DNA of 64,000 nucleotides, from contig JANXBX010000006.1 of the NCBI GenBank assembly GCA_025060595.1, positions 1 to 64,000 on the forward strand, written 5' to 3'. This DNA is from Synergistota bacterium (GTDB lineage Bacteria > Synergistota > GBS-1). The notes beneath the pieces are model-generated. The model had not been told where the DNA came from, did no database searches, and worked only from the letters and a program-made list of their open reading frames with translations. A program made the position numbers and the translations under genes. Below, in pieces: positions 1 to 64,000 of this stretch; the first letter of the stretch is position 1; each line of letters begins with the position of its first letter.

Positions 1-490
1 CCTTAGTTGGATAACCCTTGTGCTTAGAAAACCCGTATTCAGGGTAAATCCTGTCCCAAGCGCACATTATTCGGTCTCTGATTACCTTAGCTATGATAGA
101 AGCAGCAGATATAGGTAAGCAAATCTCATCCCCCTTAGGTATAGCCCTTTGAGGTATATCTATAAGAGGAATTTTATGATTTCCATCTACGAGGATTATA
201 TCGGGCTTTAACTTAAGCTTCAGGATGGCCCTTCTCATGGCTTCAAGAGAGGCATTTAGGATGTTCATCTTATCTATCTCCTCAGGGGTAACTAAGGCCA
301 CAGCCCACGCTAAAGCCTTCTTTCTTAAAATCTCAAAGAGCTCCTCTCTCTTACACGGGGAAAGCTTTTTACAATCTCTAACTTCATCGTTAAAATACTC
401 ATAAGGAAGAATAAGGGCAGCAGCAACTACCGGACCAGCTAACGGTCCTCTTCCAGCTTCGTCAACTCCCGCTACTAGGAGGGAGTTCAA
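1..490 (-). CDS. rnhB: Ribonuclease HII (C-terminus beyond window)
   Basis: Endonuclease that cuts the RNA strand of RNA-DNA hybrids, including single misincorporated ribonucleotides. Translating the minus strand gives VAGVDEAGRGPLAG with the DEAGRG metal-binding motif, then ILVDGN (third acidic residue) and SIIAKVIRDR (fourth aspartate), ending at the window edge in HKGYPTK. The reading frame is cut at base 1. The start is uncertain: TTG at 488-490, preceded by a GGAAGGTGG ribosome site, is the best candidate and overlaps the 3' end of rbgA. It is the last visible gene of the translation operon, where rnhB commonly follows rbgA. Confidence 0.9.
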   Translation of the reverse strand, partial: MNSLLVAGVDEAGRGPLAGPVVAAALILPYEYFNDEVRDCKKLSPCKREELFEILRKKALAWAVALVTPEEIDKMNILNASLEAMRRAILKLKLKPDIILVDGNHKIPLIDIPQRAIPKGDEICLPISAASIIAKVIRDRIMCAWDRIYPEYGFSKHKGYPTK

Positions 491-1202
491 ATGTCCACCT
501 TCCAAGCCTTCCCTCTCTAAAATCTCTAAGTAAGCTTGAAGCGGCTTTTTCAAGATCAAGCTCTCCTCCCTTCCTCAAAAAACCCCTCCTTTTAGCGATA
601 TCCTCTAGGGAAAGGGGAAGGGAGAGCCTTTCTATAAGCTTTTCTGCAAGGGTTACTAAGCTGCTCCAAACAACATCCTCTCTTAGGCAACCAAGCCAGG
701 AGAGAATAACCTTCCCCTCATCTGTTAAACTTGGTTCAAGTATTCCAGGCGTATCAAAGAGTAACCCCCAATCTACCCTAAACCATACCCCGCCTCTCGT
801 AACTCCAGGAAGCGGCCCCACCTTAGATTTCCTCTTGCCAAGCAACTTATTTATTAAGGAAGATTTACCTACGTTAGGAATACCTACAACCAAAACCTTA
901 GCCTTAGAGTAAGAGGATAATCTCTCAAAGAGCTCATCAAACCCCTCTCCATCCTTAGAGTTTACTGCGATACTTTTATCCCCCATATAGCTTAGCCATG
1001 CCTTTGTAGCATACTCATCAGCAAGATCCATCTTATTAAGGATCTTCCAAACTTCTTTACCCCTGGGCGGTTCCCATGGCGGGACTGTAGAAAGGGGAGC
1101 ACGTGCATCCAGAACCATTAAGATAAGATTGGCATATTTTACCGCTTCCTTTATTAGTTCTCTTCCCTTAGCTATATGGCCTGGATACCAGCTCCTCCTC
1201 AT
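462..1202 (-). CDS. rbgA: Ribosome biogenesis GTPase RbgA/YlqF
   Basis: GTPase needed for late assembly of the 50S ribosomal subunit. The GTPase motifs are circularly permuted as in the YlqF/YawG family: NKMD (G4) comes first, then GIPNVGKSS (G1), the GVTRG threonine loop (G2) and DTPG (G3). The N-terminus WYPGHIAKG matches the family start. An in-frame extension upstream is possible, but the ATG at 1200-1202, whose A is part of the lepB stop codon (ATGA), gives the usual MRRSWYPGH beginning. About 246 residues, slightly short of typical members. Lies between lepB and rnhB, its usual place. Confidence 0.92.
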   Translation of the reverse strand: MRRSWYPGHIAKGRELIKEAVKYANLILMVLDARAPLSTVPPWEPPRGKEVWKILNKMDLADEYATKAWLSYMGDKSIAVNSKDGEGFDELFERLSSYSKAKVLVVGIPNVGKSSLINKLLGKRKSKVGPLPGVTRGGVWFRVDWGLLFDTPGILEPSLTDEGKVILSWLGCLREDVVWSSLVTLAEKLIERLSLPLSLEDIAKRRGFLRKGGELDLEKAASSLLRDFREGRLGRWTFELPPSSGS

Positions 1203-1720
1203 TTGATTAGGCCGATCCTCGAAGGAGGCCAATATCTAACTACAGCCCTACCCTTTATATTAGCTCTGGGGAGAAAACCCCAGAACCTACTATCCTCGCT
1301 ATTTGGTCTGTTATCTCCTAAAACAAAGTAAAAGCCCTTTGGAACCGTTATGGTTGGCATATTGTAAAAATCCCTATTAGCCACATAGGATTCTTCGATC
1401 CTATTTCCATTCACATAAAGATACCCGCTTTCAATTCGAACCATATCTCCTTCCACAGCAACTATTCTTTTTATAAGGTCCTTAGAGGGATCCAAAGGAA
1501 ATCTAAAGACAACTATGTCTCCCCTTTTAGGTTCGGTAAGGTGATAATAAAACTTCAAGACCAGTATCCTATCTCCGGGCTCCAAAGTAGGCACCATGGA
1601 CGAGGAGGGAATATAAAACGCCTCTACCACAAAAGCTCTTATTAACAAAGCTAGTACAACAGCTATAACTATAGTTTCTACGATCTCGCGCCAAGCCGAC
1701 TTTTTCCTCATCTCCTTCAT
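1199..1720 (-). CDS. lepB: Signal peptidase I
   Basis: Membrane protease that removes signal peptides from exported proteins. One N-terminal membrane segment (about residues 13-32) is followed by the catalytic serine in SSSMVPTL (Ser41) and the general-base lysine in LIKRIVAVEGD (about Lys84). The GDNRPNSEDSRFWG signature is present. 173 residues, the short Gram-positive-like form without the large insertion seen in enterobacteria. Placed between rplS and rbgA and coupled to rbgA by an ATGA overlap. Confidence 0.95.
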   Translation of the reverse strand: MKEMRKKSAWREIVETIVIAVVLALLIRAFVVEAFYIPSSSMVPTLEPGDRILVLKFYYHLTEPKRGDIVVFRFPLDPSKDLIKRIVAVEGDMVRIESGYLYVNGNRIEESYVANRDFYNMPTITVPKGFYFVLGDNRPNSEDSRFWGFLPRANIKGRAVVRYWPPSRIGLIK

Positions 1721-1729
1721 TTAAAAACC

Positions 1730-2077
1730 TTAGCTCCTTCTCTCCTTAAGACGTGTCGCTTTGCCAACCCTTCCTCTAAGGTAGTAGAGCTTTGCCCTCC
1801 TTGCCGCTCCCCTCCTTACCACTTCTATTTTCTCTATAATAGGAGAGTGCAAGGGAAAGATCCTTTCAACACCTATTCCACCGGATATCTTTCTAACAGT
1901 GAAAGTCTCCCTCAAACCACCGCCCGAGCGAGCTATAACCGTTCCTTCAAAAACCTGGACCCTTTCCTTACCTCCCTCTTCAACCTTCAGGTGAACCTTA
2001 ACCGTGTCACCCGGCCTAAAGTCTGGAATATCTTTCTTCATAAATTCTTTTTCTATCTCCCTTATAATGGGATCCAT
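1730..2077 (-). CDS. rplS: 50S ribosomal protein L19
   Basis: Structural protein of the large ribosomal subunit near the 30S interface. The sequence begins [11 protein letters not shown] and contains [22 protein letters not shown] and [13 protein letters not shown], all typical of L19. 115 residues is normal length. It sits directly downstream of trmD in the conserved rpsP-rimM-trmD-rplS order. Confidence 0.97.
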
Positions 2078-2091
2078 CCTTTAACACCTCC

Positions 2092-3336
2092 CTATGAACT
2101 TTTAAAAAGTCTGTCTAAGATTATCGCTACAGCTCCTCTTACCGATAGATGATTGTAATCTCCCTTCCACTCTATGGGCTCAAGCTGATAATCCGCCCAA
2201 CTTTTGACCTCCTCAGTTAAGCCCCATCCTGTTCCAAAAAGAAGAAGAACAGGTCTTTCCTCAAGCAAGATCTTCCATTTAAAATCTCTAAAGGAGATCA
2301 TCCTTGAAGATGGGCGAGCGCTAGTAGCAACTACTATGGGATCAGCTTTCTCCCTCTCTTCTATCCTCCTAACGGTTTCCTCTATAGATGGAGAGACCTT
2401 AACATTATCTAACGCTTCCCTTCTGTCGGGGTTAAGCATGGAACCAACACCTTTAGTCCAGTGCTCCACAATTTTTTTCACGTTTTCCCTCTGAGCCTCA
2501 ATAGGAGTTATTATGTAAAAGGCTTTTACACCATATGTCCGACAGCACCTTGATATATCATGTATATCCAAGTTAGCAACGGTAGTGGTTATTATCTCTC
2601 TATGTTGATTATAAACCGGATAGTGAACTAATCCTACATATACTCCCCTCTCCATATACTTTCTTAAGGATATTCTATCTATTAGCTCGGGCCTCCTCTT
2701 ATAGGTTCTCTTCAAGGCCTCCAGTCTGCGCCACCTTTCAACCTCTTCATGATCTCCAGAAAGAAGGATTTCCGGAACTTTAAGCCCCTCGAACTCCCTA
2801 GGCTTACTATATTGGGGGAAATCTAATATTCCATCATAAAAGGAGTCCCTCTTGGGAGAATCCTCGCAACCTAAAACTCCTGGTATAAGCCTTATAACCG
2901 CATCAACTATTACCATAGCTGGAACCTCCCCGCCCGTTAGAACATAATCCCCTATAGATATTTCTTCATCTATAAGCTCCGTTATTCTTTCATCTATACC
3001 TTCATAGTGACCACAAACCAAAAGAAGATGATCCTTCAGAGAAAGCTCCTTCGCTAAATCCTGGTTAAAAAGTCGACCTTGGGGAGAAAGAAGTATTCGA
3101 TATGGGCTCCCTGGCACGCTTTTAATAGCCTTCCAAAAGGGCTCAACCTTAAGAAGCATGCCTCCTCCACCGCCATAGGGATAATCATCAACAGTTTTAT
3201 GTTTATCAGTAGTAAAATCCCTCGGATTGTGAAAGTATATTTGAAGCAAACCCTTATCTATAGCCCTTTTTATTATGCTGCAGCTTATAAAGCTTTGAAA
3301 CATCTCCGGAAAAAGCGTTATCACATCCACTCTCAC
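2092..3336 (-). CDS. trmD: tRNA (guanine37-N1)-methyltransferase TrmD fused to a second SPOUT-like domain
   Basis: The first ~228 residues are TrmD, which methylates G37 of tRNAs reading CNN codons. The SAM-knot motif GDYVLTGGE is at residues 129-137 and the [16 protein letters not shown] active-site loop at about 164-179. From about residue 230 ([12 protein letters not shown]) to the end is a separate module that I recognise as the PF09936-type SAM-dependent RNA methyltransferase domain, normally a stand-alone protein next to trmD in Thermotoga-like genomes. The total of 414 residues is far longer than ordinary TrmD (about 240). No stop or frameshift separates the parts. The target of the second domain is not known to me. 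Overlaps rimM by 4 bp. Confidence 0.93.
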
Positions 3337-3848
3337 TCGAGCAACCCCTCCATAGGAAATATAATCATTATCTCCTTATCAAGGTCAATCTCCCTAACGA
3401 CGCTTTTGAGAGCAGGAATCATATACTCTTTTTCACCTCTCACACAAAAAACATCATTTGCGCCCGTTTTCAATATATCTACTATCTTTCCAAGGTACTT
3501 TCCCTCTTGAGTGTAAACCTTAAGGCCGATGATTTGATGGAAGTAAAACTCTCCTTCTCCTAATGGAGGAAGCTCCTCCTCCTTAACCTTTATAAAGGAG
3601 CCTATTAACCTTTCTGCCATGTCCCTCGTTTCGCAACCCTTAACCTTAATTAAAAATGTTCTGCCCTCCAAAGTCAACTTCTCAAGATCACCTTCAAATA
3701 AAACGTTATCTCTGTCATCATAAAAGATGAGCCTCTTTCTCTCCCTTAATCTCTCGGGAAAGTCGGTCATAGAAAGAACCTTTATAACTCCCTTTATACC
3801 ATGAGCTGCTACTACCTTGCCAACAATAATAAGCTTATGTTTTTTCAT
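3333..3848 (-). CDS. rimM: 16S rRNA processing protein RimM
   Basis: Assembly factor that binds S19 and helps mature the 30S head. The N-terminal [15 protein letters not shown] and the PRC-barrel half beginning [16 protein letters not shown] are visible, with a [10 protein letters not shown] segment and the [18 protein letters not shown] ending typical of the family. 171 residues. It overlaps both trmD downstream and the KH-domain gene upstream by 4 bp, suggesting coupled translation. Confidence 0.95.
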
Positions 3849-4084
3849 TCCTCCTGACTTAATAACTCCACCATTACCTTCTTCCTAAGCTTTATTCCAG
3901 CAGCTCGACAAAGCTCCCGTATAGCTCTTATTAGCCTCCCCTTTTTACCTATAACTTTACCCATATCATCCTTTTTAACTTCAACTTCAATAAGTATAGA
4001 TTTTTTACCCTCTAACGTTCTTACCTCTACATTCTCAGGATGATCAACCAGAGACTTTACCAGAAAGGCTATTAGATCCCTCAC
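3845..4084 (-). CDS. khpA: KH-domain RNA-binding protein (KhpA/YlqC family)
   Basis: Small RNA-binding protein of 79 residues consisting of a single KH domain with the GxxG loop as IGKKGR. The family (KhpA, formerly YlqC) partners with KhpB in small-RNA binding and cell elongation in other bacteria; that role is inferred here. The start overlaps rpsP by 41 bp in another frame, and the gene overlaps rimM by 4 bp. The position between rpsP and rimM is conserved across many Firmicutes-like genomes. Confidence 0.9.
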
Positions 4085-4385
4085 CTAGTACACCCCCAGA
4101 AACCTTTGCCCTCTTCCTAGCTTCCTTAGCTTGACAGAACTTATCCCATACTCCCACCCTGGAAAGCAACCTTTTCGCAGTATCCGACGGCTGAGCCCCT
4201 CTTTCAAGCCAAAGAAGAGCCTTTTCCTCATCCACCCTTATAACAGGCGGTTCAGGAAGAGGATCATAATATCCAAGAATTTCAATAAACTTACCATCCC
4301 TTGGAGCTCTTGAATCTGCAACTACTAAGCGGTAAAATGGCTTTTTCTTTTTTCCCATTCTTGTGAGGCGGATCTTTACCACCAA
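4044..4385 (-). CDS. rpsP: 30S ribosomal protein S16
   Basis: Small-subunit ribosomal protein. Begins [29 protein letters not shown], followed by ILGYYDPLP and the [19 protein letters not shown] segment, all diagnostic of S16. At 113 residues it carries a tail of roughly 25 residues beyond the core fold, and that tail overlaps the next gene (khpA) by 41 bp. Lies just after ffh in the operon. Confidence 0.97.
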
Positions 4386-4412
4386 AAGACACCTCCTTAA
4401 AACTTAGTCTTT

Positions 4413-5738
4413 TTAAAAGAAAGGTAGCTTTATCCTACCGCCACCCTTAGATAACTTCTTCATCATCTCTTTCATCTCTTCATACTGCCTCAAAACCTGA
4501 TTAACAAGCTGAACAGAAGTACCACTTCCCATAGCTATTCTTCTCTTTCTGCTTCCCTTTATTATTTCTGGCTTCCTTCTTTCTTCTGGGGTCATAGAGA
4601 GTATGATAGCTTCTATATGCTTTAACTCCTTTTCATCTACATTTATATCCCCGAACTTCCTTCTAAGCTTAGAGAATCCGGGTACCATATCAAGTAGCTG
4701 GTCTAACGGTCCCATGCTCTTCATCTGCCTTAAATACTCAAGGAGATCCTCCATGGTAAACTCAGCCCTTTTAAGCTTCTTACTAAGCTCTCTAGCCTTC
4801 TCCTCTTCCACGGCTGAAGAAACCCTTTCAATAAGAGTAGCAAGATCTCCCATTCCTAATATTCTCGAAGCCATCCTATCAGGATAGAAGGGCTCTATAT
4901 CATCAATCCTCTCCCCAACCCCAACAAACTTTACGGGCTTTCCAAGAACATAGGCAATGGAAAGGGCTGCTCCACCTCTTGAATCTCCATCAAGCTTAGT
5001 TAGTATAACGCCAGTTATATTCACCGCTTCAGAAAAGGCGCTCCCCACCTTTAAGGCCTCTTGTCCCATCATAGAATCAACTACGAGAAGGACCTCATGA
5101 AACTTGAAGGAGTTGGTAAGCTCTTTAAGCTCAGATAGCATCTCCTCATCTACATGAAGCCTTCCAGCAGAATCCACAATAACTACCTCACAGAAGCTCT
5201 CCTTAGCAAGCTCTATCCCAGACTTAAGAGCCTCAAAGGGAGTTCTACCGCTTACAACTTGAAAACCAAGGGGCTTCGATAAAACCTCAAGCTGCTTTTT
5301 CGCTGCAGGTCTTTTAACATCAGCAGCAACCAGAATAGCTTTTTTCCCTTCCTTTTTAAGGAGATTAGCTATCTTAACCACCGTCGTAGTTTTCCCAGAG
5401 CCTTGAAGGCCAACAAGCATAAATAAAGAAGGGATTTCCGATGAAAAGGTTAGCTTCGAGTGCCCTCCCCTCATAACGTTTAAGAACTCCTCATAAAGTA
5501 TCTTTAAAACCTGATCAGTTGGATTTATACTCGATATAACCTCTTGAGCCAGGGCTCTTTCTCTAACCTTACTCAAAATATCTTTAACTACCTTATAGTG
5601 AACATCGGCCTCAAGAAGGGCCAGCCTGATCTGCCTTAATGCAGAATCTACATCCTCCTCAGAAAGCTTGCCTTTCTTCCGTAAAAACGAAAGAACTCCC
5701 TCAAGCCTCTCCCTCAACTTCTCAAACAAAGATATCAC
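4413..5738 (-). CDS. ffh: Signal recognition particle protein Ffh
   Basis: GTPase of the signal recognition particle, which delivers membrane proteins to the FtsY receptor. The helical N domain (1-90) is followed by the G domain with GLQGSGKTT (about 110-118), DSAGR and TKLDGDSRGG motifs, then the methionine-rich M domain from about 300 with the RNA-binding RRIAMGSGTSVQLVNQ segment. 441 residues is normal. It overlaps ylxM by 17 bp. No 4.5S RNA gene was seen in the window. Confidence 0.97.
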   Translation of the reverse strand: MISLFEKLRERLEGVLSFLRKKGKLSEEDVDSALRQIRLALLEADVHYKVVKDILSKVRERALAQEVISSINPTDQVLKILYEEFLNVMRGGHSKLTFSSEIPSLFMLVGLQGSGKTTTVVKIANLLKKEGKKAILVAADVKRPAAKKQLEVLSKPLGFQVVSGRTPFEALKSGIELAKESFCEVVIVDSAGRLHVDEEMLSELKELTNSFKFHEVLLVVDSMMGQEALKVGSAFSEAVNITGVILTKLDGDSRGGAALSIAYVLGKPVKFVGVGERIDDIEPFYPDRMASRILGMGDLATLIERVSSAVEEEKARELSKKLKRAEFTMEDLLEYLRQMKSMGPLDQLLDMVPGFSKLRRKFGDINVDEKELKHIEAIILSMTPEERRKPEIIKGSRKRRIAMGSGTSVQLVNQVLRQYEEMKEMMKKLSKGGGRIKLPFF

Positions 5739-6084
5739 CTCGTTCTAGCAAACCATTTATCTCCTCCAAAAGCCTTCTAAGCTTATCCCCATCCTCAGAA
5801 GGAAGCTTAGAAACGAGAGGTTCTATCTCCTTTTTGATGCTCTCAAAAAAGCTCCAATGCTTCAAAAATCTCTCCACTAATTTAAGCTTCTCCTCTATAC
5901 TTTTTAATCTGTTTAAACCTCTTCTCAAAGTATAATGAACAGCCTGCCTGCTTATACCAAGCTCCTCCGCTATTTCACCAAGGGAAAGATCATCCTCATA
6001 GTAAAGCTTCATAATCTCCCTCTGGTTAGGAGTTAAAAGCCCACCATAAAAATCTATCAGAAGACATATAAAAAAACGATCCAT
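5722..6084 (-). CDS. ylxM: YlxM/p13-like helix-turn-helix protein, SRP-associated
   Basis: Small DNA-binding-like protein that usually precedes ffh and has been linked to the SRP pathway in streptococci. The helix-turn-helix reads LTPNQREIMKLYYEDDLSLG then EIAEELGISRQAVHYTLRRG, matching the YlxM family. An upstream TTG in frame is possible, but the ATG at 6082-6084 is better placed behind the GAGGGTG ribosome site. It is the first gene after a consensus promoter, so it heads the translation operon. Confidence 0.88.
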   Translation of the reverse strand: MDRFFICLLIDFYGGLLTPNQREIMKLYYEDDLSLGEIAEELGISRQAVHYTLRRGLNRLKSIEEKLKLVERFLKHWSFFESIKKEIEPLVSKLPSEDGDKLRRLLEEINGLLERGDIFV

Positions 6085-6129
6085 CAATTCACCCTCTGTT
6101 AACTCAAACTACTTTACAGAGCGAAGTAA

Positions 6130-6158
6130 ATTATAAACTCCTTTGACAGAAGTGTCAA
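6130..6158 (-). promoter_or_regulatory. Consensus sigma70-type promoter of the ylxM-ffh operon
   Basis: On the minus strand TTGACA (6153-6158) and TATAAT (6130-6135) are separated by exactly 17 bp, a perfect match to the housekeeping consensus. It lies about 45 bp upstream of the ylxM start and is the only obvious promoter before the ten-gene operon. Confidence 0.85.
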
Positions 6159-6170
6159 TACTTAAAAAAT

Positions 6171-6195
6171 AAAAAGGGTAGTTTTAAACTACCCC
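6171..6195 (-). terminator. Intrinsic terminator after cysK
   Basis: Arms GGGTAGTTT and AAACTACCC on either side of a central base form a hairpin. On the minus strand it is followed by a run of T residues. It begins right after the cysK stop codon and separates cysEK from the ylxM promoter. Confidence 0.7.
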
Positions 6196-7092
6196 TTAAA
6201 GCAGAACCGATATATATTTATCCGCCCTATCAGGAAAGACAGTAACCACATTAGAACCGGGCGGTAGCTTATCTACAACCTTAAGACATCCCACAAGGTT
6301 AGCTCCAGAGGATATACCAGCAGAAATACCTTCCTTTTTCGGAAGAAGCTTCGCCATCTCTATAGCTTCTTCATCATCCACCCTTACCACCTCATCCAAG
6401 AGAGCCGTATCTAATATGGAAGGGATGAAACCCGCTCCTATACCCTGAATCTTGTGAGGGCCAGGATTACCACCTGAGATAACGCTCGAAGAGGAGGGTT
6501 CAACACCCACTATCTTGATCCCCGGATAGAAGGATTTTAAAACCTTACCAACGCCAGTTATAGTACCCCCAGTGCCAATTCCAGCTACAAAAGCGCTTAT
6601 ATCTCTATAACCCATTTGAGATATTATCTCTGGCCCAGTTGTTAAAAGGTGAGCCTTAACATTTTCCGGGTTGGAAAACTGATTAGGCATAAAAAAGTTT
6701 CGCTCTAAAGATATCTTTTCAGCCTCCTCTATAGCTCCCTTCATACCTCTGCCAGCAGGTGTTAGAACTATCTCCGCACCGTAAAGGGAAAGGAGTGCTC
6801 TTCTTTCTGCGCTCATGCTCTCTGGCATAACAAGCACACATGGCACACCATAATAAGCACATAGCATGGAAAGAGCGATACCTGTATTTCCCGATGTCGG
6901 TTCAACTATACCGCGCTCGCTATTTATAGCTTTCCTCTTTAAAGCATCGATAAACATGAAGAGCGCTGGCCTATCCTTTACGCTCCCACCAGGGTTATTC
7001 CCTTCAAGTTTAGCGTATATATTAACCCTACCTGAAAAGTAGTTAAGTTTAACTAAGGGGGTGTTACCAATAGCATCTAAAACTCCCTTCAT
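6196..7092 (-). CDS. cysK: Cysteine synthase A (O-acetylserine sulfhydrylase)
   Basis: PLP enzyme that makes cysteine from O-acetylserine and sulfide. GNTPLVKL starts the fold, the PLP lysine is in NPGGSVKDR (about residue 39), the phosphate/substrate loop is PTSGNTGIAL and the glycine-rich GIGTGGTITGVG binds the cofactor phosphate. 298 residues, normal. The ATG at 7090-7092 shares its A with the cysE stop (TGATG); a GTG one codon upstream is less well spaced from the GGGAGG site. Coupled to cysE, so the two enzymes of cysteine synthesis are made together. Confidence 0.93.
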   Translation of the reverse strand: MKGVLDAIGNTPLVKLNYFSGRVNIYAKLEGNNPGGSVKDRPALFMFIDALKRKAINSERGIVEPTSGNTGIALSMLCAYYGVPCVLVMPESMSAERRALLSLYGAEIVLTPAGRGMKGAIEEAEKISLERNFFMPNQFSNPENVKAHLLTTGPEIISQMGYRDISAFVAGIGTGGTITGVGKVLKSFYPGIKIVGVEPSSSSVISGGNPGPHKIQGIGAGFIPSILDTALLDEVVRVDDEEAIEMAKLLPKKEGISAGISSGANLVGCLKVVDKLPPGSNVVTVFPDRADKYISVLL

Positions 7093-7739
7093 CACGAACC
7101 TCCCTCCTGAGCCCTTCCCAAGATAAGGCTCTCAAGATAAGCTACTCTTCTTTCAAGCTCCCTTACTCTTGAGCTTAAAGATGCATAAGCCACCCTTTCT
7201 TTGTTTATTTTGACTACCATCCCTGGGACTCCTACAACCGTACTTTCAGGAGGAACATCCTTAAGGACAACGCTTCCCGCACCAATACGAGAGTTTCTGC
7301 CTATCCTTATGTTTCCTAAAATCTTAGCTCCAGCACCTATAACCACGCCATCATCAATTGTTGGGTGTCTCTTTCCTTTTTCCTTTCCAGTTCCTCCAAG
7401 AGTAACACCATGATAAATAGTAACGTTATCCCCTATCTCAGCGGTCTCACCTATTACAACTCCCATTCCATGATCGATGAAAAACCCTTTACCGATCTTC
7501 GCGCCTGGATGAATCTCTATACCCGTTAAGAAGCGAACAATATGAGAAAGCAACCTAGGAAGCAGAGGGATTTTAAACCTACTATGAAGTACATGAATAA
7601 ATCTGTGGCACAGTATAGCATGAAAACCGGGGTAACATAGGAAGGCCTCAAGAAACCCGAGGAAACCCTTGGAAAGGGCAGGATCCCTCTCCCTAATAGC
7701 CTTAAAATCCGCCTTTATAGCTTCGACAAGGTCACGCAC
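7092..7739 (-). CDS. cysE: Serine O-acetyltransferase
   Basis: Makes O-acetylserine from serine and acetyl-CoA, the first step of cysteine synthesis. The helical N-terminal half ends in [19 protein letters not shown], followed by the left-handed beta-helix of hexapeptide repeats ([41 protein letters not shown]) and the [11 protein letters not shown] tail. 215 residues. The start appears to be GTG at 7737-7739; no ATG is available in frame. First gene of cysE-cysK. Confidence 0.93.
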
Positions 7740-7840
7740 CCCATGGTATAAAAAACACCTCCCTTAACAGTCAAAGTTGCTTCCATTTTATAGTCACATG
7801 TAAAATCTGTCAAGGAGTAAAAGATGCTCACTTTATCAAC

Positions 7841-8809
7841 TTATAACACTTCCTTTAAAACATCGCCATCTATATTTCCGCCACTTATGACAAGGGCAAC
7901 TCTTCTACCTTTAGCATTAAATCTTCCGGAAAGTATGGCCGCTATACCTAGAGAACCTGCCCCCTCAACCAAAAGATGAAGCTTCTTAGCAGCAAAAGCT
8001 ATGGCTTCCTTAATTTCCTCCTCAGAAACTAGGATAAAACCATCTACCTTATCTTTAGAGAACTCAAACATACACTCCTTTATACTACCCCAGGTCCCCT
8101 CAGAAAGGCTAGGCTTGTACTCCACGTCGACAAGCTTCCCCTCTTTCCAGGAGTAATACCATGGTGGAGAAGCTTCGCTCTGAATCCCATATATCTTAAT
8201 ATCGGGATTTATCGCCTTCACTATCGTAGCCATACCTAGCATCAACCCCCCCGAACCCGCAGGAACCAAGATCGCATCGATGTCTGGATTTTCTTTAACT
8301 ATCTCGTAACCAACTGTTCCTGCCCCAGCCATAACCAACTTATGCTCACCCGGTGGAATAAAGAGCAGCTTGCTCTCCTTAGATATCCTCTCTGCCTCCT
8401 CGAAAGCCGCATCATAACCACAACCATGCTCTACAAGCTCTATCCAATCACCACCAAACATCCTTATAGCTTCCTTCTTCGTTACCGGACAATCCTTTGG
8501 TACAACTATTACGCTCTTCACTCTAAGCTCACGCGAAGCTATAGCTACACCTTGAGCATGATTACCGCTTGAACAGGTGACCACTCCCTTCCTCTTCATC
8601 TCTTCAGGTAAGTTAAACATTACATTTAGGGCTCCCCTTATCTTAAAGCTTCTACAAACTTGAAGGTTCTCAAGTTTCAAAAATATGTCTCCACCTGAAA
8701 GCAAGCTTAAAGCTTCGCTTCTCTCAAGAGGTGTTTCCAAAACCTTACCTTTAAGAAATCTATAAGCCTTCAAAACATCTTGCGGTTTAACACTAATGTC
8801 ACAGTTCAT
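7841..8809 (-). CDS. Threonine/serine dehydratase, short catabolic type
   Basis: PLP-dependent deaminase converting threonine to 2-oxobutyrate (or serine to pyruvate). The PLP lysine lies in SFKIRGAL (about Lys56), with CSSGNHAQGVA and the PAGSGGLMLG phosphate loop. At 322 residues it lacks the C-terminal ACT-like domain of biosynthetic IlvA, so it resembles the catabolic TdcB form. It is divergent from the branched-chain amino acid importer, consistent with a role in amino acid breakdown, though supply of 2-oxobutyrate for isoleucine cannot be excluded. Confidence 0.87.
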   Translation of the reverse strand: MNCDISVKPQDVLKAYRFLKGKVLETPLERSEALSLLSGGDIFLKLENLQVCRSFKIRGALNVMFNLPEEMKRKGVVTCSSGNHAQGVAIASRELRVKSVIVVPKDCPVTKKEAIRMFGGDWIELVEHGCGYDAAFEEAERISKESKLLFIPPGEHKLVMAGAGTVGYEIVKENPDIDAILVPAGSGGLMLGMATIVKAINPDIKIYGIQSEASPPWYYSWKEGKLVDVEYKPSLSEGTWGSIKECMFEFSKDKVDGFILVSEEEIKEAIAFAAKKLHLLVEGAGSLGIAAILSGRFNAKGRRVALVISGGNIDGDVLKEVL

Positions 8810-8840
8810 AAGTTAGCACCCCCAGATTAAATATAAACCC

Positions 8841-8884
8841 TTTACACGATATTTTATTCTATCGTAAAATAAATAAGGTGTAAA
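8841..8884. promoter_or_regulatory. Interlocked divergent promoters for the dehydratase and livJ
   Basis: Plus strand: TTTACA (8841-8846), 18 bp, TAAAAT (8865-8870) toward livJ. Minus strand: TTTACA (8879-8884), 17 bp, TAGAAT (8856-8861) toward the dehydratase. Each -10 sits inside the other promoter's spacer, so only one polymerase can bind at a time. An inverted repeat ACGATA-8 bp-TATCGT (8846-8865) lies across the core and could be an operator. Confidence 0.6.
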
Positions 8885-8914
8885 TTTTAACTAAAAGCAA
8901 GGAGGTGACTGTAA

Positions 8915-10069
8915 GTGAAAAAACTTCTAGTAGCAATATGTTTAGTAATGCTTTTTGCAAGCCTATCAGGTGCACAAACCGTAGTTAAGGTAGGATATCT
9001 TGCAGCCTTAACGGGAGATTGGGCAGCTTACGGACAAACCGAGGTAAAAGCAGCACAGCTTGCCGTTGAGGAAATCAATGCTGCAGGCATACTACCAGGA
9101 GGCCTTAAGATCGAACTTGTCCCATACGATTTTAGAAGTCGTCAGGAAGATGCAGTCAACGCTGTAAGAAGAATGATTGAACAAGACAAGGTAGTAGCAA
9201 TTGTAGGTTCTAACTCCTCTGGGGTAAACATAGCGGTAGCTCCACTCGTAAATAGGGCTGGAATACCCCAAATAGGAACGGTTTCCACAAATCCTAGGGT
9301 AACGGTGGATGAAAATGGAAAGGTAAGACCATACTCCTTTAGGATATGCTTTACAGATCCATATCAAGGCAAGGTTTTAGCTTATTATGCTGCCAAAAAA
9401 CTAAACTTGAAGAAGGCGGCCATACTTTATGATGTAAGTAGCGATTATTCTCAAGGGCTCCGTGAGTTCTTCATACAGAATTATAAGAAGTACGGTGGGG
9501 AAATCGTAGCTGACTTAGCCTTTCGCGGAGGAGTAGATGTGGACTTTAGAGCTCAGCTTACGGAGATAGCTAAAGCGAAACCAAATGTGATCATCCTTCC
9601 CAATATGGGTAAGGAGATGGCATTAATTATAAAGCAAGCAAAAGAGCTTGGCATTAAAGATGTTGTATTTATGGGGGGAGACGGATACGCTGACTTCATG
9701 TGGGACATAGCTGGAGATGCGCTCGAAGGAAGCTATTGGGTTAACCACGTTTCACCGGAAGACCCGGCCCTTCAGCCATTCTTTGAGAAGTATAAAAAGA
9801 AATATAACGATGAGTGTAAAGAGTTTGTAAATGGAATACTAGGATACGATGCCATGTACCTCTTAGCAGATGCTATAAGGAGAGCGGGTTCTGCTAATCC
9901 CAAAGCTATAAGGGATGCCCTTGAAAACACGAAGAACTTAAAGCTACTTCATGCGGTTATAACCATAGATCCAAACACCCACGATCCTTTAAACAAGGAT
10001 GCAGTTATACTTCTATGTAAAGGCAGAAAAGCGATATTCCACGATAGAGTAAGACCCGAAGAGCAATAA
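8915..10069 (+). CDS. livJ: Branched-chain amino acid ABC transporter, substrate-binding protein (LivJ-like)
   Basis: Periplasmic-binding-protein family (type 1) receptor of 384 residues. A signal peptide is visible (KKLLVAICLVMLFASLSGA, cleavage near AQT). The mature part starts VVKVGYLAALTGDWAAYGQ and has QDKVVAIVGSNSSGVNIAVAPL, as in Leu/Ile/Val-binding proteins. The start is GTG at 8915, eight to ten bases after AAGGAGG. Followed by a strong hairpin and then livHMGF, so the receptor may be made in excess over the membrane parts. The exact ligand is inferred. Confidence 0.9.
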   Translation: MKKLLVAICLVMLFASLSGAQTVVKVGYLAALTGDWAAYGQTEVKAAQLAVEEINAAGILPGGLKIELVPYDFRSRQEDAVNAVRRMIEQDKVVAIVGSNSSGVNIAVAPLVNRAGIPQIGTVSTNPRVTVDENGKVRPYSFRICFTDPYQGKVLAYYAAKKLNLKKAAILYDVSSDYSQGLREFFIQNYKKYGGEIVADLAFRGGVDVDFRAQLTEIAKAKPNVIILPNMGKEMALIIKQAKELGIKDVVFMGGDGYADFMWDIAGDALEGSYWVNHVSPEDPALQPFFEKYKKKYNDECKEFVNGILGYDAMYLLADAIRRAGSANPKAIRDALENTKNLKLLHAVITIDPNTHDPLNKDAVILLCKGRKAIFHDRVRPEEQ

Positions 10070-10101
10070 ATCTTTCGGGGAAAGGCCATATAGTATAATC
10101 T

Positions 10102-10133
10102 TAAAGGCAGGGCTAATTTAAGCCCTGCCTTTA
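10102..10133 (+). terminator. Hairpin between livJ and livH
   Basis: AAAGGCAGGGCT and AGCCCTGCCTTT form a 12-bp stem with a 6-nt loop, followed by only a short T run. It probably acts as a partial terminator or 3' stabiliser that raises the receptor-to-permease ratio. Confidence 0.7.
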
Positions 10134-10161
10134 AAATACCAACTGGAGGTGAGATCTTAAA

Positions 10162-11040
10162 TTGGAGTCATTCATTCAACAGTTGATTAACGGTCTTTCC
10201 CTTGGCTCGGTCTATGCTCTTATAGCTGTAGGTTACTCCTTAGTATATTCAATACTTCTTTTCTCTAACTTTGCTCATGGAGGATTCTTAGTAACTGGAG
10301 GATACATATGCTATTACGCCTTAATATCCACAGGAAACAACATATGGATATCTGGGTTATTAGCGCTCTGCGGAGCAGGACTAACCGCCATAATTACAGA
10401 AAGACTCGCTTACAAACCTATAAGAGAAAGAACAAGCGTAACACTATATCTTCTTATAGCCTCTATGGGTATGAGCATAGTAATTGAAAACTTCTGGGTA
10501 ATCATGGCAGGTGGAAGATTTAGGGCTATCCCTCCAGTTTTACCTACATATCCCTTCAAGATGGGAAACTTAACCATCTCTTCCTTTGATCTACTCGTAT
10601 TTGGAATTACTATTCTGCTTTTATTTGGACTTGAGTTCTTCTTGCAGAAAACGAAATGGGGCTTAGCTATAAGAGCAGCAGCTTACGACCTTAGGGTTGC
10701 CGCTCTTATGGGAGTAAACGTAAATAAACTAATATCGATAGTTTTCTTCCTGGCAGGTCTTCTTGCGGCTGTAAGTGGAATATTCCTATCTGTAAGGTAT
10801 ACCCTTTATCCGCAGCTTGGCTTTATAACCATAAAGGCTTTTGTAGCTGCAGTTGTCGGAGGCTTAGGCTCCCTAAGAGGAGCGGTTTTAGGCTCTCTCA
10901 TTTTAGGAACAGCTGAGATGCTAACAGCGGGATTCATATCAAGCCAATTAAGGGATATAGTCGTTTTCGGACTTCTTGTTTTAACGCTCTTGCTTAGGCC
11001 TACTGGACTATTAGGCAAAGCGGTTAGTGAAAAGGTTTAA
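10162..11040 (+). CDS. livH: Branched-chain amino acid ABC transporter permease LivH
   Basis: Membrane component of the importer, 292 residues with about eight hydrophobic segments. Typical LivH signatures are INGLSLGSVYALIAVGYSLVY at the N-terminus and AFVAAVVGGLGSLRGAVLGS near the C-terminus. The start is TTG at 10162 behind GGAGGTG; no ATG fits better. Pairs with LivM to form the channel. Confidence 0.9.
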   Translation: MESFIQQLINGLSLGSVYALIAVGYSLVYSILLFSNFAHGGFLVTGGYICYYALISTGNNIWISGLLALCGAGLTAIITERLAYKPIRERTSVTLYLLIASMGMSIVIENFWVIMAGGRFRAIPPVLPTYPFKMGNLTISSFDLLVFGITILLLFGLEFFLQKTKWGLAIRAAAYDLRVAALMGVNVNKLISIVFFLAGLLAAVSGIFLSVRYTLYPQLGFITIKAFVAAVVGGLGSLRGAVLGSLILGTAEMLTAGFISSQLRDIVVFGLLVLTLLLRPTGLLGKAVSEKV

Positions 11041-11051
11041 GGGTTTAAAAA

Positions 11052-11912
11052 ATGCTTGTCTATCTTGAAGGAATAATCATATTGATGTGTATAAACTCCA
11101 TAGCCGCAATGGGTGTTAGCCTTTTAACGGGCTTTACAGGTATATTCACTCTTGGGCACGCGGCTTACATGGCAATAGGAGCCTACACCACAGGCATATT
11201 AACCATGAAACATGACGTTCACTGGCTATTAGCAGTAATGATAGGAGGAATACTTGCGGTAGCGGTAGCCTATCTTATCGGAGTTCCAACGCTTAAGCTT
11301 ATGGGAGATTACTTTGCCATAGCCTCGATCGGCCTAGGGGAAACAGTAAGATTAATAATAGAAAACTGGGAATCGCTAACAAGGGGAGCCAGAGGTCTTC
11401 CCGGTATAGACAGCTTTACAACACTACCGGTAGCCTTAGGCTTTCTTCTAACGCTAACTATAGTTACATCAAACATATTAAAGAGTAGCTATGGAAGAGC
11501 CTTTAAAGCATGCCGTGACGATTACCTAGTAGCTTCCCTTTTGGGATTTGATACCGCTAAATACAGAATACTTAGCTTATGTATCTCAGCCTTTTACTGT
11601 GGCATAGCGGGTGGGCTTTTCGCAGGTTTCATGACTTTCCTTCAGCCCACTATGTTTGACCTTCAAAAGTCTACAGAACTTACAGCGGTAGTTGTCTTTG
11701 GAGGACTTGGTTCCTTAAGTGGAACAATTCTCGGAACAGCGATAATAACTCTTGTAACCGAGCTTTTTAGACCTATATCTCAGTATAGAATGCTAATATA
11801 TGGAGCGGTCCTTGTCCTGGTCATGGTTTTCAAACCTGAGGGACTCATGGGGGAAAAAGAGCTATGGAGTTTATTTAAGAGGCGTGATGAAACATGGAGG
11901 AAAAGATCTTAG
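11052..11912 (+). CDS. livM: Branched-chain amino acid ABC transporter permease LivM
   Basis: Second permease subunit, 286 residues, largely hydrophobic. GFTGIFTLGHAAYMAIGAYT and GDYFAIASIGLGETVRLI are characteristic of LivM, and FGGLGSLSGTILGTA mirrors the LivH loop. The gene lacks the long C-terminal ATPase fusion found in some relatives. It overlaps livG by 19 bp. Confidence 0.9.
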   Translation: MLVYLEGIIILMCINSIAAMGVSLLTGFTGIFTLGHAAYMAIGAYTTGILTMKHDVHWLLAVMIGGILAVAVAYLIGVPTLKLMGDYFAIASIGLGETVRLIIENWESLTRGARGLPGIDSFTTLPVALGFLLTLTIVTSNILKSSYGRAFKACRDDYLVASLLGFDTAKYRILSLCISAFYCGIAGGLFAGFMTFLQPTMFDLQKSTELTAVVVFGGLGSLSGTILGTAIITLVTELFRPISQYRMLIYGAVLVLVMVFKPEGLMGEKELWSLFKRRDETWRKRS

Positions 11913-12664
11913 AACTCAAGAGCATAACTAAAAGGTTTGGAGGAATAGTAGCGGTTAAAGATTTCTCAATAGAGGTAATGCAGGGAGAGCTTGTGGGTCT
12001 CATAGGTCCCAATGGAGCTGGCAAAACAACGGTCTTTAATTTAATAACGGGCGTATACCCAGTAGATGAAGGCAAAGTGCTTTTTAAGGGAAAAGATATA
12101 ACTAGGCTTAAGAGCCACGAGATAGTTAAAAAAGGTATAGGCAGGACATTCCAAAATCTTCGTCTTTTTCCAAGAGCTACCGTACTTGAAAACGTCATGA
12201 CAGCCTGCCAGAATCACTTAAGATACTCCTTTCTTGAGGCCTGTACCCACCTTGGGAAATGGCGCTCTTATGAAAAAAGGATAATGGAGGAAAGCATCTA
12301 TTATCTTGAAAAGCTCAATTTAAAAGATAAAATATATCAGCAGGCTGGGACTTTACCATATGGATATCAGAGAAGATTAGAAATAGCAAGAGCCTTGGCC
12401 TTAAAACCAACCTTGCTTTTACTCGATGAGCCAGCAGCAGGAATGAACCCTGAAGAGGTAGCTGAACTAAGCGAACTTATATTGAAAATACACAAGGAAT
12501 TTAACTTAACGACACTTGTAATAGAGCACCATATGGATCTGATAGTGGAGGTATGCCCACATGTAATATGCATGAACTTTGGGGAAAAGATAGCTGAAGG
12601 TACTCCCAATGAGGTTATGAACCACCCTGAGGTAATAAAGGCTTATCTTGGTGAGGAGGCTTAA
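11894..12664 (+). CDS. livG: Branched-chain amino acid ABC transporter ATPase LivG
   Basis: ATP-hydrolysing subunit. Walker A GPNGAGKTT, signature region LPYGYQRRLEIARAL (a YGYQRR variant of LSGGQ normal for LivG), Walker B LLLLDEPAAGMNP and switch histidine in VIEHHMD. GRTFQNLRLFPRATVLENV is typical of this subfamily. 256 residues. Confidence 0.92.
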   Translation: MEEKILELKSITKRFGGIVAVKDFSIEVMQGELVGLIGPNGAGKTTVFNLITGVYPVDEGKVLFKGKDITRLKSHEIVKKGIGRTFQNLRLFPRATVLENVMTACQNHLRYSFLEACTHLGKWRSYEKRIMEESIYYLEKLNLKDKIYQQAGTLPYGYQRRLEIARALALKPTLLLLDEPAAGMNPEEVAELSELILKIHKEFNLTTLVIEHHMDLIVEVCPHVICMNFGEKIAEGTPNEVMNHPEVIKAYLGEEA

Positions 12665-12667
12665 AAG

Positions 12668-13402
12668 TTGAAAGAGGACAGCTATATTCTTGAAGTAAGA
12701 GATTTAAAAGTAAGCTATGGAGCAATAAGGGCCCTCCTAGGGGTTACGATAAAGGTCAAGGAAAGGGAAATAGTCTGTGTAATAGGAGCAAATGGAGCAG
12801 GGAAAAGTACCCTGCTTAAAGCGATAATGGGGGAAGTAAAAAGAGAAAGCGGAAACATTCTTTTTAATGGAGAGCCCCTACCTGATAGGGTCTATGAGGT
12901 GGTAGGATGCGGGTTGGCTTTAGTTCCAGAAGGAAGGAGAGTTTTCGCAAACCTAACGGTATATGAAAACCTACTTATGGGAGCTTTCCCAAGAAAAGAG
13001 AAAAAAGCCATAGAAAAAGACCTGGAATGGGTTTACTCTCTCTTTCCGAGACTTAAGGAAAGAGAAAATCAACTTGCAGGGACCCTTTCAGGGGGAGAAC
13101 AGCAGATGCTTGCTATAGCTCGTGGCCTTATGAGAAAACCAAAGTTACTTCTTCTTGATGAGCCTTCCTTGGGTCTTGCTCCCATATTGGTCAAGGAGAT
13201 CTTCAAGGAACTTAAGAAAATTAACGAAGAGGGCGTTACCATTCTATTAGTAGAACAAAATGCCAAACAAGCTTTAAATATATCTCACAGGGGATACGTT
13301 CTTCAAACGGGAAGAGTAGCCCTTGAGGGAACCGCAAGCGAGCTACTTCAAAAGGAAGAGCTTATAAGAAGCTATCTTGGGGAGGTAAAAAGGAAGGCAT
13401 AA
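12668..13402 (+). CDS. livF: Branched-chain amino acid ABC transporter ATPase LivF
   Basis: Second ATPase subunit, partner of LivG. Walker A GANGAGKSTL, signature LSGGEQQMLAIARGL, Walker B LLLLDEPSLGLAP and the LVEQNAKQAL switch region identify LivF. 244 residues. The start is TTG at 12668, three bases after the livG stop. Last gene of the cluster; it meets the chromate transporter genes tail to tail six bases later with only an A/T-rich spacer. Confidence 0.92.
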   Translation: MKEDSYILEVRDLKVSYGAIRALLGVTIKVKEREIVCVIGANGAGKSTLLKAIMGEVKRESGNILFNGEPLPDRVYEVVGCGLALVPEGRRVFANLTVYENLLMGAFPRKEKKAIEKDLEWVYSLFPRLKERENQLAGTLSGGEQQMLAIARGLMRKPKLLLLDEPSLGLAPILVKEIFKELKKINEEGVTILLVEQNAKQALNISHRGYVLQTGRVALEGTASELLQKEELIRSYLGEVKRKA

Positions 13403-13408
13403 AAAAAT

Positions 13409-13924
13409 TTAAAATAAGATGCCCAACAAACCACAGAAAAGAAGAAGCAGTATAGGATCGATTTTGAATTTAAAAAGAAGGAACAAGCACCCCAAAGATA
13501 TCATAATTTGAACGGGACTAATTAAGATTAAGGGAGCAAAGGTATAAGCAGCAGAAGCCACTAAAGATACGGCTATTGGTCTAAGCCCCAAAAGCATCCC
13601 GGAAAAGAACTTATTATTCCTGTTCTTAAACATATAGCTACCGAGAAAATAGCTTATAAGAAACGGAGCTAAAACAACAGAAAAGGTAGATAAGACTCCT
13701 CCTAAGATTCCCCCAACCTTATATCCTATAAAGGTAGCCGCATTCAAAGCTATAGGGCCCGGTGTAGATTGAGATATAGATGCTATATCTAGAAACTCAT
13801 CGATCGAAACCCAACCTCTAACCCTAACAAGCTCATGCATCATAACTTTTAATATACTGTATCCACCACCAAAACCCACAAGACCTATAGTAGCAAAAGA
13901 AATAATAAGATTTAAGAGAGTCAT
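13409..13924 (-). CDS. Chromate transporter family protein, half-size subunit 2
   Basis: Half-length CHR-family membrane protein of 171 residues. FATIGLVGFGGGYSILKVMMHE and SQSTPGPIALNAATFIGYK match the conserved CHR repeat (FGGG and PGP motifs). It overlaps the neighbouring half by an ATGA junction, so two proteins probably make one transporter, as in other short-chain CHR pairs. Members of this family are named for chromate but the natural anion is often unknown. Confidence 0.85.
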   Translation of the reverse strand: MTLLNLIISFATIGLVGFGGGYSILKVMMHELVRVRGWVSIDEFLDIASISQSTPGPIALNAATFIGYKVGGILGGVLSTFSVVLAPFLISYFLGSYMFKNRNNKFFSGMLLGLRPIAVSLVASAAYTFAPLILISPVQIMISLGCLFLLFKFKIDPILLLLFCGLLGILF

Positions 13925-14472
13925 CAGGCTTTCCTCCTTAAGAGGCAGAAAGTAAGACCAAAGATCGCCCCTCCCGCAATAACAATAAAGGGGTTCAACT
14001 TAAAGATAGAAAGGGCTATAAAAGCTAAAACGGCTATTCCTAAGCTGATTTTGCTCCCTGTTGCTGACTTCCTCATACCAAAGAGAGCATATATTAAAAC
14101 CGCAAACAAAGCAGGTCTCATACCATTTAAAAAGGATCTAACATAATGGCTTTCTCCATATTTAGTAAGCATGCTGACTATAAAAAGTATCGCTAAAAGA
14201 GAAGGAAGAACGGCTCCTAAAAGTCCTGTTAAAGCCCCCCTCCATCCCAAGAGGCACTTACCACACATAACTGAAACGTTAACCATTATAGGGCCAGGAA
14301 ACCCTTGAGCAATGGATAAAACATCCATAAACTCCTCTTCGCACATCCACTTTCTTTTCTTGACGAGCTCTTCCCTTACAAGGGGGATCATCGCCCAACC
14401 TCCCCCAAATGTAAAGGCTCCTATCTTAAAGGTCGAAAGAAAGAACTTAAAAAGAGAAAGGTTTCCATTCAA
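13924..14472 (-). CDS. Chromate transporter family protein, half-size subunit 1
   Basis: First of the two half-size CHR proteins, 182 residues. FKIGAFTFGGGWAMIPLVREEL and AQGFPGPIMVNVSVMCG carry the FGGG and PGP motifs. The apparent start is TTG at 14470-14472, about nine bases after GGGAGG. It lies divergent to the pstS-like gene. Whether it exports chromate, sulfate or another anion cannot be told from sequence. Confidence 0.85.
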   Translation of the reverse strand: MNGNLSLFKFFLSTFKIGAFTFGGGWAMIPLVREELVKKRKWMCEEEFMDVLSIAQGFPGPIMVNVSVMCGKCLLGWRGALTGLLGAVLPSLLAILFIVSMLTKYGESHYVRSFLNGMRPALFAVLIYALFGMRKSATGSKISLGIAVLAFIALSIFKLNPFIVIAGGAIFGLTFCLLRRKA

Positions 14473-14494
14473 GACAAAATGCCTCCCTTAAGAG

Positions 14495-14524
14495 TTGATT
14501 TAAAAGACCGCCTTATGATAATAT
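14495..14524 (+). promoter_or_regulatory. Possible promoter for the PstS-like gene
   Basis: TTGATT (14495-14500) and TAATAT (14519-14524) are spaced 18 bp apart, about 40 bp before the ATG. Only a fair match to consensus. Confidence 0.4.
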
Positions 14525-14564
14525 AAGCCTTGAAAAAATCTTGTCAAGGGAGGAGAAGAAAAAA

Positions 14565-15599
14565 ATGAAATATTTGATGCTTATTTTAGCCCTTTCATTG
14601 ATATTCCTACCTATTTCTGAAGCTAAGGAAATCGAATTAATAGGAGCAGGAGCCACATTCCCCTATCCTTTGTATTCGAAGCTTTTTTCCGTTTATCACA
14701 AGGAAACAGGAGTTAAAGTAAACTACCAAGCGATAGGCTCTGGAGGAGGAATAAGACAGCTCATCAACAAAACCGTAGATTTTGGAGCCACTGACTCTCC
14801 ACTAACGGAGGAAGAGCTTAAGGAAGCAGGATCCCCTATAGTTCACATACCAACCTGTTTAGGAGCACTCGTTTTATCCTACAATCTTCCTGGAAACCCG
14901 AAGATAAACCTAAATGGAAAAGTTTTGGCTGACATATACCTAGGAAAGATCAAAAGGTGGAACGACCCTGAAATAGCCAAGCTTAATCCCGGAGTTAACC
15001 TTCCCAATATGAATATTACAGTAGTCTATAGATCCGATGGGAGCGGAAGCACTTACATATTAAGCCAATATTTAAGTAAAATAAGCAGCGAATGGAAAGA
15101 AAAGGTTGGCGTTGGAAAATCCCTTAAGTGGCCAACAGGAATCGGAGGAAAGGGAAATCCTGGAGTGGCTGGGCTTATAAGACAAATTCCTGGCAGTATA
15201 GGCTATATAGAGTTTGTATACGCCCTTCAAAACAAAATGACTTATGCTTCCATAGAAAATAGGCATGGGAAATTTATCGAACCCTCTGTTGAAACCATCA
15301 CAGCCTCCGCAAACGTGGACATACCTGAAAGCACTATCGTTGATTTAACCGACACAAGCTCACCAAACGGATATCCGCTAAGCAGTTTTACATGGATTAT
15401 AGTATATAAAGAACAAAACTATGAAGGAAGGTCTATTGAGAAAGCAAATGAACTTGTCAAGCTTCTATGGTGGATAATACATGATGGACAGAAATACGCT
15501 GCCGAGCTCTCCTATTCCCCTTTACCGCAAAAAGCCATTGAAGCAGCAGAAAAGGTCATAAAATCTATAACCTATAACGGGCAATCTCTGCTTAAATAA
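14565..15599 (+). CDS. pstS: Phosphate ABC transporter substrate-binding protein PstS
   Basis: High-affinity phosphate-binding receptor. A signal peptide (KYLMLILALSLIFLPISEA) precedes the mature start IELIGAGATFPYPLYSKLF. Phosphate-ligand motifs GSGGGIRQL, DFGATDSPL and YRSDGSGSTYILS are intact. The ATG at 14565 follows a GGGAGGAG site by nine bases; an in-frame TTG upstream would lie before that site and is unlikely. 344 residues. No pstCAB or phoU is adjacent, so this is an orphan receptor; its partners must be elsewhere. The 3' end overlaps the glycerate kinase gene by 8 bp tail to tail. Confidence 0.92.
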   Translation: MKYLMLILALSLIFLPISEAKEIELIGAGATFPYPLYSKLFSVYHKETGVKVNYQAIGSGGGIRQLINKTVDFGATDSPLTEEELKEAGSPIVHIPTCLGALVLSYNLPGNPKINLNGKVLADIYLGKIKRWNDPEIAKLNPGVNLPNMNITVVYRSDGSGSTYILSQYLSKISSEWKEKVGVGKSLKWPTGIGGKGNPGVAGLIRQIPGSIGYIEFVYALQNKMTYASIENRHGKFIEPSVETITASANVDIPESTIVDLTDTSSPNGYPLSSFTWIIVYKEQNYEGRSIEKANELVKLLWWIIHDGQKYAAELSYSPLPQKAIEAAEKVIKSITYNGQSLLK

Positions 15600-16869
15600 C
15601 TGCTCCTATTATAATATCGTTTACATTCGTCCCAGTGGGACCAGTAATCACCAAATCTCCACTAGCCTTCAAGGCATTATAGGAATCGTTATCTGAAAGC
15701 GCTTTCTCTGGATCAACCCCAGAGGAAAGCATCCTATAAAAGCTTTTCCCATCCACTATTCCTCCGGCAGCATCGGTGGGACCATCGGTCCCATCGGTGC
15801 CAACGGAAACTAAAGCCACGTTACTCTCTCCCTTGATGGCTATAGCTACTGAAAGGGCAAGCTCCTGAGCTCTTCCTCCCTTACCGCTTCCCTTAACGTG
15901 AACTACAGGCTCCCCACCTAAAACTATCATGCAAGGAGGAGATATAGGATTAGAGGATCTTTTGATCTCCTTAAGGATCTCAGCTATAAATCTACCTGCC
16001 TCAGAAGCCTCGCAATTAAGGGTTGAGGTTAAAAAGAGAGTCTTATATCCTAGTTCCTTAGCCTTATCCATAGCGTATTTACAGGCTAGACTAACACTAC
16101 CTATTATCACACTCCTAACGTTATTAATTTCCTTAGGTGTATCTGGAATCTCACCCCTTGCTCCTCTTTCAATTATCTCCATAACAGCCGATGGCATCTT
16201 ATCCATCAAGGAGTACTTATCTATGACCTTTAAAGCATCTTTATAAGTAGTCTCATCAGGATAAGCCGGACCAGAGGCTATCGAATCAAGTCTATCACCA
16301 AGAACATCTGAGAGAATAAGAGAATAGACAAAAGCAGGATAAACAGCTTGGGCAAACCTTCCACCCTTTACCCTCGATATGTGCTTTCTAACGGTATTCA
16401 TCTCTACTATATCAGCTCCTGACTTCAAAAGGAGCTCATTAACCTTCTTCAAGTCCTCAAGGCTAACCCCTTCCATGGGAAGCTCAAAGAGAGCGGAACC
16501 TCCACCAGAAACAAGGAACAACAGATTATCACCTTCTTTTAATTCACCTGCCAGCCTCAAAGCCTTCTCAGTAGACAAAAGGGTATTTTCGTCAGGAATC
16601 GGATGTCCCGCCTCGTAAACTTCTAGGCCTTCTATATCCCCAAGAGAGTGCTTATATTTAGTTATAACTATCCCTCTTTTAACCTTATCTTTAAGCTTTT
16701 CCTTAGCGGCCTTAGCCATCCTCCAAGCAGCCTTACCTATAGCAACTAAATATAAATTATCAAGCCTATCTATCCTTTCCCTCTCTATAGCTTCTTCCAC
16801 CGCCCTATCGGGAAGAACCCTCCGAACGGCAAAGTCCACAACCTCAAGAAGATCCTCCCTTAAACCCAT
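15592..16869 (-). CDS. Glycerate 2-kinase (MOFRL family)
   Basis: Phosphorylates glycerate, in this family normally giving 2-phosphoglycerate. The N-terminal half has YLVAIGKAAWRMAKAA and LFLVSGGGSALFELP; the C-terminal MOFRL domain has VLGGEPVVHVKGSGKGGRAQELAL and SVGTDGTDGPTDAAGG. The ATG at 16869 is preceded by GAGAGGTG; the GTG nine bases earlier falls inside that site. 425 residues. It could take glycerate from serine or sugar-acid breakdown. Confidence 0.92.
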   Translation of the reverse strand: MGLREDLLEVVDFAVRRVLPDRAVEEAIERERIDRLDNLYLVAIGKAAWRMAKAAKEKLKDKVKRGIVITKYKHSLGDIEGLEVYEAGHPIPDENTLLSTEKALRLAGELKEGDNLLFLVSGGGSALFELPMEGVSLEDLKKVNELLLKSGADIVEMNTVRKHISRVKGGRFAQAVYPAFVYSLILSDVLGDRLDSIASGPAYPDETTYKDALKVIDKYSLMDKMPSAVMEIIERGARGEIPDTPKEINNVRSVIIGSVSLACKYAMDKAKELGYKTLFLTSTLNCEASEAGRFIAEILKEIKRSSNPISPPCMIVLGGEPVVHVKGSGKGGRAQELALSVAIAIKGESNVALVSVGTDGTDGPTDAAGGIVDGKSFYRMLSSGVDPEKALSDNDSYNALKASGDLVITGPTGTNVNDIIIGAVI

Positions 16870-16881
16870 AGAGATCACCTC

Positions 16882-18339
16882 TCAACTGCCTTTAGGCGTT
16901 CTTGACGGTTTACCAAGGTGAAAGCCTTGAGCATATCGCACATTCAACTTCTTTAAAGCTTCAACCATCTCAGCGTTTTCAACATGCTCAGCTATAACCT
17001 CTATCGACATTCCTTTGAAAAACCTAACTATGCCCTCGATTATCATTTTTGCCCTAGAGCTTACAGTAATCTCACGAACGAGATTCCCAGCTATCTTCAC
17101 AAAATATGGATCGAGATACCTAATATAAAGGAAAGAGGAAAAACCGCTTCCAAAGTCATCTATTGCCAACCTTATACCTAACCTAGCAAGTTCCTTTACA
17201 AAGCTTATCACAGCCCCAAGATCTCTTGCAGCTCCCTTCTCCGTGATCTCTATAACCACGCTCCTAGGGTCAACACCATACCTTTCAATAGCGTTAGTTA
17301 AAAATCCGATTGTCTCCGTATTCTCAATCTCCCGAACGGAAAGATTAATAAAGATAAGTTTATCTCTTAATGGATCGACTACTTTCTCAGCAAAGGCATG
17401 TTCGATAATTTTCCTACCTAGATCAAAAATGAGTCCCGTCTTTTCCGCCGTCTCTATAAAAAGAGCAGCAGGAAGAGGTTTACCCTCCCTATGTATGCGA
17501 GCTAAGACCTCATAACCGATGATTTCTCCCGTTCCCAAATCAACAACAGGTTGATAATAGGGAAGGGCAGAAACACCATCGATCTCCTTCAAGGCCTTCT
17601 GCAATAAGACAAAATATTCATGAAAGGCAACAGGAACCTCGAAATCCTCTCTCTTTACATCTTTCGCAAAACAAACCTTACTTCCACCCCTTCGCTTAGC
17701 GCAACTACAAGCAAGCTCTGCCGCAAAAAGAAGATCATCCATCGCCTTCCCATCCTGAGGAAACCGAGCAATTCCAATGCTTCCTGTAACGGAAATTCCC
17801 TCCTCAACCAAAAGCTCTAGCTTCATAGAAGAAACCCTATCTTTAATTATGCTAGCCTTAGAGAATAAAAAGGATGGATCAGAGTTCTTAAAGATAATCC
17901 CAAATTCATCCCCTCCAATACGACCTATGGCAGTAGCATCGCTCATCTCCTCCCTCAAAATGTAAGCCACATTTACCAAAATCATATCTCCCAAAGCATA
18001 TCCATACATATCGTTAATTAAACTTAGGTTATCTAAGTCCAAGTAGAGAAGCCCAAAACCACTACCTACCCTTTTCTCAATCTCCTCAGAAAGCACCTTA
18101 CCAAACCCATGGCGATTCAAAAGCCCTGTAAGAACATCCATCGTTAAATATTTTTCAATTAAACTACGCTCTTTAGCATTTAAAGCATAGTAAAACAAAA
18201 AGTTTAACAAGAGTCGATTTAACTCTTGAAGGAATAGACTTCCCTCCCTCGAAAGGCTAGCATTTCTTAAGAAATCACTTAACAAACGATTTGCAATCTC
18301 TAAATGCAAATTAAGAACTCTATCTTGAGGAATACGCAA
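16882..18339 (-). CDS. GGDEF-EAL protein (cyclic-di-GMP turnover)
   Basis: 485 residues with a helical N-terminus (1-70), a GGDEF domain (about 71-215) with intact IGGDEF, and an EAL domain (about 240-480). No RxxD inhibitory site is seen before GGDEF. The EAL signature reads YEVLARI (Val for Ala), with NLS, IEITE, IDDFGSGFSS, VKIAG, EHVE and YAQGFHLGKP following; the core acidic residues, the lysine and the glutamine are kept, so phosphodiesterase activity is plausible. No membrane segment. It is the last gene of the stressosome-linked operon, supplying the opposing activity to the cyclase upstream. Confidence 0.88.
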   Translation of the reverse strand: MRIPQDRVLNLHLEIANRLLSDFLRNASLSREGSLFLQELNRLLLNFLFYYALNAKERSLIEKYLTMDVLTGLLNRHGFGKVLSEEIEKRVGSGFGLLYLDLDNLSLINDMYGYALGDMILVNVAYILREEMSDATAIGRIGGDEFGIIFKNSDPSFLFSKASIIKDRVSSMKLELLVEEGISVTGSIGIARFPQDGKAMDDLLFAAELACSCAKRRGGSKVCFAKDVKREDFEVPVAFHEYFVLLQKALKEIDGVSALPYYQPVVDLGTGEIIGYEVLARIHREGKPLPAALFIETAEKTGLIFDLGRKIIEHAFAEKVVDPLRDKLIFINLSVREIENTETIGFLTNAIERYGVDPRSVVIEITEKGAARDLGAVISFVKELARLGIRLAIDDFGSGFSSFLYIRYLDPYFVKIAGNLVREITVSSRAKMIIEGIVRFFKGMSIEVIAEHVENAEMVEALKKLNVRYAQGFHLGKPSRTPKGS

Positions 18340-18371
18340 TGCATAAATTATGGCTCCTAACCTGCTAAAAT

Positions 18372-18569
18372 TTAAAAAACCTCTTCTTCTTTTCCCCCAT
18401 CAGTTAAGGATAAAAGCGCTTTCTTCAAAACCTCCGCCTCATCGCTATTTAAATCTCTATTTAAAACATCCCTAAAAATCCTATTAAACCCTAGGACGTA
18501 TTCCCTTTCCAAGAGCTCTAAAATATACCTATTTCTTTCGCTTCCCTTCCAGTTACTTTCCAGACTCAA
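18372..18569 (-). CDS. Small hypothetical protein, 65 residues
   Basis: Not recognised. It is predicted helical and charged, with no membrane segment or cysteine (ERNRYILELLEREYVLGF; EAEVLKKALLSL). It starts at TTG 18567-18569 a few bases after a strong GGGGGGTGA site formed by the end of the upstream cyclase gene, so translation is well supported. It sits between the diguanylate cyclase and the GGDEF-EAL gene, suggesting an adaptor or regulator of one of them. Confidence 0.65.
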   Translation of the reverse strand: MSLESNWKGSERNRYILELLEREYVLGFNRIFRDVLNRDLNSDEAEVLKKALLSLTDGGKEEEVF

Positions 18570-18572
18570 GGC

Positions 18573-19379
18573 TCACCCCCCTAAATCCGAATAAAACAGC
18601 ACCATGTTTTTCCCTCGCCTTTTAGCCTCATACATAGCTATATCAGCAAACCTTATCAATTCATCTAGACTTGAAGGGTTATCATCTGGAAAGGATGAGA
18701 CTCCTATACTTACGGTAATACTAATCTTTTTATTAGTAAATTCACTTTCTGAAATACGCTTTCTTATCCTCTCGAGAGGAACCATTGCCCTCTCCTTATT
18801 AGTTTTCACAAGGAGTATCAGAAACTCTTCCCCACCGTATCTAATCACTGCATCCCCTGATCTAACGCTTCCTCTAATGATATCACTAACCTCACGCAGT
18901 AACCTATCCCCCAGCGGATGTCCATAACTGTCGTTCACGCTCTTAAAATTATCTATGTCAAGCATGGCTAAAACAAATGGCTCTCTAGTTTTATTAGAGG
19001 TTACCCAAGCTCTGGTTAAAACCTTCTCCATGCCGATTCTATTATAAAAGCCGGTAAGCTTATCGATCTCAGCGCTCTCCTTAAGATAAGCAACCAGGGT
19101 ATCAGAGATAACTAAAATTTGCGTTAAAAACTCCGTCGCTCTTTTTATATAAAGCCAAGAAACACAATCTGTATCGCTATTTAAGTTTAAGAGTCTCTTA
19201 AGACTACTGATATGAATGTCTACTATGTTAGTTGCCTCCAGGTTAGAAATATCCAAAAGCTCAATCAAGGTCTCATAGGCCTCATATAAGACCCTTTCAT
19301 CTCCTCCCTCTAAAACATACTTCTCTAAATACCTCTGGTATTCTTCCTCGAAGCCTCGCTTTCCGTTACCCATTTTCAC
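18573..19379 (-). CDS. Diguanylate cyclase with RsbU_N-like partner-binding domain
   Basis: 268 residues. The N-terminal ~100 residues (LYEAYETLIELLDISNLE, VDIHISSLKRLL) resemble the RsbU N-terminal domain that is bound and activated by RsbT in Bacillus; this match is from memory. The C-terminal GGDEF domain has KLTGFYNRIG, DIDNFKSVNDSYGHPLGD and GGEEF, with an RSGD inhibitory site five residues before GGEEF, so it should be an active, product-inhibited cyclase. It follows RsbR, RsbS, RsbT and a phosphatase and overlaps the phosphatase gene by 14 bp, which fits a stressosome output that makes cyclic-di-GMP in place of releasing a sigma factor. Confidence 0.85.
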   Translation of the reverse strand: MKMGNGKRGFEEEYQRYLEKYVLEGGDERVLYEAYETLIELLDISNLEATNIVDIHISSLKRLLNLNSDTDCVSWLYIKRATEFLTQILVISDTLVAYLKESAEIDKLTGFYNRIGMEKVLTRAWVTSNKTREPFVLAMLDIDNFKSVNDSYGHPLGDRLLREVSDIIRGSVRSGDAVIRYGGEEFLILLVKTNKERAMVPLERIRKRISESEFTNKKISITVSIGVSSFPDDNPSSLDELIRFADIAMYEAKRRGKNMVLFYSDLGG

Positions 19380-20331
19380 TCCAACCCCTCTTAACTAAAA
19401 CAACTGTGGCATCATCCTCTTTTACTCCAAACCTCTCTAAAATAAAGCTCGCTAAATCCTCCACCTTGGTTTTAACTATCTTTTCAAAACTTATACTGTC
19501 TAAAAAGCCTCTTTTAACCCCATCAGTGCAAATCACTAAAGCAAAGGTCAAAGGAAGATCCTCCAAGAATATCTTAGGTCTAACAAGAGTCTTACCTAAT
19601 ATACCATTAGTTCGCGTTAAAACCTTTAAGGATGAGGATGTAAAAAGAAAAGAGTTTATATCACCGAAACTTATATAACTTAGCCTTTTCTTATAAAACA
19701 TACCTATAAAAGCTACCCCACCTCGCGTTCCCCGGAAGACCCTTTCAAGACCAAGATATACGCCCCAGATATCAACCTCGGGTATCTCCTCAAGAACCCT
19801 CCTTGCCTCCTCAGCTAAAGCTGCTGCTCCTGGTCCATGACCCAAAACGTCAATAACGCAAACAAAGTATCCCCCTTTCACCCTTTTATAAAAAGCGAAA
19901 TCACCGCTTTTTTCTTCCGAATAGCGAGGCCTTGAAGCGACACCTATATCGAGCAAAAAGTCACCTTCCTCCCCTTGTCTTAAATCTATCTCTGCCTCAA
20001 ACACCATACTTCCATCAGGTTTAATCCTCTCCTTAAAGCTAGTGCTGTATTCCCTCGCAATCTTAAGCCCAACACCCAAACTACCCTTAACAGAGGAATA
20101 TTCAGACCTCATAGCTGAAACAATTACAATCTTATTACCTTCACGCCTAACAGAGATGCTACCACCTTCGGCATATTTGAGAATATTCGTGGCAAGCTCT
20201 CTCGAGATCAAAAGGATAGAAGAAATGATATTATCACTTAAGGAAAGTAAGTTAAGAAACCTCCTTAATCTATACTCTAGTATAAAAAGATCCGCTTCAA
20301 CCCCAATACTAACTCTTATTTCGCCGCTCAA
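19366..20331 (-). CDS. RsbT-like kinase domain fused to PP2C/RsbX-type phosphatase
   Basis: 321 residues. The first ~130 are a GHKL ATPase-like domain (SRELATNILKYA as N-box, LGVGLKIARE as G-box). The rest is a PP2C-type domain with VIDVLGHGPGAAALA, VICTDGV and KEDDATVVL, the acidic metal ligands of SpoIIE/RsbX phosphatases. In Bacillus, RsbX resets the stressosome by dephosphorylating RsbS and RsbR; the same role is inferred here. Fusions of this kind occur next to rsbRST in other genomes. Overlaps both neighbours by 4-14 bp. Confidence 0.85.
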   Translation of the reverse strand: MSGEIRVSIGVEADLFILEYRLRRFLNLLSLSDNIISSILLISRELATNILKYAEGGSISVRREGNKIVIVSAMRSEYSSVKGSLGVGLKIAREYSTSFKERIKPDGSMVFEAEIDLRQGEEGDFLLDIGVASRPRYSEEKSGDFAFYKRVKGGYFVCVIDVLGHGPGAAALAEEARRVLEEIPEVDIWGVYLGLERVFRGTRGGVAFIGMFYKKRLSYISFGDINSFLFTSSSLKVLTRTNGILGKTLVRPKIFLEDLPLTFALVICTDGVKRGFLDSISFEKIVKTKVEDLASFILERFGVKEDDATVVLVKRGWSENG

Positions 20332-20786
20332 ATTCGTCTCTTCCCCTTTTCAACTATAACAACCGTTCCCTTCCCTACTTCCGAAGCTATAAAAAAAGAA
20401 TCCATCAGCCTCTTTATCCCTGAAAGACCCAAGCCGAGGCTTCTTTGAAAGGTCGTATACCCTCTACTTAAAGCTTTCTCAACATCAGGTATACCAGGAC
20501 CCTCATCGTAGGCGACAACCTCCAATATTAATTCATCATCCCGATACTTCGTCCTTGCATATATATACCCTTTCTTAGCGTATCTATATATATTACGAGC
20601 AAGCTCCGAAACGGCTGTTGCTACCTTTGTCACATCAGCAAGAGGAAAACCGCTCTTCTCTGCAAAGCTTTTTATCATCTGTCTTGCCAGATAGATATCA
20701 TTCTCACTCTCTATCCTAACAACAAGCTCATAATCCTCCACCTTTATCTTAACATCCCCAAATCGAACCCTATACTCTTCAAGCAT
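20328..20786 (-). CDS. rsbT: RsbT-type serine/threonine kinase (switch protein)
   Basis: Small GHKL-fold kinase, 152 residues, with AVSELARNIYRYAKKG (N-box) and YDEGPGIPDVEKALSRGYTTF then LGLGLSGIKRLMD (G boxes). In stressosomes RsbT is held by RsbS, phosphorylates RsbR/RsbS on stress and then leaves to bind its output partner. Here the likely partner is the RsbU_N-like cyclase three genes away. About 20 residues longer at the N-terminus than Bacillus RsbT. Confidence 0.88.
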   Translation of the reverse strand: MLEEYRVRFGDVKIKVEDYELVVRIESENDIYLARQMIKSFAEKSGFPLADVTKVATAVSELARNIYRYAKKGYIYARTKYRDDELILEVVAYDEGPGIPDVEKALSRGYTTFQRSLGLGLSGIKRLMDSFFIASEVGKGTVVIVEKGKRRI

Positions 20787-20812
20787 AGCCTATGCTCACC
20801 GACCTATCACTC

Positions 20813-21169
20813 TCAATAGCTCCTACTCAAGACCTCGATAGCCTTATCTAAGCTACTTACAGTAAATATGCTCTTAAAGGATATACCTATCTGAGCAAGG
20901 GTAAGCGCCACGTGCGGCTTAATACCACATAGGGCCATGTAACAACCCATGGCTCTCAACATTAATGAGGTCTCTATAAAAACATAAGACATGTAGCTAT
21001 CTATAACATCTAAAGCGCTAACATCTATAATAACTCCCTTTATATCTCTCTGGCTTATTCTATCAAGGATATCCCTTTGTAGATTATCTACCTCTTTATC
21101 ACTAAGCTCCCTTTGCAAGGGGACAACAAGATAGTCCTTAAAGCCTATTATAGGAGCAATTCCGCTCAT
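20813..21169 (-). CDS. rsbS: RsbS-type STAS-domain stressosome scaffold
   Basis: 118-residue single STAS domain. The phosphorylatable serine is in DVIDSYMSYVF (about Ser58), as in RsbS. The N-terminus PIIGFKDYLVVPLQRELSD matches the first strands of the fold. It forms the core of stressosomes together with RsbR and traps RsbT. Starts 4 bp after rsbR ends. Confidence 0.9.
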   Translation of the reverse strand: MSGIAPIIGFKDYLVVPLQRELSDKEVDNLQRDILDRISQRDIKGVIIDVSALDVIDSYMSYVFIETSLMLRAMGCYMALCGIKPHVALTLAQIGISFKSIFTVSSLDKAIEVLSRSY

Positions 21170-21173
21170 AAGC

Positions 21174-21929
21174 TTATGTCTCCTTCTCAGTACCTTGCCT
21201 AATGGTAGAATCTATCTCTAACTCCTCCATACGCTTTCTCTCCCTCTCCATCTTTCTTATAGCGTATTGAAGAGCGCTCTCCAAATCCCTCTTCACAACC
21301 ACCATACTAAAATCTATATTAAGCTTAACAAGGGTATGCGCTATTTCAGGCTTTACGCCACATAAAACCACATCACCGCCCAAAAGCTTAACAGCCCCAA
21401 ACATCTCTATTAGGAAACCACCTACAAAAGTGTCAATCATTGGAACACCTGTTACATCTATAATAACCACCTCAGCCTTGCTCTCCTCAATCTTTTTAAG
21501 CAATCTTTCCACAAGAGTTTGAGCTCTCTGACTATCAAGAGTTCCTATTAAGGGAACCAGAAGAACATCTTTCCACAAGTGAACGATAGGAGTAGAAAGC
21601 TCAGACAGAACTTCACCTAACTCCTTTATCTTCCTTTCATCTTCCCTTCTCTTCTCAGCCAAAGCCTCTATCAAAACATCGTAAATATCGACAAGAGGAA
21701 AATCGCTTATCTCTGAAGCCATGCTTTTAAGGCCTAAGGAGATCCTTCTTTCCTCAATTAATCCCAAAAGGGCTAAGATTGATGATTTAACCCTCTCCTT
21801 AAAATCCTCCCTACCATAGGTCTCAGCAATGGTAACTAATAACTCTCTCCATGATTCCCATTCCTTCTTGGAAGCCGCTAATCTTTCAGCCAAACTATCA
21901 AGCTTTGAGATTATAACATTCTTCAACAT
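21174..21929 (-). CDS. rsbR: RsbR-type stressosome sensor protein
   Basis: 251 residues: an all-helical N-terminal sensor domain (1-105) and a C-terminal STAS domain (about 115-225) ending in a charged tail. The STAS phosphosite is Thr in MIDTFVGGF (about Thr167); the second site seen in Bacillus RsbRA appears here as Ser in LDSQRAQ. I saw no heme-binding residues or PAS motifs in the sensor domain, and its signal is unknown. First gene of the minus-strand stressosome operon. Confidence 0.88.
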   Translation of the reverse strand: MLKNVIISKLDSLAERLAASKKEWESWRELLVTIAETYGREDFKERVKSSILALLGLIEERRISLGLKSMASEISDFPLVDIYDVLIEALAEKRREDERKIKELGEVLSELSTPIVHLWKDVLLVPLIGTLDSQRAQTLVERLLKKIEESKAEVVIIDVTGVPMIDTFVGGFLIEMFGAVKLLGGDVVLCGVKPEIAHTLVKLNIDFSMVVVKRDLESALQYAIRKMERERKRMEELEIDSTIRQGTEKET

Positions 21930-22016
21930 TTAACTCCCTCCAAACTTGAAAAATCTTACCTTTATTTTATCAAAAGTAAAAAACTCTAACAATAGAAATT
22001 AAACCTTATCCTATGT

Positions 22017-22022
22017 TATAAT
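22017..22022 (+). promoter_or_regulatory. -10 element of xpt, leaderless geometry
   Basis: TATAAT ends 8 bases before the xpt ATG, with no ribosome-binding site between. Transcription would start at or next to the ATG. The -35 region is weak. The same arrangement recurs at lipA and the Nudix gene. Confidence 0.55.
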
Positions 22023-22030
22023 TCTTCATT

Positions 22031-22591
22031 ATGGAGGAGCTTATCGAAAGAATAAAGCTCGAGGGAAAGGTTATAGGAGATGACATCCTCAAGGTAGACA
22101 GCTTCCTTAATCACAGAGTAGATTCGATCCTCCTTAAGAAGATTGGCGAAAGGTTTGCAAGAATATTTGAAAGCGAAAGGGTAAGCTTGGTTTTAACTGT
22201 TGAATCTTCGGGTATTCCTCCTGCTTTATTCACCGCCTTTTATTTAAATGTACCACTTATTTTCGCAAGGAAGAAAAGGCCTATAACCCTAGATGGAAGG
22301 GTATTTGAAAGGAAGATAGTCTCAAGAACGAAGCTCAATGAGGTCACAATATCCCTATCAGAGGAATACATCAAAGAGGGGGAGAGGGTTCTTATAATAG
22401 ATGACTTTCTAGCCACAGGTGAAACCATAAAGGCGCTTTGTGAAATGGTCGAAGAGGCTAAAGGCAAAGTAGTGGGTATAGGAGTATGCATAGAAAAGGT
22501 CTTTCAGAGAGGAAGGGAAACCCTCAAAGGATATAAAGTGGAGTCGCTTGCTAAAGTAGAGTCCCTAAATCCGCTTATAATCAGGCCATGA
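22031..22591 (+). CDS. xpt: Xanthine phosphoribosyltransferase
   Basis: Salvage enzyme converting xanthine and PRPP to XMP. The PRPP-binding motif is VLIIDDFLATGET and the N-terminal MEELIERIKLEGKV matches Xpt proteins. 186 residues, normal length. No purine riboswitch was found upstream, unlike Bacillus xpt. It is followed directly by lipB with an ATGA overlap; the functional link between them is not obvious. Confidence 0.9.
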   Translation: MEELIERIKLEGKVIGDDILKVDSFLNHRVDSILLKKIGERFARIFESERVSLVLTVESSGIPPALFTAFYLNVPLIFARKKRPITLDGRVFERKIVSRTKLNEVTISLSEEYIKEGERVLIIDDFLATGETIKALCEMVEEAKGKVVGIGVCIEKVFQRGRETLKGYKVESLAKVESLNPLIIRP

Positions 22592-23253
22592 AGTTTAAGG
22601 TAGAGGTTTTAAATTTTGAAGAACCGGTAGATTATGAAAGATGCCTCAAAATACAAAGAGAGCTCTTAAGAAGGGTAGAAAGCGAAGATCTCGGCTTTCT
22701 CCTCCTTCTGGAACATGAGCCAGTATTTACCCTTGGGAAAAGAGCCAAAAGAGAGCATATACTCGTTCCTGAAGAGGTTCTCAAAAAGGAAGGAATAAAG
22801 GTTGTTGAAACTGATAGAGGAGGAGACATCACTTATCATGGTCCAGGACAGCTTATATCTTACCCCATAATTCCCTTAGACTGTAGCGTAAAGGAATATG
22901 TATGGAGACTTGAAGAGATAGTTATAAGGGTTCTTGAAGAGTATGGGATAAAGGCAACTCGTAAAGAAGGTTATCCAGGGGTTTGGATAGACGAAAAAAG
23001 AAAGATAGCTTCCATAGGAATAGGGATTAAAAGAAGCGGAAAGAAGTGGATAAGCTATCACGGAACAGCTTTCAATATAGATCCCATAATGAGGCACTTC
23101 CTATTCATAACCCCATGCGGGCTAACCGGGATTGAAATGGTATCGATCAAAAGCCTCGTCAGAATATCTCCTCCTATTAGCAAGGTAAAAAAACAATATT
23201 TAGAAGCATTTAAGACTCTATTCCCTTTTCATGAAGTTTTAGAAGAATGTTAA
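22588..23253 (+). CDS. lipB: Octanoyl-ACP:protein octanoyltransferase
   Basis: Transfers octanoate from acyl carrier protein to lipoyl domains, the step before LipA. RGGDITYHGPGQLISYP is the family signature; the catalytic lysine is in KIASIGIGIK and the cysteine in ITPCGLTG. 221 residues. The partner lipA lies 2.9 kb downstream on the same strand, separated by a TRAP transporter. Confidence 0.95.
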   Translation: MKFKVEVLNFEEPVDYERCLKIQRELLRRVESEDLGFLLLLEHEPVFTLGKRAKREHILVPEEVLKKEGIKVVETDRGGDITYHGPGQLISYPIIPLDCSVKEYVWRLEEIVIRVLEEYGIKATRKEGYPGVWIDEKRKIASIGIGIKRSGKKWISYHGTAFNIDPIMRHFLFITPCGLTGIEMVSIKSLVRISPPISKVKKQYLEAFKTLFPFHEVLEEC

Positions 23254-23256
23254 TGA

Positions 23257-23262
23257 TATAAT
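23257..23262 (+). promoter_or_regulatory. Possible -10 element before the TRAP genes
   Basis: TATAAT directly after the lipB stop codon could start transcription of the TRAP operon independently of xpt-lipB. No clear -35 element is seen. Confidence 0.35.
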
Positions 23263-23309
23263 AGTAATTGAGCCTATTATACAAAACTTTAGGAAAGCGA
23301 GTGAAGAGA

Positions 23310-23798
23310 ATGAGGAGAAAGTTTGAGGCGATCTCAAAGTCGTTATTTTGGGTATCCATACTAGTAATCGCCGGGCTTCAAGTGGTCGTCTTCTACTCAG
23401 TTATAATGCGATACCTATTCAGAAGACCTCCTTACTGGTCGACAGAGGTAACAGAGCTAATGATAATTATGTTAACTTTTCTCGCCATAGCTGAGGTAGA
23501 GAGGCTTGATAAACACATAAAGTTCAGCTTATTTGTGGATTGGTTACCACCGAGAAAGAAATGCATAGTAAACCTAATAAACATACTTATAGCTTTAGCC
23601 TTCATAGCTTTAATGGTTTGGGAAGGAGGAAAGGCAACTTGGCTTGTGTATTCTAAGGGAATGAGAGTTCCTTCGCTTTTAAGAACCCCGTTATCGCTGA
23701 TCTATGTATTCCTACCGATAGGAGCTGGAGCTTTAGGAATCCAACTTGTGATAAGGTTCTTAGATGAGCTAGAAAAGCTTAGGGAGGGGAGAGCATGA
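23310..23798 (+). CDS. TRAP transporter small membrane subunit (DctQ family)
   Basis: About 162 residues with four membrane segments: ISKSLFWVSILVIAGLQVVV, ELMIIMLTFLAIAEVERLDK (with the typical LDKHIKFSL continuation), a third near LINILIALAFIALMVWEG and a last near LSLIYVFLPIGAGALG. The ATG at 23310 is my choice; an in-frame TTG at 23268 would add 14 residues. Overlaps the large subunit by 4 bp. Confidence 0.87.
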   Translation: MRRKFEAISKSLFWVSILVIAGLQVVVFYSVIMRYLFRRPPYWSTEVTELMIIMLTFLAIAEVERLDKHIKFSLFVDWLPPRKKCIVNLINILIALAFIALMVWEGGKATWLVYSKGMRVPSLLRTPLSLIYVFLPIGAGALGIQLVIRFLDELEKLREGRA

Positions 23799-25096
23799 GC
23801 TTCGATACTATAACCATAATAGCCTTATCAGCACTTTTACTTTTCATGGCTATTGGAGCACCCATATTTATCTCACTAGGATTTGCAGGTGCCATAGGAA
23901 TATATTTGGTGAGCGGAACAAAAGGGCTATTCCAGATACCGGCTTCCATAACTTCCCAGCTTTATAGCTTCCTGCTTGTGGCCATTCCCCTTTACGTTCT
24001 AATGGGTGAGCTAATCTTCGTTAGCGGTATAGGTAGAGACATATATAACGCTTTTAGTAAATGGCTAAACAGGATACCAGGAGGATTAGCTATAGCCACC
24101 ATATACTCCTGCGCCCTCTTCGGTGCCATGTGTGGAGTTAGCATCGCTGGAGTCGCAGCTATAGGAACGATGGCCATACCTGAAATGCTTAAAAGAGGCT
24201 ATGATAGAAAGCTTGCTGCGGGAGCAGTAGCTGCACCTGGAGCTTTAGCTGTCTTAATACCACCAAGCATATCATTCATAATTTACGGTTCCCTCTCTGG
24301 GGAATCGGTCGCAAAGCTATTCATAGGGGGAATAGTTCCAGGGTTAGTTCTTGCTACCATGATGGCGGGATATGTGCTTCTGGCCGTATTGAGAAATCCA
24401 AGCTTAGCCCCAAGAGAGTTCACCGAGGTTAGCCTAAAGGAAAAGCTAGCATCACTTAAAAGGCTTTGGGTCGTAATATTGTTAATAATCTTCGTTCTAG
24501 GTTCCATCTATACCGGAATAGCTACACCAACTGAGGCAGCATCCATAGGAGTAGCTGGAGCTCTAGCTGTAACTATAATCTATAAGACATTGACCTGGAA
24601 AAAGCTTCTAACCGTATTATCAAACTCCGCAAGAATAAGCGCATCACTGCTTATAATCTTGGCCTGCGCTTTCACCTTTAGCCAATTCCTGAATCTAGTA
24701 AGGCTACCGGAGAGGATCGCAAAGTGGGCTACAAGCGTCCAGGTCCCTGGAATAGTCGTAATACTTATATTCATGGGAGTATTAATACTTTTAGGGTGCA
24801 TAATAGACGGAGCTTCTTTGATAATAGTCACTACCCCTATAATGCTTCCAGCGGTCAAAGCCTTGGGCTTTGATCCACTATGGTTTGGGATACTCATGGT
24901 ACTAAACGTAGAGATAGCGGTAATAACACCGCCGGTAGGTCTTAATCTTTATACATTAAAGAGCATAGCGGAAGATCTACACATAAACGAGATAATCAGG
25001 GGAACGGCACCTTACATAATAGTTGAGATATTATGCTTGTTATTGTTTGTATTCTGGCCATCCCTGGCCTTATGGCTACCAAGCACTATGAGATGA
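23795..25096 (+). CDS. TRAP transporter large membrane subunit (DctM family)
   Basis: 433 residues, about 12 membrane segments. Family signatures include PLYVLMGELIFVSGIG, AIYSCALFGAMCGVSIAGVAA-type glycine-rich loops and GSIYTGIATPTEAASIGV. Imports a carboxylate or amino acid using the sodium gradient together with DctP and DctQ. It contains HINEIIRGTAPYIIVEI near the end, a normal DctM finish. Position between lipB and lipA is unusual. Confidence 0.92.
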   Translation: MSFDTITIIALSALLLFMAIGAPIFISLGFAGAIGIYLVSGTKGLFQIPASITSQLYSFLLVAIPLYVLMGELIFVSGIGRDIYNAFSKWLNRIPGGLAIATIYSCALFGAMCGVSIAGVAAIGTMAIPEMLKRGYDRKLAAGAVAAPGALAVLIPPSISFIIYGSLSGESVAKLFIGGIVPGLVLATMMAGYVLLAVLRNPSLAPREFTEVSLKEKLASLKRLWVVILLIIFVLGSIYTGIATPTEAASIGVAGALAVTIIYKTLTWKKLLTVLSNSARISASLLIILACAFTFSQFLNLVRLPERIAKWATSVQVPGIVVILIFMGVLILLGCIIDGASLIIVTTPIMLPAVKALGFDPLWFGILMVLNVEIAVITPPVGLNLYTLKSIAEDLHINEIIRGTAPYIIVEILCLLLFVFWPSLALWLPSTMR

Positions 25097-25111
25097 AAGG
25101 AGGTGAAGAAA

Positions 25112-26113
25112 GTGAAGAAAGGCTATGTATTAACAACCCTCATATTACTAAGCCTGATCCTCGGAAGTAGCGCTATAGCCCAAGTGATAAATATGAACGT
25201 AGCATCCCATGTAACGCCTGGATATAAGGATCTTTTACCTCCAGAGGAAGCTTTTATTGAAGATGTCAACGTAGCAGGAGAAGGTAAGGTCAAACTTAAC
25301 TTCTATCATTCCGAAACCCTACTTAAGGTTAACGAGCTTATACCAGGCCTTGAAGCTGGAACTGCAGATATAATCTTTCACACCACATCTCACACAACAG
25401 GGAGCTGGCCCATAATGGGCGGACCATCCTTACCGTTCCTCTTCAAGAGCGACCTAGACATTAACGAAAAGCTTAAGATAGGCCAACCGCTCTTTAACCT
25501 CATGCAAAAGATCATGTTGGAAAAGCATAAAATAGTATTCCTGGCCTATGGCGCTATACCTTCTCAATATCTATGGACCTCTAAGAAACCCGTTAGGAAA
25601 CCAGAGGATATAAAGGGAATGATAATAAGGGTGGGAGGAGAAGCTGAGGCAGAGGCCATTAAAGCTCTAGGGGGTTCACCGGTATTCATGTCCTCAGGAG
25701 AGCTTTATGAAGCCTTGCAGAGAGGAACCATAGACGGACTCATAGCATATCCTGGAACTATTGGTGGAAGATCGCTTCACGAGGTCCTCAAATACTGTAC
25801 AAAGATACCATTAAGTGCCTATGGAAGAGGTATATATATGAAGAAAGAAACTTGGGATAAGCTTCCGGGAAGCGTAAAGCGCATCATAACCCTTGCAGCA
25901 TATAAATACGATTACCTTCACCTTAAATATGCAGAGGCAGCTCATGAACAAGATGTTTGGCCCAAAGTCAAAGCTAAAGGAATAGAGATCATCGAACCAA
26001 CAGAGGAAGCGATAAAGCAGTTTAGAGAAATCTGTAAACCCACCTGGGATAGCTGGATAAAGAAGGTTGGAGAAGATATAGGTAAGCAATTTATAGAGCT
26101 CGCAACGAAATAG
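25112..26113 (+). CDS. TRAP transporter substrate-binding protein (DctP family)
   Basis: Periplasmic receptor, about 333 residues with a signal peptide (TTLILLSLILGSSAIA). DctP features include LIPGLEAGTADIIFHTTSHT, the substrate-carboxylate arginine region MIIRVGGEAEAEAIKALGGSP and ELYEALQRGTIDGLIAYPG. The second of two in-frame GTG codons (25112) is the likely start, eight bases after AAGGAGG. Ligand unknown; lipB and lipA on either side raise the question of a fatty or organic acid. Confidence 0.9.
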   Translation: MKKGYVLTTLILLSLILGSSAIAQVINMNVASHVTPGYKDLLPPEEAFIEDVNVAGEGKVKLNFYHSETLLKVNELIPGLEAGTADIIFHTTSHTTGSWPIMGGPSLPFLFKSDLDINEKLKIGQPLFNLMQKIMLEKHKIVFLAYGAIPSQYLWTSKKPVRKPEDIKGMIIRVGGEAEAEAIKALGGSPVFMSSGELYEALQRGTIDGLIAYPGTIGGRSLHEVLKYCTKIPLSAYGRGIYMKKETWDKLPGSVKRIITLAAYKYDYLHLKYAEAAHEQDVWPKVKAKGIEIIEPTEEAIKQFREICKPTWDSWIKKVGEDIGKQFIELATK

Positions 26114-26122
26114 AAAAAATAA

Positions 26123-26150
26123 AAGGGGTGGGATTTAAATCCCACCCCTT
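26123..26150 (+). terminator. Perfect 28-bp palindrome, terminator of the TRAP genes
   Basis: Arms AAGGGGTGGGATTT and AAATCCCACCCCTT form a 14-bp perfect inverted repeat right after the receptor stop codon. It is preceded by A residues and followed by few Ts, so it may work in either direction. It overlaps the upstream region of lipA. Confidence 0.75.
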
Positions 26151-26157
26151 AAAATTA

Positions 26158-26163
26158 TATAAT
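26158..26163 (+). promoter_or_regulatory. -10 element of lipA, leaderless geometry
   Basis: TATAAT ends 7 bases before the lipA ATG, and no ribosome site is present, as at xpt and the Nudix gene. Confidence 0.5.
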
Positions 26164-26170
26164 ATTAAGC

Positions 26171-27031
26171 ATGAGGAAACCAAGTTGGATAAGAAAAAGC
26201 CTACCTCAGGGAGGTAAGGTAGAATATACAAGAAGAATATTGAGAGGTTGCGGCCTTAACACTGTATGTGAAGAGGCGAAGTGCCCCAACCTAGGAGAAT
26301 GTTTTTCAAGAGGAACCGCAACATTTTTAATTCTTGGTGATATATGCACAAGAAACTGCTCTTTCTGTGCAGTGACAAAGGGAGAACCTTTACCTGTTGA
26401 TGAAAACGAGCCCTTAAGGATAGCTCAAGCAGTTAGAGAGTTTAGGCTAAGATATGTGGTTATAACCTCAGTAACAAGAGATGATTTAGAAGACGGAGGA
26501 GCAGAAGTTTTTGAGAAAACTATAAGAGAAGTTAAAAAGATAGAGAGTGTAAAGGGAATTGAGGTTCTAATCCCAGACTTTAAGGGGGATGAAAAGGCTC
26601 TCGCCAAAGTAGTTAATTCATCTCCAACGGTGATAAATCACAACCTTGAGACAGTTAGAAGACTTTACCCTAAGGTGAGACCTCTAGCTAACTATGAAAG
26701 GTCTCTCACCTTACTGAAAAAAATCAAAGAGATGAATCCTAAGATAATAACAAAGTCCGGAATAATGGTAGGACTCGGTGAAGAGAAAGAAGAGGTAATA
26801 GAGCTGATGAGAGATCTAAGAGAGGTAAATTGCGATATCATAACCTTAGGGCAGTACCTTCAACCCACAAAAGATAACCTTCCCGTCGAAAGATTTGTAA
26901 CCCCAGAGGAATTCAAGGAATATGAAAAAATAGCTTATACTTTAGGATTTAAACTAGCCTTCTCCGCTCCCTTGGTTAGAAGCTCATACAAAGCTGAGGA
27001 GTCGCTAAATCTCCTTAATGAAAAGTGGTAG
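26171..27031 (+). CDS. lipA: Lipoyl synthase
   Basis: Radical SAM enzyme that inserts two sulfurs into octanoyl groups on lipoyl domains. The auxiliary cluster cysteines are Cys33, Cys38 and Cys44 (CEEAKCPNLGEC); the radical SAM motif CTRNCSFC is Cys59, Cys63, Cys66; the C-terminal RSSY that ligates the auxiliary cluster is present. 286 residues, complete. Its 3' end overlaps the antisense FAD oxidoreductase gene by 97 bp, so both C-termini are read from the same DNA. Confidence 0.96.
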   Translation: MRKPSWIRKSLPQGGKVEYTRRILRGCGLNTVCEEAKCPNLGECFSRGTATFLILGDICTRNCSFCAVTKGEPLPVDENEPLRIAQAVREFRLRYVVITSVTRDDLEDGGAEVFEKTIREVKKIESVKGIEVLIPDFKGDEKALAKVVNSSPTVINHNLETVRRLYPKVRPLANYERSLTLLKKIKEMNPKIITKSGIMVGLGEEKEEVIELMRDLREVNCDIITLGQYLQPTKDNLPVERFVTPEEFKEYEKIAYTLGFKLAFSAPLVRSSYKAEESLNLLNEKW

Positions 27032-28131
27032 AGGTCAAAAGAGGCTCTGCCGTAAACCATAAGCTCGCTCACAAGCCTACCTGTCACAGCTGAAAGACAT
27101 ATTCCATCCCCTTCATGGCCACAAGCTAAGACTAAGCCATCAATATCGTCTATTATAGGTAAGCCATCAGGCGTCCAAGGTCTTAAACCCGCAAAGGCCC
27201 TTATAACCCTTAAACCCCTTAAGAAGGGAAAGGCCTCTATCGCGGTTTGAGCTATTCTCTCAAAAGCTGATGAAGTTACCCTTCTATCATAGCCTACAAA
27301 TTCCCTTGTAGCCCCTATAAGAAAGCTACCATGATGGGTTTGCTCCAAGGCCAAACCCTCTTTCCCTCCAGTGTCCACACCATATTTAGCAACGATATAT
27401 CTACTTGAGAGGATGGTGTGATTTATGGCTCTCTCAACTGGTTCAGTAACAAGAATTTGTCCTCTCCTAGGCTTTATAGGTATCTTTACTCCCAAGGTAA
27501 CAGGAATTAAAGGAGACCATGCCCCAGCAGATAAAACCACCCTTTCGGACTCGTAACTCCCAATAGAGGTTGTAACTTTAAAACCATCTGAGGCTCTTCT
27601 TTCAATTCTTAAAACTTCCTCTCTCTTTAATTCCGCTCCTCTTAAGCAGGCACCCTCAAAGAAAGCATAAGTTAGGTAAATAGGATTGGCCTGACCGTTC
27701 TGAGGGGACCTAACCGCTCCCACAATCTTCGGAGACAACAAGGGTTCAAACCTACGAGCTTCCTTAGCATTTAGGAAATCTATCTCAAGATCGGTGGTTC
27801 TCTTTTGCTCGCTCACGAATTTCTCCATAAACGGGACATAACCTTGGTCCTCTATTATCACCATACCTGGTATCTCCCGAAACTCTATATCCAAGGGAAG
27901 CTCCCTTGACAAGCCCTTAAGCATGGAAAGGCTTTCCAAAGCAAGCTCAAGGTGTATTCCTCCCTTTTTCGATAGAACCGATAATATACCATCACAGGAA
28001 CCTGATGCTCCTCCCGCTATACCGCTTTTCTCGATTATAAGTAATCTACATCTCTTTAAAAGGGAGAGATGATATGCAATAGAGCAGCCTATAACACCAC
28101 CACCAACTATAATTACGTCATAAACGCCCAT
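26935..28131 (-). CDS. FAD-dependent amine/D-amino-acid oxidoreductase (DAO family)
   Basis: 398 residues. The N-terminal Rossmann motif YDVIIVGGGVIGCSIAYHLS binds FAD, GIAGGASGSCDG is the DAO-family loop, and FAGLRPWTPDGLPIIDDI and CGHEGDGICLS are the C-terminal FAD signatures. Relatives are glycine/sarcosine/D-amino-acid oxidases and dehydrogenases; in an anaerobe electrons more likely pass to a carrier than to oxygen. Last gene of the B12-mutase operon, so it may oxidise the substrate or a product of that pathway. The end overlaps lipA antisense, and the start overlaps the P-loop gene by 19 bp. Confidence 0.85.
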   Translation of the reverse strand: MGVYDVIIVGGGVIGCSIAYHLSLLKRCRLLIIEKSGIAGGASGSCDGILSVLSKKGGIHLELALESLSMLKGLSRELPLDIEFREIPGMVIIEDQGYVPFMEKFVSEQKRTTDLEIDFLNAKEARRFEPLLSPKIVGAVRSPQNGQANPIYLTYAFFEGACLRGAELKREEVLRIERRASDGFKVTTSIGSYESERVVLSAGAWSPLIPVTLGVKIPIKPRRGQILVTEPVERAINHTILSSRYIVAKYGVDTGGKEGLALEQTHHGSFLIGATREFVGYDRRVTSSAFERIAQTAIEAFPFLRGLRVIRAFAGLRPWTPDGLPIIDDIDGLVLACGHEGDGICLSAVTGRLVSELMVYGRASFDLYHFSLRRFSDSSALYELLTKGAEKASLNPKV

Positions 28132-29021
28132 TTCCCAATCACCTTCGATTCCAGAATTTTAAAAAGCTCGTCCTCCTCCCTTAACACATCTATACAAGGA
28201 ACATGAACTTCCTCAATCAAAAGCTTTTTAAGAGAACCTAAATCAACCATAGCAAGCCTGAAACCCTCAACCCTTTTTTCAGGATAGTATGGATTTAGAG
28301 TAACGCAAAGTAACTCAGGCCTTCTTAATACAAATATCTTAACCTTGTTGAGCAATTCAAATAAGGTCTCGTAATCGCTTACTAGAAGCAGATGAAACGG
28401 GGATTCCACAACTATCTCCCTCTCTTTATACTTCTCTAAAAGCTTAAGCTCTATGGGGCCAGAAAGAAAGACCCTATCCTCAGCCTCTCCCTTAGGAAGA
28501 GCTAAGGCTTTACAAATAGCCTTAGCCTCTAATAGGAGCTCCTTAAGATCCCTGCTACGCGATGCTCCCGTAGCTAAGATAATATAATCAACATGTTGAA
28601 AGGGAACCATGCGATTTATAGCACCATCAACTAAGAGAAATTTAGGGTCATAGCTCTTTAAGACATCTTTAACCTCAAGTAAGGCATCGCTACTATTCGG
28701 CCCTACCAAGGGGACCCTGCCCGAGCTTTTAACTCTATATATCCCTAAGGGACCAAAGGTGGTTTCGATCCTCGTTTCACTTAAAAGAACAAGCTTAGCG
28801 GTGGAACGCCATACTACTTCCTTACTAGTCACCACTAGGATCCCCTCATCTACAACCACCTTAGGCTTAGGAAGACCCGTTATATGATCTAAATCCTCAC
28901 CATCGAAACCTATGCTAGTTACGGCTATACTACCGAAGCCCCATAAGCACCTTAATACTGCATTTAAGACTGTGGTTTTCCCAGTATTTTTAGCGGTGCC
29001 AAACACCCCTAAACTAAGCAT
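28113..29021 (-). CDS. P-loop protein resembling aminomutase reactivase subunit KamB
   Basis: 302 residues starting with a Walker A motif GTAKNTGKTT (about residues 7-16). The pattern SIGFDGEDLDHITGLPKPKV, then VDEGILVVTS, RVPLVGPNSSD and LLVDGAINR followed by ILATGAS resembles, from memory, the KamB subunit that with KamC reactivates lysine 5,6-aminomutase. No KamC (MutS-like ATPase) is present here. It overlaps the mutase gene by 13 bp, which supports service to that enzyme. The family assignment needs a profile search. Confidence 0.6.
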   Translation of the reverse strand: MLSLGVFGTAKNTGKTTVLNAVLRCLWGFGSIAVTSIGFDGEDLDHITGLPKPKVVVDEGILVVTSKEVVWRSTAKLVLLSETRIETTFGPLGIYRVKSSGRVPLVGPNSSDALLEVKDVLKSYDPKFLLVDGAINRMVPFQHVDYIILATGASRSRDLKELLLEAKAICKALALPKGEAEDRVFLSGPIELKLLEKYKEREIVVESPFHLLLVSDYETLFELLNKVKIFVLRRPELLCVTLNPYYPEKRVEGFRLAMVDLGSLKKLLIEEVHVPCIDVLREEDELFKILESKVIGKWAFMT

Positions 29022-30793
29022 CGTGAAACTGAGCCCCTTCCCACCCTACCAGGGTTGGCTCCTTCTTCTCTTGTCCCCAAAAGGCCCTCGTAAAGAGAAG
29101 AAAGAAAATCCCCCCTTCTTGCTATCTCTTCCAAAGTCTTCAAGATTCCCTCTTTAATGGCCTCCTTGAAGCTTTTAGCCCTACAAGTAGGCTCAAACTT
29201 GACCTCTCCCAAGAATCTAAAAGCCTCCTTAAGGGCTCTTAAAGTATCTATCCTTGAGCTTGAAGTTATCGCTCCCCTTGAATAAGCCTCATCAGTTGAA
29301 GCTATGGTTATAGCATCAAGGTTAAGCGATTTGGCTAACCCAGCATGAAGCGCAGTAGTTAAAGCTGACTGGACCCTTTCTTCAGTATGAGTCATAAACC
29401 CAATAGGTTCACCAGCCCATATGGGAGCATCTATTATCTCCCTTAAGGCCCAAATTTTGGCCACATTATAGTCCACGTAATTATCTTCCATATAGCCACT
29501 TATCATAACATCAGGAGAGTAACAGAAAAGAGGCTTTAAAATTGGCCTAGCCCCAAGCTTAAGACCAAGGTAAGCTACAACAAGCATGCCAGCGAAAGCT
29601 TTATAGGCTGGAACACCTCCAAGCTCTTCATTAGTAGGGATATCAAAGGGAAGATTAAATCTTGCCGCAAGCCTTATAGCATAAACCCCATCTACAAGAA
29701 GCCTCTCGGGATCGGTTCCCCCATTTAAAGAACCGTAAACCATGTTGATCTTGGTTAGATCAGCTCCCACATAAGCCGCAAGAAGAACCGTCTCTGGCGT
29801 ATTCAATCCCCTATGAGCCCTAACGCTCCACAAGGTTGATTCCCCCAGGAGAGACTTAATAAGCTTTAGGTTCTCAAGGGTCACTATCGTACCATCTTCC
29901 TCATGAGACAGGACTCCCTCCAGTAAACCCTCTACCCTCGCTCCCCAAGAGGGATCAAAGTGAAGAAAGCCGTCAGCCCCCCACGCCTCACAAACCTTTA
30001 TATGCATACCATCCATAAAGGGACATCCAGTTCCATACTGAACAAAGACCAAGGGCTTACTCATCGATGCCAGCGAAGATCCCACCGGAACAGTTAGCCC
30101 ATCTATAAAACGCTTAAATTTGCTTACCTCCTCTGTTCCCACCAGTCTAACCTTCTTGGGGATCTCTCCTCTGGTATAAAAGCTTTTTACAGGCTCCTCA
30201 CAGAGATCTATATAATCCTTAAGCGCATCCGTACCCGAGAGCATCCTTTCCCTAACTTTTGCCCTTTCCACCCCAGGAGAGCATTTACCAGAGGCCCACT
30301 CAATGATCTGAGCCGCTATATCCTCCAAAGGCTTAAAAAAGGCTTCATCAAGAAGCCTATAGCTATAACCCTCAGTTATGTCTCTCTTCTTTCTCTCATT
30401 CTCACAGATCCTTCTCTTCACAGGTCTACCTTCCACATAGGCTATAACCTCTTCCCATTCCGTCCCCTCACCGAAACCGGCATCATACCCAAGCTCGGCA
30501 GCGAGCTCTTTGGTTATAGCTTTACCGCCAACTATAACTTTACACCCTTTTCTCAATCCAGCAGCATCGAGAAGATCTATGAACCTCCCTAAGACCTCAG
30601 CCGCACCATATCCAACAGTTCTACTCACCATTATCACAGAAGGCTTCTCAAGCCTACATATTTCTACTACCTCTTCCACTTTCATGTCAGGCGGAAGCAA
30701 GACAACCTCATGCCCATTCTTCAAAAGCTCTCTCCTAAGCATCTTTAAAGCTACATCATGAACCGGATCAAGGGGAACCATCAAAATCCTCAT
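29009..30793 (-). CDS. Cobalamin-binding mutase-like protein (aminomutase/glutamate-mutase-like), substrate unknown
   Basis: 594 residues. The N-terminal ~125 form a B12-binding Rossmann domain: cobalamin loop LDPVHDVALKML (Asp9, His12), VIMVSRTVGYG (Ser57) and VIVGGKAI (Gly89-Gly90), with the loop spacing differing from DxHxxG. After a linker (about 125-205) comes a large domain with VGSSLASMSKPLVFVQYGTG, YGSLNGGTDPERLLVDG, NEELGGVPAY and AGEPIGFMTHTEERVQSA, which looks like a TIM-barrel substrate domain of carbon-skeleton or amino mutases. Lysine and ornithine aminomutases have B12 at the C-terminus or in another subunit, so domain order is reversed. It overlaps the 76-residue gene by 4 bp. 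I cannot name the reaction. Confidence 0.65.
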   Translation of the reverse strand: MRILMVPLDPVHDVALKMLRRELLKNGHEVVLLPPDMKVEEVVEICRLEKPSVIMVSRTVGYGAAEVLGRFIDLLDAAGLRKGCKVIVGGKAITKELAAELGYDAGFGEGTEWEEVIAYVEGRPVKRRICENERKKRDITEGYSYRLLDEAFFKPLEDIAAQIIEWASGKCSPGVERAKVRERMLSGTDALKDYIDLCEEPVKSFYTRGEIPKKVRLVGTEEVSKFKRFIDGLTVPVGSSLASMSKPLVFVQYGTGCPFMDGMHIKVCEAWGADGFLHFDPSWGARVEGLLEGVLSHEEDGTIVTLENLKLIKSLLGESTLWSVRAHRGLNTPETVLLAAYVGADLTKINMVYGSLNGGTDPERLLVDGVYAIRLAARFNLPFDIPTNEELGGVPAYKAFAGMLVVAYLGLKLGARPILKPLFCYSPDVMISGYMEDNYVDYNVAKIWALREIIDAPIWAGEPIGFMTHTEERVQSALTTALHAGLAKSLNLDAITIASTDEAYSRGAITSSSRIDTLRALKEAFRFLGEVKFEPTCRAKSFKEAIKEGILKTLEEIARRGDFLSSLYEGLLGTREEGANPGRVGRGSVSRCLV

Positions 30794-31020
30794 TCAACCT
30801 CATCCTTTAAAAGCCATGAGTATTTATCTCCAGGCCTATAAATATAAGCACGAAGCCTTACCCTCGCGACAAAACCCTCATGCTCTACAAAAACTATATC
30901 AGCATCCTTAAATCCGAGAGAGCCTAAAAGGTCAATCCCTATCTTTTTTGCTTCCTCCTCGCTCTTTGCAAAAACCGTAGTTTCGATATCAAGCGCATCC
31001 ATCAATCTATCGACCATCAA
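30790..31020 (-). CDS. Small protein, possible split dimerisation subunit of the mutase
   Basis: 76 residues, no signal or membrane segment. SEEEAKKIGIDLLGSLGFKD then VEHEGFVARVRLRAYI suggests a helix followed by beta strands, similar in style to the small linker/dimerisation domain found before the B12 domain in lysine and ornithine aminomutases. That likeness is by eye only. The ATGA overlap with the mutase gene argues that it is a subunit made in equal amount. Confidence 0.5.
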   Translation of the reverse strand: MMVDRLMDALDIETTVFAKSEEEAKKIGIDLLGSLGFKDADIVFVEHEGFVARVRLRAYIYRPGDKYSWLLKDEVE

Positions 31021-31048
31021 AACCCATCACCCCCCACCCTATAGAAAC

Positions 31049-32944
31049 CTAAACCGTCTTGGAAACCCCCCTCTTCAAAATAGCTCGATTAAAGATGAAA
31101 TAGCCTAATCCTATAATAGCTATAAGAGAGGCTATAGTTCCCCGGGGAAAACCTGGAACAGTGGAGAAAAGAACGAGCATAGCCAAAATCCCAAAGGATA
31201 AAGCTCTTTCAAGAATAGTTAATCTCTTCCTGAAGTAACCAGCTATCCCTATAGAGATAACCAAAGATATAGCAGTCATAAGAACAATAACCGTAGCAAT
31301 TTCAGTGAGAGAACCTCTCAAGAGTAAAGCATCATTGTAAACGAAGATATATCCAACAAGATAACCTGTAATAGCAAGCTTCCAGCTAACAAAACCCACC
31401 TTAATAGGGTCTGTCCCAGCAATCGATGCAGCACAGTAAGAAGCTACACACACAGGCGGTGTAACCTCAGAAAGCTTAGCAAAATACAAAGCAAACATAT
31501 GTGACTTAAGAGGATCTATACCCATCTTAAGTAAGGCTGGTCCCGCTATCGTAACAGCTATAACATAGGCGGGTGTAGTCGGAAGGCCCATACCAAGTAT
31601 GAGACAAACCACCATAACCAAGATTAAAGCTAAAAGAAGGTTCCCACCGGAGAGAGTCGCTACCACCGAAGCTAAACCTAATCCGAGGCCAGTATGAGTT
31701 AATATGCTAATTACCATACCAGCTCCAGCGCAGGCTAAAGCAACTATTATCATATTCTCAGCTCCATGCTCTAACGAGCGAACAAACTTTTTAGGCGTCA
31801 TAAAGGTATCTCTCTTTAAAAAGCTTATAGCTATAGATATCCATATGGAATAATAAGCGGCCATAAATGGAGAATATCCCTTAATTAAAAAGTAAACTAA
31901 TCCGATGGCTGGTGCAATTAAGTATGTATCGCGAGCGAGCTCCCGCCACGTGGGAAGCTCCTCCTTCGGCATACCTTTAAGGTTATCCCTTAATGCCACA
32001 TAGTGAACGGTAAAACCTAAAGCAACGTAATAAAATATCGCTCCAAGCAAAGCTGCAGCGCATATCTTTATATAAGGAATATTAGTAAGCTCAGACATAA
32101 CAAAAGCAGCGGCCCCCATCACAGGTGGCATAAATATGCCTCCCGTTGAGGCCACAGCTTCAACAGCACCAGCAAACTCAGGCTTGTATCCAAGCTTCTT
32201 CATCATAGGTATGGTGAAGCTTCCCGTAGCGTAAACGTTACTTGCCGCCACCCCGCTTATGGAACCAAAGAGCCCGCTCGCTAAAACAGCTATCTTAGCT
32301 GGTCCACCAGGCCCCATCCCCGCTATTCTAGCAGCTATCTTAGTAAGGTAATCTCCCACCTTTGTTGACTCCAAGAAAGAGCCAAAGATGACAAACAAAG
32401 CTACAACCGTGGCGGAAATACCTGTTATCGTACCATAAATCCCGCTATCGGTTATTAAATAAAACATCTCAACAAACTTCCCCAAGGATAAAGGCTTAGA
32501 GTGAAAAACCCCTGGAAGATAGGGAGCTACATAAAGATATCCTATTAAAATCAGCAAAAGCATGGCCATAGCCGGAACAACCGCTCGCCTTATAGCCTCC
32601 AAAAGAAGCGCTATGTTGAGTAGCCCTAAAATAATCTGCAATGGAGTAACAGGATCAACAAACTCAAATCTGGTATTTAAGGCATCGTTAAAGATTATGA
32701 GATAAATAGGTGGTAAAAGAGAAAGGCCTGCAAGAAAGGCATCAGAGAGGGTAAACTTATCTCTGGGAGATCTTTTAGTCGCCGGATAAAGAAGAAAAGC
32801 TAAAGGCAAAAGCAAAAGAAGATGAACTCCTCTCTGATATCTTGGTTGTAAAACCCCTGTAGTAGCAGTATAAAGATGAAAAAGGGCGGTGGCAACAAGC
32901 CACGCGCCCACTAAATATCTTTGCCATCCCGATAGATTCCTCAC
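31049..32944 (-). CDS. TAXI-type TRAP transporter, fused DctQ-DctM permease
   Basis: 631 residues with about 16-18 hydrophobic segments: a DctQ-like N-terminal part (1-130) and a DctM-like part. GSISGVAASNVYATGSFTIP, PPVMGAAAFVMSELTNIPY and LGMGLPTTPAYVIAVTIAGP are typical of the 4TM/12TM fusions that work with TAXI receptors. The start is GTG at 32942-32944. It lies next to its receptor and inside the mutase operon, so it should import that pathway's substrate. Confidence 0.92.
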   Translation of the reverse strand: MRNLSGWQRYLVGAWLVATALFHLYTATTGVLQPRYQRGVHLLLLLPLAFLLYPATKRSPRDKFTLSDAFLAGLSLLPPIYLIIFNDALNTRFEFVDPVTPLQIILGLLNIALLLEAIRRAVVPAMAMLLLILIGYLYVAPYLPGVFHSKPLSLGKFVEMFYLITDSGIYGTITGISATVVALFVIFGSFLESTKVGDYLTKIAARIAGMGPGGPAKIAVLASGLFGSISGVAASNVYATGSFTIPMMKKLGYKPEFAGAVEAVASTGGIFMPPVMGAAAFVMSELTNIPYIKICAAALLGAIFYYVALGFTVHYVALRDNLKGMPKEELPTWRELARDTYLIAPAIGLVYFLIKGYSPFMAAYYSIWISIAISFLKRDTFMTPKKFVRSLEHGAENMIIVALACAGAGMVISILTHTGLGLGLASVVATLSGGNLLLALILVMVVCLILGMGLPTTPAYVIAVTIAGPALLKMGIDPLKSHMFALYFAKLSEVTPPVCVASYCAASIAGTDPIKVGFVSWKLAITGYLVGYIFVYNDALLLRGSLTEIATVIVLMTAISLVISIGIAGYFRKRLTILERALSFGILAMLVLFSTVPGFPRGTIASLIAIIGLGYFIFNRAILKRGVSKTV

Positions 32945-32958
32945 AGAAGTACATCCTC

Positions 32959-33972
32959 CTATTTCATGTAACCCTTTTCCTTATAGTACTTCTCTGCTCC
33001 AGGATGAAGAGGAACAGCTATGTTTTTCCAACCAACCTTGGGATCGAAGGTCTTATTAGCAGGATGAGCCGCATGAACCTCTTGAATATTCTCACAAAGG
33101 ATCTTCGTAATAGCGTATACCACCTCATCAGGAACATCAGCCCTGACTAAAAGCTCTCCAGCGGTAGCTACAGTGGGAACATCCTTGTCCTGCCCCTTAT
33201 AGGTTCCAGCAGGTATAACGCAAAGTCCAGTCTCACGAGGAACGGTACCAAGCTCCTTGCTTATAGCATCAATGCACTCATCGGAAACAGCTAAAAGGAC
33301 AGAATCACGAGAGACAAACATCTCAGTGACAGCTGCGGCAGGCAAAGAAAGATGAGTTATAACAAAGTCTACATGACGATCCTTATAGTTACTTACCATA
33401 TCAGCATAAACGGCATGGAAGTAATCTCCTCCAGCCTTTTTGATATCCTCAAGGGTTATCCCATAGAAAGCGAAGATCCTCTCAACAATAGGGAGATCAG
33501 ATGTCCCTTTCATAGGGACGGCAACCCTTACAGGCTTTCCAGCCTTTATCATGTCCACAAGCTCCTTAACCGTCTTTATACCCTTATCAGCCGCAGCCAC
33601 AAAGTGAATGTGATAGTAACCAAAGTATCCGCCTATAGCTCTTATTTTAGAACAGGGTTCCTTATAAAGAGGTTGAAGCCCTTGATAAGCCATCTTATCC
33701 ACGAAGGTTATACCCCATCCAAGGTCAGCTTCACCTGATGAAACCCTCATCGGATTAACTACTCCTCCACCAGGGACAACTTTGATAGTTATCTTGGGCT
33801 CCTTTTGATTAATCAAAGAAGCCAAAGCACCTGCCTGAGTATACCAACCTCCTCCGACTCCACCAGCTACCCACGTTAAGGTAACGGGCTTAAGCTCCTG
33901 AGCTAAGGCAAGTCCACCGAAACACAAGGAAAGCATCAATGCCACAATACCGAAAACCTTACCTCTTATCAT
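32959..33972 (-). CDS. TAXI-family TRAP solute-binding protein
   Basis: Periplasmic receptor of about 337 residues with a signal peptide (VFGIVALMLSLCFGGLALA). Mature start VTLTWVAGGVGGGWYTQAGAL has the TAXI glycine-rich ligand loop, followed by VVPGGGVVNPMRVSSGEADLGWG. The ATG at 33972 follows GGGGAGGTG; an upstream in-frame ATG would overlap that site. TAXI receptors of known specificity bind glutamate-like or other carboxylates; ligand here unknown. Confidence 0.9.
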   Translation of the reverse strand: MIRGKVFGIVALMLSLCFGGLALAQELKPVTLTWVAGGVGGGWYTQAGALASLINQKEPKITIKVVPGGGVVNPMRVSSGEADLGWGITFVDKMAYQGLQPLYKEPCSKIRAIGGYFGYYHIHFVAAADKGIKTVKELVDMIKAGKPVRVAVPMKGTSDLPIVERIFAFYGITLEDIKKAGGDYFHAVYADMVSNYKDRHVDFVITHLSLPAAAVTEMFVSRDSVLLAVSDECIDAISKELGTVPRETGLCVIPAGTYKGQDKDVPTVATAGELLVRADVPDEVVYAITKILCENIQEVHAAHPANKTFDPKVGWKNIAVPLHPGAEKYYKEKGYMK

Positions 33973-34009
33973 GTATCTACACCTCCCCATTAGAGTATTA
34001 CTTCTAAGC

Positions 34010-35476
34010 TTATATCAATTTAGCGTATTTTGCAACTATCTCTATAAGCTTGACCAAACCCCTTATCGCAAGCCTCATTCTGTCTTCAATAAGATTTCCA
34101 TCTTCATCCGTAGTGCCAAGGCCAGGAGAGATAAAGATATTCGCATCATAGGCTATAGTTGGAATTATACCCATTTGAGAAAGACCGCTCTGAAGAATGT
34201 TAGTACCAGAATACATATCCTCTATAGAGAATATGGGAAGGCCGATACCATCAACCCAAGTTTTATCATAATTTATCTCCACGGCTCCGGAGTTATAGCT
34301 TTTAGCAAACTTAAACTCCCTCTTAAGTCCTGGATGGATATTCTCAAACTCCTCCAAAGTTATCTCATAAAGCCTATCAACCATGCTTGTGACCCTTCTA
34401 GGATCCTCAAGAAGATCTTTTAACGCCGCTATCAAACCTACAAGCGCCTCCTTGCCAGGATCGAAGGTAACATATGCGGCCTTTCCATAGGAGCCAACTG
34501 TTCCCCATCTATCACCATGAGTCCCTAAAGCCCTCCTTAAGGGAACCATAACCTCCTCACGCCCTATGATAAGCCCAACCGTAGGAGCTCCGCTTGCCTT
34601 ATCCATACTGTAAAGTATCACATCTCCACCTATCTTCCTTATATCAGCACCCACAAAGGGTATTCCCCAAGCATTATCAAGTATATAAGGAACGTTAAAC
34701 TCCCTCGCTAAGGAAGCAATCCCTTTCTGAAGAAGAGGCGTTCCATCCTCGTCTTTGACTCCATAACCATAGCCAGGAGTGTCATAAGCAAGAGAGCTAA
34801 AGCCACCCAAAAGATCTGCGTGCCTTTCAGCTACCATAGATATCACTTCAAGAGATCTCTTAGGATCAACATCGCTCAATAATGGCACAGGATGGTATTT
34901 TATACCGTGAACTTCGTATCTTGCTCCCACAAGGGGAACGTAAATCACATCAAGGTTATCAAGTCTCTTACCATAAAAGCCAAGCTCCCCAGCGGTACAA
35001 CCCCTGTCAGCAAAAAGATCTTTATACTTGGGCGGGAATGGTCTACCATATCCTCCTTGATGATGAAGATGCCTTTCATAAGGAGCTATATAGCGAGATC
35101 TATAGTTGTCTCCTCTACCCTGAAAGGGAGGACTAACCAAAACATCAAAGCATAACCATAACGCAGCCTCACAGGTATTAATGGCTAAAGCATCGTAATC
35201 ATCCCCATAGTACCCTTTTATTATCTCTCTAAGCTCCTCATCATAAACCTTGTTCGAGACTACCTCCCTTGTAGCATCTTCCATGGCCCTAGCTACTTTA
35301 CGAGTTAAAAGACCGTGACAATGCGAGATGGCACCCGTTAGCCCAAATTTGCCCCTTATCTCTCTCGGTATTCCTATCTCATCCGCTACCCTCTTAGCTT
35401 CCTCATATATCTTAGGAATGCTCTCCTGAAGATGCTTATAAAGCTTGAATTTAAACTTAAACTGCTTTTCCCTCAT
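34010..35476 (-). CDS. PLP-dependent fold-type I enzyme of unknown reaction
   Basis: 488 residues. The cofactor region shows YILDNAWGIPFVG (Asp pairing with the pyridine nitrogen) and YSMDKASGAPTVG (likely PLP lysine), the layout of class-V aminotransferase, cysteine desulfurase and SelA-like enzymes. The N-terminal GAISHCHGLLTRKVARAMED and the C-terminal YSGTNILQSGLSQMG, SPGLGTTDEDGN segments are not ones I can place in a named family. Sits second in the operon, overlapping the small unknown gene by about 20 bp. It could racemise, deaminate or cleave the imported amino acid; not decided. Confidence 0.7.
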   Translation of the reverse strand: MREKQFKFKFKLYKHLQESIPKIYEEAKRVADEIGIPREIRGKFGLTGAISHCHGLLTRKVARAMEDATREVVSNKVYDEELREIIKGYYGDDYDALAINTCEAALWLCFDVLVSPPFQGRGDNYRSRYIAPYERHLHHQGGYGRPFPPKYKDLFADRGCTAGELGFYGKRLDNLDVIYVPLVGARYEVHGIKYHPVPLLSDVDPKRSLEVISMVAERHADLLGGFSSLAYDTPGYGYGVKDEDGTPLLQKGIASLAREFNVPYILDNAWGIPFVGADIRKIGGDVILYSMDKASGAPTVGLIIGREEVMVPLRRALGTHGDRWGTVGSYGKAAYVTFDPGKEALVGLIAALKDLLEDPRRVTSMVDRLYEITLEEFENIHPGLKREFKFAKSYNSGAVEINYDKTWVDGIGLPIFSIEDMYSGTNILQSGLSQMGIIPTIAYDANIFISPGLGTTDEDGNLIEDRMRLAIRGLVKLIEIVAKYAKLI

Positions 35477-35921
35477 GCTCCATTCTTCCCCCCTTAAAGG
35501 AAACTCGAACTCCTAACGATAACCCCCTTTCCTTTCCCGTCAGGAGTTCACCCCTAAACACCAAATTCATATGATTCGGAAAATGAGTCTCATCGAAACC
35601 TAAAAGAACGCCAATCTTCTTTCCATCTATCCAAAGCTCATCTCCCACCTCTAATATCCCCCCACCCAAAACCTCCCAAAAACCTATATAACAAACCTTG
35701 TTAACCTCTTCTCCCGGAGAAGCCTCCTCATCGGTAACTACTATCTCGTGGATCTCACCAACCCTTATAGCCCTTGAACGAGGCAATATCAGTCTTAACC
35801 CTCTTCCTTCAAGTTTAAGGTCTAAAACGGCTATGAGACTTCCAATCGGAGCAATCTTAAGATAAAAAGGGCTCTTAGCTATCCTCTTATAAGGCTCGAG
35901 CAACACCCTCACTCTCCACAT
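35457..35921 (-). CDS. Unknown conserved-looking protein, ~154 residues
   Basis: Not recognised. Predicted mostly beta strand (LKLEGRGLRLILPRSRAIRV; VGDELWIDGKKIGVLLGFDE, then HFPNHMNLVF). No signal peptide, membrane segment or metal motif. Assigned start ATG 35921 lies 35 bp inside the end of the GntR gene; an earlier start at 35945 is possible. It overlaps the PLP-enzyme gene by 20 bp, so it belongs to the mutase operon, perhaps as an enzyme subunit or accessory factor. Confidence 0.6.
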   Translation of the reverse strand: MWRVRVLLEPYKRIAKSPFYLKIAPIGSLIAVLDLKLEGRGLRLILPRSRAIRVGEIHEIVVTDEEASPGEEVNKVCYIGFWEVLGGGILEVGDELWIDGKKIGVLLGFDETHFPNHMNLVFRGELLTGKERGLSLGVRVSFKGGRMEHEGKAV

Positions 35922-36531
35922 ACTTCTCAAGGTAAGCAAAAGCATTTCTCACATGAGTGAACGCAGAGGCATAAGCCCCTTCGGGATCACGATTTCTTAT
36001 GGCCTCAAAAATCCTATAGTGTTCCTCAAAGGAATCCCTTAACCTACCCAAGCAGCCAGGGCTACCCAATCTGTATAACCTCATTAACTCCCTCATGTTA
36101 GAAAGCATCTTATAGAGAAAGGGATTCTGTGTAGAGCGGGCTATAACAAGATGAAACTCATCATTAAGCTCTATATATCTCCAACTAATCTCCTCCTGTA
36201 AGACAAGTTTCTTCTGCTTCTCGAGAATTCTCTGAAGCTCATTAAGGGTAGCCTCATCTACTCGAGAGGCAGCTAGCCTCGCAGCTATGGCTTCAAGCTC
36301 AGACCATATCTCGTATATGTGTCTTACCTCAGATATGGTATATCTTTTAACCCTTATACCCTTATGCTTCTCATACTCTAAAAGACCGGATGCAACAAGC
36401 TCCCTTAAGGCCTCTCTTACAGGTGTTCTACTAACGCCAAATTCTGAAGCAAGGTCAGCCTCATTAAGCCTCTGCCCTGGCAAAAACTTACCCGTCATAA
36501 TCCCCCTCTTTATAAGCTCAACTACATCCAC
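35887..36531 (-). CDS. GntR-family (FCD domain) transcriptional regulator
   Basis: About 214 residues: winged helix domain with LNEADLASEFGVSRTPVREA and a C-terminal all-helical FCD domain (ELNDEFHLVIARSTQNPFL, FEEHYRIFEAIRNRDPEGAY) with histidines that bind metal in this family. GTG at 36531, eight bases after AAGGTGGTG, is the likely start; the longer frame would begin inside the operator. It heads the operon it probably controls, responding to the imported acid or an intermediate. Confidence 0.88.
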   Translation of the reverse strand: MDVVELIKRGIMTGKFLPGQRLNEADLASEFGVSRTPVREALRELVASGLLEYEKHKGIRVKRYTISEVRHIYEIWSELEAIAARLAASRVDEATLNELQRILEKQKKLVLQEEISWRYIELNDEFHLVIARSTQNPFLYKMLSNMRELMRLYRLGSPGCLGRLRDSFEEHYRIFEAIRNRDPEGAYASAFTHVRNAFAYLEKYVESEGVARAL

Positions 36532-36545
36532 TATAGTACACCACC

Positions 36546-36555
36546 TTGTATACAA
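36546..36555. promoter_or_regulatory. Probable GntR operator TTGTATACAA
   Basis: A perfect 10-bp palindrome with a GTATAC core, the kind of site bound by FadR/FCD-type GntR regulators. It lies about 15 bp downstream of the -10 element and just before the regulator's start codon, so bound protein would block the operon. Confidence 0.65.
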
Positions 36556-36570
36556 AATTGCTTTAAGAAA

Positions 36571-36599
36571 AGCTTATCATAAGAAACTTTCGATGTCAA
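36571..36599 (-). promoter_or_regulatory. Promoter of the GntR/B12-mutase operon
   Basis: TTGACA (36594-36599) is a perfect -35; the -10 at 17 bp spacing is TAAGCT (36571-36576), weak. No other promoter-like pair stands before the operon. Confidence 0.5.
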
Positions 36600-36617
36600 T
36601 TAATTTGATAAAAAATT

Positions 36618-36655
36618 AAAAAAGGAGGAACCAGCTATTGGTTCCCCCTTTTTTA
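36618..36655 (-). terminator. Terminator after the YvrJ gene
   Basis: GGAGGAACCA and TGGTTCCCCC form a hairpin with one mismatch and a 5-nt loop. It is flanked by A-run and T-run, so it can work on both strands. It closes the DUF1659-to-YvrJ set on the minus strand. Confidence 0.75.
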
Positions 36656-36656
36656 A

Positions 36657-36812
36657 CTACCCTTTTAGGGTGCTCCCTTCTATAACGCTACTTAAGTGAT
36701 ATATGGCCTCCTTAAGCTCCTTCATCTCCCGCTCAAGACGGGTTAAAAGATAAAAGCTCAACACTATCGGAAACCCCAGGTTTGATACTACCTGATAGAC
36801 GTCCAACCTCAT
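36657..36812 (-). CDS. YvrJ family small membrane protein
   Basis: 51 residues, translated from the minus strand: MRLDVYQVVSNLGFPIVLSF, then YLLTRLEREMKELKEAIYHL and a short tail. One hydrophobic segment followed by an amphipathic helix and the FPIVxSxYLLxRLE pattern fit the YvrJ family, whose function is unknown. The gene is nested over the 3' end of the M15 peptidase gene in another frame (80 bp overlap) and ends at TAG 36657-36659, just before a terminator. YvrJ, DUF1659 and DUF2922 commonly occur together. Confidence 0.8.
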   Translation of the reverse strand: MRLDVYQVVSNLGFPIVLSFYLLTRLEREMKELKEAIYHLSSVIEGSTLKG

Positions 36813-37146
36813 CACCCCCTAAATCCAGGTGAACGAAACCTCTTTTAGGATAAGGTATAACTCTAAGTCCGATCAATTTCGCTAAGGTCAAGAACTTCCC
36901 CTGGTCCTCCTCTTTAACAGCAAGGTCAACCGCTCTCCCTTGCATATGAAGAGAGTTATCAACTCCTCCAACCTCTTTATTATGCTTTTCACACCTGAAA
37001 CCGCTGGTCACCCTTAATGGCATTCCCCATAGAATCCTTAAAGCTTCAAGCCTTTGGAGTAAGATCTCATCGATCTTCACAGTACCGCAACAGGGACACT
37101 CGAACTCATTTAAATAAAAGTGAAAGGAAATTTTCACCTTGTTCAT
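36733..37146 (-). CDS. M15-type peptidase (D,D-carboxypeptidase-like)
   Basis: About 137 residues. The zinc-site pattern is LHMQGRAVDLAV (His, Asp) and GFVHLDLGG (HxD), with RVTSGFRCEKHNKEVGG before it, as in the Peptidase_M15_3 group of phage endolysins and small bacterial hydrolases. The N-terminal FECPCCGTVKID has three cysteines close together and may hold a metal. No signal peptide, so export would need another route. Start ATG 37146 follows GGAGGGAG. The last ~27 residues overlap yvrJ and may be unstructured. Confidence 0.82.
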   Translation of the reverse strand: MNKVKISFHFYLNEFECPCCGTVKIDEILLQRLEALRILWGMPLRVTSGFRCEKHNKEVGGVDNSLHMQGRAVDLAVKEEDQGKFLTLAKLIGLRVIPYPKRGFVHLDLGGDEVGRLSGSIKPGVSDSVELLSFNPS

Positions 37147-37197
37147 CCTCACTCCCTCCAATTTGTTTCACTTAAATCATCAAATTGGAAGATAATA

Positions 37198-37224
37198 GGC
37201 TCAAGGGCTTTTTGCCCTTGAGCC
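37198..37224 (-). terminator. Hairpin after the DUF2922 gene
   Basis: GGCTCAAGGGC and GCCCTTGAGCC make an 11-bp perfect stem with a 5-nt loop; the T-run on the minus strand is poor. Probably reduces read-through from the two small genes into the peptidase gene. Confidence 0.6.
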
Positions 37225-37232
37225 TTAAAGAA

Positions 37233-37430
37233 TTACAACTCTGTAACGTTTCTTTCTTCAATTTCAGCGCCAAGAGCCTGAACTAAGGAAGGACTAAAAA
37301 CGTTTTTGGAAATTATTAAATCCATAACCCGGGCTATCTCATCGGTGGTGACATTTTCGCGAGCATTTCTAACAGTTAATCTAACCCTTCTACCAGCATC
37401 GTTTGAAAAATACATATGGATAAACTTCAC
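37233..37430 (-). CDS. DUF2922 family small protein
   Basis: 65 residues; FIHMYFSNDAGRRVRLTVRN and the VTTDEIARVMDLIISKNVF segment match the DUF2922 pattern. GTG start with GGGGGTGA ribosome site. Function unknown; regularly paired with DUF1659, here 14 bp downstream of it. Confidence 0.8.
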   Translation of the reverse strand: MKFIHMYFSNDAGRRVRLTVRNARENVTTDEIARVMDLIISKNVFSPSLVQALGAEIEERNVTEL

Positions 37431-37444
37431 CTAAAGTCACCCCC

Positions 37445-37642
37445 TTACACGATATTTTGCTGGCGGACTAAAAACTTCTCAAGAACCTGCGATGCAGAAA
37501 GAGATAACAAAGCATTTAAAACAGCATCGAGGTCGTTAGCAGAAATAGCAGGTCTAACGTTTCTCCAAGCATAAACCCTTCTACGACCTCCCTCCATAAC
37601 TCTCACGCTTACCCTAGCTAGCGCATCCACAAAGTTAGCCAT
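37445..37642 (-). CDS. DUF1659 family small protein
   Basis: 65 residues starting at ATG 37642, behind GGAAGGAGGTGG. The beta-strand pattern ALARVSVRVMEGGRRRVYAW and NDLDAVLNALLSLS resembles DUF1659. First gene of the set DUF1659-DUF2922-M15-YvrJ. Function unknown. Confidence 0.75.
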   Translation of the reverse strand: MANFVDALARVSVRVMEGGRRRVYAWRNVRPAISANDLDAVLNALLSLSASQVLEKFLVRQQNIV

Positions 37643-37719
37643 GCTACCACCTCCTTCCACTCATATAGATGGGAAGGAGCTCTTATTTTTGCTATAGTAA
37701 AAATTTTTAATAAATAAAA

Positions 37720-37749
37720 AATCCCCGGCTTCAGATGAAGCCGGGGATT
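37720..37749 (-). terminator. Terminator of the 5-oxoproline operon
   Basis: AATCCCCGGCTTCA and TGAAGCCGGGGATT form a perfect 14-bp stem with a 2-4 nt loop, followed on the minus strand by a T-rich run. It starts 15 bp after the pxpA stop codon. Confidence 0.9.
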
Positions 37750-37763
37750 GAAAGTTTTAAACT

Positions 37764-38540
37764 TTATAGCTCTAGAGGCCTGACCTCAATACCCTCTCTA
37801 TCAAAGGCCTCCCTTATCTTCTTGACCAGCTCAACAGCTGTTGGAGTATCACCATGAACACATATGGTATCGAAGCTTAGATTCCTTATAACCGTTCCAT
37901 CTATAGCTACCACTTCTCTATCTTTGACCATACGAACAACTCTCTTAACCACTTCCTCCGGATCCTTTATAACAGCGCCAGGCTTTGCACGAGAAACCAA
38001 TGTCCCATCAGGATTATAGGCTCTATCAGCGAAAACCTCCTCAGCTACCTTAAGCCCCATTCTCCTCCAAACTTCTACCATCTTGCTTCCTGCAAGACCA
38101 ACCAATATTATAGAAGGATCAAACCTCTTAACGGCGTTACCGATAGCCCTTGCAATGCTTTCATCCCCACGAGAAGCCGCATTATTAGCATCGTTATATA
38201 GCTGCCCATGAGGCTTAACATGCCTAAGCTTGCCTCCATTTGCCTTAACAAAAGCATGAAGAGCACCTATCTGATATAAAACGAAGGCTTCCACTTCCTC
38301 AGGCGACATAGATATGGACCTTCTCCCAAAGCCCTGAAGATCTGGATACCCAGGATGAGCCCCAACTCCTACTCCCCTTGATAAAGCCTCCTTAACCGTG
38401 GACTCCATAACCAACGGATCGCCAGCGTGAAAGCCGCAAGCTATGTTCGCGGAAGAAACGTACTTTAAAAGCTCCTCATCATACCCAAGCTTGTACCTTC
38501 CGAAGCTTTCCCCCATATCACAGTTTAGATCCACCTTCAT
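37764..38540 (-). CDS. pxpA: 5-oxoprolinase subunit A (LamB/YcsF family)
   Basis: Subunit of the ATP-dependent 5-oxoprolinase PxpABC, which opens 5-oxoproline to glutamate. VDLNCDMGESFG, SANIACGFHAGDP, GVGVGAHPGYPDLQGFGRR and HVKPHGQLYND are the family hallmarks. The ATG at 38540 overlaps the stop codon of the HD-GYP gene (TGATG) and follows GGGGTGAGGGG. 258 residues. Last gene of the operon, separated from pxpBC by the large HD-GYP gene. Confidence 0.95.
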   Translation of the reverse strand: MKVDLNCDMGESFGRYKLGYDEELLKYVSSANIACGFHAGDPLVMESTVKEALSRGVGVGAHPGYPDLQGFGRRSISMSPEEVEAFVLYQIGALHAFVKANGGKLRHVKPHGQLYNDANNAASRGDESIARAIGNAVKRFDPSIILVGLAGSKMVEVWRRMGLKVAEEVFADRAYNPDGTLVSRAKPGAVIKDPEEVVKRVVRMVKDREVVAIDGTVIRNLSFDTICVHGDTPTAVELVKKIREAFDREGIEVRPLEL

Positions 38541-41500
38541 CACCCCTCACCCCCCTCTATAACCTTTAGGAACTCAGAGGCAAGAATGGGATCGAACTGA
38601 CTCCCTGAGCCTCTCTTTATCTCCTCGATTGCTTCCAACCTTGAGAGGGCCTTCCTATACGGCCTGTCCGAGGTCATAGCATCAAAGGCATCGGCTATGG
38701 CCATTATCCTAGACTCCAAAGGTATCTCGTAACCCTTTAAACCATCAGGATACCCCTTGCCATCCCATCTTTCATGATGCCAGCGAATAAAAAGAGCGAT
38801 CTCCTTAAGAAATGGAACACCCTTAACAAGCTCCTCTCCCAAAACGGAATGCCTCTTAACTATCTCATACTCCTCATCAGTCAACCTCCCAGGCTTATCA
38901 AGTATCCTACCAGGGATACCTATCTTACCTATGTCATGTAGTATACAGGCATATCTCAACCTCTTTCTATCCTTCTCAGAAAAACCTATCTTAAGAGCAA
39001 TGGCATCAGAATACCCCATAACTCTCTCACAATGTCCTCTAGTATATGGATCCTTGTACTCAATGGTTTTAGCTAAGGCCAAGGTAGTAGCAAAAAGGTT
39101 ATCTTCAAGCTCCCTTAAATGAGATACGTTTTCAAGGACTATCCCCATAGATGTGGCAACGGCTTCAAGTAGCCACTTATCTTCTTCTGTAAACGCTCCT
39201 AAGATCTCGCTCTCCAAGTTTAGGATAGCGTAAATCTCCCCTTTAACCCTCACAGGAACAGCAAGCTCGCTTTTAATCCCTTCCAATCCCTCTATATAGC
39301 GTGGATCCTTAGATACATCCTTAACAAGGACACTTTCACCGTATAGAGCAGCCCAACCGGTTATACCTTCGCCTAACTTAACTTTACTAACCCTACCCCA
39401 AACTGGATAGGATCTAACGAGAACAAGCTCCTCTCCCTTAATAAGAAAAATGGTAATCCTTGAATACGCCTCTACGCTCCTTAAGAAATCAATAACTATA
39501 TCGTAAACCTCCTCTTCGCTCAAAGACTGTGAAAGCCTTAAGGAAAGCCTATAAAGAAGATCCATAACCTCGCTCTTCTTTTTAATGGAATTTAAAAACT
39601 CCACCCTATCTAAAGAAGACCTTAGAAGGTTAGTAGCGGTGATTAAAACCCTCTCATCGTTATCAGAAAAGGCATCCCTTTGTGTATCTAAAGCAAAAAG
39701 TATACCCATAACGCTACCATCCTTTTTCAAGGGAACAGCTATAATTGACTTAGCAAGCTCAATATATCTTCTACTTATCCTACTATCTTGGTCAAAGCTT
39801 CCGCTTTTAAAGACCTCCCCAGTAAAGGCAACATAACCTGCCACCGTACTTCTATCAAGATCAATTAATTCCTTAACACCAAGCAGTACACCCGCTTCGC
39901 CCTTTAAAATCGCAACCCCCTTTCCCCAATCTAACTTACGATAAGAAACCCTCTTATAGTTAAGCTTTTCAACTAAGGCTTTGCATATATATTTATAAAG
40001 CTCATCTTCTTCATTGATAGCCATAAGATCCCTTGATATATCAAGAAGAACCTCAAGCCCTTTACTTTGAAGCCTCAGGTCCTCTAAGAGACTCTCTCTT
40101 GCTAAAGCAAGCCCTATTATATTAGCGATAGACTCGAAGAAATCCTCATCATCCTCTGAAAAGTCATTTAATCTAGAGCTTTCTATATTTAATACCCCCT
40201 CGATTCTTTCCCCTAAACGTATGGGAACAGCTAACTCGGAAAGGGTCTCATCAAAGACTTTGACGTAATAATCCACCTCTCTAACATCTGAAACGTTAAG
40301 AACCTTACCCTCACGAAGAGCTTTAGATATAACGCCACCGGTCTCCTCAAGCCTTTTAAAGCTTTCCTCTGGAATTCTATCTTTAACCTTCCCGGCTAAC
40401 AAACTCCAAGCTTGGGTTTTCCTATCGTAAACCGCAACGGTAACATCCACATAATCCCTTTCCTTCTCTATTCTCTCACAAACATCCTTTAAAACTACAC
40501 TTAAAGGTTCAGGGGAGCTCAGCCTCAAGGATAACTCGTAAAGTGTCCTAAATCTCCTAGCCTCATTAAGAGCATCCTTAAATAGCTTTTCCTTCCTTAA
40601 GGCCATGCCTAACTGCCTACCGAAGATGCTCAATATCTCATAATCATCGAAGGAAAGTTCTCTAAAGCTTTCTAAGTTTACAACGCCATATATCTCACCA
40701 TCTCCAAGTATTGGTACAACTATCTCACTTTTAACCCCCTTAAGGACCTCAACGTACCTATGGTCCCTGCTGACATCGGGTATAAAGGCTCCCTTACCAT
40801 ACCTAGCAACCCACCCGCATATCCCTCTGTTTATATCCCAGCCCTCCTCACCGTAATCAAAATCAGATATCTTCCCAGCCGAAGCCACCCTATGTAAACG
40901 CTCCCCCTTCTTAAGGAATATCTCCATACAATCGTATCCAAGACGATCAGACATACTCTCAATAGCTAATCTAACATCTCCTATAACATCCCTGCTTGAG
41001 GCCAAAACCTCAGAAACCTGAGCCAAAACCCCAAGCTTTCTAGCCTTCTCTTTAACGGACTCTAAATACCCAGCGTTAGCCATTGCCACACCCACTATTC
41101 CCGCAAGCATAGAGATTATCTCAAGATCGAGCTTACTTAATCTATCACCCTCTGACGTTATAGATATCACACCATAAGGCTTGGCCTCAAAGCTAATGGG
41201 AACAAATAGCCTACTTTTTCCGCTATCCGAGATAAGAAGGGGCTTTACTTCCCTTAAAACATCCTCCACTACAAAGCCTTCCACACTTATAATCTCCTCA
41301 CCATCGCCTGCCTTTCTGACCAAGATCTTTCCACCATTAGAAGGCTCATAAATCCCTACTATAGAATCTTTATAAAACATCTTGAGATTCTCATATATTT
41401 GAGGATAAGGATCGGAAACCTTGGATAAATCAAGTAGGTTCTCTCCAGCCTTAGCCACCATTCTTAAGAGCTCATTACTTCTTGAAAGCTCCTCTGTAAG

Positions 41501-42697
41501 CCTCTCTAAGGTAGTGGCATATGCCTTAAGTTGAGCATATGCAGCTTCAAGCTCTTCCTTACTTCCCTTAAGCTCTTTATGCACCCTAAGTAAATCAGCG
41601 TAAGCCCTTTCAAGCTCCCTTTTATGAGTATCAAGAGAGAATCCAACGATGTTAAATTTATCAACCAGCTCATCTAAGTATCTTTCTCCAACCTTCTCTA
41701 TCCTGTAATCATAGCTTCCCCTTATAAGGCTATCGAAGCCATCGCTTAAAGATCTTAAGAAGGAGTAAAAACCTTTTCTCATATAGCGATTTATTAATAA
41801 AAGGGATAAGGCAAGCAGAGCTATACCTATTAAAACAAGCCTAAGAATAAATTGATAAGCTAGACCTTTAGTAAGGTCAGATATATATGTAGTAGAAATT
41901 ATCACTATCTCAGGGAAAATCCCAGGAATAGCAAGCTTAATACCAGCCCTCATTTTCCTTTCCCCTTTAAATTCGTAAGTGAAAACCCCTTTCTCCAGGT
42001 CAAAAAGCCTCTTTATCAAGGGGCTTTCAGCGAGGTCATCCTCATCTAAGGCTTCTTTACCTTTATAAAGAAGGAGCTTCCCATCAGAGGAAAAGACCAG
42101 AATATAGCCTCTTTCACCAATGAAGTGATAATTAAAGCTTTCAATTAGAAAGTCCTTCGCTAAGGAGAGAAACCTTTCCCGACCTTTACCAAACTCTTTC
42201 AAATAAACCAAGGCAAAGTAGTAAAACTCCGGATTCTTGCCCCTCTTCCAAAGGAATAAGGCTCTCTCCCCTGAAGAGTCTAAGAAGAACTCCCTCCCCT
42301 CTGACGAAGAAAGAACATCTGAAACCCTGATACCCTGTGGAAGGTTCCAACTTAAGGCATCGATCCTCTTAACCAGGTAAAATTCCATTCCTTCCACTTT
42401 TATCTTCTCTAATAGAGATCTTAAAACCTTCTCATCTTCAGAAAAGGCATCAAAGGCCTTTAAAAAAGCGAAAGCAAAATTAGAGGCCTGCTCAAAAACA
42501 GACCTTTCATTAATCACTGATAACTGAGAGAGCATAGAGGCAATTCCCTTAACGCTATCGAGATGACTTAAAAGATGAGTTTCAAGAACCTTTTCGAACT
42601 CATACAAGTCTTCAATATGAGAAAAATAGCAAGCCCCCCCTATTACCCCTATGAAAGCTAAAGTTAAAGCTGAGAAAAGCTTAAATCTTAAGGTCAA
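38540..42697 (-). CDS. Membrane-anchored five-GAF HD-GYP phosphodiesterase
   Basis: 1385 residues. A first membrane segment (about 6-25), a ~250-residue outside domain, a second segment (about 283-302), a HAMP-like region and coiled coil (to about 410), then five GAF domains marked by the repeating signatures LFVPISF, IVVPILGDGEIYGVVNLES, LAVPIRL, IAVPLKK and LAVPVRVKGEIYAILNLES. The C-terminal HD-GYP domain has HDIGKIGIP, HHERWDGKGYPDG and ADAFDAMTSDRPYR, all metal and substrate residues intact, so it should degrade cyclic-di-GMP. It overlaps pxpC by 4 bp and shares its stop with the pxpA start, so it is translated with 5-oxoprolinase. Confidence 0.92.
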   Translation of the reverse strand: MTLRFKLFSALTLAFIGVIGGACYFSHIEDLYEFEKVLETHLLSHLDSVKGIASMLSQLSVINERSVFEQASNFAFAFLKAFDAFSEDEKVLRSLLEKIKVEGMEFYLVKRIDALSWNLPQGIRVSDVLSSSEGREFFLDSSGERALFLWKRGKNPEFYYFALVYLKEFGKGRERFLSLAKDFLIESFNYHFIGERGYILVFSSDGKLLLYKGKEALDEDDLAESPLIKRLFDLEKGVFTYEFKGERKMRAGIKLAIPGIFPEIVIISTTYISDLTKGLAYQFILRLVLIGIALLALSLLLINRYMRKGFYSFLRSLSDGFDSLIRGSYDYRIEKVGERYLDELVDKFNIVGFSLDTHKRELERAYADLLRVHKELKGSKEELEAAYAQLKAYATTLERLTEELSRSNELLRMVAKAGENLLDLSKVSDPYPQIYENLKMFYKDSIVGIYEPSNGGKILVRKAGDGEEIISVEGFVVEDVLREVKPLLISDSGKSRLFVPISFEAKPYGVISITSEGDRLSKLDLEIISMLAGIVGVAMANAGYLESVKEKARKLGVLAQVSEVLASSRDVIGDVRLAIESMSDRLGYDCMEIFLKKGERLHRVASAGKISDFDYGEEGWDINRGICGWVARYGKGAFIPDVSRDHRYVEVLKGVKSEIVVPILGDGEIYGVVNLESFRELSFDDYEILSIFGRQLGMALRKEKLFKDALNEARRFRTLYELSLRLSSPEPLSVVLKDVCERIEKERDYVDVTVAVYDRKTQAWSLLAGKVKDRIPEESFKRLEETGGVISKALREGKVLNVSDVREVDYYVKVFDETLSELAVPIRLGERIEGVLNIESSRLNDFSEDDEDFFESIANIIGLALARESLLEDLRLQSKGLEVLLDISRDLMAINEEDELYKYICKALVEKLNYKRVSYRKLDWGKGVAILKGEAGVLLGVKELIDLDRSTVAGYVAFTGEVFKSGSFDQDSRISRRYIELAKSIIAVPLKKDGSVMGILFALDTQRDAFSDNDERVLITATNLLRSSLDRVEFLNSIKKKSEVMDLLYRLSLRLSQSLSEEEVYDIVIDFLRSVEAYSRITIFLIKGEELVLVRSYPVWGRVSKVKLGEGITGWAALYGESVLVKDVSKDPRYIEGLEGIKSELAVPVRVKGEIYAILNLESEILGAFTEEDKWLLEAVATSMGIVLENVSHLRELEDNLFATTLALAKTIEYKDPYTRGHCERVMGYSDAIALKIGFSEKDRKRLRYACILHDIGKIGIPGRILDKPGRLTDEEYEIVKRHSVLGEELVKGVPFLKEIALFIRWHHERWDGKGYPDGLKGYEIPLESRIMAIADAFDAMTSDRPYRKALSRLEAIEEIKRGSGSQFDPILASEFLKVIEGGEG

Positions 42698-43704
42698 ATC
42701 TCCTCCACCTCTACAATGAATTCCTCTCCGTTTACCTTTATTCTATAAGAGACCTTGGATCTTCCCTCGAAATTCACATAAAATAGCCTCTTTTCGAAAT
42801 CTAAAAGCTCCTCTATAGCCTCTTCAAGAGATATCTCCTTGAATCGAACCTTATTTCCCGGAATAGCCTGTGCAAGTAAAGGTATATCAGTAGAGATAAC
42901 GGTGGCTATTTTAGGATAGCCGCCCACAGCTTGCCTATCCTTAAGAAGAACTATAGGCTTTCCATCCTTTGGAACCTGAACGCTTCCTAAAGCTATTCCA
43001 TCAGATATGATCTCCGCTCCCTTTTCGCTATGCTTTAAAGGCTCTCCATCGAGCCTGTAACCCATCCTATCAGAGGCATCCGTAATAAGCCACTCTTGTG
43101 AAAGGAAGCTTTCGCGCGCCTGTGGAATAAAGTGGTCATCCTCAGGCCCCATGATCACCCTTAAAGTAGGATGATCAGAATAAGGAGGAAGCAATTCTCT
43201 TGGAAACCTCCTACCTACTACAGACTTATCTAGAGGAAGTCCAACAAAGAACTTATCCCCATCCCGCAATGCTCTTCCCCCAAGACCACCTATTTGAGCT
43301 CTTACATCTGTGGACTTGCTTCCCATAACCTTTTCAACGAATATCCCCCCTTGAAAAGCTATGTAAGCACGAGCCCCCCATCTTCTCCCAGAGAAGGAGA
43401 GAACGCTCCCCTTTCTAACATATAGGCTTTCCCATGTAGAGATAGGGTAATTATCCAGGGTAGGACCAAGGTCGCCACCCGTTATAGCCATGATTACATC
43501 ATCATTAAAGACTAAGGTTGGACCCATGAGTGTAACCTCAAGACAAGCCTCGTTCTGAGGATTTCCCACCAAGATGTTAGCGGCCCTTAAGGCAAACTCA
43601 TCCATCGCTCCAGCGGTATTTATTCCCTGGGCTTGATATCCAAACCTACCCAAATCCTGAATCGTAGTTAGCATACCAGCCTTTATAACCTCAACCGCAG
43701 GCAT
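42694..43704 (-). CDS. pxpC: 5-oxoprolinase subunit C (KipA family)
   Basis: 336 residues. AGMLTTIQDLGRFGYQAQGI, ANILVGNPQNEACLEVTLMG and YPKIATVISTDIPLLAQA are typical of biotin-dependent-carboxylase-like KipA/PxpC proteins. Acts with PxpA and PxpB. The family is also called a KipI antagonist in Bacillus, but the full pxpABC set here favours 5-oxoprolinase. A short C-terminal extension (YRIKVNGEEFIVEVEEI) looks like the start of a biotinyl-like strand without the lysine motif. Confidence 0.92.
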   Translation of the reverse strand: MPAVEVIKAGMLTTIQDLGRFGYQAQGINTAGAMDEFALRAANILVGNPQNEACLEVTLMGPTLVFNDDVIMAITGGDLGPTLDNYPISTWESLYVRKGSVLSFSGRRWGARAYIAFQGGIFVEKVMGSKSTDVRAQIGGLGGRALRDGDKFFVGLPLDKSVVGRRFPRELLPPYSDHPTLRVIMGPEDDHFIPQARESFLSQEWLITDASDRMGYRLDGEPLKHSEKGAEIISDGIALGSVQVPKDGKPIVLLKDRQAVGGYPKIATVISTDIPLLAQAIPGNKVRFKEISLEEAIEELLDFEKRLFYVNFEGRSKVSYRIKVNGEEFIVEVEEI

Positions 43705-43710
43705 ATTCCT

Positions 43711-44424
43711 TCACTCCTCTACCGGCTCAGCAAATTCAAGCGGCCCTTGCCATTTAGATAAAAACTCCTCTTCACTTATAGGAATGAACCTCATGTAGTC
43801 TCCCGCCTTTACAATTATAGGAGGCTCCCTCTTAGGATCGTATATTTTCAAGTAAGTTCTACCAATGAGCCTCCAACCGCCGGGAGAGCTCACCGCATAA
43901 AGCCCTGTTTGTTTCCCACCTATACCAACCGAACCTGCCGGAACCTTTTTTCGCGGCGTTGAAAGCCTTGGCGTATGAAGCCTCTCATCAAGCCCACCTA
44001 AGAAAGTAAATCCTGGTGTAAAACCTAACATATAAACCAAGTAATCCCTATTAGCATGAAGTTCTATAACCTCTTCGGGTTTTAAACCGTGATATCTAGC
44101 CACGAACTCAAGATCTGGACCATACCTTCCACCATAAACGGTTGGAACTTCTATCACCTTGGGATCCGGCAGCCTCACATCGCCAATATTTTGAACCAGC
44201 TTCCTTAAGACCGATTCAAGATCTTTAGGAGATACTTTAATAGGATTATAACATATCATTAAGGATCTATAAGTAGGGACGAGCTCCTCAACACCTGGTA
44301 ATCTTTCTTTTTCTACCAGGAGAGCCAAAGCTCTCACCTTTTTATTAAGTTCCTCAGATATCTCGTCTCCAAATCGCACCAAAAATGCCCTATCTCCCAT
44401 AGGAAGATATTTTGGGTATTCCAT
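43711..44424 (-). CDS. pxpB: 5-oxoprolinase subunit B (KipI family)
   Basis: 237 residues. PMGDRAFLVRFGDEIS, the PGVEELVPTYRSLMICYNP segment, YMLGFTPGFTFLGGLDERL and TPRKKVPAGSVGIGGKQTGL are diagnostic of KipI/PxpB. ATG 44424 follows GAGGTG by about seven bases, starting just after the TRAP permease ends. Forms the catalytic complex with PxpC and PxpA. Confidence 0.93.
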   Translation of the reverse strand: MEYPKYLPMGDRAFLVRFGDEISEELNKKVRALALLVEKERLPGVEELVPTYRSLMICYNPIKVSPKDLESVLRKLVQNIGDVRLPDPKVIEVPTVYGGRYGPDLEFVARYHGLKPEEVIELHANRDYLVYMLGFTPGFTFLGGLDERLHTPRLSTPRKKVPAGSVGIGGKQTGLYAVSSPGGWRLIGRTYLKIYDPKREPPIIVKAGDYMRFIPISEEEFLSKWQGPLEFAEPVEE

Positions 44425-44435
44425 TAAAACACACC

Positions 44436-45740
44436 TCACTTAATCATAAAGCTCGGAAGGTAAAGCACCATTCCAGGGAATATCGTTATAATTGCAGTAG
44501 CTAAAAGCAACATAAAGAAGAACGGGAGAGCATCCTTAGCTATAGTTGTAAGCTCCTCTCCTATCAGCCCTTTTATAACAAACAGGTTAAATCCAACCGG
44601 TGGAGTTATCTGGGCCACCTGAATCATTATCACCAAATATATACCAAACCATAAGGGGTCAAATCCGGACATCTTTATCAAAGGAAGAACCATGGGCAAA
44701 GTCATAACTATCATGGAGAATCCATCAACCAAGCAACCTAAGATTAGGTACATAATAGAAAGCATTACTATCAATGTATATTTGGAAAGCCCTAAGCTAC
44801 TCACATACTGGGCTATTCCCTGCGTTATCCCAAGGTAACCTACCGCAACAGAGAAGAAGCTCGCACCGCAAACTATCCACATTATCATACAACTTGTCTT
44901 AACAGAGCTAATCAAAGCTTCCTTGAATATCTTAAGGTCAAGGCTCCTCATAAGCCAAGCAAAGACAAGAGAACCGATGACCCCAACAGCAGCAGCCTCT
45001 GTAGGGGTAGCCCATCCAGTATACATGCTCCCAAGAACAACTATAACGAGTATAATAGCAGGGAATATCTTAGGAATAGCCCTTATCCTATCTCCCCAGG
45101 TATAACTTCCTTTGGCTCTCGGGGCCACATTAGGATCTACAAGCGATTTAATCACTATATATCCGCTAAATAACAAAGCTATCATAATACCAGGTATAAC
45201 TCCCGCTATGAAGAGCTTACCTATACTGACATCCGCCAATATACCATAAACAAGCATCATCATACTTGGGGGTATCATGAAACCTAAGGTTCCCGAGCCA
45301 GCCAAAGAACCAATAGCGAGGGCTCTATCATAACCTCTTTTCAGAAGCTCAGGAAGAGTTATCTTTCCAACGGTAGCAGTTGTAGCTGCCGAGGAGCCAC
45401 TTACAGCAGCAAATATAGCGCTTGCAAAAACGTTTACGTGAATAAGTCTTCCAGGTATACTATCAAGCCATGGAGCCAAACCTATAAACAGATTTTCAGA
45501 AATCTTACTTCTAAAGAGGATCTCCCCCATCCATACAAAAAGGGGAAGAGCAAACATAGTAGAGCTGTTAGTACTATTCCAAGCTATATTAGCTAATATA
45601 TTTCCCCACGGGAGATCCAGGAAAAGGTTAAAACCAGCTATTCCGACCAAAAATAGAGCCGTTCCCACCCATATGCTTCCTACAAGGAGAACGCCAAGAA
45701 GCCCAATAACTAAAAGAAAGCTCACTAGTAAACCATCCAT
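44436..45740 (-). CDS. TRAP transporter large membrane subunit, 5-oxoproline operon
   Basis: 434 residues, about 12 membrane segments. SGSSAATTATVGKITLPELLKRGYDRALAIG-type signature is present in parts (TVGKITLPELLKRGYDRAL), with GSMYTGWATPTEAAAVGV and QITPPVGFNLFVIKG. Sodium-driven importer with the DctQ and DctP genes upstream. Its place before pxpB suggests the substrate is 5-oxoproline or a compound releasing it. Confidence 0.92.
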   Translation of the reverse strand: MDGLLVSFLLVIGLLGVLLVGSIWVGTALFLVGIAGFNLFLDLPWGNILANIAWNSTNSSTMFALPLFVWMGEILFRSKISENLFIGLAPWLDSIPGRLIHVNVFASAIFAAVSGSSAATTATVGKITLPELLKRGYDRALAIGSLAGSGTLGFMIPPSMMMLVYGILADVSIGKLFIAGVIPGIMIALLFSGYIVIKSLVDPNVAPRAKGSYTWGDRIRAIPKIFPAIILVIVVLGSMYTGWATPTEAAAVGVIGSLVFAWLMRSLDLKIFKEALISSVKTSCMIMWIVCGASFFSVAVGYLGITQGIAQYVSSLGLSKYTLIVMLSIMYLILGCLVDGFSMIVMTLPMVLPLIKMSGFDPLWFGIYLVIMIQVAQITPPVGFNLFVIKGLIGEELTTIAKDALPFFFMLLLATAIITIFPGMVLYLPSFMIK

Positions 45741-45753
45741 AAGAAACCCTCCC

Positions 45754-46251
45754 TTAACTTAGGCCTCTAATAAGGGTGAGAATCCTTTTCGCTAACTCAG
45801 ACGCAAACTGCAAGGTCATTATAAGGGAGCCTAAGGGAAGTAAAAACTGAGGGATGGCAAGAGGGGTTTCCGAGATACTCATGGCCTTGGTTTTACTCAA
45901 AACCGAGTCCCAGAAAAGACCAAAGGTAAGATAAGTAAAGACTATAGAAAACAAAAATCCCAAGGTGAAACAAACCACCTCAAAAATAATACGCTTACGT
46001 GGGGACAAGCTCTGAAGCAAAAACGTCATCCTTATATGCCCATCTTCCTTAAGGGTATAACCCAAAGCAAAGTAAGTTAATCCAGCCATAAGGTAGCCCG
46101 TGTACTCCTCGGTTATGTAAAGGGTCTTCACGAAAAACCCCCTTATCAATATCTCAATTACAACCAAGGAAAGCCCTATCACCATCATCACTCCAGAAAC
46201 ATATCCACCAAGATCAGAAAGCCTGTTAACAAATGAAATGAAACCTCTCAT
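45754..46251 (-). CDS. TRAP transporter small membrane subunit, 5-oxoproline operon
   Basis: About 165 residues with four membrane segments and the DctQ pattern EEYTGYLMAGLTYFALGYTL then KEDGHIRMTFLL. The ATG at 46251 after GGAGGTG and CGGAG is preferred; the longer frame to 46290 would start within the preceding hairpin. Confidence 0.88.
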   Translation of the reverse strand: MRGFISFVNRLSDLGGYVSGVMMVIGLSLVVIEILIRGFFVKTLYITEEYTGYLMAGLTYFALGYTLKEDGHIRMTFLLQSLSPRKRIIFEVVCFTLGFLFSIVFTYLTFGLFWDSVLSKTKAMSISETPLAIPQFLLPLGSLIMTLQFASELAKRILTLIRGLS

Positions 46252-46280
46252 CTCCGTTAGACACCTCCAAAATGGGTTAA

Positions 46281-46320
46281 AGGGGCCCATCCACCACTAA
46301 GTATAGTGGATGAGCCCCCT
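46281..46320 (-). terminator. Long imperfect hairpin between receptor and TRAP permease genes
   Basis: GGGGC, ATCC and CACTA on one side pair with TAGTG, GGAT and GCCCC on the other, with small bulges. It begins 16 bp after the receptor stop codon and has no strong T-run, so it likely protects the receptor mRNA or attenuates transcription. Confidence 0.5.
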
Positions 46321-46335
46321 GAACCAAGGGAAATA

Positions 46336-47337
46336 CTAGTCCTTCCTTCCCACCTTCTCTAAGAACTTAGCGTAAATTTCCTTAGCCTCAGGTGGTGCTT
46401 CCTTCTCAAGCCACTCTTTCCTTATCTCCCTTGTTATCTCAGCAAGCTCATTAATAAACTGCTCAGACACCGGTGTAGACTCTATACCATTATCGTTACA
46501 CTTCTTCTCCATCTCCTTATCAAGCTTCTCAACCCACTCCCACATGTATTTCTCCATCTCTTTACCGGTCTCAAGAATAACCTTCTGGATATCAGGCTTC
46601 AAAGCATTAAAAGCCTTAAGATTAACGTTCACCATATCCACAGCCTGCGTTATATCTATCCTCGCAAAGTATTTTAATACCTCCCAGAACTTGGCATCAA
46701 CAGCGGTGGGAGTAGAAGTTATAACGGAATCTATAAGACCCGTGGCTAAAGCGGAATAAACCTCACTAAAGGGCAATGGATATGGAGTTCCACCAGTAGC
46801 TTTAACAACTAGAGCACCATTCTTGTCATATGTTCTCGTCTTTAATCCCTTCATATCAGCAACGCTCTTTACAGGCTTTTTCGCAAACAAGCCAGCAGCG
46901 GGCCAAGGAGCCATGTAAACTATCTTCTGATTCCACTTGCTTTCTACAATCTTATCGTAATAAGGCCTTGCTATATCGTTAAGTAAGCGCGCCTCTTTAA
47001 ATCCTCGAATAAGAAACGGCAATGTAGTTATAGCAAATATAGGCTCGTCACCAGCAACACCGCTACAAAGCATATCAGAAATTTGGACTAAACCGTCACG
47101 AACGACCCTTAAAAGCTCCGGACCTTTGTAACCAAGAGCTCCTCCAACGGTAACCTTAATCTCAAGCTCCCCCTTAGTTCTTTCCTGAACCTTGGAAGCA
47201 AAGTCATTAAGCCCTATACTATGATGGTTGTTAGGAGGCCAGACAGAGTTACCTATCCATTGTGTCTTAGCTAAAGCAGAGACCGCCAAACCCAAAACTA
47301 AGCTAGCCACCATAAAGAGAACAATAAACCTTCGCAT
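46336..47337 (-). CDS. TRAP transporter substrate-binding protein, 5-oxoproline operon
   Basis: About 333 residues with a signal peptide (FIVLFMVASLVLGLAVSALA). The DctP motifs are ELLRVVRDGLVQISDMLCSG, the arginine-containing MKGLKTRTYDKNGALVVKATGG and FSEVYSALATGLIDSVITS. The second of two ATGs (47337) is better spaced behind GGGGGG. First gene of dctPQM-pxpBC-HD-GYP-pxpA; ligand inferred as 5-oxoproline. Confidence 0.9.
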   Translation of the reverse strand: MRRFIVLFMVASLVLGLAVSALAKTQWIGNSVWPPNNHHSIGLNDFASKVQERTKGELEIKVTVGGALGYKGPELLRVVRDGLVQISDMLCSGVAGDEPIFAITTLPFLIRGFKEARLLNDIARPYYDKIVESKWNQKIVYMAPWPAAGLFAKKPVKSVADMKGLKTRTYDKNGALVVKATGGTPYPLPFSEVYSALATGLIDSVITSTPTAVDAKFWEVLKYFARIDITQAVDMVNVNLKAFNALKPDIQKVILETGKEMEKYMWEWVEKLDKEMEKKCNDNGIESTPVSEQFINELAEITREIRKEWLEKEAPPEAKEIYAKFLEKVGRKD

Positions 47338-47371
47338 AAGCATTTACCCCCCTTCCATCTTTAATATTTTT

Positions 47372-47424
47372 ATTATACTATAATGAGTAAGGGGTTTACA
47401 ATCTTTTACAAAAAGTATTATAAT
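47372..47424. promoter_or_regulatory. Divergent promoters sharing one -35 region
   Basis: Plus strand: TTTACA (47395-47400), 18 bp, TATAAT (47419-47424) toward the flagellin-like gene. Minus strand: TTGTAA (47396-47401), 18 bp, TATAAT (47372-47377) toward the 5-oxoproline operon. The two -35 hexamers occupy nearly the same bases, so the promoters compete. Confidence 0.6.
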
Positions 47425-47467
47425 CACACTTAGAGGTTAACCAAGGAAGGGAAGGGGGTGAAGAGCT

Positions 47468-48205
47468 ATGAGGATTGGGTTAGAGCCCCTTTTTCCAAGG
47501 AAGGGTTCTCTCCTCGAAGAGGTACAAAAGAGACTTGCTGAAAACATCGAACGACTAAGCAGCATGTTGAGGATAAACAGAGCGAAAGATGATGCAGCAG
47601 GTCTCGCTATCTCAGAGAGCTTAAGAGGTCAAATAGTTGAAACCATCCAAGGGATAAGAAACCTCCAGGATAGGATATCAAGAATTCAAGTTGCAGATCA
47701 AGCGCTTGGTTCTCAGAGTGGAATAATCGATAGAATGAGGGAGCTTGCAGTTCAAGCGACAAACGCTACACTATCGGAGGAGGACAGAACAGCCATAGAA
47801 AGGGAGTTCTCTCAACTTAGGGAAGAAATAAATAGAATAGCAGAAAAGACTACATTTAACGAGCAACCTGTTATAGGAGATATGACTGCAGAGAGGCTTG
47901 GCCTATCTAATGTAAGATTAGGTGATGAAACCACGCTAAGGACACTAGATAGGGCTAAAGAAGTAATAACCTCAAGAAGGGCAAATCTTGGAGCGGAAGA
48001 AAGAAGCTTGGCCTCAGAAATAGGAAGACTTGGCGTAGCAGCCATAAATCTAACTGCAGCAGAATCTCTCATAAGAGATAATGATGTGGCTGAAGAGGTC
48101 TCAAGCTTAACCATTAATCAAATACTAGAGGAGCTTAATATAATAATGCTAAACCAGGCAAGAAGAAACTCAAGCAATATCCTAAACTTGCTTAGGGAAG
48201 GTTAA
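47468..48205 (+). CDS. Short flagellin-like protein (D0/D1 domains only)
   Basis: 245 residues. The N-terminal SSMLRINRAKDDAAGLAISE, QDRISRIQVADQAL and MRELAVQATNATLSEEDR, and the C-terminal GAEERSLASEIGRL, NLTAAESLIRDNDVAEEVS and LNQARRNSSNILNLL are clear flagellin. The outer D2/D3 region is missing. The first ~25 residues (GLEPLFPRKGSLLEEVQKRL) depart from the usual RINxNxxALNA start of the D0 helix. No other flagellar gene is near. ATG follows GGGGGTG. It could be a minor filament protein or a divergent paralogue. Confidence 0.85.
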   Translation: MRIGLEPLFPRKGSLLEEVQKRLAENIERLSSMLRINRAKDDAAGLAISESLRGQIVETIQGIRNLQDRISRIQVADQALGSQSGIIDRMRELAVQATNATLSEEDRTAIEREFSQLREEINRIAEKTTFNEQPVIGDMTAERLGLSNVRLGDETTLRTLDRAKEVITSRRANLGAEERSLASEIGRLGVAAINLTAAESLIRDNDVAEEVSSLTINQILEELNIIMLNQARRNSSNILNLLREG

Positions 48206-48970
48206 AAGTGGGGGGGCGGTACCGCCCCCCATTAAAAGCTCTCTCCAAGAAACCGCATCTCCCACATCAAGCAACCTTAAGAAAGAGGAGGATGATTTCA
48301 AAAGCTTTATTACAGTTTTCAGAGAGTCTCCGCTTATCCCCTTAATTACCCCCCAATGAATTGGAACAAAAGCTTTAGCTCCGAGCAGCTTAAATGCTCG
48401 AAGAGCGTCAATCGCACCAAGATGGTACCACTTAAAGAATAAGGCATCAGTACCAACCGGAAGAAAGGCCACATCCAACCTAAATTTTTGACCTATTTTC
48501 TTAAAGAGACTTTTGCTAAATCCAGTATCTCCAGCAAAATAAAGACTTAAGGAACCGCTATCCACTATATAAGCCAGCGAATAGGTAAAAATAGGATAGG
48601 GATGAAGCCAACTAAGGTGAATAGCGGGAAGAGAAAAGATCCTTATACCATTAAGCATAATCTCCTCCCAGGGCTTCATCTCAACAAGCAAAGCGTTTTT
48701 CTTCCTTGGGAAAATCCGAAAGCATTTAAATGGAACGATGAAAACCCTTGCCTCTATATCCTTTAAGGCCTTAGTATCAAAGTGGTCTTTATGAGTATGA
48801 GATATGATAACGAGGTCTAAAGGAAAGCGCTCTTTTATCTCGGGGAAATGATTTTTGAAATAGGCATCTCCCCAGATAACCTTACTCACAGGATCGGTTA
48901 ACAGAGTTACACCGTCAATTTCCATCCACAAAGTTGCATGACCCAAAAAGCGAACCCACCCGTTCACCAA
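48182..48970 (-). CDS. Metallo-beta-lactamase fold hydrolase (UlaG/YtkL-like)
   Basis: 262 residues. RFLGHATLWMEIDGVTLLTD, ISHTHKDHFDTKAL (HxHxDH), YFAGDTGFS (Asp ligand) and VPIHWG (last His) give a complete two-metal site of the N-acyl-phosphatidylethanolamine phospholipase D/UlaG group. Substrate unknown. The last ~20 residues (MGGGTAPPLLTFPKQV) are read through the GC-rich palindrome and overlap the flagellin end. Start overlaps the radical SAM gene by 56 bp; GTG one codon in is also possible. Confidence 0.83.
   Translation of the reverse strand: MVNGWVRFLGHATLWMEIDGVTLLTDPVSKVIWGDAYFKNHFPEIKERFPLDLVIISHTHKDHFDTKALKDIEARVFIVPFKCFRIFPRKKNALLVEMKPWEEIMLNGIRIFSLPAIHLSWLHPYPIFTYSLAYIVDSGSLSLYFAGDTGFSKSLFKKIGQKFRLDVAFLPVGTDALFFKWYHLGAIDALRAFKLLGAKAFVPIHWGVIKGISGDSLKTVIKLLKSSSSFLRLLDVGDAVSWRELLMGGGTAPPLLTFPKQV
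48209..48231. terminator. GC-rich palindrome between convergent genes
   Basis: GGGGGGCGGTACCGCCCCCC (48211-48230) is a perfect 20-bp palindrome just after the flagellin stop codon, with four Ts on either strand nearby. It lies inside the last codons of the metallo-beta-lactamase-fold gene on the minus strand. Confidence 0.65.
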
Positions 48971-50054
48971 CCTTCATCCTCCTGAAATCGTTATATGAAA
49001 GATATTTGGTCTCTCCCCTCATAGCTAATGCACTAACTCCACAGGTCGGTTTAAAACAGGTCAGACATGACCCTTCGTTAAAACAGGGAAGGGGTAAGAA
49101 CTTTTCGCCTTGCCTCAAGGAAATCGGCATAACCTTACCCTCACAGTTTTTAGAGGTAGCATAAATCTCATTTAAGTTCTTTCCATCTTCAGTAAATTCC
49201 ATGCAAAGAGAAAGAGTAAGACTTAAGGAATCAGCTATCTCCCTAACTTTAGAAAAGAGCTCCTTTCGATAGGTTAGGCTCGCCTGAATAGAGTTTGAAA
49301 CCCTCTCTTTATAAAGAGAATCGTATTTAAATGGAAGGGAGCTATCCCAACGAGAAAGAAAAGATAAAACAGTCCTCTTAATTCTTAACGGAATGTCAAG
49401 ACAGGAAACCACAACGTGCCTAACCCCTCTTTCTTTCGCTTCCTTAAGCAAAGCGTATATATCATCTTCCTTATCATTTATAAAGGGAAGAATAGGGTCT
49501 AACCTTAAAACCGTGTGAATACCTCTTTTCGAAGCCTTTTCAAGAGAGCTTAAAATCTCCTTAACGGTTGAACCACCAGGGGATAAGAATCTCCTTAATT
49601 TTTCATTTAAAGCTAAAAGGCTAACCTCAAATACACTATCTCTCTGCTTTTCGAGAAGAGACAGTGCCTCCTCGCTTATCTCCCTCTTTGTAACTACCAA
49701 TATAGGTAGGTTTCTTTCAATGAAGGCTCTTATAACCTTTTCAGCGATCCTATATTTAAGATTTACAGGCTGAAAAGGGTCGCTTGTAGGGGAAAGGTAC
49801 CCTGGAGGAGATATATACAGTTTGTCAAGCCTTCTTGAAAGCCCTTCAGCGAAATTAACCCACACGAAAACGAGATCCTTTAAGAATGCCTCCCTGTGGT
49901 ACCCTGGAAGAGCTCTAGAGTAACAGAAAAAACATCCCACGCTACAACCTGCATAAGGGTTAAGAAGAAACCTTTCAGCCGGACAAGCTCTATATTTCCA
50001 GTTCCACCAACCGTGAATCTCCTTATCCTTAATAAGCTCAACTACTTTAATAAT
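48915..50054 (-). CDS. Radical SAM protein, SplB-like, with apparent AUU start
   Basis: About 379 residues. The cluster motif NPYAGCSVGCFFCYSR gives Cys37, Cys41 and Cys44 when counted from the first ATT; a proline-rich ISPPGYLSPTSDPFQPVN and VLRLDPILPFIN follow, as in spore-photoproduct-lyase-like proteins. A C-terminal cluster of cysteines (CFNEGSCLTCFKPTCG) may bind a second Fe-S cluster. The only standard start (GTG, 49940) lies inside the CxxxCxxC motif and cannot be right. Upstream the frame is open to a TAG with ATT codons at 50054 and 50051 behind AAGGGGTG, so AUU initiation coupled to cobO is likely. Substrate unknown. Confidence 0.82.
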   Translation of the reverse strand: MIKVVELIKDKEIHGWWNWKYRACPAERFLLNPYAGCSVGCFFCYSRALPGYHREAFLKDLVFVWVNFAEGLSRRLDKLYISPPGYLSPTSDPFQPVNLKYRIAEKVIRAFIERNLPILVVTKREISEEALSLLEKQRDSVFEVSLLALNEKLRRFLSPGGSTVKEILSSLEKASKRGIHTVLRLDPILPFINDKEDDIYALLKEAKERGVRHVVVSCLDIPLRIKRTVLSFLSRWDSSLPFKYDSLYKERVSNSIQASLTYRKELFSKVREIADSLSLTLSLCMEFTEDGKNLNEIYATSKNCEGKVMPISLRQGEKFLPLPCFNEGSCLTCFKPTCGVSALAMRGETKYLSYNDFRRMKVGERVGSLFGSCNFVDGN

Positions 50055-50565
50055 CTACACCCCTTCTCATTTCAATACCTTTACTATAGGGATGCTTAAT
50101 TTCTATTACTTCGCTTACCAAATCCGCCCTTTCCACCACCTTGGCATGGGCATATCTACCGGTCAAAACAAGCTCCACGTGAGGAGGCTTAACTTCCATA
50201 AGGCTTAAGACCTCATCTAAGGAAAGAAGCTTATAATCTAGGGCCACGTTTATTTCATCGAGAATAACCATATCATATTCTCCGCTTGATATAACTTCAT
50301 AAGCGAATTTCAGTCCTCTCTTAGCCTCCTTGACGTCTTCCTCATCGGGGTTGTTTCTATCTACAAAGGAAGCTCTCCCAAATCTAACCATCTTAAGCCC
50401 AAGCTTCTCAGCAGACTTAATCTCTCCGTATCCTTCCCATCCCTTCATAAACTGAATTATTATAACCTTATACCCGTGCCCCAAAGCCCTCATAGCAAGT
50501 CCCAAGGAAGCTGTAGTTTTTCCCTTACCATTACCGGTGTAAACCTGAATTAATCCCAAAGACAA
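50047..50565 (-). CDS. cobO: Corrinoid adenosyltransferase (CobA/CobO type)
   Basis: Adds the 5'-deoxyadenosyl group to reduced cobalamin. The N-terminal P-loop is GNGKGKTTASLG, followed by IIQFMKGW and the MVILDEINVALDYKLL and VELVLTGRYAH motifs. About 172 residues. TTG 50565 is eight bases after AGGAGG; a GTG three codons earlier overlaps the site. It provides adenosylcobalamin, which the mutase-like enzyme at 29-31 kb would need. Confidence 0.93.
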   Translation of the reverse strand: MSLGLIQVYTGNGKGKTTASLGLAMRALGHGYKVIIIQFMKGWEGYGEIKSAEKLGLKMVRFGRASFVDRNNPDEEDVKEAKRGLKFAYEVISSGEYDMVILDEINVALDYKLLSLDEVLSLMEVKPPHVELVLTGRYAHAKVVERADLVSEVIEIKHPYSKGIEMRRGVDY

Positions 50566-50587
50566 TATGTCCACCTCCTTTTTAGAG

Positions 50588-50593
50588 TATAAT
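50588..50593 (+). promoter_or_regulatory. -10 element of the Nudix gene, leaderless geometry
   Basis: TATAAT ends 7 bases before the ATG at 50601, with no ribosome site between, as at xpt and lipA. Confidence 0.5.
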
Positions 50594-50600
50594 ATAAGTT

Positions 50601-51176
50601 ATGAAAAACGAAGTCAAGAAAGCGGCGGTTTTAATTCCCTTTATGATAAAAGACAATAAGCTACATTTAGTATTTACCTTAAGAAATCAAAATTTAAGCT
50701 ACCATGGAGGACAAATATGCTTTCCAGGAGGAAGACAAGAGGAGGGAGAATTACCTATCCAGACAGCTCTAAGGGAGGCTGAAGAAGAGATAGGCTTAAA
50801 TAGAGAGCTAGTAGAAATAGTAGCGGAGCTTCAAGAGGAAATGGCCTACACAAGTAATTACCTTATAAAACCCTTCGTAGCATTAATTAAAGAAGATGTC
50901 AACTTTAAGGTTAATGAAAGGGAAGTAAAGGAGATAATAGTTTTACCTCTTGAGGTGTTTCTTTCTCTACCGCTTAAGGTAGAAACCTCCATAACGAGGG
51001 GAAGGGAGATCTCTTACCCTGTTTACGAATGGAAGGGATATAAAATCTGGGGAGCAACAGCAAGAATAGTAAGTAAACTATTAGAAAGGAAAGATGTCTT
51101 AGATGAGCTTAATAGGCGCACACATGTCCATATCGGGAGGAATATGGAAAGCAATAGAGAGAGGGGAAGCGCTTAA
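50601..51176 (+). CDS. Nudix hydrolase, CoA-pyrophosphatase type
   Basis: 191 residues. The Nudix box is GGRQEEGELPIQTALREAEEEIGL in parts (ALREAEEEIGL carries REAxEEIG). Immediately before it lies SYHGGQICFPGG, the extra motif of the CoA pyrophosphatase group, so it may cleave CoA or acyl-CoA to phosphopantetheine and 3',5'-ADP. Its last 74 bases overlap nfo in another frame, so the C-terminal tail (THVHIGRNMESN) is probably not part of the fold. Confidence 0.85.
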   Translation: MKNEVKKAAVLIPFMIKDNKLHLVFTLRNQNLSYHGGQICFPGGRQEEGELPIQTALREAEEEIGLNRELVEIVAELQEEMAYTSNYLIKPFVALIKEDVNFKVNEREVKEIIVLPLEVFLSLPLKVETSITRGREISYPVYEWKGYKIWGATARIVSKLLERKDVLDELNRRTHVHIGRNMESNRERGSA

Positions 51177-51948
51177 ATGCGAAGCTATACAAATCTTCAC
51201 TAAGAATCAGCTTCAGTGGTTCGGAAAAAGGCTGAGCGCTCTCGATATAGAGATGTTTTACAACGAATGGAAAAAGAGTAATGTAAAAAAGATAATAGCC
51301 CATACCTCATACCTCATAAACTTAGCATCTCCTGAGAATAAAAGCTATGAAAAATCTATATCAGCTCTGATAGAAGAAATAAAAAGATGCGATGAGCTTA
51401 GTATCCCCTATCTAGTAATGCATGCTGGATCCCATAAGGGAAGAGGAGAGGAATGGGGAATAAAAAGAATTGCTAGTGCCTTAAAGATAGTTTTCGAGGA
51501 GACATCCGGGAGCCAGGCAAGAATACTCCTTGAGACTACCGCAGGTCAGGGAAATAACTTGGGTCACAAGTTTGACCACCTTGCCGAGATAATGAGCATA
51601 GTCGGTAAGGATGACCGCTTGGGAGTATGTCTTGATACTGCTCATGTGTTTGCATCAGGATACGACATATCCACAGAGCATGGCTATAGAAACACCATAA
51701 AATATTTTAGCAGAATAATAGGTATTGAATTTCTCTTCGCTCTTCACTTAAACGATTCAGCAAGCCCTTTGGGAAGCAAGCTTGACAGACATGCTCATAT
51801 TGGAAAAGGGCTAATAGGTGAAAAGACCTTTTCACTTATATTAAATGATGAACGTTTCAAGGAAAAGCCTATGATAATAGAAACCCCAAAGGGAGGAAAC
51901 TGGGATGCCATAAACTTAGCAACTTTAAGGAAGTTAAGGGGTTATTGA
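51103..51948 (+). CDS. nfo: Endonuclease IV (AP endonuclease)
   Basis: Cuts DNA at abasic sites in base-excision repair. LIGAHMSISGGIWKAIERG, AIQIFTKNQLQWFGK, MHAGSHKGRG, LLETTAGQGNNLG, VCLDTAHVFASGYD, HLNDS and DRHAHIGKG supply the three-zinc ligands and match Nfo throughout. 281 residues, complete. ATG at 51103 is inside the Nudix gene. Confidence 0.96.
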   Translation: MSLIGAHMSISGGIWKAIERGEALKCEAIQIFTKNQLQWFGKRLSALDIEMFYNEWKKSNVKKIIAHTSYLINLASPENKSYEKSISALIEEIKRCDELSIPYLVMHAGSHKGRGEEWGIKRIASALKIVFEETSGSQARILLETTAGQGNNLGHKFDHLAEIMSIVGKDDRLGVCLDTAHVFASGYDISTEHGYRNTIKYFSRIIGIEFLFALHLNDSASPLGSKLDRHAHIGKGLIGEKTFSLILNDERFKEKPMIIETPKGGNWDAINLATLRKLRGY

Positions 51949-51967
51949 AGAAGGAGGGAAAACTAAT

Positions 51968-52747
51968 ATGTATAAAAGCTTTAAGGAGTTAAAATCCTCT
52001 GGAAGGAAGCTCTTAGGTATGTTTGTCCAATCAAGGAGCGAAGAGATAGTAGAGATAATAGGTCATGCAGGCTTCGACTTCGTTATAATCGATATGGAAC
52101 ACGGCCCATTCGATATAGAGGGAGCCTTAAGACTAGTCAGAGCCGCAGAAGCGGTAGGAATAACGCCAATAGTAAGGGTTCCCGAAAACTCTAATATAGC
52201 TATACTTAAGGCTCTCGACATAGGAGCTTCAGCCATCGTAGTTCCAGGAATATCCTCGCGTGAAGATGCAGAAAAAGCCATTAAAGCATCAAAGTATGGA
52301 CCAATCGGAGTAAGAGGAGCATGCCCATGTGTGAGAGCAAATAAATACGGAGGTGGGTATAGAGATTATCTAACCAGAGCTAACGAAGAAACCTCCGTAA
52401 TACTTTTAGTTGAAGGAAAAGAGGGGGTCACGGCTTTTGATGAGATCATAAGCTTGCCACATATAGATGGGATAATGCTTGGCCCTTTCGATCTATCGGT
52501 TTCTTTAGGAGTTCCTGGAAATATATACGATCCCCTAGTTAGAAACTCCTTAAAAGAAATGTCCCAAAAAGCAAAGGAGAAATCGATCTACGTGGGAACG
52601 TTCTCCGTAAGCCTCGATGATGTTAAAGAATGGTTTTCTATTGGTTTAAACTACGTGGCTTACAATGTAGATACTTTGCTTTTTTACGAAACATGCAAGA
52701 AAGCAAGAGATTATATAATGGGAGATATGAACCTCACCGCTCGGTGA
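51968..52747 (+). CDS. HpcH/HpaI-family aldolase
   Basis: 259 residues. FVIIDMEHGPFDIEG, RVPENSNIAILKALDIGASA and VVPGISSREDAEKA are typical of HpcH/HpaI aldolases (2-keto-3-deoxy-sugar-acid or 4-hydroxy-2-oxo-acid aldolases); the metal ligands Glu (LLVEGKEGV) and Asp (MLGPFDLSVSLG) are in place. Cleaves a hydroxy-oxo acid to pyruvate and an aldehyde; exact substrate unknown. The stop codon lies in a long hairpin shared with hcp. Confidence 0.87.
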   Translation: MYKSFKELKSSGRKLLGMFVQSRSEEIVEIIGHAGFDFVIIDMEHGPFDIEGALRLVRAAEAVGITPIVRVPENSNIAILKALDIGASAIVVPGISSREDAEKAIKASKYGPIGVRGACPCVRANKYGGGYRDYLTRANEETSVILLVEGKEGVTAFDEIISLPHIDGIMLGPFDLSVSLGVPGNIYDPLVRNSLKEMSQKAKEKSIYVGTFSVSLDDVKEWFSIGLNYVAYNVDTLLFYETCKKARDYIMGDMNLTAR

Positions 52748-52757
52748 GGTTCATATC
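52724..52757. terminator. 15-bp perfect hairpin shared by the ends of aldolase and hcp genes
   Basis: GATATGAACCTCACC and GGTGAGGTTCATATC with a 4-nt loop. The stop codons of both convergent genes lie within it. No T-run follows on either strand, so termination strength is unclear. Confidence 0.6.
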
Positions 52758-54046
52758 TTGAGGATTTCCCTTATATCCTTTTCCGGCTCTGAGATAACCT
52801 TTATACCAAATTCCGTAACTAATACCTTTAATATATCCTCATTAACCCATGCAGGAACTATTGGCCCTATATAGATATTCTTAAAGCCTAAAGATAACAA
52901 GGTCCAGAGAATTGCCACCGCTTTCTGCTCCATCCATGTTAAAACAAGCGTAAGTGGCAGCTGGGTCACAGGCATATTAAAGAGTTTAGCAAGAGCTTCT
53001 GCGATCTCAATAGCAACTATCGTATCGTTACACTGACCAACATCGATAAGCCTTGGAATCCCATCTATATCTCCAAGGTCAAGATCGTTTATTCTAAATT
53101 TTCCACAAGCAAGAGTAACGATAATAGTTTCTTTCGGAAGCTTCTGAACGAACTCCCTATAATATTCGTTTCTCTTGAAAGGAACATCGCATCCACCAAC
53201 AACAAAGAAGTGCCTTATTTTACCAGCTTTAACAAGCTCTTTTACCTTGTCCGCAAGCGAAGCTACAACAGTCGTAGAAAAACCTGTTTTAAGCTTATAT
53301 GTTCCCGGCTTTTCCTCGAGGTCTGGCAGGCCTTTTGCCTTCTCAATAACCTCTCCATAATCGTAGCTCCCCAGATGTCTAACTCCAGGAAGCCTAGCTA
53401 TGCTTGTAGTAAACATCCTATCTTTATAAGACTCATCTGGAATAAGTACACAGTTTGATGTTCCAAGAATAGCAACGGGATACTCCGCAAATAGCCTTCT
53501 CTGATCATACCAGGCTCTTCCAAGGTTACCTGCTAGATTTCCATACTTTCTAAGCCCTGGATAGCCATGAGCGGGTAACATCTCGGAATGCGTATATACA
53601 TAGACGTTGGATCCCTCAACCTGCTTTAAAAGCTCTTCTAGCGCTTTTAGATTATGTCCTGTGACAATTATACCTTTCCCTTTTTTAGTCCCCGTTTCCA
53701 CTTCAACTGGCGTAGGCTCCCCATAAGCCTCGATGTGCGCCTTTTTAAGCAACTTCATCGCCTTTAAGTTAAACCTTCCTGCCTCAAGCGCATATTTAAC
53801 GAATTCCTCCGCATCAAAGTTTACATTAGTCAAGGTACTATAAAGAGCCTCATCTAAAAAGCCAGCTATTTCTGGATCGTCATGCCCCAGCTCTCTCGCA
53901 TGATAATAGTAAGCAGATATTCCCTTTATCGCAAACAATAGATTATCCTGAAGCCTCGCTAAAGTCGGGCTCTTCCCGCAAACGCCACGCTCTATACATC
54001 CTGTACCCTTAACGGTCTGAGAGCACTGGTAACAAAACATCTGCAT
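52751..54046 (-). CDS. hcp: Hybrid cluster protein (hydroxylamine/NO reductase), short type
   Basis: 431 residues. The N-terminal cluster cysteines are Cys5, Cys8, Cys17 and Cys23. Ligands of the hybrid 4Fe-2S-2O cluster appear as the glutamate in [10 protein letters not shown], cysteines in [17 protein letters not shown] and GQCND, and WMEQKAV (Glu, Lys). It lacks the ~100-residue three-helix insertion of longer Hcp, fitting the class III form of thermophiles and archaea. Acts in nitrosative stress, likely as NO reductase. Divergent from a Crp/Fnr regulator with a palindrome between. Confidence 0.94.
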
Positions 54047-54111
54047 GGCTTTTCTCCTCCCTTAGGCAAGATCTTTCTTCTGTATTTTATAATTAATAAG
54101 GCAGACTTGTC

Positions 54112-54127
54112 TGTAACAATTGTTACA
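54112..54127. promoter_or_regulatory. Palindromic operator TGTAACAATTGTTACA
   Basis: A perfect 16-bp palindrome between hcp and the Crp/Fnr gene. A -10-like TAAAAT for hcp at 54084-54089 would put the start near 54078 and the palindrome centre near -41.5, the classic class II activator position. It starts 24 bp before the regulator ATG, so it could also repress that gene. Confidence 0.75.
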
Positions 54128-54150
54128 CAAGTGAAGGTGAAGAGCAATAA

Positions 54151-54753
54151 ATGAATGTAGAGGAACTAATCCCGCACGGGGAAATAATCGAATACAAAAA
54201 GGGAGAAATTGTAAGATACCAAGATGAACCGATAAATGAGGTCCTCGTGCTTTTAGAGGGAACGCTCGGAATGGAGTACATATCTGAAAGCGGTAAGATT
54301 CTAAAAATTGATTTTATAAAACCCGTTCGAATCATAGCCTCAGGACTCATATTTTCCAAGGAGCCAAGGTTTCCTGTAAATGTGGTAGCAGAGAGCGATA
54401 CAAAGATTCTCGAGATAAAAAAGGAGCTTTTTCTTGATATCCTAATGAAGAAAAAGGATCTTTTAAGGTTTTTTCTCCAGGATATCTCAGAGCACTTTAA
54501 AACCGTATCGCAAAAGCTCTTTTTCACAACCACAAGAACACTAAAGGAAAAGCTCTTACAATATATTCTGCAATATGCAAACGAAGATGGGGAAGCTTTC
54601 CTACCTTTAAGTATAGAAGAGCTATCTAAAGTCTTTGGTTGTACACGTCCCGCCCTATCAAGGGTTTTTCAGGAGCTTACAAGAGAAAAGATAATCGAAA
54701 AGATTGGAAGAAAGGTAAAAATTCTGAAACCCCCATATCCTACAAAAAATTAA
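54151..54753 (+). CDS. Crp/Fnr-family regulator, probable HcpR-like controller of hcp
   Basis: 200 residues: cyclic-nucleotide-binding-like beta barrel (15-110), a dimer helix (about 112-135) and a winged helix with LSIEELSKVFGCTRPALSRVFQELTR-type recognition helix (CTRPALSRVFQEL). No N-terminal Fe-S cysteines; the single cysteine lies in the recognition helix. The genomic partnership with hcp and the shared palindrome suggest an HcpR-type sensor, perhaps through heme. Confidence 0.85.
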   Translation: MNVEELIPHGEIIEYKKGEIVRYQDEPINEVLVLLEGTLGMEYISESGKILKIDFIKPVRIIASGLIFSKEPRFPVNVVAESDTKILEIKKELFLDILMKKKDLLRFFLQDISEHFKTVSQKLFFTTTRTLKEKLLQYILQYANEDGEAFLPLSIEELSKVFGCTRPALSRVFQELTREKIIEKIGRKVKILKPPYPTKN

Positions 54754-54763
54754 TCCAAGCTTC

Positions 54764-54792
54764 TTGACTACCATGGATTTGTGATATAGAAT
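54764..54792 (+). promoter_or_regulatory. Strong promoter before the 30-codon ORF
   Basis: TTGACT (54764-54769), 17 bp, TAGAAT (54787-54792). About 24 bases separate the -10 from the ATG of the small ORF, enough for an AGGAGG site. Well-formed, so this short segment is transcribed on its own. Confidence 0.75.
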
Positions 54793-54816
54793 AAGATCAA
54801 ACACTAGGAGGAAAAG

Positions 54817-54909
54817 ATGAAAGCTCATTTATCTAAAAAGCTAGTTAGCCTTAAGAAGGAGAAGAAGCGAATAGGGGCCAGGAAAACTCGGGAGCAAACC
54901 CGAGCTTAA
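54817..54909 (+). CDS. 30-residue basic peptide ORF (possible leader peptide)
   Basis: ATG at 54817 six bases after a perfect AGGAGG; ends at TAA 54907-54909. The product is very basic (KKLVSLKKEKKRIGARKTRE) with no acidic stretch or hydrophobic segment. The end of the ORF contains the first arm of a strong RNA stem, so ribosome progress would change the folding downstream. It may be a leader peptide or a real small nucleic-acid-binding protein. Confidence 0.5.
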   Translation: MKAHLSKKLVSLKKEKKRIGARKTREQTRA

Positions 54910-54960
54910 CTAATTTCGACTCTCCTGGCCCGCTCCAGAAAAACTGGAGCGGGCTTTTTT
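54875..54960 (+). ncRNA. Structured leader with overlapping hairpins and terminator
   Basis: Stem A: GGGCCAGGA (54875-54883) with TCCTGGCCC (54923-54931), 9 bp perfect, enclosing a 6-bp hairpin CTCGGG/CCCGAG (54887-54892/54899-54904). Stem B: GCCCGCTCCAG (54928-54938) with CTGGAGCGGGC (54944-54954), 11 bp, followed by six Ts, a strong intrinsic terminator. Stem A and stem B share 54928-54931, so full formation of one costs the other four pairs. It precedes the citryl-CoA-lyase-like gene by about 70 bp. Either an attenuator or the 3' end of a small RNA. Confidence 0.65.
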
Positions 54961-54998
54961 ATTACTACTTTAACAAAATTCAGGAGGTGTCTTAATAA

Positions 54999-55037
54999 TG
55001 CTTATAAAAGAAGGGCAGGGATCAGAATGGCAATAAG
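54999..55037 (+). CDS. 12-codon upstream ORF overlapping the next start
   Basis: ATG at 54999, ten bases behind AGGAGGTG, reads MLIKEGQGSEWQ and stops at 55035-55037, 8 bp past the ATG of the next gene in another frame. It has the best ribosome site in the region, whereas 55027 has a poor one, so it may couple translation, or mark a start I have misjudged. Confidence 0.3.
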
Positions 55038-55773
55038 TAGAGAAATACCTATACCAGTGGATAGGGAAATAACGAAGATAGAACCGAACCATATAATAGT
55101 TAGAGGAGTAAAGATAGAGGAGCTTATTAAAGGATGGAGCTTTGCAGAGGTCGTTTGGTTCCTCCTTAAGGGAGAACGTCCCTCCCCCGAAAGAGCAAGA
55201 ATGCTTGAGGCAATATTTGTCGCTATGTGCGACCATGGGCCAACTCCCTCAAGCACAAAGGCCGCAAGACTAATAGTTTCTGCGGGCTCACCTATTCAAG
55301 CTGCCATAGCAGGAGGAATATTAGCCTTTGGAGATCATCATGCAGGAGCGATAGAGCTTGCTATGAAGTTGTTCCAAGAGGGAGTAGAAGAGCTTATAGA
55401 AAATAGAGGTTTATCCTTTGAAGAAGCAGCCCAAGTTATATTTGAAGACTATAATAAAAGGGACAAAAAAATACCAGGATACGGTCACAGATATCATAAG
55501 AGAGATCCTCGTCCACCCGCTTTAATATCCTTGGCTAAAAAGCTTGAAGTAGATGGCCCACACCTAAAGCTCGCTATCGAGATAGAGAAAATACTTTCAG
55601 AAACCAAGGGGATATACATGAACATAGATGGTGCCTCAGGAGCCATTTTAAGCGATATGGGATTTCCTTACCTTACAGGAAGAGGAATATTTGCTATAGG
55701 AAGGGTCCCTGGCCTTCTAGCAGAGGTCCTATTAGAGCTTCTAGCTTACAAACCTTTTAGAAAAGACCTTTAG
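55027..55773 (+). CDS. Citryl-CoA lyase / citrate-synthase-like protein
   Basis: 248 residues, similar to the C-terminal core of citrate synthase and to citryl-CoA lyases: ITKIEPNHIIVRG, SFAEVVWFLLKGERPSPERA, MCDHGPTPSSTKAARLI (His), IPGYGHRYHKRDPRPPAL (GxGHrxxk...DPR) and DGASGAILSDMGFP (active-site Asp). It lacks the large domain needed for full citrate synthases, so cleavage of a citryl-CoA-like ester is more likely. ATG 55027 has a weak ribosome site. Followed 14 bp later by a racemase-like gene. Confidence 0.8.
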   Translation: MAISREIPIPVDREITKIEPNHIIVRGVKIEELIKGWSFAEVVWFLLKGERPSPERARMLEAIFVAMCDHGPTPSSTKAARLIVSAGSPIQAAIAGGILAFGDHHAGAIELAMKLFQEGVEELIENRGLSFEEAAQVIFEDYNKRDKKIPGYGHRYHKRDPRPPALISLAKKLEVDGPHLKLAIEIEKILSETKGIYMNIDGASGAILSDMGFPYLTGRGIFAIGRVPGLLAEVLLELLAYKPFRKDL

Positions 55774-55787
55774 CGGGGGCATTAAAG

Positions 55788-56474
55788 ATGAGGAGAGAAA
55801 AGGCCGTGCTCGGTATACTAATGCTTGAGACTAGGTTCCCAAGAATAATAGGTGATGTGGGAAATCCTCAGACTTATCCCTTCCCCGTTAAGTTAAAGAA
55901 GGTAAGCGGAGCCAATTTAAAAACGGTGGTTTGGAGAACGGAAACAAGCTTAATAAATGCCTTTTTAGAGGGAGCAAAGGAGCTGGAAAAAGAGGGAGTT
56001 AAAGCCATAACTACAAGTTGCGGCTTTACCATCCTTTTCCAAGATAAATTGGCTCAAGAGGTTAAAGTCCCGGTTTTCGCTTCCTCCTTAATAATGATCC
56101 CATGGGTTTATAAGATGATAAGAGGAAAGATAGGAGTTATCACCGCCAACTCAAGGTCCTTATCCCAAGCTCATCTTGAAGCTGCAGGAGCAAATGGAAT
56201 TCCAGTAGTAATAAAAGGGCTTGAAGGTAAAGAGGAGTTTAGAAGGGTTATTTTAGAAGACTCTCCCGATGGAGATTTCACAAAGATAGAAAAAGAGGTA
56301 TTAGAAACCGCTAAAGAGCTAGTTATAGAGCATCCAGACATAAGGGGCTTCGTTTTCGAATGCCATAACCTTCCACCTTATACACCGAGGGTACAGATGG
56401 AGCTCGGTTTACCTGTGTTTGACTTTCTAACTTTAGCCCAATTCGTTTACGATTCTATAGCTAATACTCCTTAA
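55788..56474 (+). CDS. Aspartate/glutamate racemase-superfamily protein
   Basis: 228 residues. The two catalytic cysteines are in TTSCGFTIL and VFECHNLPPY, the classic two-cysteine arrangement. TSLINAFLEGAKELEKEGVKA and VFDFLTLAQFVYDS fit the superfamily. The exact group (racemase, maleate isomerase or hydantoin racemase) cannot be decided. Paired with the citryl-CoA-lyase-like gene. Confidence 0.8.
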   Translation: MRREKAVLGILMLETRFPRIIGDVGNPQTYPFPVKLKKVSGANLKTVVWRTETSLINAFLEGAKELEKEGVKAITTSCGFTILFQDKLAQEVKVPVFASSLIMIPWVYKMIRGKIGVITANSRSLSQAHLEAAGANGIPVVIKGLEGKEEFRRVILEDSPDGDFTKIEKEVLETAKELVIEHPDIRGFVFECHNLPPYTPRVQMELGLPVFDFLTLAQFVYDSIANTP

Positions 56475-57789
56475 GAAGGCTTTGGGCAGCTATTAGCAAA
56501 GGATCCCATACGGGAGCAAAGGGAGGTGCATAAGCTAAGTCAGCATAAGCGAAATCCCATATTTTCATACCAGCTGAGGCTGCAATAGCCAATACATTTA
56601 TCCTGGTGGCGCTTCCAGGGCCACCTACTATCTGACCGCCAAGTATACGGCCTGTTCCCTCTTCAGTAATTATCTTCACCCATATAGATGAACCACCTGG
56701 ATAATAACCAGCTGTAGTATGGCTTTCTATAAGAGAGCTCTTCGTCTTCAACCCCTCAGATTTGGCTTCACTTAAACTTAAACCGGTTCTTGATACCTCC
56801 ATATTCAAAACCTTAACTATAGCAGTACCTACAACACCAGGAAACACCGCTCTTTCTCCCGCCGCGTTGCTTCCGGCAACCCTTCCCTGCTTGTTAGCAG
56901 TGCTACCTAAAGGGATGTAAACCTTCTTCCCCGTAACTAGATGCAAAGCATCCGCACAATCACCTGCAGCGTAAACTCCAGGTACAGACGTCTCCATTAA
57001 GTTATTGACATCGATAGAGCCCTTGGGCCCTAGGGTTAGGCCAGCCTCCTTAGCGAGCTCTGAGTTAGGCTTAACTCCTATCGCAAGGAGAACCATGTCA
57101 GTCTCTACCTTTCCTTTATCGGTTATAACTCTTTCAACCCTTTTCGTTCCCTCAAAGCCCAAAACTTTAGTAGAAGTCAATATGTCAATTCCATTGCTAT
57201 TAAGATATTTTTCCACCTTCTCAGCCATATCGAAATCCATATTTATCAATATTTGAGGCATAAGCTCAATCAAGGTAACTTTAATACCAAGGGAGAAAAA
57301 GCTCTCCGCCATTTCAACCCCTATATAACCAGCACCAACTATAACAGCCCTTTTAGGAGCCTCCCTTCTTATAAAATCTATTATCTTATCTCCATCCCTA
57401 AGGGTCCTCAGGGTGAAGATGCCATCAAGGTTAATACCCTCAAAGGGAGGAACTATCGAGCTTGCACCCGTAGCTATTACAAGAAAATCGTAAGGTATCT
57501 TTTTAGCTCCAGCAGAAACCAACTTATTGTTAACATCTATAGACTCAACTCGAGTTTTAAGCATAACTTCGATACCGCTTCTCTTAAAGGCTTCGACATC
57601 CCTTGCTATGAGACTCCTTCTATGTGAGATCTTTTCACATATCAAATAGGGAAGGCCACAAGCACCATATGAAAGATCCTCCTCATCAGTTATCAAGAGG
57701 ACCTCCAGATCAGGGTTCGTCCTTTTAGCTTTAAAGGCTGCAGATGGGCCCGCCGCAACACCGCCTATGACAACAAGCCTCTTAGGCAT
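56461..57789 (-). CDS. CoA-disulfide reductase / NADH oxidase family flavoprotein
   Basis: 442 residues. FAD-binding VVIGGVAAGPSAAFKAKR, redox cysteine in YGACGLPY (about Cys44), the NAD-binding AVIVGAGYIGVEMAESF and VYAAGDCADALH are those of the single-cysteine group (CoA-disulfide reductase, NADH oxidase, polysulfide reductase). Which substrate is used is unclear. The last 14 bases overlap the racemase-like gene tail to tail, and it starts 8 bp before ndk ends. Last gene of the car operon. Confidence 0.9.
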   Translation of the reverse strand: MPKRLVVIGGVAAGPSAAFKAKRTNPDLEVLLITDEEDLSYGACGLPYLICEKISHRRSLIARDVEAFKRSGIEVMLKTRVESIDVNNKLVSAGAKKIPYDFLVIATGASSIVPPFEGINLDGIFTLRTLRDGDKIIDFIRREAPKRAVIVGAGYIGVEMAESFFSLGIKVTLIELMPQILINMDFDMAEKVEKYLNSNGIDILTSTKVLGFEGTKRVERVITDKGKVETDMVLLAIGVKPNSELAKEAGLTLGPKGSIDVNNLMETSVPGVYAAGDCADALHLVTGKKVYIPLGSTANKQGRVAGSNAAGERAVFPGVVGTAIVKVLNMEVSRTGLSLSEAKSEGLKTKSSLIESHTTAGYYPGGSSIWVKIITEEGTGRILGGQIVGGPGSATRINVLAIAASAGMKIWDFAYADLAYAPPFAPVWDPLLIAAQSLLKEY

Positions 57790-58255
57790 ACCCCACTTCC
57801 TCCTTGCCCAAAAACCTCTCCTTAAGCTCTATAAACCTCTTTAAGTCTATGTAGCCATATTCAAGCAGACCAGTCAATCCGCAACTCAGCTCGAAATGCG
57901 CTGAGGAAAGGCTATCTGAAGCATGAATAGCGTTTTCAGTTACACTTTTGCCATACCTTGCCCTTATGGTATTAGGAGCCGCCTTAGATGGGTCAGTTAC
58001 ACCAATGGCCTCTCTAACCTTCCTTATCACATCCTTACCATAACCTATAAGATGACTTGTGCTCCCACCTGACATAAAATCAAGGAGCTTTTCAAAGAAG
58101 CTCTTCCCCCTATGAGCAATATAGAAGCTCTCCCAAAACTGCCGGGGCAGGGAAACATGAAGAGCAACTATCTCAAGATCACAGGGAAGCTCACTAATGA
58201 TATTCTCTGCCCACTTATCCGCATTAGGCTTTATAATTATGTAAGTATACTCCAC
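57782..58255 (-). CDS. ndk: Nucleoside diphosphate kinase
   Basis: 157 residues. The active-site segment NAIHASDSLSSAHFEL has the phospho-histidine (about His111); GVTDPSKAAPNTIRARYG is the family's next landmark. The middle part (QFWESFYIAHRGKSFFEKLL) matches the Kpn loop region, and the C-terminus is longer than usual. Divergent from standard Ndk but with the catalytic residues kept. Lies between carB and the CoA-disulfide reductase-like gene. Confidence 0.85.
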   Translation of the reverse strand: MEYTYIIIKPNADKWAENIISELPCDLEIVALHVSLPRQFWESFYIAHRGKSFFEKLLDFMSGGSTSHLIGYGKDVIRKVREAIGVTDPSKAAPNTIRARYGKSVTENAIHASDSLSSAHFELSCGLTGLLEYGYIDLKRFIELKERFLGKEEVGYA

Positions 58256-58277
58256 TAAAATACCACCTTATATGATA

Positions 58278-61200
58278 TTAAACTATCCTTAACCTTTTAT
58301 CAATCCCCTTACGATATAAGGCATGCCGAACATAGTAATCCTGAAGCGCCCTTACATCTAAATCCTCTTTCCTTAAAACCTCTATAGCATCAATCATAGC
58401 TTTAGCACCTGCAATGGTAGTAGCATAAGGAATGTTCAAACTAATGGCAAGCTTTCTAACCTCCGAAGCCTCCTTACTTGCCCCTATGCCTATTATAAGA
58501 GAGTAATCCCCTCTCCTAATCTTAGATAGATCTCTAACCACCTCACAGGCTATCCCGTTACGCCTTAAGTTAAAGGCAGCAGGGCCAAAGACACCAAGAT
58601 TAAATCCAAAACTTAAAAGCTTATGAGCTATAGGTATTATCTTCAGTGAAACATCCTCATCTATGGACAATAAAACCTTACCTTCCACAGGAAGCCTCAT
58701 ACCTGCTGCAAGCTGAGCCTTAGCATAGGCCATTGGATAGCTATAATCTATACCCATGACCTCACCTGTAGAACGCATCTCTGGACCAAGCTTGGGATCA
58801 ACATTGGGGAAGCGAGAGAAGGGAAGTACCGCCTCCTTAACAGCCACATGATCTATTTCCACCTCTTCTACTATTCCAAGCTCCCTTAGCTTTTTACCTA
58901 TCATAACCTTAGTAGCTATCTTAGCCCAGGGGATACCTGTAGCCTTGCTAACGAAAGGAATGGTTCGAGAAGCCCTTGGGTTGACCTCAAGGACATAGAT
59001 ATCTCCATCTTTAACAGCATATTGAACATTTATCAAGCCAATTACATTAAGCTCTTTAGCCAAAAGCTTCGTCTGACGCTTTATCTCCTCTACTACAGCC
59101 CTCGGGAGAGTATGAGGGGGAAGAACACAAGCGCTGTCTCCCGAGTGGATACCTGCCTCCTCTATGTGCTCCATCACACCAGCTATAACACATATCTCTC
59201 CATCAGCTACGGCATCCACATCAACCTCTATGGCTCCCTCGAGAAACTTATCTACAAGTATAGGAGCCCCAGGAGCCACATCCATAGCCTTCTCAAAGAA
59301 GCTCTTTAAGCTATCCTCATTATAAACTATCTCCATAGCTCTACCACCTAAAACGTAAGATGGCCTTACTAAAACAGGATAACCTATCTCCTCAGCTATT
59401 TCTAAGGCCTCATCAAGCGTTAAAGCTATACCGCTAGGAGCCTGTTTTAAACCAAGCTTATCAAGGAACTTCCTAAATTCATCCCTATTTTCAGCTCTAT
59501 CTATATCCAATGGACTAGTTCCTATTATAGGAGCACCATTTCTATAAAGGGGTAAAGATAAGTTTAATGGGGTTTGCCCTCCAAACTGAACTATCACTCC
59601 CCATGGCTTTTCTTGACGAATTACGTGTAAAACATCCTCTAAGGTCAATGGCTCAAAATAAAGCCTCGTAGAGGTATCATAATCTGTACTTACCGTTTCA
59701 GGGTTACTGTTTATAATTATGCTTTCTATCCCCTCTTCCCTCAAGGCAAAGGAGGCATGGACGCAACAATAATCAAACTCTATCCCCTGACCTATCCTAT
59801 TAGGTCCCCCACCTAGTATAACTACCTTCCTTTTAGTAGATATCTTAGCCTCGTTCTCAACCTCATATGTGGAATAGTAATAGGGCGTGTAAGCCTCAAA
59901 CTCCGCAGCACAAGTATCAACAAGCTTGTAAACTGGGAAAAGATTCCTTCTTTCCCTCTCTTTTCTAACCTCATCTTCAGTGCTTCCCCAAACGTAAGCA
60001 AGCTGTCTATCAGAAAAACCATAGGATTTAGCCTTTTTAAATATATCCTGTGGAATCTCAACTAATGGAAGACCCTTAAACTTTTTAAGCTCCCCCTCGA
60101 GCTCTATTATCTGCTTTATGTTATTCAAAAACCAAGGATCTATCTTAGTTAATTTATATACCTCCTCAACCGTAAATCCGCTTTCAAGAGCATATTTAAG
60201 ATAAAATACCCTCTCAGAGTTTGGATAAGAGAGCTTTCTCTCTATCTCCTCTCTTGTTAGATCCTTAGGGTCTCTTCCATCGGAACCTAGCCCATATCTT
60301 CCTATCTCAAGGGATCTCAAGGCCTTTTGAAGAGCTTCCTTGAAAGTGCGCCCTATAGCCATAACCTCGCCCACGGATCTCATAGAAGTCCCAAGCTCAT
60401 CCTTAGCACCTGGAAACTTCTTAAAGTCCCATCTCGGTATCTTAACTACACAGTAATCTATAGTGGGTTCAAAAGAAGCTAAAGTCTCCCTCGTTATATC
60501 GTTTGGTATTTCATCAAGAGTATAACCTACAGCAAGTTTAGCTGCAATTTTAGCTATTGGGAAACCTGTCGCCTTGGAAGCCAAAGCAGAACTACGAGAA
60601 ACGCGCGGATTCATCTCTATAACAACCATCTCACCGTTCTCTGGATTCACAGCAAACTGAATGTTACTTCCACCCGTTTCAACACCGATCTCCCTTATAA
60701 TTGCTATGGCTGCATCTCTCATCCTCTGATACTCCTTATCGGTTAGAGTTTGAGCCGGAGCAACCGTAATGCTATCACCAGTATGAATTCCCATCGGATC
60801 GAAATTCTCAATGGAACATATTATAACTACGTTATCCTTTTTATCTCTCATCACCTCAAGCTCATACTCTTTCCAGCCTAATACAGACTCCTCAAGCAAA
60901 ATCTCATGAACCATACTTGCGGAAAGCCCAGCCTGGGCCAAGATCTCGAGCTCCTCCCAACTGTAAGCAACCCCACCACCGGTCCCACCAAGGGTGAAGC
61001 TCGGCCTTATTATTATAGGAAAGCCTAACTCTTTAGCTATTCTCCTCACATCAGCCATGCTCCTTGCTATGCCGCTTCTTGGAACCCTTAAACCTATTTT
61101 CTCCATGGCCTTCTTAAAGAGCTCTCTACTTTCCGCCTTCTTTATGGCCTCAACGGAAACCCCTATCATTTCAACACCATATCTTTCTAAGACCCCAGAT

Positions 61201-61511
61201 TCAGCCAAAGCAACAGCGGTATTAAGAGCTGTTTGACCACCTAACGTTGGGAGAATAGCATCCGGCCTCTCCCTTGCTATTATCTTTTCAACTACCTCCG
61301 GAAGAATAGGCTCTATATATGTTCTATCAGCCATTTCAGGATCAGTCATTATAGTAGCTGGATTACTATTAACTAAAATAACCTCAAAGCCATCTTCCTT
61401 CAAAGCCTTGCAAGCTTGGCTCCCTGAATAGTCAAACTCACAAGCTTGTCCTATTATTATCGGCCCCGAGCCTATAATAAGGATCTTCTTTATATCAGTC
61501 CTCTTAGGCAC
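58278..61511 (-). CDS. carB: Carbamoyl-phosphate synthase large subunit
   Basis: Makes carbamoyl phosphate for arginine and pyrimidine synthesis. Two ATP-grasp halves are seen: [19 protein letters not shown] and [15 protein letters not shown] in the first, [20 protein letters not shown] and [15 protein letters not shown] in the second, then the MGS-like C-terminal regulatory domain ([18 protein letters not shown]). 1077 residues, complete. GTG start at 61511 with a GGGG-rich ribosome site. Follows carA by 13 bp. Confidence 0.98.
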
Positions 61512-61524
61512 TTCCCCTCACCCC

Positions 61525-62646
61525 TCAACTCATAATCTCTATAAACTCATCAAAGAGATACTTTGAATCATGAGGGCCTGGGCTTGATTCGGGATGATAT
61601 TGAACAGAAAATAGCGGAAACTTACTATGCTTCATACCCTCAAGAGTACCATCGTTAAGATTCACATGAGTTACCTCCATACCGGTCCCAACTAAAGAAT
61701 CCACATCTACGCAGAAGCCATGATTTTGAGAAGTTATCTCAACTCTACCGCTTATTAAATTCTTTACTGGATGATTAGCTCCCCTATGACCGAATTTGAG
61801 CTTGAAGGTTTTTCCACCCATAGCAAGCCCTATTATCTGATGACCAAGGCATATACCAAAGATAGGTATCTTTCCTATGAGCTCCCTAACCTCAGAAACG
61901 ATCCCCTTTATAGCTGCAGGATCTCCCGGTCCATTTGAAAGAAAAACTCCTGTAGGCCCTAAAAAAAAGACCTCCTCAGCGGAGGTCTTTATAGGAACAA
62001 CCAAAAGCTCACAACCCCTTTTCTCAAGCTCCCTAAGAATATTAAGCTTGACTCCCCCATCATAAACCACAACTTTATATGGTTTATCACTCTCCCTCCA
62101 AGACAAACAACTTAGGCTCTCTACATAAATCCTTTCTCCACCGCTCCAAAAATAAGGCTTCTTAGTAGATATCGGCGTAGCTAAATCTCTTCCGACCATG
62201 CTTGGGAAAGCTTTGAGTCGTTCAAATAGTGATGAAGGATTCAAATCCTCGGTCGAAACTATTCCCTTCATAGCACCATAAAGACGTAACCTTCTTGTCA
62301 AGGCCCTCGTATCTATGCCCTCAACCCCTAAAACTCCAGCTCCCTTTAAATATTCAGCTAAGCTCTTTTTGGACCGCCAGTTACTCGGAAACGGACAATA
62401 CTCCTTAACCAATAACCCCTCAACCTGAATTTGCGATGACTCCACATCCTCCTCATTAATTCCATAGTTACCTATCAACGGGTAAGTCATGGTGACTATT
62501 TGCCCTTTGTAAGAAGGATCGGTTATTATTTCCTGATAACCGGTCATACTGGTATTAAATACCACTTCTCCAATAGCTTCGCCAGGTCCGGTAAATGAAT
62601 AGCCTTCAAAGGCGGTCCCGTCTTCCAAAACCAGGAGAGCCTTCAT
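61525..62646 (-). CDS. carA: Carbamoyl-phosphate synthase small subunit
   Basis: Glutamine amidotransferase subunit. The N-terminal domain has EGYSFTGPGEAIGEVVFNTS; the amidotransferase triad includes GICLGHQIIG (Cys) and QYHPESSPGPHDS (His, Glu). 373 residues from ATG 62646, which follows GAGGAGGTG; the longer frame would run through the T-box terminator and is rejected. It holds a terminator-like hairpin in its coding sequence at 61961-61990. Confidence 0.97.
   Translation of the reverse strand: MKALLVLEDGTAFEGYSFTGPGEAIGEVVFNTSMTGYQEIITDPSYKGQIVTMTYPLIGNYGINEEDVESSQIQVEGLLVKEYCPFPSNWRSKKSLAEYLKGAGVLGVEGIDTRALTRRLRLYGAMKGIVSTEDLNPSSLFERLKAFPSMVGRDLATPISTKKPYFWSGGERIYVESLSCLSWRESDKPYKVVVYDGGVKLNILRELEKRGCELLVVPIKTSAEEVFFLGPTGVFLSNGPGDPAAIKGIVSEVRELIGKIPIFGICLGHQIIGLAMGGKTFKLKFGHRGANHPVKNLISGRVEITSQNHGFCVDVDSLVGTGMEVTHVNLNDGTLEGMKHSKFPLFSVQYHPESSPGPHDSKYLFDEFIEIMS
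61961..61990 (-). terminator. Terminator-like hairpin inside carA
   Basis: On the minus strand AAAGACCTCC and GGAGGTCTTT form a perfect 10-bp stem with a 5-nt loop, followed by TTTTT and more, giving eight Ts in a row. It codes for TSAEEVFFLG in mid-gene. It has every feature of an intrinsic terminator, though ribosomes on carA would normally prevent its folding. Confidence 0.55.
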
Positions 62647-62662
62647 CTTTACACCTCCTCGT

Positions 62663-62967
62663 AAAAAAGCCCCGCCCCCCACAAGGGGCGGGGCTTTTTA
62701 TCAAGCCTCGCGGTGCCACCCTTCTTGACAGGGAATACATATCTTACTTTAAGCTTCCCTGTCCACTCTAACGGCCGCTAACGGAGCCATCCGGAGACTC
62801 TACTTGGCACAAGCCTTTCTTCGAGTCTCAGCTCAGGGGCCCGTTTCAGCTTAACCTTAAAACCGAGGAGCACTCTCAGCCCACCGATGCTCCCTCTCTG
62901 TCGGCAAGGTAAAGCTTACTTCACCCCTTCACAGCCTTTAACTCTATTAAGCCCTGCTAATCTATTC
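62663..62967 (-). promoter_or_regulatory. T-box riboswitch of the car operon
   Basis: The minus strand contains AGGGTGGCACCGCG (T-box, TGG at 62716-62718). Upstream lies Stem I with an AGTA/GAA specifier loop, an AGAGAG turn and a distal GGAGCATC/GTGCTCC hairpin. Antiterminator: AAGGG (62719-62723) and GCG pair with CGCCCCTT (62683-62690), which is the 5' arm of the terminator stem AAAAAGCCCCGCCCC/GGGGCGGGGCTTTTT (62664-62699). After GAA-A the specifier reads CGG (62841-62843, Arg); ACG (Thr) is the alternative one base earlier. UGGC suggests a G discriminator base. Uncharged tRNA-Arg would allow carA-carB expression. Confidence 0.85.
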
Positions 62968-62973
62968 TGGTAT

Positions 62974-63002
62974 ATTATAACCAGGAACATTCAAAAAATC
63001 AA
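62974..63002 (-). promoter_or_regulatory. Promoter of the T-box/car operon
   Basis: TTGATT (62997-63002), 17 bp, TATAAT (62974-62979) on the minus strand. The -10 sits within an imperfect inverted repeat CTGGT/ACCAG, which may be coincidental. The 5' end of the T-box RNA would lie near 62967. Confidence 0.7.
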
Positions 63003-63021
63003 TAGTTAAATAAAATTTTTC

Positions 63022-63765
63022 CTAAACTCGAAGAAACCTATATAGAGTAACTAATACAAGAACCACTCCAAAAATATGCTTCAGATGCCTCTGAGGCACA
63101 TAGAGGCTTGTGATACGAGACCCTAAGTAGCTTCCTAAAGCTCCCACAGTTACAAGAATAAGAGTAGTATTTAAATTCAACTGAGCGGTGTGAATATGAG
63201 GTAAAAGAGCAGAAAATGAGGGAGGCATAACAGCAAAAGCATTAATAGCTGCAGCTTGTTTTGGATCATGACCTGTAAGAATCAACACGGGCATAAGAAG
63301 GAAGCCCGGCCCAACACCTAAGAAACCCGAAAGAACAGATATAGGCATGGCTAAAATCATCGCTATTGAAAACCTTTCTCTCACATATCCCTTTCTAACT
63401 GGCTTAAAGAGATTATAAGCTAAGTAAATCACCGCCCCCAAGTAAATCCACCAAACTAAACGAACCTCAACCTGATGTACTAGCCAAGATCCCAAAGGAG
63501 CAAAGGTCGTAGTAACGAGAGCTAAAAGAACGGCTTTGCGCCAACTCACCAAACGACTCTGTGCAAAACCAAAAACAGCGAAGAAGGCAGTCACACCATT
63601 AAGAAGTAAGGATAGAGGCTGGACTTGATGCACGAGATCAGAGAAAAAGAAGCTTAAAAAGGGAACAGCAACGAAAGCTACACCAAGACCTAACATACCA
63701 GATATCAAGGCTAAAAGAAATAATCCAGAAGCCATTAGAAATACCATGCTATCAGTAATAAGCAA
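63022..63765 (-). CDS. TauE/SafE family sulfite/anion exporter-like permease
   Basis: About 247 residues, eight hydrophobic segments. The two repeat signatures are GMLGLGVAFVAVPFLSFFF and SGFLGVGPGFLLMPVLILTG, each followed by a gene-family-typical loop (HQVQPLSLLLNGVTAF; AAINAFAVMPPSFSALL). TTG at 63765 is spaced six bases from GGAGGTG; an ATG upstream overlaps that site. Substrate unknown; relatives move sulfite, sulfoacetate or other small anions. Confidence 0.85.
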   Translation of the reverse strand: MLITDSMVFLMASGLFLLALISGMLGLGVAFVAVPFLSFFFSDLVHQVQPLSLLLNGVTAFFAVFGFAQSRLVSWRKAVLLALVTTTFAPLGSWLVHQVEVRLVWWIYLGAVIYLAYNLFKPVRKGYVRERFSIAMILAMPISVLSGFLGVGPGFLLMPVLILTGHDPKQAAAINAFAVMPPSFSALLPHIHTAQLNLNTTLILVTVGALGSYLGSRITSLYVPQRHLKHIFGVVLVLVTLYRFLRV

Positions 63766-63877
63766 GTTAAACACCTCCATCTGAATCTTCAATTTCTTTT
63801 TAAACTATCTCAGTAGCTCCTCAAAAAGCGGCACAAAAGCTTAAGATCATTCACGATAACCCTATATAAGTTATAAG

Positions 63878-64000
63878 CTAACCTTTCTCACAGAAAAAAC
63901 CTATAACGAAACCAGACACTAAAGCATATACAAATATCAGTAAGTTGAAAAACAATATAAACTTAAAACCAAGGATCGCCACAGCGAGAGGCACAGCCTG
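63878..64000 (-). CDS. C-terminal end of an unidentified membrane protein (partial)
   Basis: Open to the window edge on the minus strand and ending at TAG 63878-63880. The visible 40 residues are strongly hydrophobic (FKFILFFNLLIFVYALVSGF) and end in a short CEKG tail, so this is the last membrane segments of a transporter-like protein. The 112 bases between it and the TauE gene show no clear promoter or terminator. Confidence 0.5.
   Translation of the reverse strand, partial: QAVPLAVAILGFKFILFFNLLIFVYALVSGFVIGFFCEKG

Follow-up and report, generated by a model that had tools for sequence, protein, structure and literature searches.

The published precedent for a stressosome that feeds into a diguanylate cyclase is the MtR-MtS-MtT-MtX-MtG module of Moorella thermoacetica (Quin et al. 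2012, Structure 20:350, as recounted in passages of PMC12143880, PMC4976288 and PMC7647112). These accounts describe its output differently: PMC7647112 relates that the switch kinase MtT binds and attenuates the cyclase MtG, PMC4976288 that the cyclase becomes phosphorylated, and PMC12143880, in its passage on Moorella, that RsbT controls the cyclase, stating nothing more. Furthermore, a survey (PMC9237108, Fig. 3) reported rsbRSTX modules with GGDEF, EAL or HD outputs. The wiring of a stressosome to a cyclase is therefore already in the literature, as are GGDEF and EAL outputs of RSTX modules. In the papers that we searched we met no description of a family of GAF-less cyclases with a diverged RsbU_N domain, accompanied by an RsbX of the fused form and by an EAL enzyme encoded next to the cyclase. 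We describe such a locus from a stretch of 64,000 nucleotides, analysed whole and referred to as the window. With a probability of about 0.8, we read it as a Moorella-type stressosome module whose output would be cyclic-di-GMP turnover, with RsbT acting on the cyclase and an EAL protein opposing it.

The operon and its genome

We found that the genes for the stressosome and for the cyclic-di-GMP enzymes form a single operon without a sigma factor, at 16882-21929 on the minus strand. The order is RsbR, RsbS, RsbT, an RsbX-like phosphatase, an RsbU_N-GGDEF cyclase, a 65-codon ORF and a GGDEF-EAL ORF, and neighbouring ORFs are separated by short gaps or overlap; all are present at the coordinates given in the original prediction. 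The features are as follows.

21174..21929, minus strand: RsbR, a helical N-terminal (sensor) region of ~110 residues and a STAS domain with a conserved Thr (MIDT)
20813..21169, minus strand: RsbS, one STAS domain with a phospho-Ser motif (VIDS) read from sequence
20328..20786, minus strand: RsbT switch kinase (HATPase_c_2, E 2e-13)
19366..20331, minus strand: RsbX-like PP2C phosphatase (SpoIIE/PP2C, E 2e-7), overlapping rsbT by 4 bases
18573..19379, minus strand: diguanylate cyclase, an RsbU_N-type domain (about residues 9-107), then a GGEEF domain with an RxxD I-site
18372..18569, minus strand: p65, probable N-terminal half of the GGDEF-EAL protein, split off by a frame change
18371..18379, minus strand: T6A3 run, site of the coding frame change (T6 = 18374-18379)
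18340..18371, minus strand: open, coding-like stretch 5' of the assigned TTG, in the GGDEF-EAL frame
16882..18339, minus strand: GGDEF-EAL protein from its assigned TTG start (GGDEF E 6e-29, EAL E 2e-57)

The STAS domains of RsbR and RsbS are matched by Pfam at E 6e-19 and E 8e-14, respectively. RsbR resembles the RsbR proteins of other stressosomes in the PDB (E 9e-27), and its AF2 model (pLDDT 88.5) has the Listeria stressosome 7b0u as top match (E 2e-12, 254 columns); its N-domain is short and helical and has no Pfam match. In RsbT the N box (ELARN), DEGPG and GLGLSG are intact. The locus thus has the gene set of a stressosome (RsbRST), with adjacent RsbR and RsbS STAS proteins that keep the conserved Thr and Ser, and an RsbT kinase. 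It also has the RSTX arrangement, in which a PP2C of RsbX type, its metal-site Asp motifs conserved, lies immediately 3' of RsbT; in the PDB this phosphatase is related to 3zt9 (Moorella MtX, E 1e-14). At its N-terminus it carries a degenerate RsbT-like HATPase domain that retains the N box and has lost the G1 box. RsbX is fused to such an ATPase-like domain at 12 loci, including the window, and stands alone at 16.

Upon searching the whole host genome (assembly 99% complete), we found two STAS domains in total, those of RsbR and RsbS, both in the operon, and RsbV is therefore absent. Lacking a single-STAS RsbV in the genome, the locus differs from a SigB-type operon, and neither rsbW nor sigB is present in the operon. 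The original prediction had stated that RsbV, RsbW and a sigma factor were missing, and this holds genome-wide for RsbV and within the operon for the sigma-factor branch. At the genome level the lack of RsbW and SigB was judged from HATPase_c_2 and sigma-70 region-2 matches alone: there are six sigma-70 region-2 proteins, one of them FliA-like and within a chemotaxis cluster, and a further HATPase_c_2 protein is a CBS-HATPase fusion beside metabolic genes, not an obvious RsbW. The genome holds nine GGDEF domains. The chemotaxis/fliA cluster has two PilZ genes within a few kb of it (C15:34159-35084), and a flagellar read-out through their products is a speculative suggestion. Promoter and terminator scans gave results at or below chance level. 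Rfam yielded one match in the window, to a T-box that lies far from the operon, and no c-di-GMP riboswitch.

The N-terminus of the cyclase and the sign of the RsbT effect

The GGDEF domain of the cyclase is unambiguous in Pfam (E 2e-45). The GGDEF/GGEEF active site, the Mg-binding Asp and the I-site are all present, as expected of a predicted diguanylate cyclase, and GGEEF and the RxxD I-site are invariant across 23 orthologues. A GAF domain is missing, and RsbU_N passes straight into GGDEF through a single predicted helix of ~33 residues.

The N-terminus itself is, judged by profile comparison, a diverged RsbU_N domain that falls below the Pfam threshold. With RsbU_N (PF08673), a match is located at residues 12-90 of the cyclase, covering profile positions 1-70 of 75, at E 0.0036 and 17.9 bits against a cut-off of 25.5; the HMM check thus places the domain where it had been proposed, but below the accepted score. 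A search of the whole genome with the same model at E 0.001 returned no match. Across the family, 10 of 23 N-domains match at E<1 (best 0.0035), and among the members listed none exceeds the cut-off singly. We then compared 22 aligned cyclase N-domains by hhalign with 17 authentic RsbU_N domains, drawn from Bacillus-type RsbU, Moorella-type cyclases and similar proteins, and obtained a probability of 90 and E 1.5e-6 with a score of 40.9. In 200 column shuffles the score was at most 23.5 (0/200 reach 40.9), and the reversed profile scored 14. It is because of this E-value and the shuffle controls that we assign the N-terminus to a diverged RsbU_N, and the likeness proposed in the original prediction, whose absence would have told against it, is present. 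Other comparisons were weaker: against three Moorella-type N-domains alone the result was E 0.0022 with probability 13, against the RsbU structure 1w53 the N-domain profile reached E 0.81 only, and Foldseek of the helical N-domain model (pLDDT 83) against the PDB gave nothing significant, with RsbU 1w53 unlisted. Searching viral contigs with the cyclase N-domain also found nothing.

The residues of RsbU implicated in RsbT binding are E24 and Y28 (PMC12143880). With positions assigned by eye on the hhalign alignment, the equivalent of E24 is acidic in all members (E28 in the window), and that of Y28 is Tyr in the window (Y32) and mostly Phe or Leu elsewhere. On the side of RsbT, the patch that contacts RsbU retains one Arg (ARQ), the second being replaced by Lys. 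Judging from these likenesses, RsbT most likely acts on the cyclase via the RsbU_N-type domain.

By analogy with homologues, from which the chain leading from stress through RsbT release to the cyclase is taken, RsbR and RsbS would form a sensory core that holds RsbT; upon a stress signal RsbT would phosphorylate RsbR and RsbS and be released, and the RsbX-like phosphatase would reset the core. Freed RsbT would bind the RsbU_N-type domain and, via the helix into GGDEF, alter the geometry of the cyclase dimer and its activity in either direction, and the GGDEF-EAL phosphodiesterase of the same operon, its gene split into p65 and the annotated ORF, would oppose the cyclase. We infer stressosome assembly, RsbT release, RsbT-cyclase contact and phosphodiesterase activity alike.

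The original prediction had RsbT activate the cyclase, and this direction found no support, PMC7647112 relating the reverse for Moorella. That freed RsbT inhibits the cyclase, such that c-di-GMP falls under stress and whatever is left is removed by the EAL protein, has in our estimate a little under an even chance. It would agree with the MtT-MtG result as told there and with the pairing of the cyclase with a probable phosphodiesterase, but a single second-hand report stands behind it, and MtG carries a GAF domain which the window cyclase does not. Activation, to which we give a tentative two chances in five, would follow RsbT on RsbU, where the linker is rigidified and the output domains are dimerised; the authors of that mechanism extend it to RsbU_N-GGDEF proteins (PMC12143880), and in the window the RsbU_N helix continues directly into GGDEF, whereas the attenuation of MtG by MtT, again as PMC7647112 tells it, speaks against it. 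The GAF-less cyclase would be a simpler protein than MtG for asking whether, and which way, RsbT acts through a coiled-coil linker.

The GGDEF-EAL gene and its split reading frame

The 65-codon ORF, which the original prediction took for a small linker protein, exists, but the frame switches at the T6 run, and the piece obtained by joining it to the downstream ORF resembles the orthologues; p65 is probably the front part of a frame-broken GGDEF-EAL gene. Judged by codon usage, the coding frame is that of p65 as far as the T6 run and that of GGDEF-EAL beyond it. Upstream of the TTG the GGDEF-EAL frame has no stop as far as 18402, and the 13 codons ending in 18340..18371 score 0.52 log2-odds per codon (genuine coding mean 0.46), a value matched by 1.7% of off-frame stretches. 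Orthologous GGDEF-EAL proteins hold about 140-160 residues ahead of GGDEF in a single ORF, which equals the joined length in the window. Furthermore, p65, the extension and the GGDEF-EAL N-terminus, when joined, match the N-terminal domain of two orthologues (L129/L140) by hhalign at E 6e-4, with 0/300 shuffles as high. We base the assignment to one gene on the frame switch at T6, the open frame and this match.

It is unlikely that p65 is a true small protein in its own right that connects the cyclase with the phosphodiesterase. Its own start codon immediately past the cyclase stop and its coding-like codon usage would suit such a protein, but from the assigned start back to the end of p65 the GGDEF-EAL frame contains no stop and resembles coding sequence, and both the orthologous layout and the L129/L140 match favour a joined protein. 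This case is strong, not conclusive, because the match of the joined N-terminus to the N-domains of the remaining orthologues is not significant; in addition, with a plain HMM of the relatives' N-domains p65 alone does not rise above shuffles.

The frame change may stem from a sequencing or assembly error, from decay or from slippage. Six T followed by AAA lie precisely where the frame changes, which would suit programmed slippage (ribosomal or transcriptional, on T6A3) that yields a short N-terminal protein and a full phosphodiesterase, yet no relative was found with the same run, and further broken cyclase ORFs among the fetched loci (L118, L141) suggest assembly errors or decay, so we consider a programmed event improbable.

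Returning to the reading of one frame-broken gene, its product is probably a c-di-GMP phosphodiesterase, since the EAL motifs are kept and GGDEF is altered in most orthologues. The catalytic motifs E, N, E, DD, K, E and Q are all present in the window protein; in seven other genomes the second enzyme retains its EAL motifs, with GGDEF altered in six of the seven and intact in L137, as it is in the window. The KID motif of the EAL domain reads KIA (Ala) in the window and has Glu in place of Asp in relatives, and loss of the Asp may lower EAL activity.

There is an outside chance that RsbT controls both enzymes, the N-domain of the GGDEF-EAL protein being a very remote RsbU_N; if so, one released RsbT would set the two jointly, giving a c-di-GMP switch that works in both directions. 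By hhalign this N-domain compares with RsbU_N at E 0.003, probability 11 and score 24.6 (0/300 shuffles, maximum 20.3). We treat the idea as speculation because a helical control unrelated to RsbU_N reaches a score of 18.7, and one of seven such N-domains is matched by Pfam RsbU_N (E 0.037).

Recurrence and comparison with known systems

With three cyclase N-domains as queries we searched 399 genomes of the phylum to which a Bacillota relative (G188) belongs, and observed a match in 27. Beside the window, R-S-T-X lies immediately 5' of the cyclase at 22 loci, each in its own genome and nearly all in Bacillota. Within the window's own phylum the cyclase N-domain was found in 2 of the 188 genomes searched, and the sequence of the other genome (G183) is nested among Bacillota in the cyclase tree, a position that suggests horizontal transfer. 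Three loci (L120, L124, L138) have the cyclase without R-S-T-X, so the enzyme may not be tied to RsbT in every case.

The pairing of cyclase and EAL protein, which the original prediction, taking it together with a small linker protein, had called less familiar, is seen again in six or more further genomes, where the GGDEF of the second enzyme is as a rule degenerate. The GGDEF-EAL gene is directly 3' of the cyclase at L122, L129, L131, L134, L137 and L140, and nearby at L157. Other genomes have a CBS-HD protein at this position; we considered these HD proteins as HD-GYP phosphodiesterases and rejected the assignment, as their Pfam domains are limited to CBS and HD, with no clear GYP motif seen. 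The Moorella wiring is thus no single oddity, since operons of the R-S-T-X-cyclase type are found repeatedly in Bacillota and also in the window's phylum (2/188 genomes), and the recurrent pair of cyclase and phosphodiesterase offers a direct way to test which sign the response has.

Among known systems, SiaABCD of Pseudomonas aeruginosa, which to our knowledge has no RsbU_N, has SiaC acting on SiaD and no RsbRST stressosome, whereas the window has RsbRST. What the two share is the control of a diguanylate cyclase by partner-switching proteins (PMC7647112). The RsbRST-RsbU-RsbV-RsbW-SigB system of Bacillus subtilis has in common with the window the RsbR/RsbS/RsbT core and RsbU_N as probable target of RsbT, but its output is a phosphatase where that of the window is a cyclase, and in the window the operon is devoid of rsbW and sigB, while RsbV is missing from the whole genome. 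The modules of PMC9237108 likewise consist of a minimal RSTX followed by c-di-GMP enzymes, some with RsbU_N-like domains; they were gathered by globin-coupled RsbR, in Proteobacteria and others, whereas the RsbR of the window has a short helical N-domain. For the Moorella comparison we used a locus taken as M. thermoacetica because its phosphatase is 100% identical to PDB 3zt9 over 184 residues. Its gene order is R-S-T-X-G, and MtG consists of RsbU_N (6.5e-19), GAF and GGDEF. The window shares this order, the RsbU_N-bearing GGDEF cyclase as output and an operon without a sigma factor. In contrast to Moorella, where GAF lies between RsbU_N and GGDEF, MtX is without an N-terminal ATPase-like domain and the stretch examined shows no EAL gene after MtG, the window combines a GAF-less cyclase, an RsbX with such a domain and a GGDEF-EAL gene.

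Genes adjoining the stressosome operon

Downstream of the gene for the GGDEF-EAL protein, a probable c-di-GMP phosphodiesterase, we observe a further gene:
15592-16878, same strand as the GGDEF-EAL gene: glycerate kinase-type gene, with DUF4147 and MOFRL domains
Only 3 bases separate the GGDEF-EAL stop from the start of this gene; given this spacing and the shared strand, the stressosome operon's transcript may extend into it.

Other features of the window

Further along, the following features were recorded:
37764-38543 and 42694-43704: 5-oxoprolinase subunit-like genes, by appearance
38540-42697: protein of 1385 residues; by eye, without a family search, several of its stretches look GAF-like and its C-terminus HD-GYP-like
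47468-48205: short flagellin-like ORF, likeness judged by eye
62681-62941: T-box leader (Rfam RF00230, 107.5 bits)

The 38540-42697 gene overlaps the 5-oxoprolinase subunit-like genes by 4 bases at either end, and its product is probably a second c-di-GMP enzyme, set within a metabolic operon. Together with the chemotaxis and FliA-like genes that the genome carries elsewhere, the flagellin-like ORF suggests a motile organism. Directly downstream of the T-box leader lies a carA-like gene (61525-62682), followed by a carB-like gene.

Cyclase loci in other genomes

Among the cyclase loci of other genomes, L122 carries a c-di-GMP-I riboswitch (75-144; RF01051, 37.5 bits) as well as a stressosome-cyclase-EAL operon. 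In L135, the protein encoded directly downstream of the cyclase (5832-7478) matches HD_5 (5e-36), with weak GAF and PilZ matches, and is probably a different phosphodiesterase occupying the same position. A transposase-like gene interrupts rsbT in L134 (5395-7128), with the surrounding module intact. In L121, an RsbR remnant of 112 residues (7663-8001) lies directly upstream of the cyclase, and the RsbS, RsbT and RsbX genes are missing; judged from this gene content, the cyclase, still present, has outlasted the loss of its stressosome genes.
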